From Nodularia spumigena CCY9414 (GTDB lineage: Bacteria > Cyanobacteriota > Cyanobacteriia > Cyanobacteriales > Nostocaceae): a stretch of 53,784 nucleotides of DNA. The first letter of the stretch is position 1, and every line of letters begins with the position of its first letter. Positions 1 to 53,784 of the stretch are shown here, piece by piece. The notes under the pieces are model-generated. The model was not told where the DNA came from. It ran no database searches and saw only the letters and a list, made by a program, of their open reading frames with translations. The DNA lies in the NCBI RefSeq assembly GCF_000340565.2, contig NZ_CP007203.1, forward strand, positions 2,097,561-2,151,344, in the 5' to 3' direction. The position numbers were made by a program, and so were the translations under genes.

Positions 1-262
1 GCTCGCGAGGGGTGGGACTGTCTTTTGCAGGTAATTGCACTCGCAATTCGGGAAACCTGATCCGTTCAGGTACTTTAATTTTACCTTCCTGGCGCATCCG
101 TAGGCGATCCATTAAAATCGCATCGTAAGCTACTTCAATGAGTTCTAGACTCTTGGCATCGCCATTGTATTGCTCCAATTGGCGATTACGAGCATCCTGA
201 ATTTCATCGAAGCTAGCATCTTCTGATACCCCAAGTTTCTCGTAGGGATTTTGATCGCTCAT
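1..262 (-). CDS. CPP1-like / DnaJ-like membrane protein, N-terminal part
   Basis: The gene begins with ATG at 262 on the minus strand and runs off the left edge of the window; 87 residues are visible. They start MSDQNPYEKLGVSEDASFDE and continue into a helix-rich J-like segment (residues about 5-65, ending RMRQEGKIKVPERIRFPE). This start matches the cyanobacterial/plastid CPP1-like (DUF3353) family, whose plant member is a chaperone-like protein of protochlorophyllide oxidoreductase. The family normally carries membrane helices in the C-terminal half, which lies outside the window. No HPD tripeptide of a true J domain is seen. Family assignment is from recall of the conserved N-terminus. Confidence 0.8.
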   Translation of the reverse strand, partial: MSDQNPYEKLGVSEDASFDEIQDARNRQLEQYNGDAKSLELIEVAYDAILMDRLRMRQEGKIKVPERIRFPELRVQLPAKDSPTPRE

Positions 263-550
263 GGGAGTTTATACTTTCTTTAGCCTTAGTCAGCGGCAGT
301 CTTTCGCTGTTTGGAAAAACAACTTTAGGTTTTATCTTGATTTAAACCAAGGGATCAATCCATTTTTTTGCCCTACCAGGATAGTAGCATGGGTTAGTGG
401 GATTGACTTTGAATTTTGAACTAAGTCAACTTTAACATATTGCTATAACTCCGTGTATGCCTTCATGCCTTTGCTCAATGAGCGCTTTACTCTAGAACTG
501 GAGCTAGAAACGCCTTAAACACATTTTTTGGGAAAAAATTAATTTTTATG

Positions 551-921
551 TTTGAACCTCCCCACGTCTAAAGCCGGGGGATTCTTGCCCACCTGAAAAA
601 GGCGACAACGGGACATTCAAGTATCCCTCTACTCACTCAAAGAGCTTTTGCTCTCATTCGCGCATACTTTCTGAGTCCTTCATATTTTAAAGATGAACGC
701 TCCATATCCTGCCCTTATTTGCCCTTTAACTATTCCGAATCGAGTCGGATATGTCCGTTGCCGGGATTGCTCCGTACTAGGATATTTCAAGGCGCTGAAG
801 GTTATTCCTACTTGTTTTCTCGCTAATCTATTTTAACACTGTGGCTAAAGCCACGCAATCGTTTGACGGAACTTAAAAGTTCCTACCGCCTTCTCCCCAT
901 GCCTAAAGTCAGGGGCTTGCG
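551..921 (-). ncRNA. Orphan IS200/IS605-type right-end RNA region (omega-RNA-like remnant)
   Basis: On the minus strand this stretch ends in a hairpin (arms 560-563 and 576-580) read as AATCC-stem-TTTA-stem-GGGGAG, followed by GTTCAAA. That is the same layout as the right end of the tnpB copy near 28.7 kb. A second similar hairpin lies at 895-915. Between them are clean hairpins: 841-854 (GTGGC/GCCAC) and 868-883 (7-bp arms). No transposase ORF is present. The region looks like the structured noncoding end of a TnpB-type element left without its gene. Transcription and the left boundary are unknown. Confidence 0.4.
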
Positions 922-1336
922 TCTCGTTTTTCGGTCAAAATTTCGCGTTTTAGAGTATTTTAAAGACATTTTCAGGAATTAGCCTCACAATAGCTTATGG
1001 TATGTATCGACATATGGATTTAAAATTAAAAAGTTTTAAATCCCCACTAAATTGGGAAAATAAAGTCTACTAGGTTATCAAACTGCTGTGGCGAATGTTA
1101 AGAATATCTCTCTAGGACACATTAACCTTGATAATTATAATACCTGTACTTAAGTATATGTGTGACTAGCAAAGTCTTATTACTTTCATTTTCCATAATT
1201 TTGATTAGACTATTATTTTGGATGATCAGGAAATGCATTCCGTACCCCTGTAGAGTCTTAAATAACCCCTAAAGTGGGAACTGCGTTTTTACGCAATCCT
1301 ACCTCCTGTTAATCTTACGAATTTTTGTGCAAAGTG
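922..1336. other. Intergenic, AT-rich leader of the response regulator gene
   Basis: No ORF, repeat or clear RNA structure was recognised here. The stretch is AT-rich and presumably contains the promoter of the response regulator at 1337. No operator motif could be assigned. Confidence 0.4.
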
Positions 1337-2062
1337 ATGGTCATGGCTCCCGCCAAGATTCTTGTAGTTGATGACGACCCTGCGGTCCGAAATTTAATCC
1401 AACGCTTTTTGATTAAGCAGACCTATCAGGTGGAGGCTGCTGAGGATGGTAAAACAGCCTTAGCTCTATTTGAGCAATTTAACCCAGATTTGGTGATTTT
1501 AGATGTAAATTTACCAGATGTTATTGGGTTCAACCTCTGCCAGGAAATGCAAAGTCGTAATGGTGTTTTTGTTTTGATGCTGACTAGCCGCGCCGACGAA
1601 GCCGACAAAATTCGCGGCTTTTCTAAAGGCGCTGACGATTATCTCACCAAGCCATTTGGACTGGGAGAGTTAGAAGTTAGAGTAGGAGCAATTTTGAGAC
1701 GACAGCGGATTGTGACTACCGCCGAACAAAAACGTCTGGTATTTGAAAAGTTAATGATTGATCCAGCACGACGGGAAGTCGCACTTAACAACCAAGTCAT
1801 ACCCTTAACTGCTCTAGAATTTGATTTATTGCATTTTTTAGCTAGCCATCCCGGTAGAGTCTGGCGACGTGCAGAACTGATTCAAGAGGTTTGGGATTAT
1901 GAATATGTTGGCGACCAACGGGTTGTAGATGTACACATCGGTCAAATTCGCAAGAAAATTGAAATCGATGTTAGTCAACCAGCATTAATTCAAACTGTAC
2001 GCGGCGTAGGGTATAAGTTTGAATGTCCTACGCATTCCCCAAAGCTGGAAACTCATTCCTGA
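1337..2062 (+). CDS. OmpR/PhoB-family two-component response regulator
   Basis: A receiver domain (about residues 5-120) shows the DDD acidic pocket after ILVV, the phospho-acceptor Asp in VILDVNLPD, the Thr of MLTSRA and the Lys of YLTKPFG. A winged-helix output domain of the OmpR/PhoB type follows (about residues 135-230), with RRAELIQEVW, RVVDVHIGQIRKKI and TVRGVGYKF. It should bind DNA when phosphorylated. No histidine kinase gene is adjacent, so the partner and regulon are unknown. ATG codons at 1337 and 1343 are both possible starts; a TTG at 1325 would extend it by four residues, and no strong ribosome site decides. It is not RpaA or RpaB by sequence. Confidence 0.93.
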   Translation: MVMAPAKILVVDDDPAVRNLIQRFLIKQTYQVEAAEDGKTALALFEQFNPDLVILDVNLPDVIGFNLCQEMQSRNGVFVLMLTSRADEADKIRGFSKGADDYLTKPFGLGELEVRVGAILRRQRIVTTAEQKRLVFEKLMIDPARREVALNNQVIPLTALEFDLLHFLASHPGRVWRRAELIQEVWDYEYVGDQRVVDVHIGQIRKKIEIDVSQPALIQTVRGVGYKFECPTHSPKLETHS

Positions 2063-2570
2063 GTGCATCGTCTTTAGTCTAGAGTTTTTCACGTTAACTC
2101 ATAAAAAAATACCAAAAGTTCCTAACTTCGGCATTTGCGTAGCTTACCCCTGGGGCTGATGCTTGCTTCTACTTTGTTTCACTAGCAATGAAAAACTGGT
2201 AAATTTTCCCGTCCACCTACTGAAGCTACAAATATTTAAAGACAGACAGGCTACTACCTGTTCTTCCGCCCATCCCAAACCCTCCCTAGCTGTGATCAAC
2301 ATCTATTTATGGGGCACGGTTACCGTGCCCATGCTCAGGCAGGAGTCAGAATCACACAGCCTTTAAGTGCGTTGGCGCAAAAAATCCCACTATATGAAGA
2401 AATATCAACGTTTTATACCGTCGGCGATCGCACCTTGAATTTTCGATGGTTTCAGGTTATTTGCGATAACACACCCTACAATCAAATTTTCTCCACATAG
2501 TTAGAAATATTTTTGCCCACCGACTTACCAGCACTTTGGGGTTTGCGGCTAATTGGCAGGGCATTGATAT
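2063..2570. other. Intergenic stretch with no convincing gene
   Basis: Short ORFs here have no recognisable family and overlap a perfect palindrome at 2312-2330. The stretch between the response regulator and the convergent DUF2811 gene probably holds both terminators, but no U-tract hairpin stands out. Confidence 0.4.
2312..2330. repeat. Perfect palindrome, REP-like
   Basis: GGGCACGGT, one T, then ACCGTGCCC: 9-bp arms with a single-base centre. GC-rich palindromes of this kind are dispersed through filamentous cyanobacterial genomes. There is no T-run, so it is not a typical terminator. Confidence 0.7.
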
Positions 2571-2768
2571 TTAACAATTATGAAACAATGTTTCTAAATA
2601 TACGCGGGCGGCGCGGCGATCGCTCTCGCCATTTTGGAGTAAAAACAGGGACAAAGCAGCCGTCAGCACTCGATTGTGATCCCAATCAGGGTGTGTTTCT
2701 AAGTAATTCTTGAGGGATTCATGTAGTGTTTCGGGAATTTCTGTAAAGATACTAACTGTTGCGTTCAT
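2571..2768 (-). CDS. DUF2811 family small protein
   Basis: A 65-residue protein beginning MNATVSIFTEIPETLHESL. It matches the small cyanobacterial DUF2811 family along its whole length, including the conserved ALSLFLLQNG and RRAARVYLE stretches. An upstream in-frame ATG (2792) would add 8 residues, but the family starts at MN(A/T)TVSIF, so 2768 is preferred. The function is unknown. The predicted fold is short helices and the N-terminal half resembles a ribbon-helix-helix-sized unit. It is convergent with the response regulator and separate from hisIE. Confidence 0.85.
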   Translation of the reverse strand: MNATVSIFTEIPETLHESLKNYLETHPDWDHNRVLTAALSLFLLQNGESDRRAARVYLETLFHNC

Positions 2769-3212
2769 GAGTTTTTCCTTCTCTGAGGTCAATCAAGAGA
2801 GACAAGTTGCTTGCCGTAATCCGGGAGTTGCCTTACTAGTCCTGTGTTTACCTGACAATCTACACCAGCTTCTCTTGGTGTTTTTTGGTGTCAATGGTTG
2901 AACAGACTATAAAAGCCAGTCGCATCATTGTGCGCCAAGAGGGGGTGGGTTTGTCAATGCTGCGAAATGTTAAATCCAGTGGTATAAAAAATAAATATTG
3001 ACGCAATAATCAGCATTATAGCTAATTTTTTGTTACTTAACTTCACAAAAACTCAGTGACTTAGGCTCCTTGCTATTCTAAATCAACAATCCCCAGTAAA
3101 ACGGCAAGAGCCTATTAGCTCGTAGAATGTCTGTGGAAAACTACCAAAATACCTGTGGAAACCCTGTGGAATGAGTGAGGAAAATTTTAGGTAATGATAA
3201 GAATTACAAAAA

Positions 3213-3346
3213 CATTAGTCATTAGTCATTAGTCATTGGTCATCAGTCATTGGGAAGTTACCCTCTTCTCTCCCCTGCTCCCTGCACCCTGCTCCCCTGC
3301 CTCTTCCTCCCCCCTGCACCCTGCCCCCTGCACCCCGCTCCCCTGC
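3213..3346. repeat. Short tandem repeat block (CATTAGT heptamers, then CCCTG-rich tract)
   Basis: Heptamers of the type CATTAGT/CATTGGT are followed by repeated CCCTGCTCCCTGCAC-like units. This is typical of the short tandemly repeated repetitive sequences of filamentous cyanobacteria. It abuts the 3' end of hisIE at 3352. The rest of 2769-3212 shows no gene. Confidence 0.75.
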
Positions 3347-3351
3347 CTCTT

Positions 3352-4002
3352 CTATCTCCGACGTTCTTGTAATTTGCGATACACTGACTTCAAATCCACT
3401 TGATGATGAGCTAAGGCAACCAGGGTATGGTAAAGTAAATCTGCCACTTCGCCGGCGATCGCATCCTCCTCATCATCCTTAAACGCCATTACGACCTCAG
3501 CGCTTTCCTCGCCGATCTTTTTTAAAATTTTGTTATCGCCACCTGCCAATAACTTACAGGTATAAGAAGTATCTACGGGATTGTCACGGCGATCGCATAT
3601 CACCTGAAATACTTGAGATAATGTATCCCCTGGTGGTGCAACAACTGTCCCTTCTACTTGATGAAAACAACTGCGTTCCCCAGTGTGACAGGCAATATCC
3701 CCTAGCTGCTCCACACCAATGAGCAGTGCATCACTATCACAGTCATAACGGACACTTTGCACTTTTTGAATATGTCCAGAAGTTGCTCCCTTATGCCATA
3801 ATTCCTGGCGAGAGCGACTCCAAAACCAAGTTTCCCCAGTTTCTAAAGTCTTTTGTAATGACTCCTGACTCATCCACGCCATCATTAAGACAGTGCCATC
3901 CAAATAATCTTGGATAATTGTCGGCACTAAACCCCGTTCATCGTAGCGAATCTGATCAACAGGAATAGAGTGTGGTAGTGAATGGGAATCAGTAGAAAAC
4001 AT
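3352..4002 (-). CDS. hisIE: Bifunctional phosphoribosyl-AMP cyclohydrolase / phosphoribosyl-ATP pyrophosphatase
   Basis: Catalyses steps 2 and 3 of histidine synthesis. The N-terminal HisI domain (about residues 10-125) has [11 protein letters not shown], the metal-binding DCDSDALL and CHTGERSCF. The C-terminal HisE domain (about 130-216) has [13 protein letters not shown] and [14 protein letters not shown]. The start is placed at the ATG at 4002 ([19 protein letters not shown]), because homologues begin about ten residues before [14 protein letters not shown]. An ATG at 4029 and a GTG at 4044 are alternatives. No other his gene is adjacent, which is normal for the dispersed his genes of cyanobacteria. 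Confidence 0.95.
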
Positions 4003-4104
4003 ACCAGCTAATTTGTTCTCATTAAACATTATTGATGGATTCACGATACCATTCTGAATAGGGCAGCTGGTATGCTTCCTTAAAATTGAACCTAATAATT
4101 CAGT

Positions 4105-4278
4105 TTAAACAAAAGCATCCCTATGTATAGCCGAGTGCATCTTGACGGCACTTAAGGCTACTTGGTGGGCAATATAAGCTTCACCATACCAAGGTATCGC
4201 CGAGTTAAAAGCAGCCCAGTAAACATCCTGGTAAGCCTGGTGATAGTTGAGCGCAAATCTCTCAAGGCAAGTCATCAT
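4105..4278 (-). CDS. Small ChaB-like protein, divergent from hemL
   Basis: About 57 residues from the ATG at 4278; a GTG start at 4353 would make 82. The segment AYQDVYWAAFNSAIPWYGEA with HQVALSAVKM recalls the helical ChaB domain (IY..AFNSA ... A..VAWSAVK). The middle is shorter than in classical ChaB, so the match is partial. It sits between hisIE and hemL, close to the hemL promoter. No function can be stated. It could be a degenerate gene. Confidence 0.5.
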   Translation of the reverse strand: MMTCLERFALNYHQAYQDVYWAAFNSAIPWYGEAYIAHQVALSAVKMHSAIHRDAFV

Positions 4279-4390
4279 GGGACTTGCATAACATATTGTT
4301 ATTTTTCTGGTTCGGATAACCCTATAAGGTAGAATTTCTAAACAGTTTTTCACCCTATCCTAAGATAGAGCTTTTTATTTCCCACTATTT

Positions 4391-4397
4391 AGGAGAG
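4391..4397 (+). promoter_or_regulatory. Ribosome binding site that fixes the hemL TTG start
   Basis: AGGAGAG lies four bases before TTG at 4402. There is no in-frame ATG near the conserved N-terminus, so this Shine-Dalgarno sequence is the main argument for the TTG start. Confidence 0.7.
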
Positions 4398-4401
4398 AAC
4401 C

Positions 4402-5700
4402 TTGGTAAATACCACGATTAAAACCACAAAATCACAAGAAATCTTTGCCGCCGCCCAAAACCTGATGCCAGGAGGAGTTAGTTCTCCAGTTCGTGCCTTC
4501 AAATCAGTGGGCGGACAACCCATAGTTTTTGATCGCGTCAAAGACGCATACATTTGGGATGTAGATGGCAACCAATATATTGATTATGTCGGCACTTGGG
4601 GGCCAGCTATTTGTGGTCATGCCCATCCCGAAGTAATTGCAGCGCTCCATGAAGCCTTGGAAAAAGGTACTAGCTTCGGCGCTCCTTCATTACTGGAAAA
4701 TGTTCTGGCAGAAATGGTCATTGATGCTGTTCCTAGCATCGAAATGGTGAGATTTGTGAATTCAGGCACAGAAGCTTGTATGGCCGTACTGCGGTTAATG
4801 CGGGCTTTCACCAACCGAGAGAAAATCATCAAGTTTGAAGGCTGCTACCACGGTCACGCCGATATGTTCTTGGTGAAGGCTGGTTCTGGTGTGGCTACCC
4901 TTGGTTTACCCGATTCGCCAGGAGTACCTAAAGCCGCAACTCAAAGCACTCTGACGGCTCCTTACAATGACTTGGAAGCTGTCAAAGCCTTATTTGAAGA
5001 AAACCGTGACGAAATTGCTGGTGTGATTCTGGAGCCAGTAGTGGGCAATGCTGGGTTTATTACTCCTGATGCTGGGTTTCTCGAAGGTTTAAGAGAAATT
5101 ACCCATGAACATGGAGCTTTGCTAGTCTTTGACGAAGTGATGACCGGTTTTCGTATTGCTTACGGTGGCGCTCAGGAAAAATTTGGTGTAACACCAGACC
5201 TAACAACCTTGGGTAAGGTTATTGGTGGAGGCTTACCAGTAGGAGCCTACGGTGGTCGTCGTGATATTATGTCAATGATTGCTCCCGCAGGCCCTGTGTA
5301 TCAAGCGGGAACTCTTTCAGGTAATCCCTTAGCAATGACTGCTGGGATTAAAACCTTGGAATTGTTGCAAAGACCTGGTAGTTATGAGTATCTTGACCAA
5401 ATTACTCAGAAGTTAGCAGATGGCTTACTGCAAATTGCCACAGAAACTGGTCATCCTGCTTGTGGTGGTCAGATTAGCGCGATGTTTGGCTTATTCTTCA
5501 CCTCTGGGCCAGTACATAACTACGAAGATGCCAAAAAGTCAGATATGGCTAAATTTGGTCGCTTCCATCGCGGTATGTTAGAGCGGAGTGTTTATTTAGC
5601 ACCTTCTCAGTTTGAGGCAGGTTTTACCTCTTTAGCTCACACAGAAGCCGATATTGAGCAAACTTTAGCCGTTGCGCGAGAAGTGTTATCTAGTCTATAG
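4402..5700 (+). CDS. hemL: Glutamate-1-semialdehyde 2,1-aminomutase
   Basis: Converts glutamate-1-semialdehyde to 5-aminolevulinate, the committed precursor of heme, chlorophyll and bilins in the C5 pathway. The protein has 432 residues, the normal length. Seen: [13 protein letters not shown] near the N-terminus, the cofactor region [11 protein letters not shown], the [10 protein letters not shown] tract, [10 protein letters not shown], and the PLP-lysine motif [13 protein letters not shown]. Initiation is at TTG, supported by AGGAGAG just upstream. It is transcribed away from the ChaB-like ORF and converges with smtA; the gap carries a long inverted repeat that could stop both transcripts. 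Confidence 0.98.
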
Positions 5701-5710
5701 TCCTTCCTGA

Positions 5711-5784
5711 CTGAGTGCTGGGTAGAAAAATAATTCAGATTTATTTCATTAGCACAGTATGTGCTACTTTTACTCAGCACTCAG
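5711..5784. terminator. Inverted repeat between convergent hemL and smtA
   Basis: Ten-base arms CTGAGTGCTG (5711-5720) and CAGCACTCAG (5775-5784) enclose an inner hairpin AGCACA/TGTGCT (5751-5765) followed by ACTTTTACT. Its position between two convergent stop codons suits a bidirectional terminator, though the T-run is weak. Confidence 0.4.
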
Positions 5785-5790
5785 CACTAG

Positions 5791-5952
5791 TTAACAACCG
5801 CAGCCATTATGACCACAGCCTTTGATTGTTTTATGACCTTCAGCACAGCCTTCAGAACAATAGTATTTACCCTCTTTGTTGATGGCATCCTCAAGTGAAA
5901 CAATACATAGGCAAGTGGGACAAGCGCATTTCATTTGGGTTACGGTATTCAT
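5791..5952 (-). CDS. smtA: Bacterial (SmtA/BmtA-type) metallothionein
   Basis: A 53-residue cysteine-rich protein beginning MNTVTQMKCACPTCLCIV. Its nine cysteines fall in CACPTCLC, YYCSEGCAEGH and a GCGHNGCGC tail, the pattern of Synechococcus SmtA, which binds zinc (and cadmium) in a Cys/His cluster in the cytoplasm. The ATG at 5952 gives the family N-terminus; an ATG at 5964 would add MEKN. The upstream region holds an SmtB-type operator at 5993-6006. No smtB gene lies next to it in this window, unlike the classical divergent smtA-smtB pair, so the repressor must be encoded elsewhere. Confidence 0.93.
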   Translation of the reverse strand: MNTVTQMKCACPTCLCIVSLEDAINKEGKYYCSEGCAEGHKTIKGCGHNGCGC

Positions 5953-5992
5953 ATTTTTCTCCATTACTTTTGAATACTTATCTTATAACATA

Positions 5993-6006
5993 TGAACAGA
6001 TATTCA
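5993..6006 (-). promoter_or_regulatory. SmtB/ArsR-family operator upstream of smtA
   Basis: TGAACAGATATTCA matches the imperfect inverted repeat TGAACA-nn-TATTCA bound by SmtB, ZiaR and AztR. It lies about 41 bases before the smtA start, where a zinc-released repressor would block transcription. A second partial element (TTGTTCAGC) follows at 6011. Confidence 0.75.
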
Positions 6007-6349
6007 ACTATTGTTCAGCTATTTGAATTTGTGAGGACACAAAGCGCTGAAAAAAATTAATCTAATTTCCGACAATCAAGTATAATTATTAACAGAATTA
6101 CAGTAAAATCCGAGTTTAAAGATTAAATGATTATATTTACCCGAAAAAATAGCCTAGACACTATTTGAAACTGTAAGTATAATAAGTAATCTTGTTTTTA
6201 GAATCGTCTTACGTAATCCTGAGTTAACTTTAGGAACTCTTCAAAGAATTTGCCGCAGAAATCACTTAGCAAGAGTTAATTGTGAGTCCTAATAATTAAA
6301 AGAGAGTGTAACGCTTCCAGTCATTATTCGTGCAGCGAGTTGACAGTGC
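6007..6349. other. Intergenic region before the kinase gene
   Basis: AT-rich and without ORFs or repeats that I recognise. It should contain the kinase promoter. Confidence 0.4.
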
Positions 6350-7945
6350 ATGAGCTATTGCTTAAATCCTACCTGTCCGAATCCAGAAAATGTGGCATAT
6401 AGCCACAGGTGTCAGTCGTGTGGCTCGCGACTATTATTGCGCGATCGCTATCGGGTGGTCAAACCATTAGGTCAAGGTGGCTTCGGAGCAACATTTTTAG
6501 CTAACGATGAAGCCTTACCAGGAGAACCCAGTTGCGTCATCAAACAACTACGCCCTTCAGGAAACGCACCACACATCTTGCAAATGGCGCGAGAGCTATT
6601 TGAGCGAGAAGCCAAAACCCTGGGTAAGATTGGCAATCATCCGCAATTACCAAGGTTACTTGACTATTTTGAAGACCAAGAACAATTCTATTTAATTCAA
6701 GAATATATCAGTGGTTCTACACTGCAACAAGAGGTGAAACTGAATGGTGTCTTCAGCGAAGCAGGAATTAAACAATTTTTGAGCGAAACTTTGCCGTTGT
6801 TGCAATATATCCACGAGCAAAAAGTAATTCACCGTGACATTAAGCCAGCCAATTTAATTCGGCGGACTCAAGATGCCAGAATGGTACTCATAGACTTTGG
6901 CGCTGTGAAAAATCAAGTCAGCCAAGCTGCACAAAACCCATCGGGACAGACAGCATTAACTGCATACGCCATTGGTACACCTGGTTTCGCACCTCCAGAG
7001 CAAATGGCTATGCGTCCAGTGTATGCTAGTGATATCTACGCGCTGGGTGTTACCTGTATTTATCTGTTGAGTGGTAAAACTCCTAAAGATTTAGATTACA
7101 ATCCTAAAACAGGGGAGATCATGTGGGAGCATCTGGTGCAAGCCAATGATCATCTCACCAATGTTCTGCGAAAAATGTTAGACGTGTCAGTACGCAATCG
7201 CTACCAGTCAGCAGAAGACGTACTGAGAGCCTTAGAGATAGAACCCTATTTGGAAAGTTTAGCTCAGAGTTTGCTGGTTAAATCTGATCCTAGTCTTAAA
7301 GAACCAACACATCCCCGCTTGGAAAATTATGCTATTTTATCCAATAACCCTGCTCCTGGGGGTAGTAGTGGAGGAAGTGCGGCACAAGCGGCAGCAATTC
7401 GAGCCAGACGAGCCAAGAATGCAGAAGCAGAGGGAATCCGCCAGGTATCTTCGGGAGGTAACCCAGCAAATTTGGCGAGTCACAGCAGTATTAATTCACA
7501 CCGTAAAAATCCTCAAAGACGCAAATTAAATACTCAAAGTTTGCTAACAGCTTATCTCAAGGGAAGACGGGATTTTGCTTTACACAATTTAAGTTTTCTG
7601 AAATTGCCGGGTGTTGACTTATCCGAAACAAATTTTCATTCAACTCAATTCCAAAATACTAATCTTCAAGGTGCTAATCTTTACAATAGCGACTTTGGCA
7701 GAGCTAATCTCATGCGAGCCAATCTGAGGGACGCTAATGTGAGCAAAGCCTACTTCAACCATGCGAATTTAGAAGGAGCAGACCTGCGAGGCGCAGACCT
7801 CAGCGAAGCCTATCTGGGCAATGCTAATCTCCGAGGAGCTAATCTGTGTGGTGCTAATCTCACTGGTGCTAAGATTGAAGATGAGCAGCTAGCCTTAGCT
7901 AAAACCAATTGGATGACAATCCGCCCCAATGGTAAACGAGGCTGA
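6350..7945 (+). CDS. Ser/Thr protein kinase with N-terminal zinc ribbon and C-terminal pentapeptide repeats (SpkB-like)
   Basis: A 531-residue cytoplasmic kinase. Cys4, Cys9, Cys21 and Cys24 form a zinc-ribbon-like N-terminus. The kinase domain (about 33-300) has the glycine loop GQGGFGATF, Lys65 in VIKQL, the catalytic loop HRDIKPAN (Asp163), DFG at 182-184 and GTPGFAPPEQ. A low-complexity linker (about 335-385) leads to pentapeptide repeats of A(N/D)LxxA type (about 415-515), which form a right-handed quadrilateral helix. The order Cys motif-kinase-pentapeptide is that of Synechocystis SpkB, but filamentous strains carry several paralogues, so orthology is not claimed. All catalytic residues are present. 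It sits alone, followed by the iscB element. Confidence 0.92.
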   Translation: MSYCLNPTCPNPENVAYSHRCQSCGSRLLLRDRYRVVKPLGQGGFGATFLANDEALPGEPSCVIKQLRPSGNAPHILQMARELFEREAKTLGKIGNHPQLPRLLDYFEDQEQFYLIQEYISGSTLQQEVKLNGVFSEAGIKQFLSETLPLLQYIHEQKVIHRDIKPANLIRRTQDARMVLIDFGAVKNQVSQAAQNPSGQTALTAYAIGTPGFAPPEQMAMRPVYASDIYALGVTCIYLLSGKTPKDLDYNPKTGEIMWEHLVQANDHLTNVLRKMLDVSVRNRYQSAEDVLRALEIEPYLESLAQSLLVKSDPSLKEPTHPRLENYAILSNNPAPGGSSGGSAAQAAAIRARRAKNAEAEGIRQVSSGGNPANLASHSSINSHRKNPQRRKLNTQSLLTAYLKGRRDFALHNLSFLKLPGVDLSETNFHSTQFQNTNLQGANLYNSDFGRANLMRANLRDANVSKAYFNHANLEGADLRGADLSEAYLGNANLRGANLCGANLTGAKIEDEQLALAKTNWMTIRPNGKRG

Positions 7946-7989
7946 TTATGATATAGGAAAGAGAGCATAAATAAACGGAGTAATCTGTA

Positions 7990-8171
7990 GTTTATGTGAA
8001 CCAAACCACTCAAAACATGAGTAAACGTTATCTAGGTCATAACACCTTGGGATTCGCTAGTCCCCTGCCATGTTGCTACTTATTAAACAATCCGCAAGGA
8101 TAGTGTATTTAGCATAACAAGCTCAGATAACAAGGTTGAAGCAAACATTACCCTGAAAAGGTGAAATTTAA
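7990..8171 (+). ncRNA. Probable IscB omega-RNA
   Basis: In IscB loci the guide RNA is encoded just upstream of the nuclease gene. Here 8045-8099 can fold into a nested structure. The outer stem is CCTTG (8045-8049) with CAAGG (8095-8099). Inside are GGGA (8049-8052) with TCCC (8061-8064) and TGTT (8071-8074) with AACA (8086-8089). The outer and first inner stems share one base, so not all pairs form at once, as in a pseudoknotted scaffold. The 5' boundary (guide portion) is not determined; 7990 is a guess. No ORF occupies the gap between the kinase and iscB. Confidence 0.55.
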
Positions 8172-9450
8172 ATGTCTAATTTTGTTCTAGTTCTTGATAC
8201 CAACAAAAAACCACTTACTCCAATTCATCCAGGAGATGCACGTTTTTTATTAAATCAACAAAAAGCTGCTGTATTTAGAAGATTTCCATTTACCATAATT
8301 TTGAAAGAACCTAAATCTGAAGTTCCAACTCAACCGATTGAATTAAAAATAGATCCAGGGAGTAAAACTACAGGTTTTGCGTTAGTTCAAAATAATAAAG
8401 TCATCTGGGGTATGGAATTACAACACAGAGGTTTAGCTATTAAAGAAAGCCTAGAAACTCGAAAAGGAGTAAGGCGAGGAAGACGTTCTAGACATACTCG
8501 TTATCGTCAAGCTAGATTTCTTAACCGCACTAAACCTCAAGGTTGGTTAGCACCTTCTTTAAGCCATAGAGTTTTAACTATTAACACTTGGGTTAAAAGA
8601 TTATGTAATTTTGCCCCAATAACTGACATAGTTCAAGAGCTTGCTAGGTTTGACCTACAGCAGCTAGAAAACCCGGAGATATCAGGCTTTGAGTATCAAC
8701 AGGGAGAGTTACAAGGGTATGAAGTCCGTGAATATCTTTTGAATAAATGGAATAGAAAATGTGCATACTGTACTGCGGAAAATGTCCCTTTACAAGTTGA
8801 GCATATTAAACCAAAAGCCAAAGGAGGAACTAATAGAATTTCTAATTTGTGTCTAGCTTGTGAGAAATGCAATATCAAAAAAGGTACTCAAGATATTGAG
8901 AAGTTTTTAGCAAAAAAGCCTGAGTTGTTGAAGCAAATTTTATCCCAAGCCAAGCGTCCACTAAAAGATGCGTCTGCTGTAAATTCAACGAGATGGGCTT
9001 TATTTAATAAGTTAAAAGAAACTGGATTACCTATAACAACAGGTTCAGGAGGTTTAACTAAGTTTAATAGAACTCGTTTAGGATTGCCTAAAACTCATTG
9101 GATTGATGCTGCTTGTGTAGGAAAAGTTGAAACTCTCAAAATACTGACAACAAAAATTTTAACAGTAAAAAGACACGGGGCATAGTTGCAGAAGATTCTG
9201 TAGGATCAATAAATTTGGTTTTCCTTGCACTGAGCCTAAAAAAATATTCACTCATGTTTCTACAGGAGATTTTGTTAAGGCTACTTTGCACAAAGATCGT
9301 AAAAACATAACTTCTGGAAAGTATGTAAGTCGTGTTAAAACTCCCACAAAAAACGGATGTGAGATTGTTATCAATGGTTTTAGAGTTGAATTTTCAACAA
9401 TGAAAAATATTACTAAGGTTCATTGTAGTGACGGGTATAGCTACGTTTGA
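8172..9450 (+). pseudogene. iscB: IscB (RuvC-HNH RNA-guided nuclease, Cas9 ancestor type), split by a one-base frameshift
   Basis: The first frame gives 337 residues with every IscB nuclease element. These are the N-terminal PLMP-like segment (KPLTPIHPGDARFLL, 13-27), RuvC-I with Asp61 (KIDPGSKTTGFAL), the arginine-rich bridge helix (RRGRRSRH, 101-108), RuvC-II with Glu156, the HNH domain with Cys197, Cys200, His211, Cys230 and Cys233, and RuvC-III with His309 and Asp312. It stops at a TAG right after a GGGG run (9177-9180). Dropping one G restores a frame that runs to TGA at 9448 and adds the usual IscB C-terminus (NKFGFP ... TGDFVKA). The repaired protein would be 425 residues, the family length. 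The C-terminal target-recognition part is therefore lost or made only by slippage. Confidence 0.88.
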
Positions 9451-9484
9451 CTACGGACAACTACAATTTTATGAGATTAAATGC

Positions 9485-9514
9485 AAAGACTGAACCTATA
9501 TCAGTCCAGTCTTT
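9485..9514. terminator. Hairpin between convergent iscB and recA
   Basis: AAAGACTG (9485-9492) pairs with CAGTCTTT (9507-9514) around a 14-base loop and is followed by one more T. It lies between two convergent genes and could terminate either, though the U-run is short. Confidence 0.4.
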
Positions 9515-9552
9515 TGTCGGATGTTGCCGCTTTTACACGTTCTGTATCAATT

Positions 9553-10623
9553 CTATTCTTCTTCTAATTCAACATCTTCATCTTCTTCATTACTCTTCGA
9601 CACTGAATTAGCAGAAACAACAGCCCCCATATCTAGCTTTTGACGCACCAGTTCCTTGATTTCGGCAGTAAATTCTGGCTTTTCTTCTAGGTACTTGATA
9701 GCGTTATCTCGACCTTGGGAAATGTTATCACCGTTGTAACTGTACCAGGCTCCTTTGCGAACAATAATGCCTGTTTCTTCTGCTAAGTCAACCAGACAAC
9801 CCAAGGTAGAAACTCCTTTACCAAAGATGATGTCAAATTCCGCGACTCTAAAGGGCGGTGCAACTTTATTTTTGGCGACTTTGACTTTCACTCGGTTCCC
9901 AAATTCTTCTGTGCCTTTTTTCAAGGTTTGAATCCGGCGAATATCCAGGCGGACTGAGGCGTAAAATTTTAAGGCATTACCGCCAGTTGTCGTTTCTGGG
10001 CTACCGTAAGTAATACCGATTTTTTGGCGTAACTGGTTGATGAAAATGACTGTGCATCCAGATTTACCTATGTTGCCAGTGATTTTACGTAGGGCTTGGC
10101 TCATCAGCCGGGCTTGAAGACCAACGTGGATGTCACCCATATCTCCTTCAATTTCCGCACGAGGTACTAGTGCTGCTACTGAGTCAATGACGACAATATC
10201 AACTGCGGCGGAGCGCACCAGCTGATCGACAATTTCTAAAGCAGATTCGCCGGTATCAGGTTGGGAAACTAGCAAATTTTCAATATCTACTCCCAAAGCC
10301 GCAGCATAGGTAGGATCTAGGGCGTGTTCAGCATCAACGAAGGCTGCAACACCGCCATTTTTTTGGACTTCTGCGAGGGCGTGTAGGGCTACTGTGGTTT
10401 TACCAGAACTTTCTGGGCCATAAATTTCAATTACTCGTCCTTTGGGTAGTCCTCCGCCCAATGCTAAGTCTAATGTGAGCGCCCCTGTGGAAATTGTCTC
10501 TACTCGCATCCGGGTAGCATCGCCCAGGCGCATGATTGCTCCTTTACCGAAGCTGCGCTCAATTTGGTTGAGTACGATATTTAATGCTTTTTCTTTGCCG
10601 GAAGTATCGGTGTTGATAGCCAT
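9553..10623 (-). CDS. recA: RecA recombinase
   Basis: DNA-dependent ATPase for homologous recombination and SOS signalling; 356 residues. Walker A is GPESSGKTT and Walker B is [21 protein letters not shown] precedes loop L2, and the interface tract [13 protein letters not shown] is intact. The C-terminus is short and acidic ([11 protein letters not shown]), as in other RecA proteins. The start at 10623 gives the family N-terminus ([15 protein letters not shown]). No obvious LexA-type box was found upstream by eye, so SOS control cannot be claimed. The gene is convergent with iscB. Confidence 0.98.
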
Positions 10624-10957
10624 TATGGACCTCTAAATATAGGAATTATATGGATGTCAGGAATTTTGGGACGGGAGTCTGAGTAGAACAGATATACTAT
10701 TTTAACCGGAAAATTCTAGAATAGGACTTTAAAAAATAAACGTGACTAAATCGTAATGCGATCGCTCTCAATTTAGATGAGCAATACTACATAATTATAG
10801 GCTATTTTTTTAACTACAGAGCTACGCAGATGATACATGACTTGATGCTATTATCAGGCGATCGCTTAAATTTGACTACCTCCCAAAAAGCGTAGATTAT
10901 CTAGTTTAGACCACAGCACAGTGATTTATTGGCTATTTATCTGCAACTTACTCCAGT
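10624..10957. other. Intergenic region upstream of recA
   Basis: Contains two HIP1-related GCGATCG sites and AT-rich DNA with no supported ORF. It presumably carries the recA promoter on the minus strand. Confidence 0.4.
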
Positions 10958-11149
10958 TTACAGGGAAGAATCATTAAATAAACGCTGGGTTGAGTTAACC
11001 AGCCCATCTAGAGACTGACGCTGATTTTTGAGAGTGCTAAAAGTTTCCATAATCGGCACTAGACAACGTTTCGCGTCTTCATATCCACGGTTTTTTAATT
11101 CTGCTATACGTTCAGCACCAAAGTCAAACCAACTATCAATTAAGCCCAT
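10958..11149 (-). CDS. Hypothetical 63-residue protein
   Basis: MGLIDSWFDFGAERIAELKN starts a helical, soluble protein of balanced composition with no repeat content. Codon usage looks like that of a real gene, but I recognise no family. It lies upstream of recA on the same strand, about 330 bp away, and nothing in it points to a function. It may be the intact small gene or the remnant of a larger one. Confidence 0.45.
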   Translation of the reverse strand: MGLIDSWFDFGAERIAELKNRGYEDAKRCLVPIMETFSTLKNQRQSLDGLVNSTQRLFNDSSL

Positions 11150-11291
11150 GAGTGGTATATCAGACTTATTAATTGGTTATGCTAAAAAAAGTGACTCTTA
11201 GGTGTTGAAACAATGGCTGGTTCAAATTTGCACAAGAACTGGTAAGTAAATATGCTACAATGCCGATGTGTTTCCAAGAAATATAAAATCA

Positions 11292-11471
11292 ATGTTATCA
11301 AAAAAAGAAGTTCTAAAATCACTTATAGGTAAGAATGTTTTTATAGTTGTTGGTGCTGTTGGCCTACTTATTTATACAATAGATAGACTTGACCAAAAAA
11401 AATATTATGAATCAAAAGATGACTTTTATTGTAAACTTACACAAGTAGGAGAAGATATGTTTGAGCAATAG
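11292..11471 (+). CDS. Hypothetical small single-pass membrane protein
   Basis: About 59 residues from ATG 11292 (a GTG at 11268 would add 8). A basic N-terminus (MLSKKEVLKSLIGKN) is followed by one hydrophobic helix (VFIVVGAVGLLIYTI, about 16-30) and a charged tail ending QVGEDMFEQ. No family was recognised. The base composition is lower in GC than its neighbours. It could be a chance ORF. Confidence 0.35.
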   Translation: MLSKKEVLKSLIGKNVFIVVGAVGLLIYTIDRLDQKKYYESKDDFYCKLTQVGEDMFEQ

Positions 11472-11942
11472 TTTTATCGAGGTTGGCTAAACCTTGAACG
11501 CTTACCGAGGGATAACCGCTCCCATGCTCCCTTTGACGTAAGAAGTAAATGTCTAGCTTTGTCTAGTATTTATCTAGCAGGTTATTTATATTCACAATAA
11601 TGTACGCGTCCTGTACAGTATTAGTTGTATTTTTAGTGTACAGTATTAGTCATGTTGAGATGCTCTATGCAACGCAGGGCAAAGGTATCTAAGTTGTTGA
11701 TGAAGTGGTAAGAAGATGTAGGGGCAAAGTAGTACAGATAAACTGGATAAAGGTATCAGGAGCTATCTAAGGCTGAGTGAAGGTCAAAATAAAATTCAAT
11801 TTAATATTCTAATTTAGAGGATGTTGTAAAAGTTCTGCGGGAATATAATAGCAGCCAGCCTCTCATTATTTGCAGTATCTTGAATCAGTGGCGCGATCGC
11901 ATCATAGACAAGAGATAATAGAGAAGAATCTCTATAAGAGCC
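11472..11942. other. Intergenic stretch with a 14-bp direct repeat
   Basis: No supported ORF. TGTACAGTATTAGT occurs at 11612-11625 and again at 11637-11650, 25 bp apart, upstream of the RHH/HNH pair. The remainder has no clear structure. Confidence 0.45.
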
Positions 11943-12332
11943 ATGAGTACCAAAATCACCATTACCTTGCCAGATGAGATTTACCAACGTGCCGAACGCT
12001 TTGCACATTTAGCAAATCGGGATGTTGCCAGCATTCTGAGCGATACAATTAAACTCTCGATTCCACCCGTCAGTACAGATGTTAACAGCTTTGAATCTGT
12101 GTCCACCCTGACAGATGAACAAGTCTTGGCACTGACCGAACTGCAAATGGAACCAGAACAAGATACTCGGTTAAGTGAACTGCTTGATTGCCAACAGGCT
12201 GATACTCTTAATGAAGATGAGCGTTTAGAGTTACAAACCCTGATGCAAGTTTATCAGGAAGGACTTTTGCGGAAAGCAACTGCACTGAGTGAGGCTGTAA
12301 GACGTAACTTGATTGAACCTTTAAGCCAGTGA
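11943..12332 (+). CDS. Ribbon-helix-helix-like protein, candidate antitoxin or regulator of the HNH gene
   Basis: A 129-residue protein. Residues 1-40 (TKITITLPDEIYQRAERFA ... VASILSDTI) look like a CopG/Arc-type ribbon-helix-helix DNA-binding unit. The rest is acidic and helical (about 55-125), with no known domain. Its stop codon overlaps the start of the HNH nuclease gene by four bases, so the two are translated together. A small RHH protein encoded directly before a toxic enzyme is the usual antitoxin order, but that role is inference. The ATG at 11943 is the only good start. Confidence 0.8.
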   Translation: MSTKITITLPDEIYQRAERFAHLANRDVASILSDTIKLSIPPVSTDVNSFESVSTLTDEQVLALTELQMEPEQDTRLSELLDCQQADTLNEDERLELQTLMQVYQEGLLRKATALSEAVRRNLIEPLSQ

Positions 12333-12754
12333 GCCAAATTTCTGAAGAAGTCCGGGCGCGAATACGGACACAGGCCAACAATCAATGCGGTTACTGCCGT
12401 AGTCTTCAAAAGTATGTTTTAGGAATCCTGGAAATCGAACACATTATTCCCAAAGCAGCAGGTGGTACTGATGATGAGGAAAATCTGTGGCTTGCCTGTA
12501 GGTTATGCAATTGTTACAAAGGCATCCAAACCCATGCGAAAGATCCAGTGACAAACCGTAAAGTTAAACTCTTCAACCCTCGTCAACAAAAATGGTCACG
12601 TCATCTAACCTGGACAAACGATGGCACTCAAATTGCAGGTCTAACCGCCTGTGGTCGTGCAACTGTCTTAGCTTTACAACTGAATAACCCCTATGCTGTC
12701 ACTGTCAGGCAAGCTTGGGTTTCTGCTGGTTGGCATCCACCAACTGAAAAGTGA
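12329..12754 (+). CDS. HNH endonuclease-domain protein
   Basis: A 141-residue protein from a GTG start that overlaps the upstream stop codon (GTGA). The HNH core covers about residues 18-65: CGYC, LEIEHIIPKAAGGTDDEENL with the catalytic His, then ACRLCNCYKG. The C-terminal half (VKLFNPRQQKWSRHLTW ... GRATVLALQLN) is typical of a cyanobacterial group of free-standing HNH proteins. The two Cys pairs should bind zinc and the beta-beta-alpha fold should cut DNA. It is not fused to an intein or intron ORF, and no modification gene lies nearby. The substrate is unknown. Confidence 0.9.
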   Translation: MSQISEEVRARIRTQANNQCGYCRSLQKYVLGILEIEHIIPKAAGGTDDEENLWLACRLCNCYKGIQTHAKDPVTNRKVKLFNPRQQKWSRHLTWTNDGTQIAGLTACGRATVLALQLNNPYAVTVRQAWVSAGWHPPTEK

Positions 12755-12822
12755 GCAAAATCACTACAATCCTACTCAACTTATTTGTTAAAATTTGACT
12801 AGGCTTCTCCTCACATACCCAG

Positions 12823-14046
12823 ATGACTTTTAACTCTCTGATTCCCGATACAGCGCTTTCAGTAGCCGGATTAACCGACTATATCCGCTTGCTATTAGAA
12901 CAAGATAATCAATTACGCCAAGTTTGGGTAATTGGGGAAGTTTCCAGTGCTAACAACCATCGCAGGGGCTTATTTTTTACCCTACAAGACCCCGAGGCGA
13001 CAGCCGGAATTAAGTGTGTGGTTTGGAAAAGCCAAATCCCTAAACTGGCTCAAATGCCAATTGCAGGTGAGCAGTTAATTATTTTGGGTAGTATCAGAGT
13101 TTACCCGCAACGGGGAGAGTATCAATTATCGGTTTGGCAAGCTATACCTGCGGGTGCTGGTTTACAGGCGCTAGGCTATCAACAATTAAAAAACCGATTG
13201 CTGGCTGAGGGTTTATTTGATACAGAACGCAAACGCCCTCTACCTCTGCACCCTCAAACTATTGCTGTGGTAACATCACCCACGGCGGCGGCTTGGGGCG
13301 ATATTCAAAAAACTCTCAAGCAACGATATCCAGGTTTACAGGTGTTATTTTCTCCCGCTACTGTGCAGGGTGAGCAAGCACCTGATTCTATAGTTAAGGC
13401 GATTAATCGCGTCAATCGTGATGGTCGCGCCCAGGTGCTGATTTTATCACGGGGTGGTGGTGCGGTTGAGGAATTGGCTTGCTTTAATGATGAACGGGTG
13501 GTGAGGGCTGTTGCTACTTGTTCTATCCCGGTAATTACTGGTATTGGTCATCAACGGGATGAGTCTTTGGTAGATTTAGTTGCTGATGCCTGTGTACATA
13601 CACCGACGGCGGCGGCGGAAACTGTTGTCCCATCTCTTGCAGATTTGTATTTTCAGCATCGCCAAAGGATAGTTGCGCTACGTGAGGCGGTAGGGGAATT
13701 TACGGTAAATTCTGAGAATAAGTTGCAAGGTTTACGCGATCGCTTGCGGCGTTTAGGATTAGATAAACAGGTGCAGCAGGAGTTACAGCAGCTAAATTGG
13801 AAAAGGCAACAATTGATACAGGTGACTTTGGGGCGATCGCACCAAGCCCAGCAGCGTTTAGAATTATTACGGGAAAAGTTGGCTAGTCTTGACCCCAAAG
13901 CGGTGTTACAGCGTGGTTATGCTGTGGTGAGGCGGGAAAATGGGGAAATAGCTCGTTCTGCTTCTGAGTTAACTGTGGGGGAGGATTTATTGATTCAGTT
14001 GGGGCTGGGGGAGGTTAAAGTGAAGGTGATGGAACTGAAGGATTAA
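12823..14046 (+). CDS. xseA: Exodeoxyribonuclease VII large subunit
   Basis: Catalytic subunit of the single-strand-specific exonuclease that trims DNA in both directions. It has 407 residues. The N-terminal OB-fold (about 10-105) has VWVIGEVSSANNHRRGLFFTLQD. The catalytic domain shows VVTSPTAAAWGDI, LSRGGGAVEEL and ITGIGHQRDESLVDLVAD. A coiled helical C-terminus follows (about 285-360), ending in LDPKAVLQRGYAVV. It is somewhat shorter than the E. coli protein, mainly in the helical stalk. xseB follows after 35 bp on the same strand, so the two form an operon. Confidence 0.97.
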   Translation: MTFNSLIPDTALSVAGLTDYIRLLLEQDNQLRQVWVIGEVSSANNHRRGLFFTLQDPEATAGIKCVVWKSQIPKLAQMPIAGEQLIILGSIRVYPQRGEYQLSVWQAIPAGAGLQALGYQQLKNRLLAEGLFDTERKRPLPLHPQTIAVVTSPTAAAWGDIQKTLKQRYPGLQVLFSPATVQGEQAPDSIVKAINRVNRDGRAQVLILSRGGGAVEELACFNDERVVRAVATCSIPVITGIGHQRDESLVDLVADACVHTPTAAAETVVPSLADLYFQHRQRIVALREAVGEFTVNSENKLQGLRDRLRRLGLDKQVQQELQQLNWKRQQLIQVTLGRSHQAQQRLELLREKLASLDPKAVLQRGYAVVRRENGEIARSASELTVGEDLLIQLGLGEVKVKVMELKD

Positions 14047-14081
14047 CGAACCGCAGAGGCGCAGAGGACACAGAGAGTTGA

Positions 14082-14303
14082 ATGGTTAAGCGTAAGGATG
14101 ATTCGAGGGCGGGTTGGAGTTATGAAGAGAAGGTGCGGGAGATAGAAGCAATTATTGCTCGCATTGAGGCGGGTGAGTTGGATTTGGAGCAAGTGTTTGA
14201 GCAGTTTTGTACTGCTGTTGAGTCTTTGCGTCAGTGTGAAAGTTTTTTGCAGCAGCGACAGCAACAGGTAAATCTGTTAATTGAAACTTTGACTGATGAC
14301 TAA
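14082..14303 (+). CDS. xseB: Exodeoxyribonuclease VII small subunit
   Basis: A 73-residue helical partner of Xse[21 protein letters not shown] and [20 protein letters not shown] are the two family helices. The 3' end is where genome rearrangement begins. The last 50 bases plus 40 bases downstream (14254-14343) recur about 35 kb away, and transposase sequence follows immediately. The normal length suggests the gene is still intact. Confidence 0.93.
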
Positions 14304-14343
14304 CAGTTAAAACCTTCGCGTTATGTATCTTTCACAGGAAATA
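14254..14343 (+). repeat. xseB 3' end segment duplicated at 49343-49432 (inverted)
   Basis: Ninety bases from codon 58 of xseB to 40 bases past its stop recur on the opposite strand at 49343-49432, with one mismatch seen. The segment ends exactly where transposase similarity begins. Confidence 0.9.
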
Positions 14344-14627
14344 ACTTGAGAATATCTTTTGTCTAAAACACTATCATCAAATATTATGTAACCATTGGCA
14401 TCAAGCTCAATTACGTCTTTCACATTTTCCCATAGTAACCTCGGTGTTAACTTTTCTTTCTTCAAATAATAATTAATTGCATCATGGCTAATATGCTCTA
14501 AATGCTCTGCTAAATTGGTAATAGTGTAATTAATTTGACTGCTTAACAAGTATTGGCAGTAATTAAGCTTTAGTGGATAAGCATAAATATTTTGGGGTAA
14601 GCTCTCTAGTCCCCCCAGAACAGGCAT
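14307..14627 (-). pseudogene. Truncated transposase, N-terminal fragment
   Basis: LPQNIYAYPLKLNYCQYLLS, then HISHDAINYYLKKEKLTPRLLWE, and the DDE-type IIFDDSVLDKRYSQ, are the N-terminal third of a cyanobacterial IS transposase of the IS4/IS701-like kind. After RYSQ the frame runs through unrelated DNA (VISCERYITRRF) and stops beside xseB. The catalytic core beyond the first Asp is missing, so it is inactive. The first residues of the open frame (before LPQN) may be fortuitous. A 35-base piece of its start (14571-14605) also occurs at 49433-49467. Confidence 0.85.
14571..14605 (-). repeat. Transposase N-terminal segment duplicated at 49433-49467
   Basis: Thirty-five bases coding for SLPQNIYAYPL on the minus strand occur identically on the plus strand at 49433-49467, joined directly to the xseB-end repeat in swapped order. 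Confidence 0.9.
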
Positions 14628-14709
14628 CTTGCCTGTTCCACAAGAGAAACATAATGCAACATTTTAAGCTTGTCACACCAGTAGGGTGGGCAATGCCCAC
14701 CATAAAATT

Positions 14710-15945
14710 TTACACCTTAAACTTTTCGGTAATCCGCTTCATTGCTTCTTCGACATTTTCCCGACTATTAAAAGCCGAAATGCGGAAGTAGCCTTCACCC
14801 GCAGCGCCAAAACCAGAACCAGGTGTACCCACCACATTCACAGTGTGCAGCAGCTTATCGAAAAATTCCCAACTAGATAAATTATTGGGAGTCTTGACCC
14901 AAACATAAGGTGCATTTACCCCACCATACACAGCTAATCCAGCCGCTAACAGTTGTTCACGAATAATTTGGGCATTTTCTAGGTAAAAACTCACCAATGC
15001 CCGAATTTGCGCTTTTCCAGCTTCAGAGTATACAGCTTCAGCACCCCGTTGGATAATATAGGAAACACCATTAAATTTAGTCGATTGGCGGCGATTCCAC
15101 AACTTCCACAGTTGCACATCCGAACCATCAGCCGCTTTTGCTGTCAGCGTCTTGGGTACAACGGTTAACGCGCAACGGGTTCCGGTAAAACCTGCATTTT
15201 TAGAAAAGGAACGAAACTCAATGGCACATTCCCTTGCGCCTGAAATCTCATATATGGAGTGAGGAAGAGCGGGATCGGTGATATAAGCTTCGTAGGCAGC
15301 ATCAAAGAAAATAATCGAATTATTCGCCTTAGCATAGTCTACCCATGCTTGGAGGTATTCCCTCGTAGCAGTTGCACCAGTGGGGTTATTGGGGAAACAC
15401 AGATAAATTAAATCGACTTTCTGAGAGGGAATTTCAGCCTTGAAGTTATTATCAGCCGAAATTGGCAAATATACTAAACCACCAAACTCGCCTTTATCGT
15501 TAGCAACCCCGGTATTACCAGCCATGACGTTAGTGTCTACATAGACGGGGTATACAGGGTCAGTAACTGCAATTATGTTATTGTTGCCGAAAATGTCGAG
15601 AATGTTGCCGGAATCGCACTTAGAACCATCGGAGATAAAGATCTCTGAGGCATCTATATCAGCCCCTCTGGCTTGAAAATCGTGGGCGGCAATTTTTTCC
15701 CTTAACCAAGCATAACCTTGTTCTGGACCATAGCCTTTAAAGGTAGTGCGATCGCCCATTTCTTCTACAGCCTTAATCATAGCTGTGCGGCAAGCTTCCG
15801 GCAGAGGCTCCGTAACATCGCCAATACCCAAGCGGATAATTTTAGCATCAGGATTAGCTTCAGCAAAGGCATTCACCCGCCGCGCAATTTCAGGAAACAG
15901 ATAACCAGCTTTCAGCTTCAGGTAGTTGTCGTTAATCGTTGCCAT
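14710..15945 (-). CDS. dapL: LL-diaminopimelate aminotransferase
   Basis: A PLP enzyme that converts tetrahydrodipicolinate directly to LL-diaminopimelate. It is the lysine/peptidoglycan route shared by cyanobacteria, plants and Chlamydiae. The protein has 411 residues. Seen: [69 protein letters not shown] and the lysine motif [13 protein letters not shown]. The start at 15945 gives [19 protein letters not shown], the family N-terminus. The short leader contains a terminator-like hairpin (15954-15990). Confidence 0.97.
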
Positions 15946-15953
15946 AGTAGAGT

Positions 15954-15990
15954 AAAAAAAACAGTCTAGATAAAACAGCTTATCTGTTTT
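15954..15990 (-). promoter_or_regulatory. Terminator-like or attenuator-like hairpins in the dapL leader
   Basis: Read on the minus strand, AGATAA and TTATCT (15980-15985 with 15968-15973) form a stem. AGACTG and a run of eight T follow, ending nine bases before ATG. A competing stem, AAAACAG with CTGTTTT (15984-15990 with 15972-15978), uses the same bases. No gene lies upstream in that direction that would need termination. Two mutually exclusive stems suggest attenuation; this is inference. Confidence 0.3.
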
Positions 15991-16044
15991 TTCTCAAGCT
16001 GTGCCAAAATCTTTGGCGTTGCTCAAAACAAGTATGAATTTCAA

Positions 16045-16074
16045 TGTAGAGACGTTCCATGGAACGTCTCTACA
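16045..16074. repeat. Thirty-base perfect palindrome
   Basis: TGTAGAGACGTTCCA is followed directly by its exact reverse complement. Palindromes built on GTAGAGACGTTCC are dispersed in filamentous cyanobacteria. It lies in the divergent gap between dapL and the GlsB-like gene; the rest of that gap (15991-16260) shows no gene. Confidence 0.85.
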
Positions 16075-16260
16075 AAGGTTTTGACTCATAGATATGTGCA
16101 GAACTCTGAAGATTCCACATAGGTGTATACCAAAAGAAGTGGTAATCACAGAAATAGTTTGTTGTCGCTTTCAATAATTAGTTCCGATGACAGATTTAAT
16201 GCCAAGCTTGGAATTGTTAATCTATGACTGTCAGTAAAAATATTTACTAAATTAAAAATC

Positions 16261-16533
16261 ATGAACATTCTTGCATGGATTGCTTTAGGTTTAATTGCTG
16301 GAGCTATCGCTAAAGCCATTTACCCCGGACATCAAGGTGGTGGCATTTTAGGAACAATCTTACTGGGAATTATCGGTGCTTTTATTGGTGGTAGCTTGGG
16401 AGTATTTTTTAGTACAGGAACCTTTGCCTTAGCGGCTCCTACTCTCAGTATTACGGGTATCATCTTAGCAATACTTGGTGCCATCGTGGCTATTTTCTTG
16501 TGGAACTTGTTAACTTCTCGCAGTGCTGCATAA
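16261..16533 (+). CDS. GlsB/YeaQ/YmgE family small membrane protein
   Basis: A 90-residue inner-membrane protein with three hydrophobic helices (about 3-20, 28-50 and 60-85) and the glycine-rich signature GLIAGAIAKAI with GGGILGTILLGIIGAFIGG. It belongs to the transglycosylase-associated protein family (PF04226), often induced by osmotic or general stress; the biochemical role is unknown. The start is a clean ATG. The pentapeptide gene follows 59 bp downstream on the same strand and may be co-transcribed. Confidence 0.92.
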   Translation: MNILAWIALGLIAGAIAKAIYPGHQGGGILGTILLGIIGAFIGGSLGVFFSTGTFALAAPTLSITGIILAILGAIVAIFLWNLLTSRSAA

Positions 16534-16592
16534 ATAATTAAATTGCCTAATTAGTTAGTAGTTATTTAAGTTTCTACTGATATGAGGTAAAT

Positions 16593-16952
16593 ATGGATGT
16601 AAATAATTTTTTGCAACGTTATGCTTCTGGAGAACGAGACTTTGATCAGGTTGATTTGAGTAGAGCTAATCTAGGCGGAGCCATTCTACATAAAGTTAAT
16701 CTTAGCGGTGCAAATCTTCGTCAAGCCAACCTGAATAAAGCACATCTCGAAGATGCAAATCTCAGTAATGCAGATTTAAGTACAACTTATCTGACAGCTG
16801 CCAATTTAGAAGGCGCTAACTTACAAGGAGCCAACCTGCATAAAGCTGATTTGGATCGTGCAAATTTACGAGATGCAAATTTGACTAACGCCAACTTGTC
16901 AGGAGCGAATTTTCGTAATGCTACTCTCCCCGATGGTACTGTTTCAGATTAG
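16593..16952 (+). CDS. Pentapeptide repeat protein
   Basis: 119 residues. After a short N-terminal cap (MDVNNFLQRYASGERDFDQV) about 16 consecutive A(N/D)LxxA units run from residue 22 to 115, predicting a single right-handed quadrilateral beta-helix. There is no catalytic or membrane domain. Such proteins are very numerous in cyanobacteria and their roles are mostly unknown. It resembles the C-terminus of the kinase at 6.3 kb in repeat type only. Confidence 0.95.
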   Translation: MDVNNFLQRYASGERDFDQVDLSRANLGGAILHKVNLSGANLRQANLNKAHLEDANLSNADLSTTYLTAANLEGANLQGANLHKADLDRANLRDANLTNANLSGANFRNATLPDGTVSD

Positions 16953-17070
16953 CTCGAAAAAGGACAATTTATCTAAACAATCTTACCACAATTGTGTTAA
17001 ATATTAAAACAAAATTGCTGCTAATCAAACTGATTCAGCAGCAATTCCTCCTTTTTTGAGCAATATTTCT

Positions 17071-17270
17071 AAAGTGCTTCAAGACCCCAGATTTATTTGT
17101 GAAATTAATCCAAAATCCAAAATCCAAAATCCAAAGTGCTTCAAGACCCCAGATTTATTTGTGAAATTAATCCAAAATCCAAAATCCAAAATCCAAAGTG
17201 CTTCAAGACCCCAGATTTATTTGTGAAATTAATCCAAAATCCAAAATCCAAAATCCAAAATCCAAAATTG
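17071..17270. repeat. 62-bp tandem repeat, three copies, with embedded TCCAAAA heptamers
   Basis: Units start at 17071, 17133 and 17195. Each holds AAAGTGCTTCAAGACCCCAG followed by ATTTATTTGTGAAATTAA and three to five TCCAAAA heptamers. The copies look identical apart from heptamer number at the end. The block ends a few bases before the dcd stop codon. There are no variable spacers, so it is not a CRISPR. 16953-17070 holds no gene. Confidence 0.92.
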
Positions 17271-17278
17271 GATGACTT

Positions 17279-17860
17279 CTAAACCTTGGCAATGGTGACA
17301 GTTTGTGGTTGATTTTGATACTTTCCAAAGCGCTCTGCGTAAGTTGTTTGACATGGTTCCCCTTCTAAAAAGAGCAGCTGCAACACACCCTCATTAGCGT
17401 AGACGCGACAGTCTGCACTAGAAGCATTGCTGAACTCCAAAGTCAAGAACCCTTCCCATGAAGCTTCCGCAGGAGTTATGTTGGCAATAATACCGCAACG
17501 CGCCATTGTTGATTTTCCAATACAAATAACTGTAATGTTCGCAGGAATCCGCAATCGTTCCAGCGAGACACCTAAAGCATATGAATTTGCGGGAATAATG
17601 AAAAACGCTCCATCTTCATCGGTTTGCAGTGCAATAGATTCTAGGTTGTCAGGGTTAAACCGCTTGGGATTGACAACTGTACCGGGAATATGTCTAAAAA
17701 TCCGAAAATCTGTGGGAGCTAATCTCAAATCATAGCCGTAGCTAGACAAACCGTAACTAATAACTCGCCTGTGTTCAACCTGGCGCACTAGGGAACTTTC
17801 AAATGGAGAAATCATCCCTAGTTTGGCTTGTTCGATAATCCATTTATCATTCTTAAGCAC
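17279..17860 (-). CDS. dcd: dCTP deaminase
   Basis: Deaminates dCTP to dUTP for thymidylate synthesis. It has 193 residues. Signature segments: SSYGYDLRLAP, PANSYALGVSLE, GKSTMARCGII and TPAEASWEGFLTLEFSN, which contains the catalytic Glu. It is a trimeric, dUTPase-like fold. The start at 17860 (MLKNDKWI) matches the family. Its 5' leader directly adjoins an orphan TnpB-type right end (17878 onward), whose guide-like flank would cover the dcd start region. Confidence 0.95.
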   Translation of the reverse strand: MLKNDKWIIEQAKLGMISPFESSLVRQVEHRRVISYGLSSYGYDLRLAPTDFRIFRHIPGTVVNPKRFNPDNLESIALQTDEDGAFFIIPANSYALGVSLERLRIPANITVICIGKSTMARCGIIANITPAEASWEGFLTLEFSNASSADCRVYANEGVLQLLFLEGEPCQTTYAERFGKYQNQPQTVTIAKV

Positions 17861-17877
17861 GTTTTACCTCTGTTTAA

Positions 17878-18040
17878 TTGACACTCCCCGCCCTAAAGGG
17901 TCGGGCATTCTACATTCATCCTAGTCACTTACTCTACCAGGGTTTCCGCCTCGGTGACTTTGTTGTAAAATAATTTTCACAGTAACGGTAATTAACCTGT
18001 ATAAAAACCCAAGTGCCTCACGGCAATCTGTAGAAAGTCG
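17878..18040 (-). ncRNA. Orphan TnpB-type right end / omega-RNA-like remnant
   Basis: On the minus strand the element ends GGGGAGTGTCAA at 17878, preceded by a stem CCCG/CGGG (17887-17890 and 17902-17905) around an inner CCCT-AA-AGGG hairpin. This is the layout found at the end of the tnpB copy (28693-28727). Upstream sequence (GAGGCGGAAACCCTGGTAG and further) looks like TnpB guide-RNA scaffold. There is no tnpB gene. Sequence just beyond the tip, where a TnpB guide would lie, is the dcd leader and start. The upstream limit is approximate. Confidence 0.5.
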
Positions 18041-18159
18041 CTCTCTGGGAAAAATGATGAAATCATGATAAAATAGGCAAAAGTGTTAAACCTTGCGCCA
18101 AGATTCGCTTTCCTAACAAAAAAGAATTTGTTGATCATCACTCACTAGACCATAATGTT

Positions 18160-20949
18160 ATGTTTTCCCGTATTCCCGAACGAGCTATGCATAACATCAG
18201 TTGGGTTTTAACCTGCGGTTGGTTATTACTCATTGCCTCATTATTTTATGATCCTATTTCCCCATTTTTAACCGCACCAGAACGAACGTGGAGTCCCTTT
18301 CGCATTCGCCCAGAAGAATGTATTGCCATTCAAAATAATTGTTTAGAATTAAAACCCTATGCCCTGGGCGCACCCATATTTTGGGGAATGATTGTTCCTA
18401 GTAGCATTTTTATTTTATTAGTCTTTGGACATGAACTTTGGCGACGTATTTGTCCTCTTTCTTTTCTATCCCAAATTCCCCATGCTTTAGGGTGGCAAAG
18501 AAAATTTAAACGCACTGATGCAAAATCTGGCAAAGTCCGTTACCAAATCCCAAAAATCAAACCCAATTCTTGGCTCGGTCGCAATTATCTCTATCTTCAA
18601 TTTGGTTTATTATTCATTGGATTATGTTTTCGGATTCTATTTATTAACAGCGATCGCCTATTTTTAGGTCTATGGCTAACCATAACAATTATTGCTGCCA
18701 TTACAGTCGGTTATTTATATGGTGGCAAAACATGGTGTAACTATTTTTGTCCAATGACTCCCGTACAAAAAATCTATGCAGAACCGATGGGATTATTTAC
18801 CAGTAAAGCCCACATGAGCGAAACCCCAATTACTCAATCTATGTGTCGAGTTGTTGTAGAAGATAATAAAGAAAAAAGTGCCTGTGTTGCTTGTCAAAAA
18901 CCCTGCATTGATATTGATGCCGAAGGTTCTTATTGGGAAGGCTTAGAAAAACCACAAATTCAATTTATTTATTATTCTTATTTCGGGCTATTCGTCGGCT
19001 ATTTCTTCTATTATTACCTCTATGCTGGGAATTGGGATTATTATTTTTCCGGCGCATGGGCAATTGAAGGGGACACACTTGAACACCTTTTTTCAGCAGG
19101 TTGGTATCTTTATGGTCAAGTAATTCCTATCCCCAAATTATTGGCTGTACCTATTACCCTCGGTTTATTTACCGCTTGGGGCTATGTCCTCGGTTTAGTT
19201 GGTGAAAAAGTTTATCGCTATTATTTAAATCTCAGAAACAAGAAAAATAAACTCCCTTTTATTCGTCATCATTTATTTAGCATTTGTACTTTCCTCGCCT
19301 TCAATTTATTTTTTATTTTTGGCGGTCGTCCTTTTATTTGTCTGTTGCCAAATTATGCCCAAGAAGCCTTTGATATTTTAATCGTTGTGGTCAGTTCCTT
19401 TTGGTTAATGCGTGTCCTCAAACGGGAACCGGAACTATATGCCCGTGAAGGATTAGCTGGACGATTCCGTAAACAATTAATCAAGATGAACTTCCCAATT
19501 GACAGTTACTTTTCAGGGCGGGATATTGACGATCTAAATCCCTATGAAGTTTATGTTATTGCTAAACTTTTACCTGGTTTTAGTAAGGAAAAATGCAATG
19601 CATATAAAGGTGTTTTGCGGGAAGCCCTAGAGGAAGGTTATGTCAATTCTGCCAATAGTCTCGAAGTTTTATGGCAATTACGCACTGAATTAGGCATTAA
19701 TGATCGAGAACATGAACAAATTTTAGTCGAGGTTGGCATTGAAGATCCGACATTATTAGATCCCAATCGTCAACGCGATATTGAAAATTCAGTGCGTGTT
19801 TCTGGCTATCATCAATCCTTAGTGCGATTAATCACCATCCAAAAAATGATTGGGAGCAATTTAGAAAATAATGTCATGATTGATCCGATGACGGGTGAGC
19901 CAGAAATCAGGGGTGAAGAAAAACCTTCCCCTGAAATTCTGAAACAACAAGCCAAGCTCTACCTCGAAAGATTAGAAAAATTAGTCAATTCCTATCATGC
20001 ATTAAATCAACCCTTTGCTGCCGAATTTCGTCCGATTATTTCCCTTTTACGCGGTGTCCTTCGTCAAGAAACAGAATTATTATTCACAGATCTATTGCAT
20101 CGTTTAGAACAGCTTGATTTAGCTGAAAGTTTACCGATAGCCCAAGTATTAGGAAGTTTATTACCCACTGTTTTAAAAGGTATTTTGATGGATAAAGCAG
20201 CAGGTTGGCAGCATCGTTTAACCCCTGAGATTTTGCATACCTTAGCACAACCGCCCCAATCTGCTTATTGTTCTTTAGAGTTACCCCTCAGCACATTTAT
20301 TGATACCTTGGAAACCCTGATCACAGAACCGAATGTTCTGATCAAAACAGTTTGCCTCTATTTATTACAACAGTTTTATCCCAAACGAGGGATTACTTTA
20401 GCCGAGCAAATTATGCCGCAGTCTGACGGCGAACACCACACTTTATTACAAGAAATTATCCCCCGATTAACAAAATACAAGGGCGAATTAAGACTATCCC
20501 ATTTACCGATTTTTGAACGCATTGTTTATCTCTTTAACAGTGATTTTTTTGCGTCTTTGGATAGTCAGACATTGATTGAATTAGCCTATCGGGCTGATGT
20601 AAAAATCTTTTTCCTTGATGAAAATATTACCGAATCGGGGGATACTTGCCGTGAACTCCTATTACTCATAGAAGGAAGTGTTGAAATTGTTACTAAACGA
20701 GCCGATGGTACTGAATTTGTTTACTGTTTATTACCAGGTTGTATCCTTGATGAATTAGAAGTTTTAAGCCATACAAATCTTATGGGAACTATTATGGCTA
20801 AAGCCGAAATAACCCGTATCTTAGCCATTCCGGTACAGGCATTTGATGATTTACTAGAGGGCGATCGCCACCTTGCAATGAAAGTTTTAGAGCTTGAAAG
20901 TATCCGACTGAAAACTCTATTGCAGAGAGGATTTTATGAACGGGGGTAA
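18160..20949 (+). CDS. Membrane iron-sulfur (NapH/NosR-like) protein with C-terminal cyclic-nucleotide-binding domain
   Basis: 929 residues. The N-terminal half has several transmembrane helices (for example about 15-30, 72-90, 145-165, 170-187) and cysteine motifs of the NapH/NosR/CcoG type: CPLSFL (Cys98), CNYFCPMTP (Cys193, Cys197) and CVACQKPC (Cys242, Cys245, Cys249). This suggests [4Fe-4S] electron transfer at the membrane. Helices resume to about residue 415, then a long soluble helical region (about 430-800) leads to a cNMP-binding/CAP-type sensor (about 805-915). An electron carrier gated by a nucleotide or other ligand is an inference. No redox partner gene is adjacent. GCGATCGC sites inside the gene argue for long residence. 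Confidence 0.8.
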   Translation: MFSRIPERAMHNISWVLTCGWLLLIASLFYDPISPFLTAPERTWSPFRIRPEECIAIQNNCLELKPYALGAPIFWGMIVPSSIFILLVFGHELWRRICPLSFLSQIPHALGWQRKFKRTDAKSGKVRYQIPKIKPNSWLGRNYLYLQFGLLFIGLCFRILFINSDRLFLGLWLTITIIAAITVGYLYGGKTWCNYFCPMTPVQKIYAEPMGLFTSKAHMSETPITQSMCRVVVEDNKEKSACVACQKPCIDIDAEGSYWEGLEKPQIQFIYYSYFGLFVGYFFYYYLYAGNWDYYFSGAWAIEGDTLEHLFSAGWYLYGQVIPIPKLLAVPITLGLFTAWGYVLGLVGEKVYRYYLNLRNKKNKLPFIRHHLFSICTFLAFNLFFIFGGRPFICLLPNYAQEAFDILIVVVSSFWLMRVLKREPELYAREGLAGRFRKQLIKMNFPIDSYFSGRDIDDLNPYEVYVIAKLLPGFSKEKCNAYKGVLREALEEGYVNSANSLEVLWQLRTELGINDREHEQILVEVGIEDPTLLDPNRQRDIENSVRVSGYHQSLVRLITIQKMIGSNLENNVMIDPMTGEPEIRGEEKPSPEILKQQAKLYLERLEKLVNSYHALNQPFAAEFRPIISLLRGVLRQETELLFTDLLHRLEQLDLAESLPIAQVLGSLLPTVLKGILMDKAAGWQHRLTPEILHTLAQPPQSAYCSLELPLSTFIDTLETLITEPNVLIKTVCLYLLQQFYPKRGITLAEQIMPQSDGEHHTLLQEIIPRLTKYKGELRLSHLPIFERIVYLFNSDFFASLDSQTLIELAYRADVKIFFLDENITESGDTCRELLLLIEGSVEIVTKRADGTEFVYCLLPGCILDELEVLSHTNLMGTIMAKAEITRILAIPVQAFDDLLEGDRHLAMKVLELESIRLKTLLQRGFYERG

Positions 20950-20999
20950 AATTATGGTGACTAATGCGGCTAATCTTTCTTTTTTGAAATACTCAATAA

Positions 21000-21127
21000 T
21001 ATAGGACTCCTATTTGATTTTTGAACAATCTCGGTATAACACAAAAAGGTTTTTCCCTACTCCCCACTCCCCACTCCCCACTCCCTACCTACGCAAATAA
21101 ATGCAGAAATCAAACCGGATTACTATA
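21000..21127. repeat. MITE-like element, family 1, copy 1
   Basis: Ends are TATAGGACTCCTATTTGATTT and, inverted, TATAGTAATCCGGTTTGATTT, imperfect terminal inverted repeats. The centre holds repeated CCCCACT. Related copies lie at 46102-46266 and 49184-49344, in the opposite orientation. It has no coding capacity. Confidence 0.8.
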
Positions 21128-21190
21128 TTAGGACTTTATTTAGCAGTTAGAGGATGTCTGAAAACTTTTTCGTGTTGCATAAAACACTTG

Positions 21191-21271
21191 TAGATCCCCC
21201 TAAATCCCCCTTAAAAAGGGGGACTTTGATTAATTTTCCCCCCCCTTATTAAGGGGGGTAAGGGGGGATCT
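21191..21271. repeat. C/G-run palindromic repeat
   Basis: AGATCCCCCT at one end and AGGGGGGATCT at the other enclose two inner hairpins, CCCCC-TTAAAAA-GGGGG (21206-21222) and a C-run/G-run pair around TTATTAA (21241-21257). A related sequence lies at 50865-50925. It sits before rph; the rest of 20950-21453 contains no gene apart from the MITE. Confidence 0.75.
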
Positions 21272-21453
21272 GGATAAAACTGATACTTCTCACCGGAAAA
21301 CAGGATTTGGCTTCGTTCAAGAGCCTCCCTGTCACCTCAAATCGGTAAAAATTACATTTTCGCGGGACATACACGCAGATTTTCACCATGTAAGACGGTA
21401 TCTGGTAACCTGAAGGCAGTTTACTTCTGTATAAAATTTCTGAGGCAACTCTC

Positions 21454-22197
21454 ATGGTTTGGCAGCGTCCCGATGGTAGGCAACCTTATGAACTCCGTCC
21501 CATCAGTTTTCACGCGGGTTTTACCCGCTTTGCGCCCGGTTCAGTCCTGACAAAGTTTGGAGACACCCAGATACTTTGTACTGTCAGTGTAAGTGAGGGA
21601 GTACCGAAATTTTTAGCAGGAACTGGCAAAGGTTGGTTAACATCTGAGTATCGAATGTTACCTTCATCCACACAAGAACGCCAACCACGGGAATTGTTAA
21701 AGTTGTCTGGACGAACTCAAGAAATTCAACGTTTAATTGGACGTAGCTTACGAGCAGCTATTGATTTTGAGGCGTTGGGGGAACGAACACTAACTGTAGA
21801 CGCTGACGTATTACAAGCAGATGCGGGGACTAGAACCGCCGCGATTACAGGGGGGTTTGTGGCGTTAGCTCATGCAGTTGGTCAATTATTGCATTCGGGT
21901 GTGTTAGAGCGATCGCCTTTATGTGGGCAAGTAGCAGCCATATCTGTGGGTTTATTGCAAGGCGAGCCTTATTTAGATTTAAACTATATTGAGGATGTCG
22001 GTGCAGCAGTAGATTTCAACGTAGTGATGAATCAAAACCTGGGTATAATTGAAATCCAAGGAACGGCAGAAGAAGGAAGTTATAGCCGGACTCAGTTAAA
22101 TCAGCTACTAGATTTTGCCGAAAAAGGCATCCAGCAATTGTTAATCGCTCAGAGAGAGGCGATCGCCGGTTGGGAACATCTGTTGGTGGGCGAGTAG
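21454..22197 (+). CDS. rph: Ribonuclease PH
   Basis: A phosphorolytic 3'-exonuclease that trims tRNA 3' ends. It has 247 residues. Seen: the N-terminal [48 protein letters not shown], and the phosphate-binding/catalytic [20 protein letters not shown]. The ATG at 21454 gives the usual N-terminus. It stands alone, with pgl 146 bp downstream on the same strand. Confidence 0.97.
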
Positions 22198-22342
22198 CTA
22201 GATACGCGATGCATCTGTTAATTAACCCTTGTATCCTAGTTCTCGGTTAAGTCATCATGTTAAAAGTTTCAAAAGTTAAAAAGGGGAATAGTCATAAGTT
22301 CGGTATGGTATTGCTGGAAGTCGGCAATATGATGATGAAACC

Positions 22343-23065
22343 ATGAATAAAAAGGTTGAAGTTCTCCCAGATATTTCAGCGCTAGTGGCGCGATCGCTAG
22401 AGTTGATTCTTTCCCAATTGTCAACCGCCATTGAGCAACGGGGACAATTTACCATCGCCTTAGCTGGAGGTAGTACACCTAAACCATTGTACGAGGCGAT
22501 CGCTAACCAAAAACTGCCTTGGGATAAAATTCATATCTTTTGGGGAGATGAACGTTATGTACCACCCGACCATCCCGATAGCAATGAACTGATGGCGCGG
22601 CGGGCGTGGTTAGATCGGATTGATATCCCAGCCGCTAACATTCACTCTGTACCAACTTTGGAAGGAGAGCCAGCCGTATCAGCCGCCAAATACGAACAGC
22701 ATCTGCGAGAATTTTTTAACTCTGACCCCAACGAGTTTCCCCCCTTGGATGTAATATTGCTAGGAATGGGTGATGATGCACATACAGCATCTTTGTTTCC
22801 TCACACGGAAGCTTTAAAGGTACAAGATCGGCTGATTACTGTGGGTAACAAAGACGGAAACCCCCGCATAACCTTCACATACCCATTCATTAACGCGGCT
22901 CGCAGTGTTATTTTTGTGGTTGCTGGTGCTAATAAACGACCAGCTCTAGCTCAAGTCTTCGCGCCTGAAGCAGATGACTTCACCTATCCATCCCGCTTGA
23001 TTCAACCCCAAGGCGAACTTTCGTGGTTACTCGATACCGCAGCAGGTTCGGAACTCCCGGCTTAA
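22343..23065 (+). CDS. pgl: 6-phosphogluconolactonase
   Basis: Second step of the oxidative pentose phosphate pathway. It has 240 residues of the DevB/SOL type. Seen: FTIALAGGSTPKPLYEAI, WDKIHIFWGDERYVPPDHPDSN, ILLGMGDDAHTASLFP and RITFTYPFINAA. The full domain is present. The enzyme supplies 6-phosphogluconate for NADPH production, which matters for heterocysts and dark metabolism. zwf and gnd are not nearby. Confidence 0.95.
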   Translation: MNKKVEVLPDISALVARSLELILSQLSTAIEQRGQFTIALAGGSTPKPLYEAIANQKLPWDKIHIFWGDERYVPPDHPDSNELMARRAWLDRIDIPAANIHSVPTLEGEPAVSAAKYEQHLREFFNSDPNEFPPLDVILLGMGDDAHTASLFPHTEALKVQDRLITVGNKDGNPRITFTYPFINAARSVIFVVAGANKRPALAQVFAPEADDFTYPSRLIQPQGELSWLLDTAAGSELPA

Positions 23066-23273
23066 AATCGGAAGTTAGAGTTATCCCCTGAGCGAATTTC
23101 TCCTTGGCGGGGGATTTCAGCTTGTTCTTAGCCTTGCTAATGCAGGTGCTGAGAACTGGTTAAATTTCGGAGCAACTTTTCTTTGTAGCACAGTCTCACA
23201 GCACAAGTGGTTACAGAGTTTTCTCTGCTAGCCAATATGATTTTACGATGATCTTGAACAAAGGCTTAAATTG

Positions 23274-24191
23274 ATGATCGTCTGTCCTAATTGCAATCAC
23301 CCCAACCCAGACGGCGCTGTCCAGTGTGAAGCTTGTTATACGCCGTTACCAACAACTAGTAACTGTCCCAATTGCGGCGCAACTGTCCAAGCAGATGCTG
23401 CTTTCTGCGGTCAATGTGGTTTTAACCTGCACTCAAATGTTGCACCTGCTGCTGCCACATCTGTAGCAACCGTTGCGCCTGACATCCCAGTAGAAGTACC
23501 ACAGTTAGTTGAACCTGATCCGATTTTAGAACTTTTACAACCTGATGCTTTGGGAATTAACTCAGACCCCAATGCCAATCAGCCGGCTGCTGCACCCCTA
23601 CCGCCAACAGCAATTTCAGTGCAGCCCGCAGAAGCTCCAGCAGCAGCACCTGCGCCCCCTGTGGCTGTGGAAACGCCCGCACCAGCACCAGAACCAGAAC
23701 CCGCGCCCCCTGTGGCTGTGGAAGCGCCCGCACCAGAACCAGAACCAGAACCAGAACCCGCGCCCCCTGTGGCTGTGGAACCGCCCGCACCAGAACCAGA
23801 ACCAGCACCTGTGGCTGTGGAAGCAACTCCCGTCCCATCTGCTTCTATGACGCAATTGCAGCAGGTAATGGCACGGTTATTCCACGTCCAAAGCGATCGC
23901 GAGATTGAATTACCCCAAGCTCTTTCTGTGATTCACATCGGTAAACCCAATGACCGGATTCCCCCAGATATCGATGTTTCCGGCTTTTCCAATTCGGAAA
24001 TTGTCTCACGGATACACGCAGATATTCGGGTTGAGGGAGATTCTCACTACATAGAAGATGTGGGCAGTTCCAATGGCACTTATATTAATAACTCGCCGTT
24101 ATTACCAGGGAACAGACACCGCCTCAGACCAGGCGATCGCATCAGTCTGGGTAAGGGAGATTTGGTCACGTTTCTCTTTCAACTTGCTTAA
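23274..24191 (+). CDS. Zinc-ribbon and FHA domain protein
   Basis: 305 residues from the ATG at 23274. Two N-terminal zinc ribbons (CPNCNHPN..CEAC and CPNCGA..CGQCG, about 4-52) are followed by a Pro/Glu/Ala linker (about 115-190) of near-repeated PAPPVAVE units. The C-terminal FHA domain (about 215-300) has SRIHADI and SSNGTYINN, the phosphothreonine-binding signature. It should recognise phosphorylated partners of Hanks-type kinases such as the one at 6.3 kb; the partner is not identifiable. The linker repeats give spurious antisense ORFs. Confidence 0.92.
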   Translation: MIVCPNCNHPNPDGAVQCEACYTPLPTTSNCPNCGATVQADAAFCGQCGFNLHSNVAPAAATSVATVAPDIPVEVPQLVEPDPILELLQPDALGINSDPNANQPAAAPLPPTAISVQPAEAPAAAPAPPVAVETPAPAPEPEPAPPVAVEAPAPEPEPEPEPAPPVAVEPPAPEPEPAPVAVEATPVPSASMTQLQQVMARLFHVQSDREIELPQALSVIHIGKPNDRIPPDIDVSGFSNSEIVSRIHADIRVEGDSHYIEDVGSSNGTYINNSPLLPGNRHRLRPGDRISLGKGDLVTFLFQLA

Positions 24192-24202
24192 CTGATTCTT
24201 GC

Positions 24203-24240
24203 CATCCTCCAGCAGCCTCTATCATCTATCTTGGAGGATG
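24203..24240 (+). terminator. Hairpin after the FHA gene
   Basis: CATCCTCCA (24203-24211) pairs with TGGAGGATG (24232-24240) over a 20-base loop, 12 bases after the FHA stop codon. It has no U-run, so termination is uncertain. Confidence 0.3.
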
Positions 24241-24361
24241 AACAAATTATCCACATCAAACCGGCGACGGATACCTATTTCGTTCTTTGTAGCGCTTTAC
24301 CCCACCGCTTTCCTATCAGGGTGCAAACGGCTGTATTATTTAGCAATTGTACTACATCTAT

Positions 24362-24390
24362 AAGTACACTAGGATAGATGAAAGTACACT
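24362..24390 (+). promoter_or_regulatory. Paired AAGTACACT direct repeats upstream of the M50-like gene
   Basis: AAGTACACT occurs at 24362-24370 and 24382-24390, a 20-bp (two helical turns) spacing, 38 bp before the protease start. The arrangement fits a dimeric activator or repressor site, but no known motif matches. Confidence 0.25.
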
Positions 24391-24427
24391 CCATTATTTG
24401 GAGTAATTACGTTCAGGGAAGTAACCT

Positions 24428-25186
24428 ATGAGGGAACCAGGAAAAGATTTTCAACCACGGTGGACAAGACTTGCTCCGCCAGCAGTTGAACGTATGGGGC
24501 TAACTTGGCTAATATCAGCAGCGATCGCCACTATTGTATTGTGGCAAGTTCCAGGAGGCGATTATATTTTATACCCTTTTAGTATCTTGGCAACTTGGTT
24601 CCATGAAATGGGTCACGGTTTGATGGCTCTGCTCTTAGGGGGACGCTTTCATCAATTACAAATTTTTAGTAATGGCTCCGGCGTTGCTACTTATGGCATT
24701 TCACAAGCTCTATGGCCTATTGGCCCGGCTTTAGTCGCCGCCTCTGGTCCAATGGGGCCAGCTATTGCCGGTGCAGGTTTGATTCTGGCTTCTCGTAGTT
24801 TTAAAACAGCTGGACTGAGTTTAAAGATACTGGGAGGTTTTTTATTATTTTCAACATTAGTTTGGGTACGTTCTTGGTTTGGATTGCTGGCGATTCCCAT
24901 ACTCGGTATAATTATTTTGGGTATTTCCCTGAAAGCGCCCCAGTGGATGCAGGGGTTTGTCATTCAATTTCTGGGTGTACAAGCTTGTGTGAGTGTTTAC
25001 CACCAACTCAATTATTTATTTAGCTACAGTGCAGGACCTTTAGGACTTTCTGATACTGGGCAAATGCAAAAGTATTTAATTTTACCTTACTGGTTTTGGG
25101 GTGGTCTGATGGCGATCGCCTCTCTGGTGATTTTAGTCCAAAGTCTCCGCATTGCCTATGGTTCAGATTCACACTTCCACGGCTAA
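24428..25186 (+). CDS. M50-family-like membrane metalloprotease
   Basis: 252 residues with about six hydrophobic segments. The zinc motif HEMGH (His59, Glu60, His63) lies at the start of a membrane helix, as in M50B-type peptidases. The GSGVATYG segment and ASGPMGPAIAGAGL follow, a small-residue region conserved in this cyanobacterial group. A second metal ligand is likely in the C-terminal half but not obvious. No PDZ domain is present, unlike RseP. Substrates are unknown. The gene is monocistronic as far as can be seen. Confidence 0.82.
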   Translation: MREPGKDFQPRWTRLAPPAVERMGLTWLISAAIATIVLWQVPGGDYILYPFSILATWFHEMGHGLMALLLGGRFHQLQIFSNGSGVATYGISQALWPIGPALVAASGPMGPAIAGAGLILASRSFKTAGLSLKILGGFLLFSTLVWVRSWFGLLAIPILGIIILGISLKAPQWMQGFVIQFLGVQACVSVYHQLNYLFSYSAGPLGLSDTGQMQKYLILPYWFWGGLMAIASLVILVQSLRIAYGSDSHFHG

Positions 25187-25281
25187 AAGCGGGTGGGATT
25201 CTGGGTTAATCAGGTAATAGGTAAAAAAACATTCTTCCCCAGGTTGCTTTCCTGAACCTGGGCTATCTCGCGGAAAACAAG

Positions 25282-26328
25282 ATGAAATTTAGCGAAATTA
25301 TCATTAGACTGGGCGAAGCCGCCACAGATAATAGCCTCAGCACTAGCCAAGATCAAGACCCAGAAATTACAGGTTTAGCTGCCTTAGATGAAGCTACACT
25401 GACTCATCTAAGTTACGTAGAAGGGGCAAAATTTGCATCTCTTGTCAGCCAGACAAACGCCAGTGCTTTAATTCTGCCCCAAGATAAAACATTACAGTCA
25501 CAAGCGCAAGAACGCGGTATCGCCTGGATAGCCACGCCAGATCCGCGCCTGTTGTTTGCCCAAGCGATCGCACTGTTCTATAAACCATACCACCCGGCAC
25601 CAGAAATTCATGCTACTGCGGTAATTCATCCCACAGCCAAAATCGGTAATGATGTTTACATTGGTCCCCATGCTGTAATACAGCAAGATGTGGAAATTGG
25701 CAACCGTGCAGTTATTCATCCTAATGTAGTCATTTATCCCGATGCTAAAATAGGCGATCGCACTACTTTACACGCTAACTGCACCATTCATGAACGTACC
25801 CGCATTGGTAGCGATTGCGTAATTCACAGTGGGACTGTCATCGGTGCCGAAGGCTTTGGTTTTGTGCCTACCCGCACTGGCTGGCTGAAAATGGAACAAT
25901 CTGGCTATACAGTCTTAGAAGATCATGTAGAAGTTGGCTGTAACAGTGCCATTGACCGCCCAGCAGTAGGCGAAACACGCATAGGTAGTCATACAATAAT
26001 TGACAATATGGTACAAATAGGACATGGTTGCCAAATTGGGACTAGTTGTGCTATAGCAGGTCAGGCAGGACTAGCGGGAGGGGTGAAAGTCGGGAATCGC
26101 GTCATTTTAGCGGGACAGTCAGGAGTTTCCAATCAAGTAAAAATTGGTGATGGTGCGATCGCCTCTGCTCAAGCCGGAATCCATAATGATGTTGCACCAG
26201 GAGAAATTGTCTCCGGGATGCCCGCAGTACCTCACAAACTATATCTCAAAGCATCTGCTATATATCATCGCCTACCGGAAATGTATCAAACCTTCAGGCA
26301 ATTACAACGCCAACTAGGGAAAAAGTGA
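25282..26328 (+). CDS. lpxD: UDP-3-O-(3-hydroxymyristoyl)glucosamine N-acyltransferase
   Basis: Adds the second acyl chain in lipid A synthesis. It has 348 residues. A short N-terminal uridine-binding domain (about 1-100) precedes left-handed beta-helix hexapeptide repeats (about 105-320), including IHPTAKIGNDVYIGPHAVI. The active-site region IDNMVQIGHGCQIG carries the catalytic His. No other lpx gene is adjacent, whereas many bacteria cluster lpxD with fabZ and lpxA. Downstream, a CCTGC/GGAGCAGGG tract and AATGACC heptamers lie before the convergent HdrB-like gene. Confidence 0.96.
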   Translation: MKFSEIIIRLGEAATDNSLSTSQDQDPEITGLAALDEATLTHLSYVEGAKFASLVSQTNASALILPQDKTLQSQAQERGIAWIATPDPRLLFAQAIALFYKPYHPAPEIHATAVIHPTAKIGNDVYIGPHAVIQQDVEIGNRAVIHPNVVIYPDAKIGDRTTLHANCTIHERTRIGSDCVIHSGTVIGAEGFGFVPTRTGWLKMEQSGYTVLEDHVEVGCNSAIDRPAVGETRIGSHTIIDNMVQIGHGCQIGTSCAIAGQAGLAGGVKVGNRVILAGQSGVSNQVKIGDGAIASAQAGIHNDVAPGEIVSGMPAVPHKLYLKASAIYHRLPEMYQTFRQLQRQLGKK

Positions 26329-26329
26329 G

Positions 26330-26419
26330 TGGGGATTAGAAGAGGCAGGGGAGCACCGGAGCAGGGAGCAGGGGAGAGAAGACGGTACTTCCCAATGACC
26401 AATGACCAATGACCAATGA
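26330..26419. repeat. Low-complexity GGGGAGCAGG tract and AATGACC heptamers
   Basis: Repeated GCAGGG/GGAGCA units followed by four AATGACC/CAATGAC heptamers. This is the mirror of the block at 3213-3346. It occupies the gap between two convergent genes. Confidence 0.7.
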
Positions 26420-27331
26420 CTAATAACTAATTCCTAATTTTTCTAACACTGGCTGGGTAGAAACAATGTGACGGTCTAAACCAAGTTCCTTGGGGCTAAC
26501 TCCTAAAGCCAAAGCAATCAACTGCGGTAAATGCAGAATTGGTAAACCTAGCCGTTGCGAAATCACCTTTTCTACTTCTGGCTGACGAGAATCTAAATTC
26601 AGATGACACAAAGGACAAGGAGTAACTATACAGTCAGCACCGTTAGCTAAAGCATCTTGAATGTGCATCCCAGCCATTTGAAAAGATTCGTTAGTGGCGT
26701 AACTAGAAAGAGGCCAGCCGCAACATTGAGTCCGACCACGGTAATAAATTGGGGTTGCGCCTACCGCCCGAAACATATTTTCCATACCTTCGGGGTGGAA
26801 GGGGTCATCATAGGGCATATACTTTTGAGCGCGCAGGAGATAGCAGCCATAAAAAGCGGCGCATTTTAATCCTGTTAACTTACGTGTGACACGTTTGGTA
26901 ATTTCCTCTAAACCATAATCTGTGAGCAGCGCATAGAGAATATGTTTAACTTCGCTACTGCCACGATAAGGTGAACACCCTTCTTTTTGCAATAAGCCAT
27001 TTACTTGTTCCACATAGCCAGGGTTGTTTGTTTGGCATTGTTTCAGGTTTTCGTTGACATGACCAATTACACCCTGACAAGTGCTGCAATGGGTAAGTAA
27101 AGGTAGATTTAATTCTTCTGCTAAAGCTATATTTCTGGCGTTGACAGTATCTTCGAGTAATTGGGAATCTTCTTTAAATGTGCCTGAACCGCAACAAGCA
27201 GCTTTTTTCAGTTCAATTAGTTCAATACCCAATGCTTGAGTTAAAGCTTGAGTTGATATATAAAGCTCTCGGCAAGCTCCTTGAGCCACACAGCCGGGGT
27301 AATAAGCGTATTTTAGCGTCTGACTTAGCAT
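26420..27331 (-). CDS. HdrB-like CCG-domain protein (heterodisulfide reductase subunit B family)
   Basis: 303 residues with two cysteine-rich CCG domains. The first has YYPGCVAQG, AACCGSGTF and CSTCQG; the second has FYGCYLLR, QCCGWPLSS and CPLCHLN. Each CCG domain can hold a noncubane [4Fe-4S] cluster. In methanogens HdrB reduces heterodisulfide. Cyanobacteria lack that pathway, and the protein is more likely a thiol/quinone-linked or succinate-dehydrogenase-associated subunit (SdhE-type); the choice is open. No HdrA or HdrC gene lies next to it. Confidence 0.88.
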   Translation of the reverse strand: MLSQTLKYAYYPGCVAQGACRELYISTQALTQALGIELIELKKAACCGSGTFKEDSQLLEDTVNARNIALAEELNLPLLTHCSTCQGVIGHVNENLKQCQTNNPGYVEQVNGLLQKEGCSPYRGSSEVKHILYALLTDYGLEEITKRVTRKLTGLKCAAFYGCYLLRAQKYMPYDDPFHPEGMENMFRAVGATPIYYRGRTQCCGWPLSSYATNESFQMAGMHIQDALANGADCIVTPCPLCHLNLDSRQPEVEKVISQRLGLPILHLPQLIALALGVSPKELGLDRHIVSTQPVLEKLGISY

Positions 27332-27498
27332 ATAAATATTTTGGGATAAAGGCAGTTACCCCTGATGATAACTGTTTAATCATTTCTCGCTCAGGACGCT
27401 GATAAAAGTGTATGTATTAATTGGACATTCACGAAAAATTTAGTCAGAATTGGTAATTAGAGATATTTACCGAAAATAGTGGGTTTAAGGTTCCCCGT

Positions 27499-27517
27499 CC
27501 TTCTAGGAAGGCTTTTT
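27499..27517 (+). terminator. Small hairpin with T-run
   Basis: CCTTC-TAG-GAAGG followed by CTTTTTATTT. It looks like a factor-independent terminator on the plus strand, but no plus-strand gene precedes it. It may instead be part of the end of a TnpB-type element (CCCCGTCC precedes it). Confidence 0.3.
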
Positions 27518-27566
27518 ATTTGAGCATTTAATTTATCTTTCATTATAGCGATAGTTAAAAATAATT

Positions 27567-27643
27567 AGGACTTACGCAAGAACTCTCTGAAACCCTCTTA
27601 ACTTCGTGTCCTTTGTGTCCTTCGTGGTTCGTTTTTTCATAAT
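27567..27643 (+). repeat. MITE-like element, family 2, one-ended copy
   Basis: The 77 bases starting AGGACTTACGCAA are identical to 49633-49709. The second terminal repeat present in the other copy is missing here. It lies just before the truncated tnpB. Confidence 0.85.
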
Positions 27644-27687
27644 ACATCATTTCTGCTGAGACTCCCCGTCCCACCTACGCTAGTCAA

Positions 27688-28712
27688 TGCAAATCATTAA
27701 CCGAAGCCAAAAGGGCTAATCCTGATCTAAAATCAGTACAATCTCAGGTATTGCAACAAACGTTAAAACGAGTTGAAAACGCATTCACAAGTATGTGGGA
27801 ACAAAATCATGGATTTCCTAGATTTAAAAAATCTGGAAAGATGCGTAGTTTTGTCTTCTGGCAAATGAAGGGGGATAAATTAAGTGGTGGGAGAATTAAC
27901 CTACCTGTGATTGGTTGGGTTAAATTCCGACAATCCCGTTCAATCCCAGATGGGGGAGGGATGAAACAAGCACGTGTAGTCAAGCGTGTTTCTGGATGGT
28001 ACGTAATGTTAACTATCCAGTGGGATATTAGTCTACCCCAACCCATGCCACACGGGGAAGCAGTAGGAATAGATGTTGGATTAACAAATTTTATTGCAAC
28101 TTCTAATGGTCTTTTAGTCAAGCGTCCGAGGTTTTTTGTAGATGCCGTTCGCGAAGCGTGTCCCCTTGGGACTTACGCAAGCTGAAATTGCTGCAACAGC
28201 GTGTTTCCAAAAAACGATTAGGCTCGAACAATTGGAAAAAAGCACAAAAGAAAGTGGCTTCATTGCATGAGTACGTTGCTAATTGTCGTAAAGACTGGCA
28301 CAGAAAACTGTCTCACCAAATTTGTGACAGCGCCGGGATGGTGTTTGTTGAGGATTTAAATTTAGTTGGTTTGTCCCGTGGAATGCTGGGTAAGCATTGC
28401 TTGGATGCTGGATTCGGAAAATTCTTTAATATCCTCGAACAAACTTGTTTTAAACGTGATGTCTATTTTCAAAAAGTAGATGCACGGAAAACAAGCCAAA
28501 TCTGTCCCCACTGCGGAGTTGAGACAGGAAAGAAAGAACTTTCTCAACGTATTCATGTTTGCTCAAATTGCGGCTATACAACTGATAGAGATGTTGCAGC
28601 TGCTCAAGTAGTCGCAATTCGCGGACTTGCAGCCGTAGGGCATACGGTCAAGATGCTTGCTGAGGGTAAATTCATTGGAATCCCTGTGAAGCAAGAATCC
28701 TCGTACCTTTAG
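27688..28712 (+). pseudogene. tnpB: TnpB (IS200/IS605-family RNA-guided nuclease), 5'-truncated and frameshifted
   Basis: Two frames make one protein. The first (to 28185) starts inside the family at CKSLTEAKRANPDLKSV; the N-terminal part is missing. It has RuvC-I GIDVGLTNFIAT. The second (from about 28177 to 28712) has the helix RKLKLLQQRV, VFVEDLNLVGL (RuvC-II Glu), the zinc ribbon CPHC..CSNCG and DRDVAAAQ (RuvC-III Asp). The frames change at 28140-28178, where a palindromic segment (TTCGCGAA, then GTCCC-CTT-GGGAC) interrupts VDA-RKLKLL. Catalytic residues survive but no intact protein can be made. The 3' end and right-end hairpin are intact. Confidence 0.88.
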
Positions 28713-28727
28713 GTCGAGGAGTGTCAA
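28693..28727 (+). ncRNA. Right end / omega-RNA 3' hairpin of the tnpB element
   Basis: CCTCG (28699-28703) pairs with CGAGG (28715-28719) around ACCTTTAGGT. It is followed by AGTGTCAA at the element tip (28727). It overlaps the end of tnpB, as TnpB guide RNAs do. Confidence 0.55.
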
Positions 28728-28956
28728 ACTAATTGTATGCGATCGCCTGGTGTGTCCTGGTATCCAAATTCTTTTTGAGTAGTGGAACTGTTATCTTAGG
28801 TACAGAGCCTAAGTGTGTCCTTTAGAGTTAAGTTTTTCTTAAGGAAAAGCCCTTGGTAGTATACGGGCGATCGCTCTTTCAGATAAGATGTATATGCTCA
28901 AAAACACATCGCCCATCAAGAGCGCATAATAGCAACCGGTCAAGGACGTTTATCGT

Positions 28957-29214
28957 ATGAATGAAGCAGACATTATTTTTGAAAAGGTCAAGACAATTGT
29001 TAAGGAGCAACTCATGAGTGAAGACGAAGACAAAATTACACCAGAAGCTAATTTCGCCAATGATCTGGGGGCTGATTCCCTAGATACCGTTGAATTAGTT
29101 ATGGCATTGGAAGAAGAATTTGATATCGAAATTCCCGATGAAGCCGCCGAAAAAATTACGACGGTTCAAGAAGCGGTGGATTACATCAAAGATAAAGTTG
29201 CTGCATCCGCCTAA
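28957..29214 (+). CDS. acpP: Acyl carrier protein
   Basis: 85 residues, acidic and four-helical. The phosphopantetheine Ser lies in [18 protein letters not shown]. The ATG at 28957 gives [19 protein letters not shown], the usual cyanobacterial start. It carries growing acyl chains for type II fatty acid synthesis and is followed 143 bp later by fabF on the same strand, a conserved pair. Confidence 0.97.
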
Positions 29215-29357
29215 ACAGGGATTGGGGATTAAGTACTGGGAATAATTGAATATAGATACAAATCTTCTTAATTAACTATTATCGGGTTTGTTACCATACC
29301 TGCTTCCCAGTCCCCAGTTCCTTTATTTGCAGCTTTGGAGCCAATTTTAACTAAGAA

Positions 29358-30608
29358 ATGACAGACTATAAACGTAAACGCGTTGTTGTAACTGGTGTTG
29401 GCGCGATTACACCGATTGGTAATACACCAGATGAATATTGGCAAGGTTTGTTAAGCGGACGCAATGGCATTGGCAACATCACACATTTTGATGCGGCTAG
29501 CCATGATTGTCGCATTGCTGGGGAAGTCAAAAACTTCGATGCCCTCGCTTACATGGATCGCAAAGAAGCCAAGCGTATGGATCGGTTTGCCCAATTTGGG
29601 GTATCAGCAGCCAAACAAGCTGTTGCTGATGCCAAGTTAGTCATTAATGAACTCAATGCCGAACAGGTAGGAGTGATGATTGGTTCGGGTATTGGTGGAT
29701 TGAAGGTGTTGGAAGACCAGCAAACAATCTACCTTAACCGTGGACCTGATCGCTGTAGTCCATTCATGATACCGATGATGATCGCCAATATGGCGGCGGG
29801 ATTAACAGCAATTCACATCGGTGCTAAAGGGCCTAATTCCTGTGCTGTGACAGCCTGCGCCGCAGGTTCTAACGCCATTGGGGATGCCTTCCGTCTGATT
29901 CAAAATGGTTATGCTCAGGCGATGATTTGCGGGGGCTGTGAGGCAGCAATTACACCTCTGGGTTTAGCTGGTTTTGCCGCAGCACGAGCGCTTTCAACTC
30001 GCAATGATGACCCGGCTCACGCTTGCCGTCCTTTCGACCGCGATCGCGATGGATTTGTCATGGGTGAAGGTGGGGGAATTCTCGTACTAGAAGAATTAGA
30101 ACACGCCCTCAGTCGTGGCGCTCGTATTTATGCGGAAATGGTCGGCTATGGTATGACCTGTGATGCTTACCATATGACCGCCCCAGTCCCTGGTGGATCA
30201 GGTGCGGCTAGAGCTATCCAATTGGCTCTCAAGGATGGAGGAATAACTCCAGACATGGTGAGCTACATTAATGCTCATGGCACTAGCACCCCAGCCAATG
30301 ATTCCACGGAAACTGCGGCGATGAAAACAGCTTTGGGCGAACACGCCTATAAAATCGCTGTTAGTTCCACCAAATCGATGACAGGACATCTTTTGGGCGG
30401 TTCGGGTGGTATTGAAGCAGTCGCCACAGTGTTAGCGATCGCACATGACCAAATTCCCCCCACGATCAATCTAGAAAATCCTGATCCAGAGTGTGATTTA
30501 GATTACGTAGCTAATACTAGCCGCCCTCAAAAAGTGGCGATCGCCTTATCCAACTCCTTTGGCTTTGGTGGTCATAATGTCACACTAGCCTTTAAGAAGT
30601 ACGCCTAA
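29358..30608 (+). CDS. fabF: 3-oxoacyl-[acyl-carrier-protein] synthase II
   Basis: Condensing enzyme that elongates acyl-ACP with malonyl-ACP. It has 416 residues. The catalytic triad is visible: Cys in [12 protein letters not shown], His in [12 protein letters not shown] and His in [13 protein letters not shown]. The thiolase-fold start [15 protein letters not shown] follows the initiator. It sits directly downstream of acpP, its substrate carrier, with tkt following after 221 bp. Confidence 0.98.
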
Positions 30609-30829
30609 AATTCTCTACTCTGCAGATCCCGCTTGTCCATCAAAATGGGGAATGGGATGATAAAGATACTATGGGGAAAATTCAATCAGTGATTCAGTTA
30701 CCAAGTTGAGTGAAGAAAACTGATAACCTTTAACTGTTAACTGTTAACTGCTAACTGCTAACTGTGCAGAACAACCCCAGTTAGAAAAAAGCTCCAAGAG
30801 TGTTAACCTGTCGTTAAGAATAAGAGATT

Positions 30830-32842
30830 ATGGCTGTTGCAACCCAATCCCTCGAAGAACTTTGTATTAATTCGATTCGCTTTTTGGCAGTTGATGCCGT
30901 AGAAAAAGCTAAATCAGGACACCCAGGACTGCCAATGGGCGCAGCTCCTATGGCTTTTGTCCTCTGGGATCGCTTTATGCGGTTTAATCCCAAAAATCCC
31001 AAGTGGTTCAACCGCGATCGCTTTGTCTTGTCTGCTGGTCATGGTTCCATGTTGTTGTACGCCCTGCTTTATTTGACAGGTTACGATAGCGTCACCATAG
31101 AAGATATCAAGCAATTCCGTCAATGGGGGTCTAAGACCCCAGGACACCCAGAAAACTTTGAAACCCCCGGTGTAGAAGTTACAACTGGCCCCTTGGGACA
31201 AGGTATTGCTAACGGAGTTGGTTTAGCAATGGCAGAAGCCCATCTAGCAGCCAAATACAACAAACCAGATGCCAAAATTGTTGACCATTACACTTATGTA
31301 ATTCTAGGTGATGGTTGTAACATGGAAGGTATTTCTGGTGAAGCTGCTTCCTTCGCAGGTCACTTGGGATTAGGCAAACTAATTGCTCTGTACGACGACA
31401 ACCACATCTCCATCGATGGTTCTACAGATGTAGCATTCACCGAAGATGTTTCTAAGCGTTTTGAAGCTTATGGCTGGCACGTCCTGCACGTTGCCGATGG
31501 TAACACCGATTTAGATTCCATTGCCAAAGCAATTGAAGCAGCCAAAGCTGTCACCGACAAGCCCACCATGATTAAGGTGACAACCACCATCGGTTATGGT
31601 TCACCCAACAAACAAAACACTGCTGGTATTCACGGTGCGGCTCTGGGTGCAGACGAAATTGCCTTAACTCGGAAACAACTCAACTGGGAACACGAGCCTT
31701 TCGTAGTTCCTCAAAATGCTCTCGACCACACACGCAAAGCAGTAGAACGTGGCGCAAGCTACGAAGCTGAGTGGAACAAGACATTTGCCGACTACAAAGC
31801 CAAATATCCCCAAGAAGCGGCGGAATTTGAACGTTACCTCAGTGCTAAACTGCCCGACGGTTGGGATAAAGTCTTACCTAGCTACACCCCCGAAGATAAA
31901 GGACTTCCCACCCGTAAACACTCAGAAAACTGTCTCAATAAATTAGCAGCAGTTTTACCAGAGTTAATCGGTGGATCTGCTGACTTGACTCACTCCAATT
32001 TAACTGAAATCAAGGGCAAGGGCGACTTCCAAAAAGGAGCATACCAAAACCCCAACATCCACTTTGGTGTCCGGGAACACGGTATGGGTGCTATCTGTAA
32101 TGGTATGGCACTGCATGGTTCGGGATTAATTCCCTACGGTGCTACCTTCTTGATTTTTACAGATTATATGCGGGCTGCTATCCGTTTATCTGCTTTGTCT
32201 CAAGTTGGCACAATTTGGGTAATGACTCACGACTCCATCGGACAAGGCGAAGATGGCCCCACCCACCAACCAATAGAAACTCTGGCTTCCTTGCGTGCTA
32301 TTCCTAACCTGACTGTATTTCGTCCCGCAGACGGTAACGAATGCTCTGGCGCGTACAAAGTGGCAATTACCAAGGCTAAGGAAAACGCTCCTTCTCTGTT
32401 AGCCTTCACACGTCAAGCTGTCCCCAACTTGGCAGGTACATCAGTTGAGAAGGTGGCTCAGGGTGGTTACACTGTGGTAGATTGCCAAGGTACTCCCGAT
32501 ATCATCTTGATTGGTACTGGTTCAGAGTTAAGCCTTTGTGTCACCGCAGGGGAGAAATTGACAGCCGAAGGTAAGAAGGTTCGGGTTGTCTCTATGCCTT
32601 CGAGTGATTTATTTGACGCGCAAGATGCGGCTTATAAGGAGTCTGTTCTACCTAAAGCTGTTACCAAGCGTTTGTCTGTAGAAGCTGCTGCTAGTTTCGG
32701 CTGGCACAAGTATGTTGGTAGTGAAGGTGATACTGTTAGTATCGATACTTTTGGTGCTTCGGCTCCTGGTGGTGTTTGTATGGAGAAGTTTGGCTTTAGT
32801 GTTGATAATGTTTTGGCTAAGGCTAAGGCTTTGTTGGGTTAA
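30830..32842 (+). CDS. tkt: Transketolase
   Basis: A thiamine-diphosphate enzyme of the Calvin-Benson and pentose phosphate cycles. It has 670 residues, full length. Seen: [19 protein letters not shown], the TPP/Mg motif [20 protein letters not shown] with DDNHISID, the second-half [14 protein letters not shown], and the C-terminal domain (about 540-670). The position after acpP-fabF is common in cyanobacteria. A GC-rich hairpin with a T-run follows the stop codon. Confidence 0.98.
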
Positions 32843-32871
32843 TTAGCAACGAAATATTCTCTTAAGTTTTT

Positions 32872-32903
32872 GAGGGGTGGGCTAACAGCTCTCCCCTTTT
32901 TTT
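32872..32903 (+). terminator. Factor-independent terminator of tkt
   Basis: AGGGG (near 32873) pairs with CCCCT (32893-32897), with an inner GGCT/AGCT pairing. Seven T follow immediately. It lies about 30 bases after the tkt stop codon. Confidence 0.6.
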
Positions 32904-32987
32904 AACGCAGAGGGGCGCTGAGGTTAACGCAGAGGTATAGCAACCGCCAAGGTAATTTAAGCATCAACTATCAGTAGCGCTATACAT

Positions 32988-33086
32988 ATGCCCAAACCCT
33001 ACAGTTACGACCTCCGTCAAAAGGTCATCCAAGCTATCGAACTCGATAATTTGAAGAAAACCGACGCGAGTCAATTTATCCTATAA
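32988..33086 (+). pseudogene. IS630-family transposase, N-terminal scrap
   Basis: MPKPYSYDLRQKVIQAIELD and the following LKKTDASQFI are the start of an IS630-type helix-turn-helix N-terminus. The frame ends after 32 residues, where the 3' end of the convergent DUF1822 gene begins (six-base overlap). The DDE core is absent. It marks the left border of the accessory island. Confidence 0.8.
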
Positions 33087-34127
33087 TTCAAAATCTTCTT
33101 TAATTGTGATATTGTCTAAGCTGACCTCAATACTAAACTGTTTACCTTTTTCTCCTTGAAAAGGATTAATTTGAATGTAACTATCTTGACTTCTAGATAT
33201 AACTTCACACAGTGATTTTCCCGCTTTTGATAGTAAAGTTAGCTTGAGATTAGGCTGTAAAAATTTTGTTTCTCCCCTTGGATGCAACTGGATTAATACA
33301 CGCAATTTTTCTTCAGCCTCTTCTTTAATATTTACCAACATGACAACAGGATAGTTACCAAGTTGCATTCCTAAGTTAATAATTTTACCTCGTTTGATAC
33401 TATCAGCATTATTTCTGGTATTCAAAGCTAAATTAGTATCAAGATTAATCAGTGCAGCAATTGACTGCCATTCATCGAGGAAAATCCCCCGCAACCATTG
33501 GCTCAATTTAGTTTTAGTTTGAGGCAAAGATTGCATTGAATTATCTTCGTTGTTGACAGTCGTTAACACAGGTAAGGGAATCGCATTAGCATCTAAAAAA
33601 CGGCAGTAAAATAAAATATGATTTGGCTCTGGATCAAATTCTGCTAGTGGTAGTTGATAACAACTATTCCTTGGTTTTAAATTCATCTTATCTCGATAAC
33701 CAACGAGTTGGTCGTAACGTAAAATACCTCGAATAATCAGTTCTGCTTGCTCTTCTAATATTTCAATGACGACATATAAATGAGCGCACGCTTCCGGCTT
33801 AATAATATTATCTTCAGGTATGTTTATTAATTCATCTAGTAGATTTTCAGTAACGATTAAACAAAATTTAAATTCACCTACTTGGATATGAGTAAAAGTA
33901 TCAATAATCTGATTGCTCCGATTGATGGGTTGCTCAGGTAGGTGTTCTTTGAGCCATTTAGCAAATCCTAGTGATGCTAGTGCATTTAAATATGTTTCCC
34001 ACTGTTTTAATTCACCAACTACCTGCTGACTGACGTTTCTTGCTGAATAAAAATGTTCTGGTTCTAACCAAATTAATTCTGGTAATAATAATCTCAAATT
34101 ATTGGTATTCTCATGATTATTAATCAT
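33081..34127 (-). CDS. DUF1822 family protein
   Basis: 348 residues, soluble, with the DUF1822-type start (RLLLPELIWLEPEHFYSARN), a middle block (GYRDKMNLKPRNSCYQLPLAEFD) and the C-terminal IQLHPRGETKFLQPNLKL. The family is essentially cyanobacterial, has no known function, and in my recollection is often found near CHAT-domain or sigma-like genes. It is the second gene of a minus-strand pair with the 481-residue protein (109 bp gap). Its last codons overlap the IS630 scrap; homologue length is needed to tell whether the C-terminus is native. Confidence 0.8.
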   Translation of the reverse strand: MINNHENTNNLRLLLPELIWLEPEHFYSARNVSQQVVGELKQWETYLNALASLGFAKWLKEHLPEQPINRSNQIIDTFTHIQVGEFKFCLIVTENLLDELINIPEDNIIKPEACAHLYVVIEILEEQAELIIRGILRYDQLVGYRDKMNLKPRNSCYQLPLAEFDPEPNHILFYCRFLDANAIPLPVLTTVNNEDNSMQSLPQTKTKLSQWLRGIFLDEWQSIAALINLDTNLALNTRNNADSIKRGKIINLGMQLGNYPVVMLVNIKEEAEEKLRVLIQLHPRGETKFLQPNLKLTLLSKAGKSLCEVISRSQDSYIQINPFQGEKGKQFSIEVSLDNITIKEDFEL

Positions 34128-34236
34128 TATTTTTCTACTCTATTTCAATTAAATTAAATATCTATGCGACAGAAAATACAGCAGTTTTTGTCCGTATGAA
34201 GCACAAAATTATCGAGTTTCAGTGAGAGCTAAAAAC

Positions 34237-35682
34237 TTAATTTTGCCTAGATTGGGTTTGCAAGTAATTCCGAAGTTTTTGAGCATATAAACTATCAAGG
34301 GAACGGTTTTTGCTGGCTCTAATTTCTTCTCCTGCTTCTATAAATACTTCTACATCGACAAAATTTTCTATTTGTTCAGCCAAGGTTTTCAGGTATTCGG
34401 GTTCGGGAGGAATTGAGGTTAAACCTTTAGTATGAGCTTTTTCTAAAACAGTATCGAGAAGTTTCTGTACCGTTAATGTACGTACCTTACTCAACAGTTC
34501 ACCAGGATTTAATATTCGTCGTGTTTGATCCCAACTTGTCATGGACAAAAGCTCTACAATGTCCTTCAAAGTCCTACACTCACAGTAATATAGTTGTAAA
34601 CCAGGAAGATACTTGTGAGCTAGCGGAGCATAACTTCTACTGGTTTTTAACTTGGCAATTGTCTTACTAATTTCTTGTGCGATCGCATCAGACAAAATTA
34701 ATTTAAATTGTTGATGTAGAAATTCTATTATTTCCTGTTCTTCTAAATGCGATTCATCGTAAGAAACTGTGGGTAAATCTTTTCTGGGTTTATGTATCCC
34801 AGTATCCTGATCTGGAATTTCGAGAGGTTCTCTGTAACTCCAAACGTCATATTGTCGCAGTTGGTTTCCTACTTGTTTGAGTTCTTGCTTCAACTCATCT
34901 GTAGTCTTGATTATGATGTCATGTTCTTGCAAGCGCGTCAGCATTTCCTGCAACTGGGAAATAGTCGGGTCTGGACATTTTCCCACTTCTATCTGTCTTC
35001 TTTCACGTCTATCTCTTCGATAGACAGCATGAAATACCGTTATTAGTTGGCGCGATCGCTGAGTTAAAATTTGTAGTTGCTTGGATCTAACTCGGTTTAA
35101 TAATGACCAATCACTATGATACTGAAAACCAAATTCTGATAAAAACTTTCTCAGTTCTGGATTTTGTTTAGTTTGCAAATACGTCCAATTATCTAGACTC
35201 ATACTTGATTGAGAGTCATGCTTAAATTTGCGTAAGACTTCCACTGTAAACAATTTATAAGTTTTTGTCTGAGGAACACCATGCTCATCTATGACTAATT
35301 GAGTTTTGCGATCGCTATCCAAAATAACTAATTTGTTGCCATCATCATCTAGTACACAGCTTAATAAATCTTGATAGCTGAAAGATTTTTCACCACTGAA
35401 GAGACTATCAATTTTTTGACAGGCTTTCAGAATCGGGTAGGAAACATAGCACCGCAGACACAAACCAGCTAGTCCACGATTGATCAAATCCTTCTCCCCC
35501 AGATGATTGGTATAAAAATTCCCTAGCAGGATAGATTGGATGTCATCATTTTGGCAATGATCAACTTGTTGCTGGAAAAAATCCCGTGCTTGAGACAGGT
35601 CACACTGTTTGTATCCTACTTGTTGATTAGTGAGATTAATTCGCCAAATCGTCCAGTACCTTGATCTTGATGCAGCATTCAT
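34237..35682 (-). CDS. Uncharacterised 481-residue protein upstream of DUF1822
   Basis: No domain that I can name. It starts MNAASRSRYWTIWRINLTNQ. It is soluble, charged and mostly helical. A central strongly basic stretch (LITVFHAVYRRDRRERRQIE, about 215-235) could bind nucleic acid, and a helical C-terminus ends SLDSLYAQKLRNYLQTQSR. The tract INRGLAGLCLRCYVSYPILK with a Cys-x-Arg-Cys is notable. It is co-directional with DUF1822 and presumably co-transcribed. It could be a regulator of the neighbouring island; that is a guess from position. Confidence 0.75.
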   Translation of the reverse strand: MNAASRSRYWTIWRINLTNQQVGYKQCDLSQARDFFQQQVDHCQNDDIQSILLGNFYTNHLGEKDLINRGLAGLCLRCYVSYPILKACQKIDSLFSGEKSFSYQDLLSCVLDDDGNKLVILDSDRKTQLVIDEHGVPQTKTYKLFTVEVLRKFKHDSQSSMSLDNWTYLQTKQNPELRKFLSEFGFQYHSDWSLLNRVRSKQLQILTQRSRQLITVFHAVYRRDRRERRQIEVGKCPDPTISQLQEMLTRLQEHDIIIKTTDELKQELKQVGNQLRQYDVWSYREPLEIPDQDTGIHKPRKDLPTVSYDESHLEEQEIIEFLHQQFKLILSDAIAQEISKTIAKLKTSRSYAPLAHKYLPGLQLYYCECRTLKDIVELLSMTSWDQTRRILNPGELLSKVRTLTVQKLLDTVLEKAHTKGLTSIPPEPEYLKTLAEQIENFVDVEVFIEAGEEIRASKNRSLDSLYAQKLRNYLQTQSRQN

Positions 35683-35891
35683 ATTTACTGCTTTGCCTCA
35701 CATTTGCTGAAATTTTGAGTCATACACTTGCATTAAATAACTAAATGCCAGCATTGTGAACATATGCAGCTAAATTGCAGTTTTTTGGCTAGCTCTGATC
35801 CTGTCAGTCTTTCATCTCGGTTGAATTTTCGTCCTTGGGCTTATCTACAGTTTGATCGGTTCTGTATCCCCCGTTTTCATGGTTTATTAAC

Positions 35892-36128
35892 TCAATATTG
35901 GCGATTATTCTCCATTTTCGTCGCTTCTTCTACGGTTTCAGGGTATTTATTGTTGCTGGGTTGAGCTAGACCTGCGGCGGCTGCTATGGCTGTTCCGGCT
36001 AATCCCATTCCCGCCGACCATTTCACGGAGTCAGCATTTTGAGGTAAAAAGAGAACCGCGACCCCAATCGCTCCACCAATAGTGGCTAAAAGTAGAGGGG
36101 TAAAAGCTCGGATCAAATTAGCTTGCAT
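35892..36128 (-). CDS. Small two-helix membrane protein, paralogue of the 36390 ORF
   Basis: 78 residues with two hydrophobic segments (LLLATIGGAIGVAVLFL, about 12-28, and GMGLAGTAIAAAAGLA, about 39-55) and a charged tail (ETVEEATKMENN). It aligns with the protein encoded at 36390-36632: TP-x-LLA-x-(I/V)G near the start, (S/T)A-x-GLAGTAI-x-x-AAGL in the second helix. It is transcribed divergently from its paralogue across a 261-bp gap. The size and helix number are holin-like; there is no direct evidence of pore activity. Confidence 0.7.
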   Translation of the reverse strand: MQANLIRAFTPLLLATIGGAIGVAVLFLPQNADSVKWSAGMGLAGTAIAAAAGLAQPSNNKYPETVEEATKMENNRQY

Positions 36129-36389
36129 AGTTTTTCACAATATGAATTTTTGGCTCAGTCATAAATACAAACAAGATGTTTCAACTTATGCAGTGTCATA
36201 TAGCATTTCTCATTTTAGTCAGGTACATCCTCTGAGAATCGCTATAAAACAACCTCTTACAAAAATACTGCATAAGCTGATTTTGATAACACCTATAAAT
36301 CAGTGAACAGTTATCAGAATTGTTATCTGGTGTTTTGCATCTGTAAGCAGACTGATAAATGTGAGATACATATTTACAGTGCATAAATC

Positions 36390-36632
36390 ATGCAAAATAA
36401 ATTCATAAAAAGCATTAATTTCCCAGCACGAAATGCCGAAATCCTCAAGTCAATAACCCCTATGTTTTTAGCGATTGTCGGTGCTGTAATCGCCATCGCA
36501 GCACTAGGATCACCAAAAATTTCTAATGAGAAATTAACATCTGCAATTGGCTTGGCAGGAACAGCCATATCTGGGGCTGCTGGGTTGTCTCGATCAAGTT
36601 CGACAGAATCTAATTCAGATCCAGAAAAATAG
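36390..36632 (+). CDS. Small two-helix membrane protein, first gene of the lysozyme cluster
   Basis: 80 residues. A basic N-terminus (MQNKFIKSINFPARN) leads to two hydrophobic helices (TPMFLAIVGAVIAIAAL, about 23-39; AIGLAGTAISGAAGL, about 52-66) and a polar Ser-rich tail. It resembles the divergent protein at 35892-36128 and is followed 79 bp later by a lysozyme-family gene. A tiny two-helix membrane protein before a muralytic enzyme is the arrangement of holin-endolysin cassettes, which is the basis for suggesting a holin-like role. Confidence 0.7.
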   Translation: MQNKFIKSINFPARNAEILKSITPMFLAIVGAVIAIAALGSPKISNEKLTSAIGLAGTAISGAAGLSRSSSTESNSDPEK

Positions 36633-36711
36633 AGTTTTGCCACAAGAAACACATTTTTATATTGGGACACACTTCTGCTCAATATCTTTATCTTATTCAT
36701 CAATTAATACC

Positions 36712-37308
36712 ATGCAATCTATTAACACTACGAAACTTTTTGTCCTCAAACCAGAGTATGAAAAGCTCTGGAATAGCTGTCAGATTAGACCTGAGTGGCT
36801 AGAGCGTACTAAAAAAGTCGTCATCAACATTCAAGCGAAACGCGATCGCTATGAAAGCGTAGCCTCAGAAACTAAAGTTCCCTGGTATTTTATTGGGTGT
36901 ATCCATAACATGGAGGCATCTTTAAACTTCAACAGTCACCTCCATAATGGTGATTCCCTTAAAGCTCGAACTCATCGGGTTCCGAAAGCTCGCCCAATAA
37001 ATACCCCTAAAAATGGTTGGGATGTTGGCTATTCTTGGGAAGAAAGTGCAGCAGATGCACTAATTATGAAAAACTTTCATAAAGCTCAAGATTGGACTAT
37101 TCCGGCTCAGTTATGGCGGCTCGAACTTTACAATGGTTTTGGTTATAGACTTCATCATCCAGATGTGCTGACACCTTATCTCTGGAGTGGTACTCATAAC
37201 TATAACAAAGGTAAATATGTTGCAGATAATAAGTGGAGTCCTGATGCTATTTCTGAGCAAGTGGGAGCAGCAGCCATCTTAAAACTGTTGTTACCTGAAA
37301 TCAAATAA
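36712..37308 (+). CDS. Lysozyme-family peptidoglycan hydrolase
   Basis: 198 residues from the ATG at 36712; the open frame extends to 36547 but that part overlaps the preceding gene and is unlike the family. Conserved features: WYFIGCIHNMEASLNF with the presumed catalytic Glu68, HLHNGDSLKARTHRVPKARP, SWEESAADALIM, LYNGFGYR and YLWSGTHNYNKGKYVAD. This is the phage-like lysozyme group (COG3926 type). No signal peptide is seen, so release would need a holin-like partner such as the gene just upstream. The next gene also targets peptidoglycan. Confidence 0.87.
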   Translation: MQSINTTKLFVLKPEYEKLWNSCQIRPEWLERTKKVVINIQAKRDRYESVASETKVPWYFIGCIHNMEASLNFNSHLHNGDSLKARTHRVPKARPINTPKNGWDVGYSWEESAADALIMKNFHKAQDWTIPAQLWRLELYNGFGYRLHHPDVLTPYLWSGTHNYNKGKYVADNKWSPDAISEQVGAAAILKLLLPEIK

Positions 37309-37485
37309 ACCTTCCATAGCTTTAGTTTAAATCCTGACAGATACCAGTACAAAAAGTGCTGGTATTTTTTTGTGAAGTAGTTACAAGTGCATAAGTTCCT
37401 GAGCAATACAACTATTACAAAATAACAGCCAATTCAAAAATATTGTTTGGCTAAATCAATTAAATTAAACTAGAGGATCACATCT

Positions 37486-38379
37486 ATGCAACTAGCGGAA
37501 AGAATAGGTACACAAGAAACTATTAGTTTAGAAAAATTACAAAATGACTCTAAACTAGCAAGAGAATTACAACAAAAATTAATTGACTTGGGTTTACTAG
37601 ATCCACTTGCTGATGGAAAATTTGGACGTTTTTCTACTCAGGCACTGAAAGATTTCCAATTACTCATGAAAATAGAAGAGGAGGGTCTAGGTAAAGCAAC
37701 TATCCAAGCTTTAATTGAAGTTAAAGAAGTTATCCCTTTGCAGTTGAGTGATAATTTGGCTAGCCGAATCATTAAGTATATGCAAAGTAAAAATAAAAAT
37801 TACTTTGTTGCCAGAGGAAAACAGAGATACAACATCATTTATATTGAAGGAGCTAATGCTGATGGTGTACCAAATGCTGATAAATTAAATGAATGGAACG
37901 ATCGCCGGATTGTGATTGAAATCGCGATGGGAACTCCGCAAATTGTGGGTAACTGGCTAGCTACCACAGAACCTGGACATTATTACACAGTCAATCCCAT
38001 GAATCCGAAAGGTGCAGCGAGAATTGCATTTGGGCAGTATCCAGCTTGGCAAGTAGGGACACATGGCAACTCTGAGCCTCATGAAGCACTGGTTCAAACT
38101 GGTGTAGTTAAACTACATCGCGATCGCAATAAAGATGGATTTCGGACTGGCGATCCTGAAGATATTGGTTCTCATTTCGGAATTAATCAACATTGGGGTT
38201 ATGACAATAAATTGGTTGATAAAGCCAGTGCTGGTTGTTTGGTAGGACAAACTCGTCAGGGACATAGAGAATTTATGCAGATCATTAAACAAGACCGTCG
38301 CTACCAGTTGAATAATAAATATACTTTCATGTCAACCATTATTGCTGGTGATGATTTAGCCAAAACTGTCCCCGCTTGA
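37486..38379 (+). CDS. Peptidoglycan-binding protein with an SAGC (YkuD/L,D-transpeptidase-like) C-terminal domain
   Basis: 297 residues. A PG_binding_1 three-helix module (about 23-80: ELQQKLIDLGLLDPLADGKF ... STQALKDFQ) precedes a beta-rich domain. That domain has HRDRNKDGFRTGD, HFGINQHWGYD and ASAGCLVG with Cys251, then GHREFMQIIK. The SxGC motif and upstream His recall L,D-transpeptidases; catalytic function is not proven. There is no signal peptide. It follows the lysozyme gene by 177 bp and precedes the CHAT-WD40 gene by 178 bp, all on the same strand. Confidence 0.8.
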   Translation: MQLAERIGTQETISLEKLQNDSKLARELQQKLIDLGLLDPLADGKFGRFSTQALKDFQLLMKIEEEGLGKATIQALIEVKEVIPLQLSDNLASRIIKYMQSKNKNYFVARGKQRYNIIYIEGANADGVPNADKLNEWNDRRIVIEIAMGTPQIVGNWLATTEPGHYYTVNPMNPKGAARIAFGQYPAWQVGTHGNSEPHEALVQTGVVKLHRDRNKDGFRTGDPEDIGSHFGINQHWGYDNKLVDKASAGCLVGQTRQGHREFMQIIKQDRRYQLNNKYTFMSTIIAGDDLAKTVPA

Positions 38380-38394
38380 AATTAACTAATGACC

Positions 38395-38422
38395 AATGAC
38401 CAATGACGCGTCATTGGTCATT
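38395..38422. repeat. Perfect 28-base palindrome made of AATGACC heptamers
   Basis: AATGACCAATGACG followed by its exact reverse complement, 15 bp after the SAGC gene's stop codon. It combines the common heptamer repeat with a fold-back and could act as a transcript-end hairpin, though no T-run follows. Confidence 0.75.
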
Positions 38423-38557
38423 TCACCCCATCTAATCAAGTTCAACTAAGAAAAAAATATTATTTTTCTACAAAATATCGTAAAAATGCGCTATAAACTG
38501 TTAATTTAGCTTATATATGATAGTATACTTACAAAATAAACTTTATACTTATAAATA

Positions 38558-41500
38558 ATGAGCAAAACAGTTGTCATCAATCTGGGAAATGGCGACTTGC
38601 ACAATGGATTTCCCAGCGTTACCGCGCAAATTCGCTCAGATGAGCATCTGCCCCCAGAGCAATTTATTGGTAGCTTGCCCGCAGATCCAAACTTGGTAGA
38701 ACTATATAGAAACTGGCGATCAATTTATCAGGCTCTGTGTAGTCGTCAATCACTGCGTTCTCAAGGCTGGGAGGAAGATGACAAACTGGAAATAGAAGCA
38801 GGAGCTATCACTAACGTTTCTCTGCTCGATTTTGATGAATTATGCCAAAATTTAGAAGATAACATTAATACTTGGCTGAAATCTACGGAGTTTCTGACAA
38901 TTGAGCGAAAATTGCGATCGCAACTAAACCCAGCAGAAGAAATTCGAGTAATTATAGAAACCAACGATGACAATCTGCGACGCTTACCCTTGCATAGTTG
39001 GGATTTTTTGAAGGATTATCCCAAAGCAGAACTAGCTCTCTCCAGGCCAGAGTATCAACGGCGAGAATCTTTACAGCCAACATTCACAAGAATTCAAGTC
39101 AGAATCTTAGCGATTTTGGGGAATAGCCAAGGCATCGATTTGCAGACAGAAACAACTTTTCTCAAAAGCTTAGACAATATTGCAGAAGTTGTTTCTCTCA
39201 ACAATCCCTCGCGTCAAGAATTCAACAGGCAGCTTTGGGACTCTAGAGGCTGGGATATTCTGTTTTTTGCAGGTCATAGTCAAACCGAAGGTGACACAGG
39301 CAGAATTTACATCAATGAAAATCAGATAAATAACAGTCTGACAATAGAACAGTTAGAAGAAGCTTTGATTGCAGCCATTGAAAAAGGTTTAAAGCTAGCA
39401 ATTTTCAACTCCTGTGATGGACTGGGATTGGCCAATGCTTTGGGGAGATTACATATTCCCCAGGTGATTGTGATGCGGGAGCCAGTGCCAAATTATGTAG
39501 CACAGGTATTTTTTCAAAATTTTCTCCAGGCTTTTGCCATTGAACACAAGCCTTTATATCTAGCCATTCAGCACGCACGCAGGCAGTTACAAGGTTTAGA
39601 GGATAATTTTCCTGGTGCTTCTTGGTTACCCGTAATTTGTCAAAACCCATCTGTACAACCACCAACTTGGTTACAGTTGGGCGGGATTTCCCCTTGTCCC
39701 TATCGCGGTTTATTTGCCTTTCGAGAGGAGGATGCACACTTATTTTTTGGCAGAGAAAAATTCACGGCTAATTTAGTCAAAGCGGTGAAAAAAAAGCGGT
39801 TTGTGGCTGTAGTGGGAGCTAGTGGCAGTGGTAAGTCTAGTTTAGTATTTGCTGGGTTGACTCCCCAGTTGCGACAAGACCCAAATGTGCAATGGCAAAT
39901 CTTTGATTTTCGTCCAGGGAAAAATCCCTTTGAAGCTTTGGCGACTGCATTAGTGAGTTTACGGCAGTGTTGTCCCTCTGTTTCCCTAGAAAATATACTA
40001 GAGTTGCCAAAAGATCATACCACTACTCGCTTACTAGAATTAGATTTAGCGATCGCCTTAGAGCAAAACCACCAATTACTACACACCATCCTAGAAAAGT
40101 TTGTCCAGCATGAATTTGGCACTCGTTTACTACTCATAGCAGATCAGTTTGAGGAACTTTACACCCTTTGTCCAGAACCACAACGTCAGCCTTTTTTAGA
40201 TTTATTACTCAATGCTTATAGTTTCACTCCCGCCTTCACCATCGTTTTAACCCTGCGGGCTGACTTTTACAGCTATGCCCTTTCTTACCGCCGCTTTAGT
40301 GATGCCTTGCAAGGAGCAGTGCAGAACCTTGGCCCCATGAATAGAAAGGAATTGCGTCGGGTGATAGAAGAACCTGCCAAAAAAATGCACCTAGGACTAG
40401 AAGCAGGATTAACCAATCAATTAATCGACGAGATAGACCAACAGCCAGGACATTTGCCGTTACTTGAGTTTGCCCTTACCCAGTTATGGTCAAAACAGCA
40501 AAATAGGCTCTTAACTCATCAGGCTTATCAAGAAATTGGTGGTGTAGAAGAAGCCTTGGCTAACCATGCTGAGGCTGTCTATGCCCAGCTAAACGAAGCA
40601 GACAGGCAAAGGGCGCAACAAATATTTATCCAATTGGTACGTTTAGGAGATGAGACAGAAGCTACCCGACGGTTGACAACTCGTGAGGAAGTCAGGCTAG
40701 AAAACTGGGATTTAGTCACACAACTTGCTTCTTCACGTCTAGTAGTGACCAACCGTAATGAGTCCACGGCAGAAGAAACAGTAGAAATTGTCCATGAAGC
40801 GTTAATTAGAAGCTGGGGACGACTGGAAGAGTGGCTACTTGAGGATGGTGACTTTCTGCGCTGGCGAGAACAATTGCGTTTAGCAATTCGCCAATGGGAA
40901 AATAATGGACATGATCAAGATGCGCTATTACGAGGTAAGGCCTTGACAGATGCCCAAGAATGGCAATTGCAACGCTCACAAGAACTCAATACAAATGAAA
41001 TCAGGTTCATTAAGCAGAGTTTGGAACTGAGAGAACTTGAGGTTAAACAGCAGCAGCGCATACGTAAACTAGCAATTTCATCCCTAGTTGCTGGTTTAGT
41101 CTTCAGCCTCGGTCTCGCTGGGTTTGCTTGGTTGCAAAGACAAAAGGCACAGATTAGCGAAACTAAAGCAATCAGCTCATCAGCCGAAAGCTTGCTTAAT
41201 GCAAATCTAGAGTTCGATGGATTAATTGCCAGTATTAGAGCAGGTAGGCGCATCAAAGGCACTGAGGGAATTGATGCCAACACTCGCACTCAAGTTACCG
41301 AAACTCTACAACAGTCCATCAACTTCGTCAGAGAGAAAAATCGTTTAGCAGAGCATGATGGAATCCTAGAGAGTGTCAGTTTTAGCCCTGATGGTCAATT
41401 CATTGCCACCGCCAGCAGAGATAAAACCGTCAAAATTTGGAGTCTCGACGGCAAAAAACAGCCAGTCATGCTGCGAGAAAAGACAGGAGAGGGATTTAAT

Positions 41501-43192
41501 AGCGTTGCCTTCAGCCCGGACAGTACACTCATAGCTACCGGCAGTTGGGATAAAACAGCAAAAATATGGAGTCGAGACGGTAAACTCCTCCACACTCTTG
41601 ACAAACATAAAGAAGCAGTTTTGGAAGTCGCCTTTAGTCCTAATAGTCAGCTACTTGCTACTGCTAGTTGGGACAACACAGTTAAACTCTGGAGTCGGGA
41701 CGGTAAACTCCTGCACACTCTTGACAAACATAAAGATAAGGTCAACAGCGTCACCTTTAGCCCAGACGGTAAGCTAATTGCTACTGTCGGTTGGGACAAC
41801 ACCATGAAACTCTGGAATCTTGATGGTAAGGAATTGCGAACCTTTACCGGACATAAAGATATGATTTGGAGTGTCAGCTTTAGCCCAGATGGTAAACAAA
41901 TTGCTACCGCCGGTGGTGACAGAACTGTCAAAATTTGGAATTTGGAAGGAAAAGAACTGCGAACCCTCATAGGTCATCAAAATGGGGTGAACAGTGTGAT
42001 ATTCAGTCCCGACGGTAAACTGATTGCTACAGCTAGTGGTGACAAAACTGTCAAACTTTGGAACAGCAAAGGAAAAGAACTAGAAACCCTCTACGGACAC
42101 ACTGATGCAGTTAATAGCGTCGCCTTTAGTCCTGATGGCACATCCATCGCTACAGCTGGTAGTGACAGAACGGCTAAAATTTGGAGATTCAACAGTCCTA
42201 ACAGCATTATTGTCCGGGGTCATGAAGATGAGGTTTTTGACCTAGTGTTTAGCCCAAATGGTAAGTACATTGCTACAGCTAGTTGGGATAAAACCGCCAA
42301 ACTCTGGAGTATTGTAGGGGATAAACTTCAAGAACTGCGAACCTTCAAGGGACATAAAGGCAGGGTAAATAAGCTGAGTTTCAGCCCAGATGGTCAGTTA
42401 ATTGCGACGACGAGTTGGGATAAAACCGCCAAACTCTGGAATCTAGACGGTACATTACATAAAACTCTTATAGGACACAAAGATACAGTCTGGAGTATAA
42501 ATTTCAGTCCAGATGGTCAATTAATTGCTACGGCTAGTGAGGATAAAACTGTCAAACTCTGGAATCGAGACGGTGAATTGCTTAAAACTCTCCCACGTCA
42601 GAGTAGTGTAGTTAATAGCGCAGTGTTCAGCCCTGACGGTAAGCGAATTGCTACGGCTGGTTGGGACAAAACAGTGAAAATTTGGAGTATTGACGGCAAA
42701 GAACTAAAAATCTTAGATGGACATACAAGTGGTATTAACAACCTCACCTTCAGCCGGGATGGTAAGCTGATTGCTAGTGCCAGTTGGGATAATACTGTCA
42801 AAATTTGGCATCTTGACGGTCAAAAAACGCAAACTTTGGAAGGACATAAAAATGTTGTTCACAATGTTGCCTTCAGCCCAGATGGTAAATTTATTGCTAC
42901 GGCCAGTGGTGATAATACTGTAAAAATCTGGAATCTTGATGGCAAAAAAGAATTGCGTACCCTGCGAGGCTATAAAGATGCAGTTTGGAGTGTGCGCTTT
43001 AGTCCTGATGGTAAGACTCTAGCCACAGGTAGCAGACATGATATCGTGGTTTGGCATTTATATTTAGATGATTTAGATCAATTACTAGTGCGTGGTTGTG
43101 ATTGGGCGCGAGATTATTTGCAGAATAATCCTGATGTGAAACCTGATGAAAAAAGTTTATGCGACGGGATACGCTCCATTCCTCAACAATGA
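38558..43192 (+). CDS. CHAT protease-like / STAND-type NTPase / WD40 membrane protein
   Basis: 1544 residues. The N-terminal CHAT (caspase-like) domain (about 130-365) has His240 in LFFAGHSQ and Cys286 in FNSCDG, the expected dyad. It is followed by PCPYRGLFAFREEDAHLFFG and an nSTAND-type NTPase with Walker A GASGSGKSS (420-428) and a Walker B region LLLIADQFEEL. A transmembrane helix (about 840-862) precedes 14 WD40 repeats (about 930-1500), enough for two seven-bladed propellers. By family logic the propellers sense a ligand, the NTPase switches, and the CHAT domain cleaves a target. The target is unknown; the neighbouring lysozyme, SAGC and mini membrane proteins are candidates. The WD40 region creates many antisense shadow ORFs. 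Confidence 0.95.
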   Translation: MSKTVVINLGNGDLHNGFPSVTAQIRSDEHLPPEQFIGSLPADPNLVELYRNWRSIYQALCSRQSLRSQGWEEDDKLEIEAGAITNVSLLDFDELCQNLEDNINTWLKSTEFLTIERKLRSQLNPAEEIRVIIETNDDNLRRLPLHSWDFLKDYPKAELALSRPEYQRRESLQPTFTRIQVRILAILGNSQGIDLQTETTFLKSLDNIAEVVSLNNPSRQEFNRQLWDSRGWDILFFAGHSQTEGDTGRIYINENQINNSLTIEQLEEALIAAIEKGLKLAIFNSCDGLGLANALGRLHIPQVIVMREPVPNYVAQVFFQNFLQAFAIEHKPLYLAIQHARRQLQGLEDNFPGASWLPVICQNPSVQPPTWLQLGGISPCPYRGLFAFREEDAHLFFGREKFTANLVKAVKKKRFVAVVGASGSGKSSLVFAGLTPQLRQDPNVQWQIFDFRPGKNPFEALATALVSLRQCCPSVSLENILELPKDHTTTRLLELDLAIALEQNHQLLHTILEKFVQHEFGTRLLLIADQFEELYTLCPEPQRQPFLDLLLNAYSFTPAFTIVLTLRADFYSYALSYRRFSDALQGAVQNLGPMNRKELRRVIEEPAKKMHLGLEAGLTNQLIDEIDQQPGHLPLLEFALTQLWSKQQNRLLTHQAYQEIGGVEEALANHAEAVYAQLNEADRQRAQQIFIQLVRLGDETEATRRLTTREEVRLENWDLVTQLASSRLVVTNRNESTAEETVEIVHEALIRSWGRLEEWLLEDGDFLRWREQLRLAIRQWENNGHDQDALLRGKALTDAQEWQLQRSQELNTNEIRFIKQSLELRELEVKQQQRIRKLAISSLVAGLVFSLGLAGFAWLQRQKAQISETKAISSSAESLLNANLEFDGLIASIRAGRRIKGTEGIDANTRTQVTETLQQSINFVREKNRLAEHDGILESVSFSPDGQFIATASRDKTVKIWSLDGKKQPVMLREKTGEGFNSVAFSPDSTLIATGSWDKTAKIWSRDGKLLHTLDKHKEAVLEVAFSPNSQLLATASWDNTVKLWSRDGKLLHTLDKHKDKVNSVTFSPDGKLIATVGWDNTMKLWNLDGKELRTFTGHKDMIWSVSFSPDGKQIATAGGDRTVKIWNLEGKELRTLIGHQNGVNSVIFSPDGKLIATASGDKTVKLWNSKGKELETLYGHTDAVNSVAFSPDGTSIATAGSDRTAKIWRFNSPNSIIVRGHEDEVFDLVFSPNGKYIATASWDKTAKLWSIVGDKLQELRTFKGHKGRVNKLSFSPDGQLIATTSWDKTAKLWNLDGTLHKTLIGHKDTVWSINFSPDGQLIATASEDKTVKLWNRDGELLKTLPRQSSVVNSAVFSPDGKRIATAGWDKTVKIWSIDGKELKILDGHTSGINNLTFSRDGKLIASASWDNTVKIWHLDGQKTQTLEGHKNVVHNVAFSPDGKFIATASGDNTVKIWNLDGKKELRTLRGYKDAVWSVRFSPDGKTLATGSRHDIVVWHLYLDDLDQLLVRGCDWARDYLQNNPDVKPDEKSLCDGIRSIPQQ

Positions 43193-43348
43193 TGAAGTAA
43201 TACAGCACATTTCATTTTGGTAGGTACGTTCGGGCGGGCAGGATGCCCACCCCACAAGATTTATAATATTAATTTGTGTACTTCATTTACTTGCAAAGTG
43301 CTGTATATTTGAGACTTTGACTAATTGAAAGCCTCAAATATGTTATTC

Positions 43349-45241
43349 CTATTTCACTAAGATTTGTACTTCCATCGGTTGGAGAGTTACTTTCATCACT
43401 CGTACTGGCCCATAATTTTTGTGACCATTAACTTCTGTGATGTTGACACCGTGCTGTTCTTCAACTTTTTTGGGTTGAATACTGTTATCCCTAGATTTAT
43501 TGCTAAATAAAATTTTGAAAGTAGGGTTTTCAGAATGGAGATTGTCATCAACTATTACATAAACAGACTGAGTAAGTTCTGTGTTCGTATTTGCTACCAC
43601 AACTACTTCTGTCTCATTCAGGATGCGTGAGAACGCCAGGACACCAGAATTGTAGGGTGAAATGCCATAATTAATGCGATCGCCTGATATAGGACGAAAA
43701 TACTGCCGACCATAGCGCAGCGCAGGGTGGGTCTTGCGGTATTCAGATACTTCTGCAATTGCTTTATAGAAAGAGTGGTCACGATTGAAGCCGCCTTCTG
43801 GTTTACCCCATAAAGCTTGACGAACTACGAGATCACCAAAGTCGGTATTGTCTGGAACAGAACCATTGAGTCCCTGTTCTGTGCCGTAGTATATGCAGGG
43901 TATCCCTTGTAAAGCAAACAAACAGGTAATAGCTAAAGTTACTTGGTCATCAAATTTCTGAGGATTTTCAGGGTCACTGTAATAAAAGCGACTCTTCAAA
44001 TCATGGTTATCAAGGAATGTCACCAAAAATTTGCTGACATCTCCATGCGAACTGATAATACCACGCAGACTTTCCTTACGTCTTTCATACACATCAACTA
44101 CTGCTTTTGGTGCTTTCGCGCCTTTCAACGCATGGGGAAGTTGGAAGAACAAAGGAAAATCAAGCGCCGCATCAATACCTAATAAATCACCGGGTTCAGT
44201 TGCATTGCGACCAATAAAGTGTCTAATTTTCTCCTCTGTATTATTTTCTTCAGCCCATATCTCACCAAAAGAGAATAAATTTTTCTTACCAATACTTAAA
44301 GCAAATTCGTGCATCGCATTACCAAAAATTCTGGCGAATTCTGGCTCAATAAACCTCAACGTATCAATGCGAAATCCGTCAATATCGAACTGGGCAATTA
44401 AATATTGATGAATCCTGATTAAGATATTACGTACTTCTGGAATATCAGTAATTAGCTCCCGCAAATCGCTAAAATCGCCACCTTTTTCAGTATCACCTCT
44501 AGTTCCTCTCCTGCGGAAAAACTCATTCTTGCAAAGTTCTTGAGGCCATACTGCTGCATTAGAGTCAAGGTTAGAAAATTCGTCAACGGGTGCATTCATC
44601 CATTGCGGTTTTCCCTCTTTGTCATGCCAATTAATATTATAAGGATTATTCGGTTCATCAATGAATTGAGGTGATTTAACATCTTTGCTATCAATGAAAT
44701 AGCTGAAAACATTACCGACATGGTTAAGTACAATATCAAAAATTACATAAATCCCGCGTGCATGAGCCTCATCAATTAGTGCTTGTAATTCCTCTTCTGG
44801 ATTTTCTTTGTTGGTAGCGAATCGCGGATCAATTTGTAAAAAATCTTGAATCCCATAGCCGTGGTAGGTAGGTTTATACTGACAATTTTTGAAAGGAGGA
44901 GTTAGCCAAATTGCTCCCACACCTAATTTTTGTAAATAGTCTAATTGCTGACGGATACCTTCAAAAGTACCACCTTGGAAAACCAAACCTTTTTCACCTA
45001 AAAAACTATCACCATCAAAAGCATTCCAAGCACTTTTAGGCTCACACGATGGGTTATTAAAGCGGTCTACCATAATAAAGTAAATCCACACATCTCGCCA
45101 ATCTTTCGGTGATGGGAAAGGAGAAGGAATTTCTTTCAACTCATCCCCAACTTGGACGCATTTCGGTTCGTTTCTCAGAGCCTTATTCTTCAACTCATTG
45201 AACGTATTGTAAACTTCTCCTGAGTCAATTGATCTAAGCAT
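43349..45241 (-). CDS. Alpha-amylase-family (GH13) glycoside hydrolase
   Basis: 630 residues from the ATG at 45241, which is preceded by a strong AGGAGAG site; an upstream ATG at 45328 would add 29 residues without such a site. The TIM barrel shows IFDIVLNHVGN, GFRIDTLRF (nucleophile Asp), FSFGEIWAEE (acid/base Glu) and FLDNHDLKS (transition-state Asp). The C-terminal domain is beta-rich (about 530-630). No signal peptide is clear, so action on intracellular glycogen or maltodextrin is likely. It could also be a cyclomaltodextrinase-type enzyme. It is convergent with the CHAT-WD40 gene. Confidence 0.93.
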   Translation of the reverse strand: MLRSIDSGEVYNTFNELKNKALRNEPKCVQVGDELKEIPSPFPSPKDWRDVWIYFIMVDRFNNPSCEPKSAWNAFDGDSFLGEKGLVFQGGTFEGIRQQLDYLQKLGVGAIWLTPPFKNCQYKPTYHGYGIQDFLQIDPRFATNKENPEEELQALIDEAHARGIYVIFDIVLNHVGNVFSYFIDSKDVKSPQFIDEPNNPYNINWHDKEGKPQWMNAPVDEFSNLDSNAAVWPQELCKNEFFRRRGTRGDTEKGGDFSDLRELITDIPEVRNILIRIHQYLIAQFDIDGFRIDTLRFIEPEFARIFGNAMHEFALSIGKKNLFSFGEIWAEENNTEEKIRHFIGRNATEPGDLLGIDAALDFPLFFQLPHALKGAKAPKAVVDVYERRKESLRGIISSHGDVSKFLVTFLDNHDLKSRFYYSDPENPQKFDDQVTLAITCLFALQGIPCIYYGTEQGLNGSVPDNTDFGDLVVRQALWGKPEGGFNRDHSFYKAIAEVSEYRKTHPALRYGRQYFRPISGDRINYGISPYNSGVLAFSRILNETEVVVVANTNTELTQSVYVIVDDNLHSENPTFKILFSNKSRDNSIQPKKVEEQHGVNITEVNGHKNYGPVRVMKVTLQPMEVQILVK

Positions 45242-45244
45242 TTT

Positions 45245-45251
45245 CTCTCCT
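45245..45251 (-). promoter_or_regulatory. Ribosome binding site that fixes the amylase start
   Basis: Read on the minus strand, AGGAGAG lies three bases before ATG at 45241. The longer open frame lacks any such signal. Confidence 0.65.
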
Positions 45252-45378
45252 GAGATATCCAAGATACTATTTCTGTATCTGAATAGATATCTGTATTGTG
45301 AGCTTGTGCAGTTGCTAATCAGATACATTCAGTAGAGCCAGAAGTTTTCCGCTCACCTACAGTAGTGCGTAGCTTATT

Positions 45379-45873
45379 ACTGGACTTTAGACTAAAAAAT
45401 GCGATCGTTAGCTCATGGGAGTGAAAAAAAATCAAGGGATGCCTGTAAGAACAGACACCCCCGTAGTGGAAGATGAAAGAAGCACAACCAACGTTCATCA
45501 ACCGCTATGGATGTTTTTACACAACTAAAGGAATTCCGTCAAGCAGCATACCAATGTTTATGTCGGGCAAAGGACGCAACATTTGAAATGACGGATGCAA
45601 TATTGCTGACACGAAATGCCTACAGTCTGGCAGACTTATCAATGTGTCCAGTATTCCGTCAAACCACCAAAACCACGAGGTAAATCTCCCGGCTGGAAAC
45701 CAGGACAGAAGAGACGACGTAGAATTCGCTATCCTATCGTCAAAAAGCGCACTTCTCCTTTACGTAAAGCCCAGCCTAAATCCGCTTGATTTCTAACTTT
45801 TATCATTTTTTACTTTGCTTTTTTTCAACTCAGCTTCCCTGAGTCACTTTGTGCTTTTAGTCTAAAGTCCAGT
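45379..45873 (+). mobile_element. Internally deleted insertion sequence with intact terminal inverted repeats
   Basis: Nineteen-base inverted repeats ACTGGACTTTAGACTAAAA at 45379-45397 and, inverted, 45855-45873 bound a 495-bp element. The candidate target duplication is TATT on both sides. Inside are only the two ends of a transposase gene. An active relative could mobilise it, which is how MITEs start. Confidence 0.85.
45507..45789 (+). pseudogene. Transposase with the middle deleted (N-terminus joined to C-terminus)
   Basis: ATG at 45507 opens MDVFTQLKEFRQAAYQC, then AILLTRNAYSLADLSMCPVFR, the start of a cyanobacterial transposase. After the junction near 45662 the original C-terminus appears in another frame (PPKPRGKSPGWKPGQKRRRR to KAQPKSA, stop at 45789). 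The catalytic core is missing, so no active enzyme can be made. The family assignment is from recall. Confidence 0.85.
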
Positions 45874-46101
45874 TATTACTCTGGAGTAGTGACTTGCCTT
45901 AATTTCATGATTGTTCCAAAAACAAAATTATTTAATATTGTTATCTATCTCAAAATCTTCTTTTGTGTTCTTCTCCCAAAGGGAGAGGCTAGCGCCAAAG
46001 CGGTTCGTTCCTCTATATTTTCATATGATCGAAATACCTGCGTTTGTGCTAAATCCCTGATACTTTGAACAAACTTCAAAGCTGAATTTTTGCGTAATTG
46101 C

Positions 46102-46266
46102 TATAGTAATCCCGTTTGATTTCTGTAGCTTGCGTGGCGTAGCCATATTTATTTGCGTAGGCGGGGAGTGGGGAGTGGGGAGTGGGGAAGAGCCTTTTTA
46201 TGTTGTACTGAGATTGTAAGCGCATAGCGCAGGCTACGCCAACAAAAATCAAATAGGAGTCCTATA
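46102..46266. repeat. MITE-like element, family 1, copy 2 (overlaps bioF 3' end)
   Basis: TATAGTAATCCCGTTTGATTT at the left, ATCAAATAGGAGTCCTATA at the right. Inner arms GGCGTAGCC and GGCTACGCC pair, and the centre repeats GGGGAGT. Its right terminus supplies the last codons and stop of bioF. 45874-46101 between it and the deleted IS holds no gene. Confidence 0.85.
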
Positions 46267-47430
46267 TAAAATCTTACTGAGAACTGATACCAATTTTTCA
46301 ATATGTGCGGCTTCATGAGTAGCCATCACAGATATCCGTATCCGACTTGTAGGAACTGTGGGGGGACGAATAGCTGGGGCAAAAATACCGTGATTTCTTA
46401 ACTGTTTACCAACTCTGAGCGCATCTGCTGCACTGGGTAACTGTAAACATAGTATGGGTGATTCTGTAGGTAATAATTTCAGGTGGGGTAATTGTTCTTT
46501 AATTAACTGTTTTAAATAATCCACATTTCGCCATAGTTGCATCAGACGTTGCGGTTCTTGTTGCACTATCTTAATTGCTGCTAAAGCTGCGGCGGTGTCT
46601 GCGGGTGAAAGTGCGGTGGTGTAAATCCAACTGGGGGCGCGATTTCGTAAATAATCTATGAGGTTGGCGCTTCCCGCTACATAGCCGCCTAAACTACCCA
46701 AGGCTTTACTTAATGTGCCAATTTGAATTAAGATCCTACCTGTGCTGTGAAAATGTTCTACGCATCCTGCACCAGTTTTTCCTAGTACGGCAGTACTATG
46801 GGCTTCATCGATGAGCAGCATACAGCTAAAATCTTCTGCTATATCTAATAATTCTGGTAATGGACATAAATCACCATCCATACTGAAGACGCTATCAGTA
46901 ATTATTAAACAACGTCTGTAGTTTTGGCGTTGCTGACTCAGTTGAGTTTTTAGCGTTTCCATATCACAGTGGGGATATTCTAGGATTTCTGCACCGCTCA
47001 GAACTGCCCCATTTTTCAGACTGGAATGATTGTACTGGTCAGATAAAATTAAATCACGCTTACCAACTAAAGCAGCGATCGCACCTAAATTTGCTAAATA
47101 CCCAGAACTAAATACTATCGCATCTTCGGTTTGTTTCCAAGATGCGATCGCCTGTTCCAATTCCCGATGTAATTCCCGATGTCCACTGATTAATCGAGAA
47201 CCAGTGCTACCAGTTCCCATTTTTTCAGTAGCATAAATTGCCGCTTTAATCAAGCGTTCATCCCCAGCCAATCCCAAATAGTCATTACTGGCAAAATTAA
47301 TTACCTCTTCCCCAGACAAAAGCACAGTAGCACCGGGGCGACCATCGATTGTCTGTACACAGCGATACCAGTTAGCTTTGTGAATAGTTGCTAGAGATGC
47401 TTCTATCCAACTGTAAGGGTCTTGGGGCAT
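46249..47430 (-). CDS. bioF: 8-amino-7-oxononanoate synthase
   Basis: PLP enzyme that condenses pimeloyl thioester with alanine, the first ring-forming step toward biotin. It has 393 residues. Seen: [55 protein letters not shown] and the lysine motif [16 protein letters not shown]. The last residues (about YRTPI) and the stop codon are read from the terminus of a MITE-like repeat, so the native C-terminus has probably been replaced, apparently without harm to the core. No other bio gene is adjacent. Confidence 0.94.
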
Positions 47431-47577
47431 AGGGGAATGCAGGGGAGCAGGGGGAAAAAGAATTTGGCAGTTTTTGCACGGATGCAGGGAATGATAACTA
47501 ATTAGGCGGACATGATATAAGCAGTACCAATAAAAATAGATGCAATCCTGAAAACCCAGACTTTCTTAATTACGAAC

Positions 47578-47620
47578 GACAAATGACAAATGACTAATGA
47601 CAAATGACTAATGACTAATG
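47578..47620. repeat. AATGACAA/AATGACTA heptamer block at the ruvA 3' end
   Basis: About six heptamers of the AATGACT/AATGACA type. The last ones overlap the end of ruvA (VTH and stop), as at several other gene ends in the window. Confidence 0.75.
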
Positions 47621-48256
47621 AGTCACTTCTTGGCTGCTGCTCAGATGCGCGATCGCCTGTTTAATCCAATCTTCCACATAAGCGTCTTTTGTGAGTCCAA
47701 TATCCTCACTGACTACGTGTAAAGCATGACTAACTTCATCGGCGGTATATCCCAAAGCGAAAAGAGTCATTTGCACTTCCTCTAAAATCCCTGGTGCGGG
47801 ACCGCCTGTAGCGACGAAGAAACCGGCTGATTTGCGCCACTCGACTAACTTGGTTTTCAGTTCCAAACAGATACGCTCTGCGGTCTTTTTGCCCACACCA
47901 GGGGCTTGAATTAAGATTTGGGTATTGGCAGCGATAATGGCTTGGACTAAATCTGGAACTTCCAAAGTGTCCAAGAGTGCGATCGCACAAGCCGTACCAA
48001 TACCACTCACACTCAGCAATTGGCGAAACAAATCCCGTTCTGCGGGTGAAGCAAAGCCGTAGAGAAACGGCACTTCATCACGAATTTGCAGATGGGTAAA
48101 AATTTGTGTCACTCCGCCCGATTCTGGCAACTGTTTTGCCAGGCGTTGCGGAACTTGCAAATCATACCCCAAATTATTCACTTCAAGAGTCAACATCATG
48201 CGACCCCCGCCAATTGTTTGAATACCAGCGACAATCCCTTTGAGATAGCTAATCAT
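47615..48256 (-). CDS. ruvA: Holliday junction branch migration protein RuvA
   Basis: 213 residues from the ATG at 48256; the open frame extends further upstream, but that part lies inside spp. Seen: [12 protein letters not shown] at the OB-fold start, [46 protein letters not shown] and the second Hh[17 protein letters not shown]. It binds Holliday junctions with RuvB. Its ATG overlaps the spp stop codon (ATGA), so the two genes are co-translated. ruvB is elsewhere, as is usual in cyanobacteria. Confidence 0.95.
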
Positions 48257-49002
48257 TCTAAGAAACCAAAATATTTTAACCCTTCGAGAATTCCACCAGC
48301 ACAAACAGCTTGTGCCAGGTAACGATAGTTAGCGGGATACTCGTTGTGCCACTGGAGTAACTCTGGACGTGCATTCCCGACTATGATTCCCCGTTCCTCG
48401 CCGACAGCGAATAAAGCAATATCATTACCTGAATCACCGCAGACAACTGTTTGTTCTGCTGCAAAGCTCCACTTTTGACGGAGAAACTGCATTGCCTGAC
48501 CTTTATCGCTGGTAAGAGGCACAATGTCAAGGTCAATACCGCTACTATAGATTAATTTTATATTTAATTTAGATTTGAGTAACTCTGCCTCTAGTTGCGG
48601 TAAAACATTTGCTGCTACTTCTTGATGCAAGAAAAAACTGACTTTAAAAGCCCGTTGTTCTGAATCTGGTTGCAGTTCCAACTCTGGAAAAGACTGAGCA
48701 ATTTTTAATACCAATTCACTATCCCAACCAGAGGAGAGGATTTCTGACCAACCCGCATCGGGGGTATCCTTACCATCGAGATAAATTTCCGTCCCCACAG
48801 ACAGAACTAAAGCATCCGGTTCCATGAGATTTTTTTCTTTTTGGAGTTCGCGGTAAAGTATAGGCGATCGCCCTGTAGCATAAACAATCTTAGAGCCGTA
48901 TTCTTGACGATGTTGACTCAGTGATTTTGTCAGTGCGCCTAAAGCCTTGTCATCACCCACGAAGGTGTTATCCAAGTCAGAGACAAAAAGAAATGGTTTC
49001 AT
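48253..49002 (-). CDS. spp: Sucrose-phosphate phosphatase
   Basis: 249 residues from the ATG at 49002 ([18 protein letters not shown]); an earlier start at 49020 would add MGYIKI. The HAD nucleophile is in SDLDNT, motif II in YATGRSP, the Lys in LTSDKGQAM and the acidic motif in [13 protein letters not shown]. These match cyanobacterial SPP, which makes sucrose from sucrose-6-phosphate, a compatible solute and heterocyst carbon carrier. A generic HAD phosphatase cannot be excluded. The stop codon overlaps the ruvA start by four bases. Confidence 0.88.
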
Positions 49003-49183
49003 GATTTTGATATATCCCAAGTTAGTAGTTGCAAAAATACCTGAAAATTTTTAACTTGACTAAAAGTAATCTGCAAAGACGAATCCTTGATAATGGGTTC
49101 CGAGTTAATTTAACAGATTTTGGCTCTGATGTATGCGTAATAGTACAAGCTAGTACAATAATCCTGGGCAAATTCTAATCAAA

Positions 49184-49344
49184 TATAGTAATCCGCTTTG
49201 ATTTTTGATAGCTTGCGTGGCGTAGCCATACTTACTTGCGTAGGTGGGGAGTGGTCCGTAGGGAGTGGTCCGTGGGAAACAGCTTTTTGAGTTGTAAGCG
49301 CAAAGCGCAGGCTACGCCAACAGAAATCAAATAGGAGTCCTATA
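49184..49344. repeat. MITE-like element, family 1, copy 3
   Basis: Same ends and inner GGCGTAGCC/GGCTACGCC arms as copy 2. The centre has GGGGAGTGGTCCGTA variants. Its right end directly adjoins the copied xseB segment at 49343. 49003-49183 holds no recognisable feature. Confidence 0.85.
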
Positions 49345-49467
49345 TTTCCTGTGAAAGATACATAACGCGAAGGTTTTAACTGTTAGTCATCAGTCAAAGT
49401 TTCAGTTAACAGATTTACCTGTTGCTGTCGCTAGAGCTTACCCCAAAATATTTATGCTTATCCACTA
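49343..49467 (-). repeat. Rearranged copy of the xseB / transposase locus
   Basis: 49343-49432 is the inverted copy of 14254-14343 (xseB 3' end). 49433-49467 is the inverted copy of 14571-14605 (transposase start). At the first locus 227 bp lie between them and the order is opposite, so this copy is circularly permuted. Beyond 49467 the similarity ends. Confidence 0.9.
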
Positions 49468-49632
49468 TTTTAGGCTTGTCAGTCCACTAAGTAGGTAAGC
49501 ATGAATAAACCAAACTATGTTAAGACTCGTAAACAGGGACCAAACCCTTACTAATGACCAATGACAAATGACCAATGACGACCCTAGCTAGTTAACTTTA
49601 TTTCCGCCGACCTACTTACGTCAAAGATTAAT

Positions 49633-49723
49633 AGGACTTACGCAAGAACTCTCTGAAACCCTCTTAACTTCGTGTCCTTTGTGTCCTTCGTGGTTCGTTT
49701 TTTCATAATTTTGCGTAAGTCCT
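49633..49723. repeat. MITE-like element, family 2, complete copy
   Basis: Thirteen-base terminal inverted repeats AGGACTTACGCAA (49633-49645) and TTGCGTAAGTCCT (49711-49723) bound 91 bp. The first 77 bases are identical to 27567-27643. It ends two bases before the protease stop codon. Heptamers of AATGACC type lie just upstream (49555-49580). Confidence 0.9.
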
Positions 49724-49725
49724 GA

Positions 49726-50688
49726 TTAATTTCTCGCAAATAAGCGATCCAAGAAATCAACCTTTACTGCTAAATTGGTAATTCCCCGATTTGTGCCTAA
49801 CTCTTTAATTTCCGCATTATTCAACGCCACAATATGAGGTTCACCACCAATCCAACCGATGATGGGACCACCGGAAGAACCCCCAGTAGTGTCACAATCA
49901 TGCAATAATATGTCCTGTTCCTCGTTAAAAATACTGCATCCAGCTTGATAAGAAGCAGTCCAACCCTGACCAGCACTAAGGAACTCATAGCCTTTTCTCT
50001 TGGGGTTAGGGAAGTCACCAGAATAGCCTACAAAGAAGAGCTTTTTCTGGTTTTTTAAGAAACTTGCAGTTGGTAGAGATTTCCATCCTAAATAACCATA
50101 CTTGCGACCAAGGGGCTTATCAATTACCATCACAGCCCAATCATTGATTTGATTACTTATTTCATCACCTGTAAAGTCTGTACCATAGACTACGCGATTT
50201 ACTACAGCGATATCTCTTTGATTGGGAACCACTCCATTAATTACATTGGGTAAAAACCGGATTTCTTGACTTAATTTATTGGTTGTAGGATCAATCACGC
50301 AGTGAGCATTTGTTAACACCAGATTTTCACTGATTAAAGTACCCGTGCAGTGATAATTTTGAAAATCAGTAGTTGTTCCCTGCACTCGCCCAATTGTTGA
50401 CCAAGGATATTCTCTACTAATCATCGGGATACGGTCATCCCAATCAATAATCGCTCTGTCTGAGTCATAGGGTTTTTCAGATTTCTTTATCTCAGCAGGT
50501 TTGAAAGGTTTGCCATTTCCTGATAATTGCAATTGACTTGCATCTTTGAATTTAGTAAATTCTGGTGCTTTGGTTGGTTGTGCTTGTACTGATACCCAAC
50601 CGCCCCAAGTTGTAAAAGTCAAAATTCCCGCGATAAAGCAAGCAAAAAACAATGTCAAAGGTTGGTTGTAGAAATGCTTTTTCGTCAT
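49726..50688 (-). CDS. Secreted trypsin-like/V8-like serine protease
   Basis: 320 residues. A signal peptide (hydrophobic LTLFFACFIAGILTF, probable cleavage after VQAQ near residue 37) directs export. The chymotrypsin-fold triad is visible: His129 in LTNAHC, Asp183 in INDWAVMVID and Ser272 in TTGGSSGGP. Cys114/Cys130 and Cys251/Cys265 could form disulfides. It is closest to V8-like glutamyl endopeptidases. It lies downstream of the TPR-CHAT gene on the same strand, but an inverted-repeat element separates them. Confidence 0.92.
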   Translation of the reverse strand: MTKKHFYNQPLTLFFACFIAGILTFTTWGGWVSVQAQPTKAPEFTKFKDASQLQLSGNGKPFKPAEIKKSEKPYDSDRAIIDWDDRIPMISREYPWSTIGRVQGTTTDFQNYHCTGTLISENLVLTNAHCVIDPTTNKLSQEIRFLPNVINGVVPNQRDIAVVNRVVYGTDFTGDEISNQINDWAVMVIDKPLGRKYGYLGWKSLPTASFLKNQKKLFFVGYSGDFPNPKRKGYEFLSAGQGWTASYQAGCSIFNEEQDILLHDCDTTGGSSGGPIIGWIGGEPHIVALNNAEIKELGTNRGITNLAVKVDFLDRLFARN

Positions 50689-50823
50689 TGATGAAAGTCC
50701 TTAATTAGAAATTGGTTGGTAATGCGATGAAATCTCGGAAACCTAACCCCCCTGCCCCCCTTCCCTACGTTCGCGCAGCGTGCCGAAGGCAGGGAATGGG
50801 GGTTTCAAAGCCTCTCTCCCTGT

Positions 50824-50974
50824 GGGCTACGGTGTACACACAAGTCTTCTCACCCCCTCTAACTCCCCCTTGTAAAGGGGGAGAACCGGATTTTCCCCCC
50901 TTTCCAAGGGGGGATTAAGGGGGGTAAATTCAGGGTATGTGCTTGATTGTCAAGATGTGTGTACACCGTAGCCC
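50824..50974. repeat. Inverted-repeat element with 19-bp perfect termini
   Basis: GGGCTACGGTGTACACACA (50824-50842) and its exact complement (50956-50974) bound 151 bp. The interior is a C-run/G-run palindrome related to 21191-21271. It has no coding capacity. It lies in the 413-bp gap between the protease and CHAT genes, with a TTCGCGCAGCG repeat just before it. Confidence 0.85.
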
Positions 50975-51101
50975 TGTGGGGGAGAGGTTTGGAGAGGGGT
51001 TTCTAGTATACTTTGCGATTTTTTTCATATCCAGTTAGGAAGAGTTTATCTGTTTAGGAGCCATGATATTTTTAACAAAATGTCTATTATTTATTTAGGA
51101 A

Positions 51102-53784
51102 TTAATTCCATTCTCCTTGGATGGTAAAAGCTGACCAATAACGGGGGTTTTGCCAATCTTTCTGTTGCCATAGTTTCAATTGCGCTTCCCTCAGAGCGAC
51201 AACAGGGGTTTTACCTTGTTGCAAAATTTGTGTGTATAATTGCTGCATTAATTCTGATGTGGCTTGGTCATCAACTTTCCACAAGGAAACAACTACACGG
51301 GCTGCACCTGCATACATTAATCCTCTTGTCAATCCTATTAAGCCTTCTCCTTTGACTTCTTTACCTAGTCCGCTTTCGCAGGCACTCAAAACGATTAACT
51401 CGGCGGGGAGGTCGAGGTTAAATATATCGTTGAGGCGTAAGAAACCTTTTTGTGGTTTACCATCTTTATCTATTAGGGATGTGACTATACCTGATAGTTC
51501 TGGGTTGGTGTCATCGAAAATGCCGTGGGTGGCGAATAGCACGAGGCGATATTGACTCAGTTGTTTGCTAGTGACAAATTTGTAGTTAGCATCAAAGTCA
51601 AAGGCTTGCAGACTTTCTTGAGGTGATACCATTTTTAGCACTGCGTCAGCCTCTTGGCGCGTACCTGGGAGTCTATCTAAGCCAGTACGATTAATATTGT
51701 TTAAAGAGCGTTTCAGGGCAGAACGTTCTAGTTCTAAGTCGAGGGATGAGGAGGCTGGCGGTGTTTTCCCTGTGACGCGTGTATCATCAGCACTGAATAC
51801 GGGATCTGCGAGAACCGCGAAAGTTTTGGCTGCGGGTTTACGTCCTTTGAGTTGCTGTCTGTGGGTAGCAAGACTGGTGACTGAGGGAAGAGTAATGATT
51901 TCATGATTGACTAGCATGGGTTGGTACTTCTGCTCCTGCTTTCCTTGCAGGGAAGGGCGTTGGGGGGTTAGGTCAGATAACACCGCAAAAGGAATCTTAT
52001 GTAAAATCCCATCAGCGACCACTACTAAGCGTTTTTTCCCCAACTTCTCAGCCACGGGTGCAAGGATAATTTGACTCAGTTCCTGAGCGGCTTTGGTTGT
52101 ATCGGCTAAATATTGGGCTTTTTCTGCCTCTGTTGCTCCTTGGATGTGTTCTTTTGTCAACTCTTTGTATAAATTACTCGCGGCTGTTTCTATCTTTTCG
52201 CTTCCTGGTAGTTCGTAGGTATCGACGGAGTTAGGGGTAACTAGCCACAGATAGCTGCGGTCTTTATCCAAGGAATATTGCAACAACACGGTGTCTTTAT
52301 CCAATTGTTGTTGAATTTGGCGCAAGCTGAGGGGTTCAGGATACTTTAGTCCAGCATACTGAGGGTTGGTGTTACGGAATTTTGTTTTTAATTCTTGGTG
52401 TTGCTTGAGTAAGTCTTGGATTTGTTGTTTGGTAGTTGCTATTAGTTGGGTTGATGGCTCTTTTTGACTGAATAGTTGTGACAACAGTTTTTCTTGGGCA
52501 TCAATTCGCCATTGCAATTGGCGTTCTTCTGTTAAGAGTTTTGGCTCAACACCTTTACGGATATCTACGTTAGCTTCGGTTAACAGTTCTACCAATCCTC
52601 TGGTACGGGAACGTTCGCTAACTTCCAATGCCTTAGCATCATATCTTTTTGATGGGTCTTTTTTGTGCAGTTCCATCAGCAGGTCGGTGTAGAACTTGTA
52701 GTATTTCTGCACGGAAGCAAAATAAGAAGCGCGTAGTTCTTGGCTAGCTATTTTGGTGCGTAAATCTTCAACGATTTCAATAGCTGCTTGAATATGTGTT
52801 TGGGCTTGTTGTAAATTACCTTGACTGCGTTCTAGGTTAGCTATGTTAAAGAGGGTGGTGGCTTCCCCTCCCTTGTCACCCACTGCACGGTATATGGGTA
52901 AGGCTTGGTTGTAGAATTTGAGCGCTTCTTGCTTTTCTCCTAATGAGTCGTAGACAGCGCCAATATTATTGAGGGTGGTGGCTTCCCCTCCCTTGTCTTC
53001 CACTGCACGGTATATGGGTAAGGCTTGGTTGTAGTATTTGAGCGCTTCTTGCTTTTCTCCTAATGAGTCGTAGACCAAGCCAATATTATTGAGGGTGGTG
53101 GCTTCCCCTCCCTTGTCACCCACTGCACGGCGTATGGGTAAGGCTTGGTTGTAGAATTTGAGCGCTTCTTGCTTTTCTCCTAATGAGTCGTAGACAAAGC
53201 CAATATTATTGAGGGTGGTGGCTTCCCCTCCCTTGTCTTCCACTGCACGGCGTATGGGTAAAGCTTGGTTGTAGTATTTGAGCGCTTCTTGCTTTTCTCC
53301 TAATGAAGAGTAGACCAAGCCAATATTATTGAGGGTGGTGGCTTCCCCTCCCTTGTCACCCACTGCACGGTATATGGGTAAAGCTTGGTTGTAGAATTTG
53401 AGCGCTTCTTGCTTTTCTCCTAATGAGTCGTAGACACTGCCAATATTATTGAGGGTGATGGCTTCCCCTCCCTTGTCACCCACTGCACGGCGTATGGGTA
53501 AAGCTTGGTTGTAGTATTTGAGCGCTTCTTGCTTTTCTCCTAATGAGTCGTAGACACTGCCAATATTATTGAGGGTGGTGGCTTCCCCTCCCTTGTCTTC
53601 CACTGCACGGTATATGGGTAAAGCTTGGTTGTAGAATTTGAGCGCTTCTTGCTTTTCTCCTAATGAGTCGTAGACACTGCCAATATTATTGAGGGTGGTG
53701 GCTTCCCCTCCCTTGTCTTCCACTGCACGGTATATGGGTAAAGCTTGGTTGTAGAATTTGAGCGCTTCTTGCTTTTCTCCTAAT
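51102..53784 (-). CDS. TPR-CHAT protein, 5' part outside the window
   Basis: The frame is open to the right edge, so the start is not visible; at least 893 residues. About eight near-identical 40-residue tetratricopeptide units ([20 protein letters not shown] type) form the visible N-terminal part. A linker of coiled helices follows, then a C-terminal CHAT domain with His in [10 protein letters not shown] and Cys in [16 protein letters not shown], ending [22 protein letters not shown] is caspase-like and TPR units bind partners. It is a different architecture from the CHAT-NTPase-WD40 protein at 38.6 kb. The substrate is unknown. Confidence 0.94.
52858..53784 (-). repeat. 120-bp tandem repeats encoding near-identical TPR units
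   Basis: About 7.7 copies of a 120-bp unit differ at only a few codons: VEDK/VGDK, KFYN/KYYN, PIYR/PIRR, and the residue after NIG. The DNA itself is conserved, silent sites included, which points to recent expansion or conversion. It continues past the window edge. Confidence 0.95.

Follow-up and report, generated by a model that had tools for sequence, protein, structure and literature searches.

The locus examined here raises the question of whether a cyanobacterium keeps phage-type lysis genes under the control of an immune-type switch. It lies in a stretch of 53,784 nucleotides from Nodularia spumigena CCY9414, hereafter called the window, in which a sequence-only reading had proposed a triggered-lysis cassette of mini membrane proteins, a lysozyme, a SAGC wall protein and a CHAT-STAND-WD40 sensor. 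All the claimed open reading frames were found in place (Table 1), and the gaps of 79, 177 and 178 bp between the plus-strand genes were verified. The two mini proteins proved to be paralogous to each other, with gene A upstream of gene B and diverging from it. The conserved block extends further left than had been noted, as far as the DUF1822 gene at 33081.

Table 1. Features of the conserved block, in window coordinates
Feature	Coordinates	Strand	Evidence or remark
DUF1822 protein, partner described in published EACC2 loci	33081..34127	-	Pfam DUF1822 3e-79; orthologue at G111 with 85% identity
Gene occupying the position of the sigma-factor partner in EACC2 loci	34237..35682	-	Homologue beside DUF1822 in loci L059, L065, L066 and L067
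Mini membrane protein A, holin-like candidate	35892..36128	-	Orthologue in G111
Mini membrane protein B, paralogue of A	36390..36632	+	No second mini gene in G111
Phage-type lysozyme/lytic-transglycosylase-like endolysin (predicted), without hydrophobic leader	36712..37308	+	
Terminator-like hairpin (with T run) separating the lysozyme and SAGC genes	37339..37367	+	z -4.3
PG_binding_1 plus SAGC-domain endolysin (predicted; Cys251, His236)	37486..38379	+	Fold weakly like L,D-transpeptidases
Strong hairpin 3' of SAGC gene, without long T run	38388..38422	.	z -5.7
CHAT-nSTAND1-TM-14xWD40 switch protein	38558..43192	+	

The word cassette should not be taken to mean an operon. Because one hairpin follows the lysozyme gene and a second follows the SAGC gene, so that the lysozyme, SAGC and CHAT genes are split from one another, a single transcription unit is unlikely, and the one-operon reading was dropped. 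The gene at 34237..35682 gave no sigma domain over the cut-off in Pfam or NCBIfam, and no Pfam domain at all; its sigma label is taken from the literature. A Pfam scan of 19 window proteins detected no phage structural genes, and an empty-site comparison with an amylase query in six relatives found nothing. In PADLOC, the CHAT protein alone was matched, by the HEAT-ARM candidate model (via its WD40 part) and weakly by mad3/mad8, and there was no match for any of the lysis genes. No gasdermin was present among the listed Pfam, PADLOC and NCBIfam matches for the proteins of the block, and no trypsin-like peptidase domain was found in the block with Pfam. A trypsin-like gene lies outside the block, at 49726-50688.

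The domain architecture proposed for the CHAT protein was borne out. Pfam gave a CHAT domain at residues 1-375 (1.3e-11), nSTAND1 (6e-124) and 14 WD40 stretches, and a single hydrophobic segment was found at residues 835-853. Cys286 is the CHAT cysteine, as had been claimed, with the motif NSCDG starting at residue 284; His240 lies within FAGHSQ, and a Walker A motif starts at residue 420. Both the His and the Cys motifs were retained in all eight proteins compared. With its N-terminal CHAT module, its nSTAND1-WD40 C terminus and a DUF1822 gene nearby, the gene appears to be of the published EACC2/sigma/DUF1822 kind; no EACC2 model surfaced in the libraries used. A relative at locus L065 has a CHASE2 C terminus. 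The CHAT-nSTAND1 part was matched in 30 of 30 family genomes. Because such matches are this abundant, and because the lysozyme, SAGC and mini genes were absent from all eight stretches fetched around other CHAT-nSTAND1 loci of the same type (two of them short contig ends), a dedicated link between the CHAT gene and lysis was rejected.

We then considered the presumed lysis proteins. Residue 68 of the lysozyme is indeed Glu; it was conserved in all 46 sequences when the window protein was aligned with 45 of its 69 viral relatives, and missing from 2 of the 16 sequences of a chromosomal alignment, the divergent members at L105 and L126. The lysozyme had no match in Pfam, PHROG or NCBIfam. Its structure was predicted with a pLDDT of 95.6, and a Foldseek comparison of this model with the PDB gave weak matches, none below an E value of 0.8, mostly to goose lysozymes and lytic transglycosylases. 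The SAGC protein matched PG_binding_1 (Pfam, 4e-7), PHROG 3000 (2.5e-36, listed as unknown function) and the endolysin PHROG 33083 (2e-14). No profile match to a YkuD domain was found in it with Pfam, and the resemblance of its fold to L,D-transpeptidases was weak (best E value, 2e-3). Neither enzyme had a hydrophobic segment in a simple hydropathy scan, which is not a signal-peptide predictor. Each mini protein has two hydrophobic stretches, one strong and the other weak; their best match to PHROG holins, at an E value of 0.066, was not convincing, and none of 50,697 phage records matched the mini relative at L061.

Next, the neighbourhoods of SAGC, lysozyme and mini genes were compared. SAGC matches confined to approximately residues 1-120 (about 60 rows) were left out, and all other SAGC-domain, lysozyme and mini rows were fetched. 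Cross-matches of the peptidoglycan-binding part gave loose SAGC and lysozyme labels, and a recount with the two catalytic domains alone left the locus counts unchanged. With the window excluded, a WD40 gene of at least 7 repeats was found within 1 kb of the anchor at 8 of 63 loci and within 2 kb at 9 of 63, and stricter anchors gave the same counts. At most 0.71 such cases were expected within 1 kb (P 6e-7), with 492 WD40 pieces per 86.8 Mb taken as the upper bound of their density. Locus counts are inflated because the loci are related; when they were reduced to 4 lineages out of an assumed 40, P was 1e-3. Random placement of the WD40 genes inside each locus gave a P of only 0.04, beside which a comparison of 10/64 with 1/40 gave only 0.03. 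Switch genes of any type were present at 16 of the 64 loci and at 2 of the 40 controls (P 0.007, Fisher). The ten control genomes had been picked for holding such loci, and several control contigs were named by WD40 or AAA_35 searches; this selection should therefore have raised the control rate, not lowered it. The remaining 48 of the 64 fetched loci had no recognised switch, and in G168 the lysozyme and SAGC genes are adjacent, yet without a switch.

The presence of a switch followed that of a membrane partner, defined as a mini protein, a second small family or a SLATT 2-TM domain. A switch lay within 2 kb at 9 of 14 loci that had such a partner (at no more than 1.5 kb) and at 3 of 46 that had none (P 2e-5). 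Manual collapse of this table by the same rule, with L059 and L062 included, gave a P of 0.015 to 0.04, the number of partnerless lineages (20-30) being a guess. L069 stands outside the anchored count, its mini ORF having been lost in the ORF filter. Searches with profiles built from the mini and F10 alignments placed each family in at least 5 of 386 genomes, lower bounds because only 13-14 candidates per genome were scored; a single-sequence search found mini proteins in 8 of 195. F10 also occurs near a CHAT-STAND-WD40 gene in G212 (L133, L252), with no adjoining wall enzyme, and was uncounted there. The association of lysis genes with switches is thus supported. Of the co-occurrence that the sequence-only reading had predicted, a recurrent and non-random pairing stood and the CHAT-specific link did not; independent occurrence, which it had counted against itself, was partly borne out, with no recognised switch at three of every four loci.

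Both the switch and the wall enzyme are exchanged between loci. The switch can be a CHAT-nSTAND1-WD40, NB-ARC-WD40, TIR-WD40 or AAA_35 protein. In the TIR loci, a SLATT 2-TM domain takes the place of the mini protein. Contig L137 has a TIR-SLATT-SAGC gene run, and a scan of viral contigs for close relatives found no second copy of its SLATT; at L105, a DUF4231-phage lysozyme fusion is found near a TIR-WD40 gene. The particular step first proposed, in which a CHAT protease activates a holin, is not supported, and the TIR, NB-ARC and AAA_35 versions dispense with it. On named cyanobacterial plasmids, a switch adjoins SAGC at 3 of 7 loci, and Leptolyngbya boryana, a workable laboratory strain, has a version of the pairing on plasmid pLBX, with an AAA_35-WD40 pair. 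The L. boryana locus is without a membrane partner, because the 112-aa protein before SAGC, considered for this role, had in its annotated frame no Pfam match and, by eye, no helix that looked membrane spanning. A second L. boryana enzyme (L293, 7985-8881) was rejected as the lysozyme of the window: its peptidoglycan-binding part alone matches, and its second half, without a profile match, is by eye what we take to be GH19-like. G111 keeps six genes of the window block across an inversion, with the CHAT gene at the opposite end of the block, and these genes are under purifying selection (dN/dS, 0.18-0.47).

Cyanobacterial islands gather both lysis remnants and conflict genes. Prophage or plasmid remnants could have ended up by chance where conflict genes are plentiful, with lysis genes functionally unrelated to the switch, an explanation that we find unlikely. 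The SAGC family occurs at 41 viral loci in IMG/VR and in 24 deposited phage records, and the lysozyme family at 69 viral loci and in 1 deposited phage record. In prophage L245 of G213, which has a tail-fibre gene, the SAGC and mini genes overlap as a pair; since the viral locus L138 has identical gene starts, the two were treated as one prophage and counted once. The many loci without a switch agree with chance arrival, as does the high WD40 background of the C. brevissima plasmid, where two WD40 genes lie inside one 16.5-kb stretch. However, no WD40, nSTAND or CHAT gene was found at any of 110 viral loci, and a neighbouring switch tends to occur together with a membrane partner. The dN/dS values of the two enzymes, 0.18 and 0.34 between two genera, and the lack of phage structural genes among the window proteins scanned also argue against remnants, as does a search of the window genome that gave no phage-sheath match.

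This last result bears on a further, very improbable explanation, namely, that the lysis genes release particles, toxins or DNA (as in a tailocin, a contractile injection system or a gene transfer agent) under the control of the switch. No particle gene was found among the 19 window proteins, and contractile particle release was rejected on the sheath search, although a precedent exists in the LypABC set of Caulobacter, which is NLR-like and, according to the available part of the report, needed for lysis and particle release (PMC13236601). The enzymes might instead remodel the wall during growth, filament breakage or differentiation, with the CHAT system regulating them, perhaps via a sigma-like partner. 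The sigma-like gene and DUF1822 border the block, SAGC-like genes are found also amid ordinary chromosomal genes, and part of the action of EACC2 loci has been proposed to be on transcription (PMC8195603, available part). We hold this to be improbable: the enzymes are, by the simple hydropathy scan, without a hydrophobic leader and would need a way out, and the TIR and SLATT loci point to conflict systems.

The reading that we favour, with a confidence just short of even, is that a phage-derived pore-plus-endolysin module was recruited as the killing arm of cyanobacterial STAND/TIR/CHAT conflict systems. Infection or damage would be sensed by the WD40 propellers and the nSTAND1 NTPase of the CHAT protein, turning the switch on. 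Once the mini membrane proteins had opened the inner membrane, the wall would be reached and cut by the lysozyme and the SAGC enzyme, both leaderless, and the cell would lyse before the invader could move on along the filament. The link between switch and pore could be cleavage of a membrane protein by CHAT or, in the TIR loci, a nucleotide signal that opens the SLATT pore. Triggered lysis, as first proposed, fits these loci because the pairing is recurrent and non-random and its parts are swappable; what had to be given up were the single transcription unit and the dedicated CHAT link, and holin activation by the CHAT protease is no more than a proposal. More doubtfully, the loci may belong to a general cyanobacterial class in which domesticated phage lysis modules are controlled by NLR-like, TIR or CHAT switches and immunity triggers lysis. 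In this class, SLATT or a small two-helix protein would serve as a signal-gated holin and free a waiting cytoplasmic endolysin to reach the wall, and sensor, pore and enzyme would be freely exchanged.

Phage holin-endolysin cassettes have a small membrane protein adjoining leaderless wall enzymes. The loci described here share endolysin families and leaderless enzymes with them but are carried by chromosomes and plasmids, next to switches of the immune type, and their holin is a candidate. The EACC2 loci, as far as they are described in the available part of Kaur et al. (2021, PMC8195603), likewise have a caspase-type N terminus, a variable STAND C terminus and DUF1822 and sigma-like neighbours. 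They differ in that no lysis genes are mentioned for them, the words lysozyme, peptidoglycan and holin not occurring in that part of the article, and in that the gene at 34237..35682 has no sigma domain by Pfam. The NucA-trypsin systems, with EAD1-linked lysozyme and papain-like effectors, are also conflict systems predicted to attack peptidoglycan; their effectors are recruited by EAD1, mostly in alphaproteobacteria, and holins are not named in the available part of the text (Kaur et al. 2020, PMC7159879). The SLATT 2-TM effectors (Burroughs 2015, cited in the available part of PMC7159879) are predicted pores like the one replacing the mini protein in the TIR loci, but here they are fused to an endolysin or stand in a gene run with one. 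LypABC, a CARD-NLR system, is similar in that lysis depends on an NLR-like switch carrying peptidase domains (PMC13236601, available part). In contrast to the window block, it has no WD40-CHAT protein beside endolysins, and the block has, by Pfam, no LypABC-style trypsin-like peptidase partner. Among the literature matches listed, which covered few subscription journals and preprints, none described a pairing of switch and lysis genes.

According to the available part of the LypABC report, NLR-like control of lysis has been shown in bacteria, where its authors found no canonical holin-endolysin genes and the lytic effector is unknown (PMC13236601). In the loci described here, candidate lytic effectors adjoin the switch. 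Should the favoured reading be true, hosts have made immune effectors out of the lysis machinery of phages, and a SLATT pore gated by a TIR signal would amount to a messenger-operated holin. The pairing of lysis genes with a sensor, recurring in other cyanobacteria, hints at a built-in self-destruct device, without proving it, and would, if true, provide a concrete gene set for the debated programmed death of cyanobacteria.

The sequence-only reading had described four plus-strand genes and a divergent mini gene, coding for a small two-helix membrane protein that is a holin-like candidate. ORFs were found at all of these places. The genome is a single contig of 5.46 Mb. Cyanobacteria account for the window's relatives and its matches on plasmids. 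In the CHAT protein, we found CHAT and nSTAND1 (Pfam) domains, 14 WD40 stretches, His240, Cys286, a Walker A motif, and a single hydrophobic segment at residues 835 to 853 (hydropathy scan). It was the sole PADLOC match in the block, to candidate models; the lysis genes gave no PADLOC match. The window also holds a second CHAT gene, a transposon gene and short ORFs that are probably a transposase fragment, judging from the match at their start.

Coordinates of features in the window and at other loci
Locus	Position (strand)	Feature
Window	27751-28712 (+)	TnpB/OrfB-like transposon gene in two overlapping ORFs, the second with matches to OrfB_IS605 and Cas12f1-like domain
Window	35892-36128 (-)	Mini A
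Window	36390-36632 (+)	Mini B
Window	36712-37308 (+)	Lysozyme
Window	37486-38379 (+)	SAGC
Window	38558-43192 (+)	CHAT-nSTAND1-TM-14xWD40
Window	45507-45796 (+)	Short ORFs; start matches NF041680-type transposase of a Nodularia plasmid
L303 (that plasmid)	8027-9337	NF041680-type transposase
Window	51102-53723 (-)	TPR-CHAT gene (Pfam CHAT, 1.4e-65), ~8 kb past the CHAT-STAND-WD40 gene
L061	6371-7348 (-)	Patatin-like phospholipase gene adjoining GH108, SAGC and mini genes
L062 (genome G120)	632-12955 (-)	One-strand run: GH24 lysozyme, mini, LysM, CAP, agglutinin-like lectin, SAGC, second mini; adjoins CHAT-nSTAND1-WD40 gene
L105	2200-3633 (-)	477-aa protein, DUF4231 (SLATT-type 2-TM) fused to phage lysozyme domain; adjoins TIR-WD40 gene; fused lysozyme-SAGC protein nearby
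L137 (IMG/VR contig)	2547-4788 (+)	Run TIR, SLATT, SAGC; first two overlap, SAGC 78 bp on
L245 (prophage in G213)	9002-13383 (-)	Overlapping SAGC and mini genes, adjoining central tail fibre J gene

The lysozyme had no family match in Pfam, PHROG or NCBIfam. Its AlphaFold2 model (pLDDT 95.6) gave weak PDB matches, none below E 0.8 and mostly to goose lysozymes and lytic transglycosylases, and one phage peptidoglycan-binding protein matched at 2e-11. Glu68 was invariant in 46 sequences (the window's and 45 of 69 viral relatives) and absent from 2 of 16 chromosomal relatives, both divergent (L105 and L126). A PG_binding_1 domain is present in the SAGC protein, which also matches phage families, one of them named endolysin. 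The SAGC model (pLDDT 92.8) matched a fused amidase/peptidoglycan-binding protein at 2e-5, and its matches to several L,D-transpeptidases and carboxypeptidases were weak. Cys251 and His236 were invariant (alignments of 19 and 13 sequences). The SAGC family occurred at 41 places in IMG/VR contigs and in 24 records of deposited phages, and the lysozyme family at 69 places and in 1 record. On these grounds, the window's lysozyme would most likely be an endolysin of the lysozyme superfamily, and SAGC would be a Cys-dependent wall peptidase.

Between the lysozyme and SAGC genes is a hairpin of 12 pairs with a T run after it (z -4.3); the hairpin 3' of SAGC is stronger but has no long T run (z -5.7). 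Mini B and lysozyme probably form one transcription unit, with SAGC and CHAT each in another. Therefore, the idea of one "cassette" is weakened, but the island of genes is unaffected.

The same genes are carried by a genome of another genus of Nostocaceae (G111), with SAGC and lysozyme on one strand and mini, sigma-like, DUF1822 and CHAT-nSTAND1-WD40 genes on the other; a second mini gene was not found there. With CHAT as the reference, the block of five genes has the opposite orientation to that in the window; in both genomes an amylase gene is found beyond CHAT, on the side away from the block. Seven genes diverged similarly, with 84 to 90% amino acid identity, dS of 0.16 to 0.31 and dN/dS of 0.18 to 0.47 (64 codons only for mini). 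The simplest reading would be that the association of the lysis genes with the CHAT system dates back to the divergence of the two genera and that the genes have evolved under purifying selection; a possible alternative is that both were transferred together. The CHAT gene with its DUF1822 and sigma-like neighbors matches the EACC2 systems described by Kaur et al. 2021 (PMC8195603). Sigma-like and DUF1822 genes also lay near a CHAT gene, without lysis genes, at L065, L066 and L067, and lysozyme, SAGC and mini were absent from all 8 other fetched CHAT-nSTAND1 loci (L065 to L068 and L130 to L133), two of them on short contig ends.

In a scan of the order (195 genomes), 15 genomes had a lysozyme match and 8 a mini match, and the SAGC query matched 74, many through the peptidoglycan-binding part alone. 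We surveyed 64 loci (1.06 Mb) around SAGC-domain, lysozyme and mini matches. A gene with at least 7 WD40 repeats was present in 10 of the 63 loci having an anchor ORF, within 1 kb of the anchor in 8, within 2 kb in 9 and at 3.3 kb in the tenth; stricter anchors gave the same result. The background was set from 86.8 Mb of sequence from 12 genomes, which contained 492 WD40 pieces, an upper limit on the number of genes; at this density no more than 0.71 of the 63 loci should have one within 1 kb (P = 6e-7). Related loci were grouped by hand into 4 lineages, and P then lay between 4e-4 and 6e-3 for an assumed total of 30 to 63 lineages. As controls we took forty 19-kb loci from ten genomes in which lysis-gene loci of this kind occur. 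WD40 genes of this size were found in 10/64 loci versus 1/40 controls (P = 0.03), and any switch, i.e., an immune-type gene such as CHAT, nSTAND1, NB-ARC, TIR or AAA_35, in 16/64 versus 2/40 (P = 0.007). Random placement inside each locus, a weaker test, gave a P value of 0.04. No recognised switch was present in 48 of the 64 loci, and in G168 lysozyme and SAGC adjoin each other without one. WD40, nSTAND and CHAT genes were absent from all 110 viral loci, and a TIR gene was present in one (L137).

The switch was CHAT-nSTAND1-WD40 in the window, L059 and L062; NB-ARC-WD40 at L063, L064, L073, L078 and L080; NB-ARC without WD40 at L074 and L079; TIR-WD40 at L091, L093 and L105; and AAA_35 at L061. 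Enzymes adjoining SAGC or lysozyme were phage lysozyme GH24, GH108, GH46, N-acetylmuramidase and Amidase_2. The membrane partners were mini, F10 (a second small family, motif KTFW) and the DUF4231/SLATT 2-TM domain (L091, and L093 by similarity only). Of 14 loci with a partner within 1.5 kb of SAGC or lysozyme, 9 had a switch within 2 kb, versus 3 of 46 with no partner (P = 2e-5); L059 and L062 were counted as partner without switch, failing the 2-kb rule as coded, though each holds a switch. Five of the nine partner-plus-switch loci are F10-NB-ARC loci of one family, and hand collapsing gave P values of 0.015 to 0.04. The patatin-like phospholipase of L061 is a possible further membrane effector, and the prophage kind seen at L245 a possible phage source of the SAGC-mini pair.

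The most compact arrangement is the L137 run, which is close to a contig end, so it may be host DNA. Its TIR part matches solved TIR domains and shares 43% identity with the L091 TIR part across 129 residues; its SLATT part is 51% identical to the L091 SLATT over 158 residues and had no close relatives in viral contigs but itself. By eye, the end of the TIR protein looks FHA-like. This run suggests a nucleotide-signal-gated pore acting as holin.

Ten of the 15 SAGC plasmid records were examined, 7 of them cyanobacterial, and a switch adjoins SAGC in 3 of these 7. On L. boryana pLBX, AAA_35-WD40 and HTH-AAA_35 genes are transcribed divergently from SAGC and from a further peptidoglycan-binding enzyme, which is not the window's lysozyme. 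CHAT-AAA_35 and AAA_35-GUN4 genes lie beside SAGC on a Tolypothrix PCC 7910 plasmid, and NB-ARC-WD40 lies 146 bp from SAGC on a Calothrix brevissima NIES-22 plasmid. No mini, F10 or SLATT genes were found at these three loci. No recognised switch was found at the SAGC loci of Kovacikia and Calothrix PCC 7716 p2 (ORF scan) or PCC 7716 p1 and NIES-4105 (by annotation only), at the 3 rhizobial or methylobacterial SAGC places examined, or at the Nodularia plasmid lysozyme locus, the one examined of 12 lysozyme records.

Peptidoglycan-attacking effectors have already been predicted in other systems (PMC7159879), and NLR-like control of lysis has been shown, with the lytic effector unknown (PMC13236601). 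We give the candidate functional link between switch and lysis genes close to an even chance; the specific step of CHAT cleaving the holin is much less likely. Because the pairing recurs with exchange on both sides, the simplest account is that pore and endolysin would form an effector module serving several kinds of conflict-system switch.
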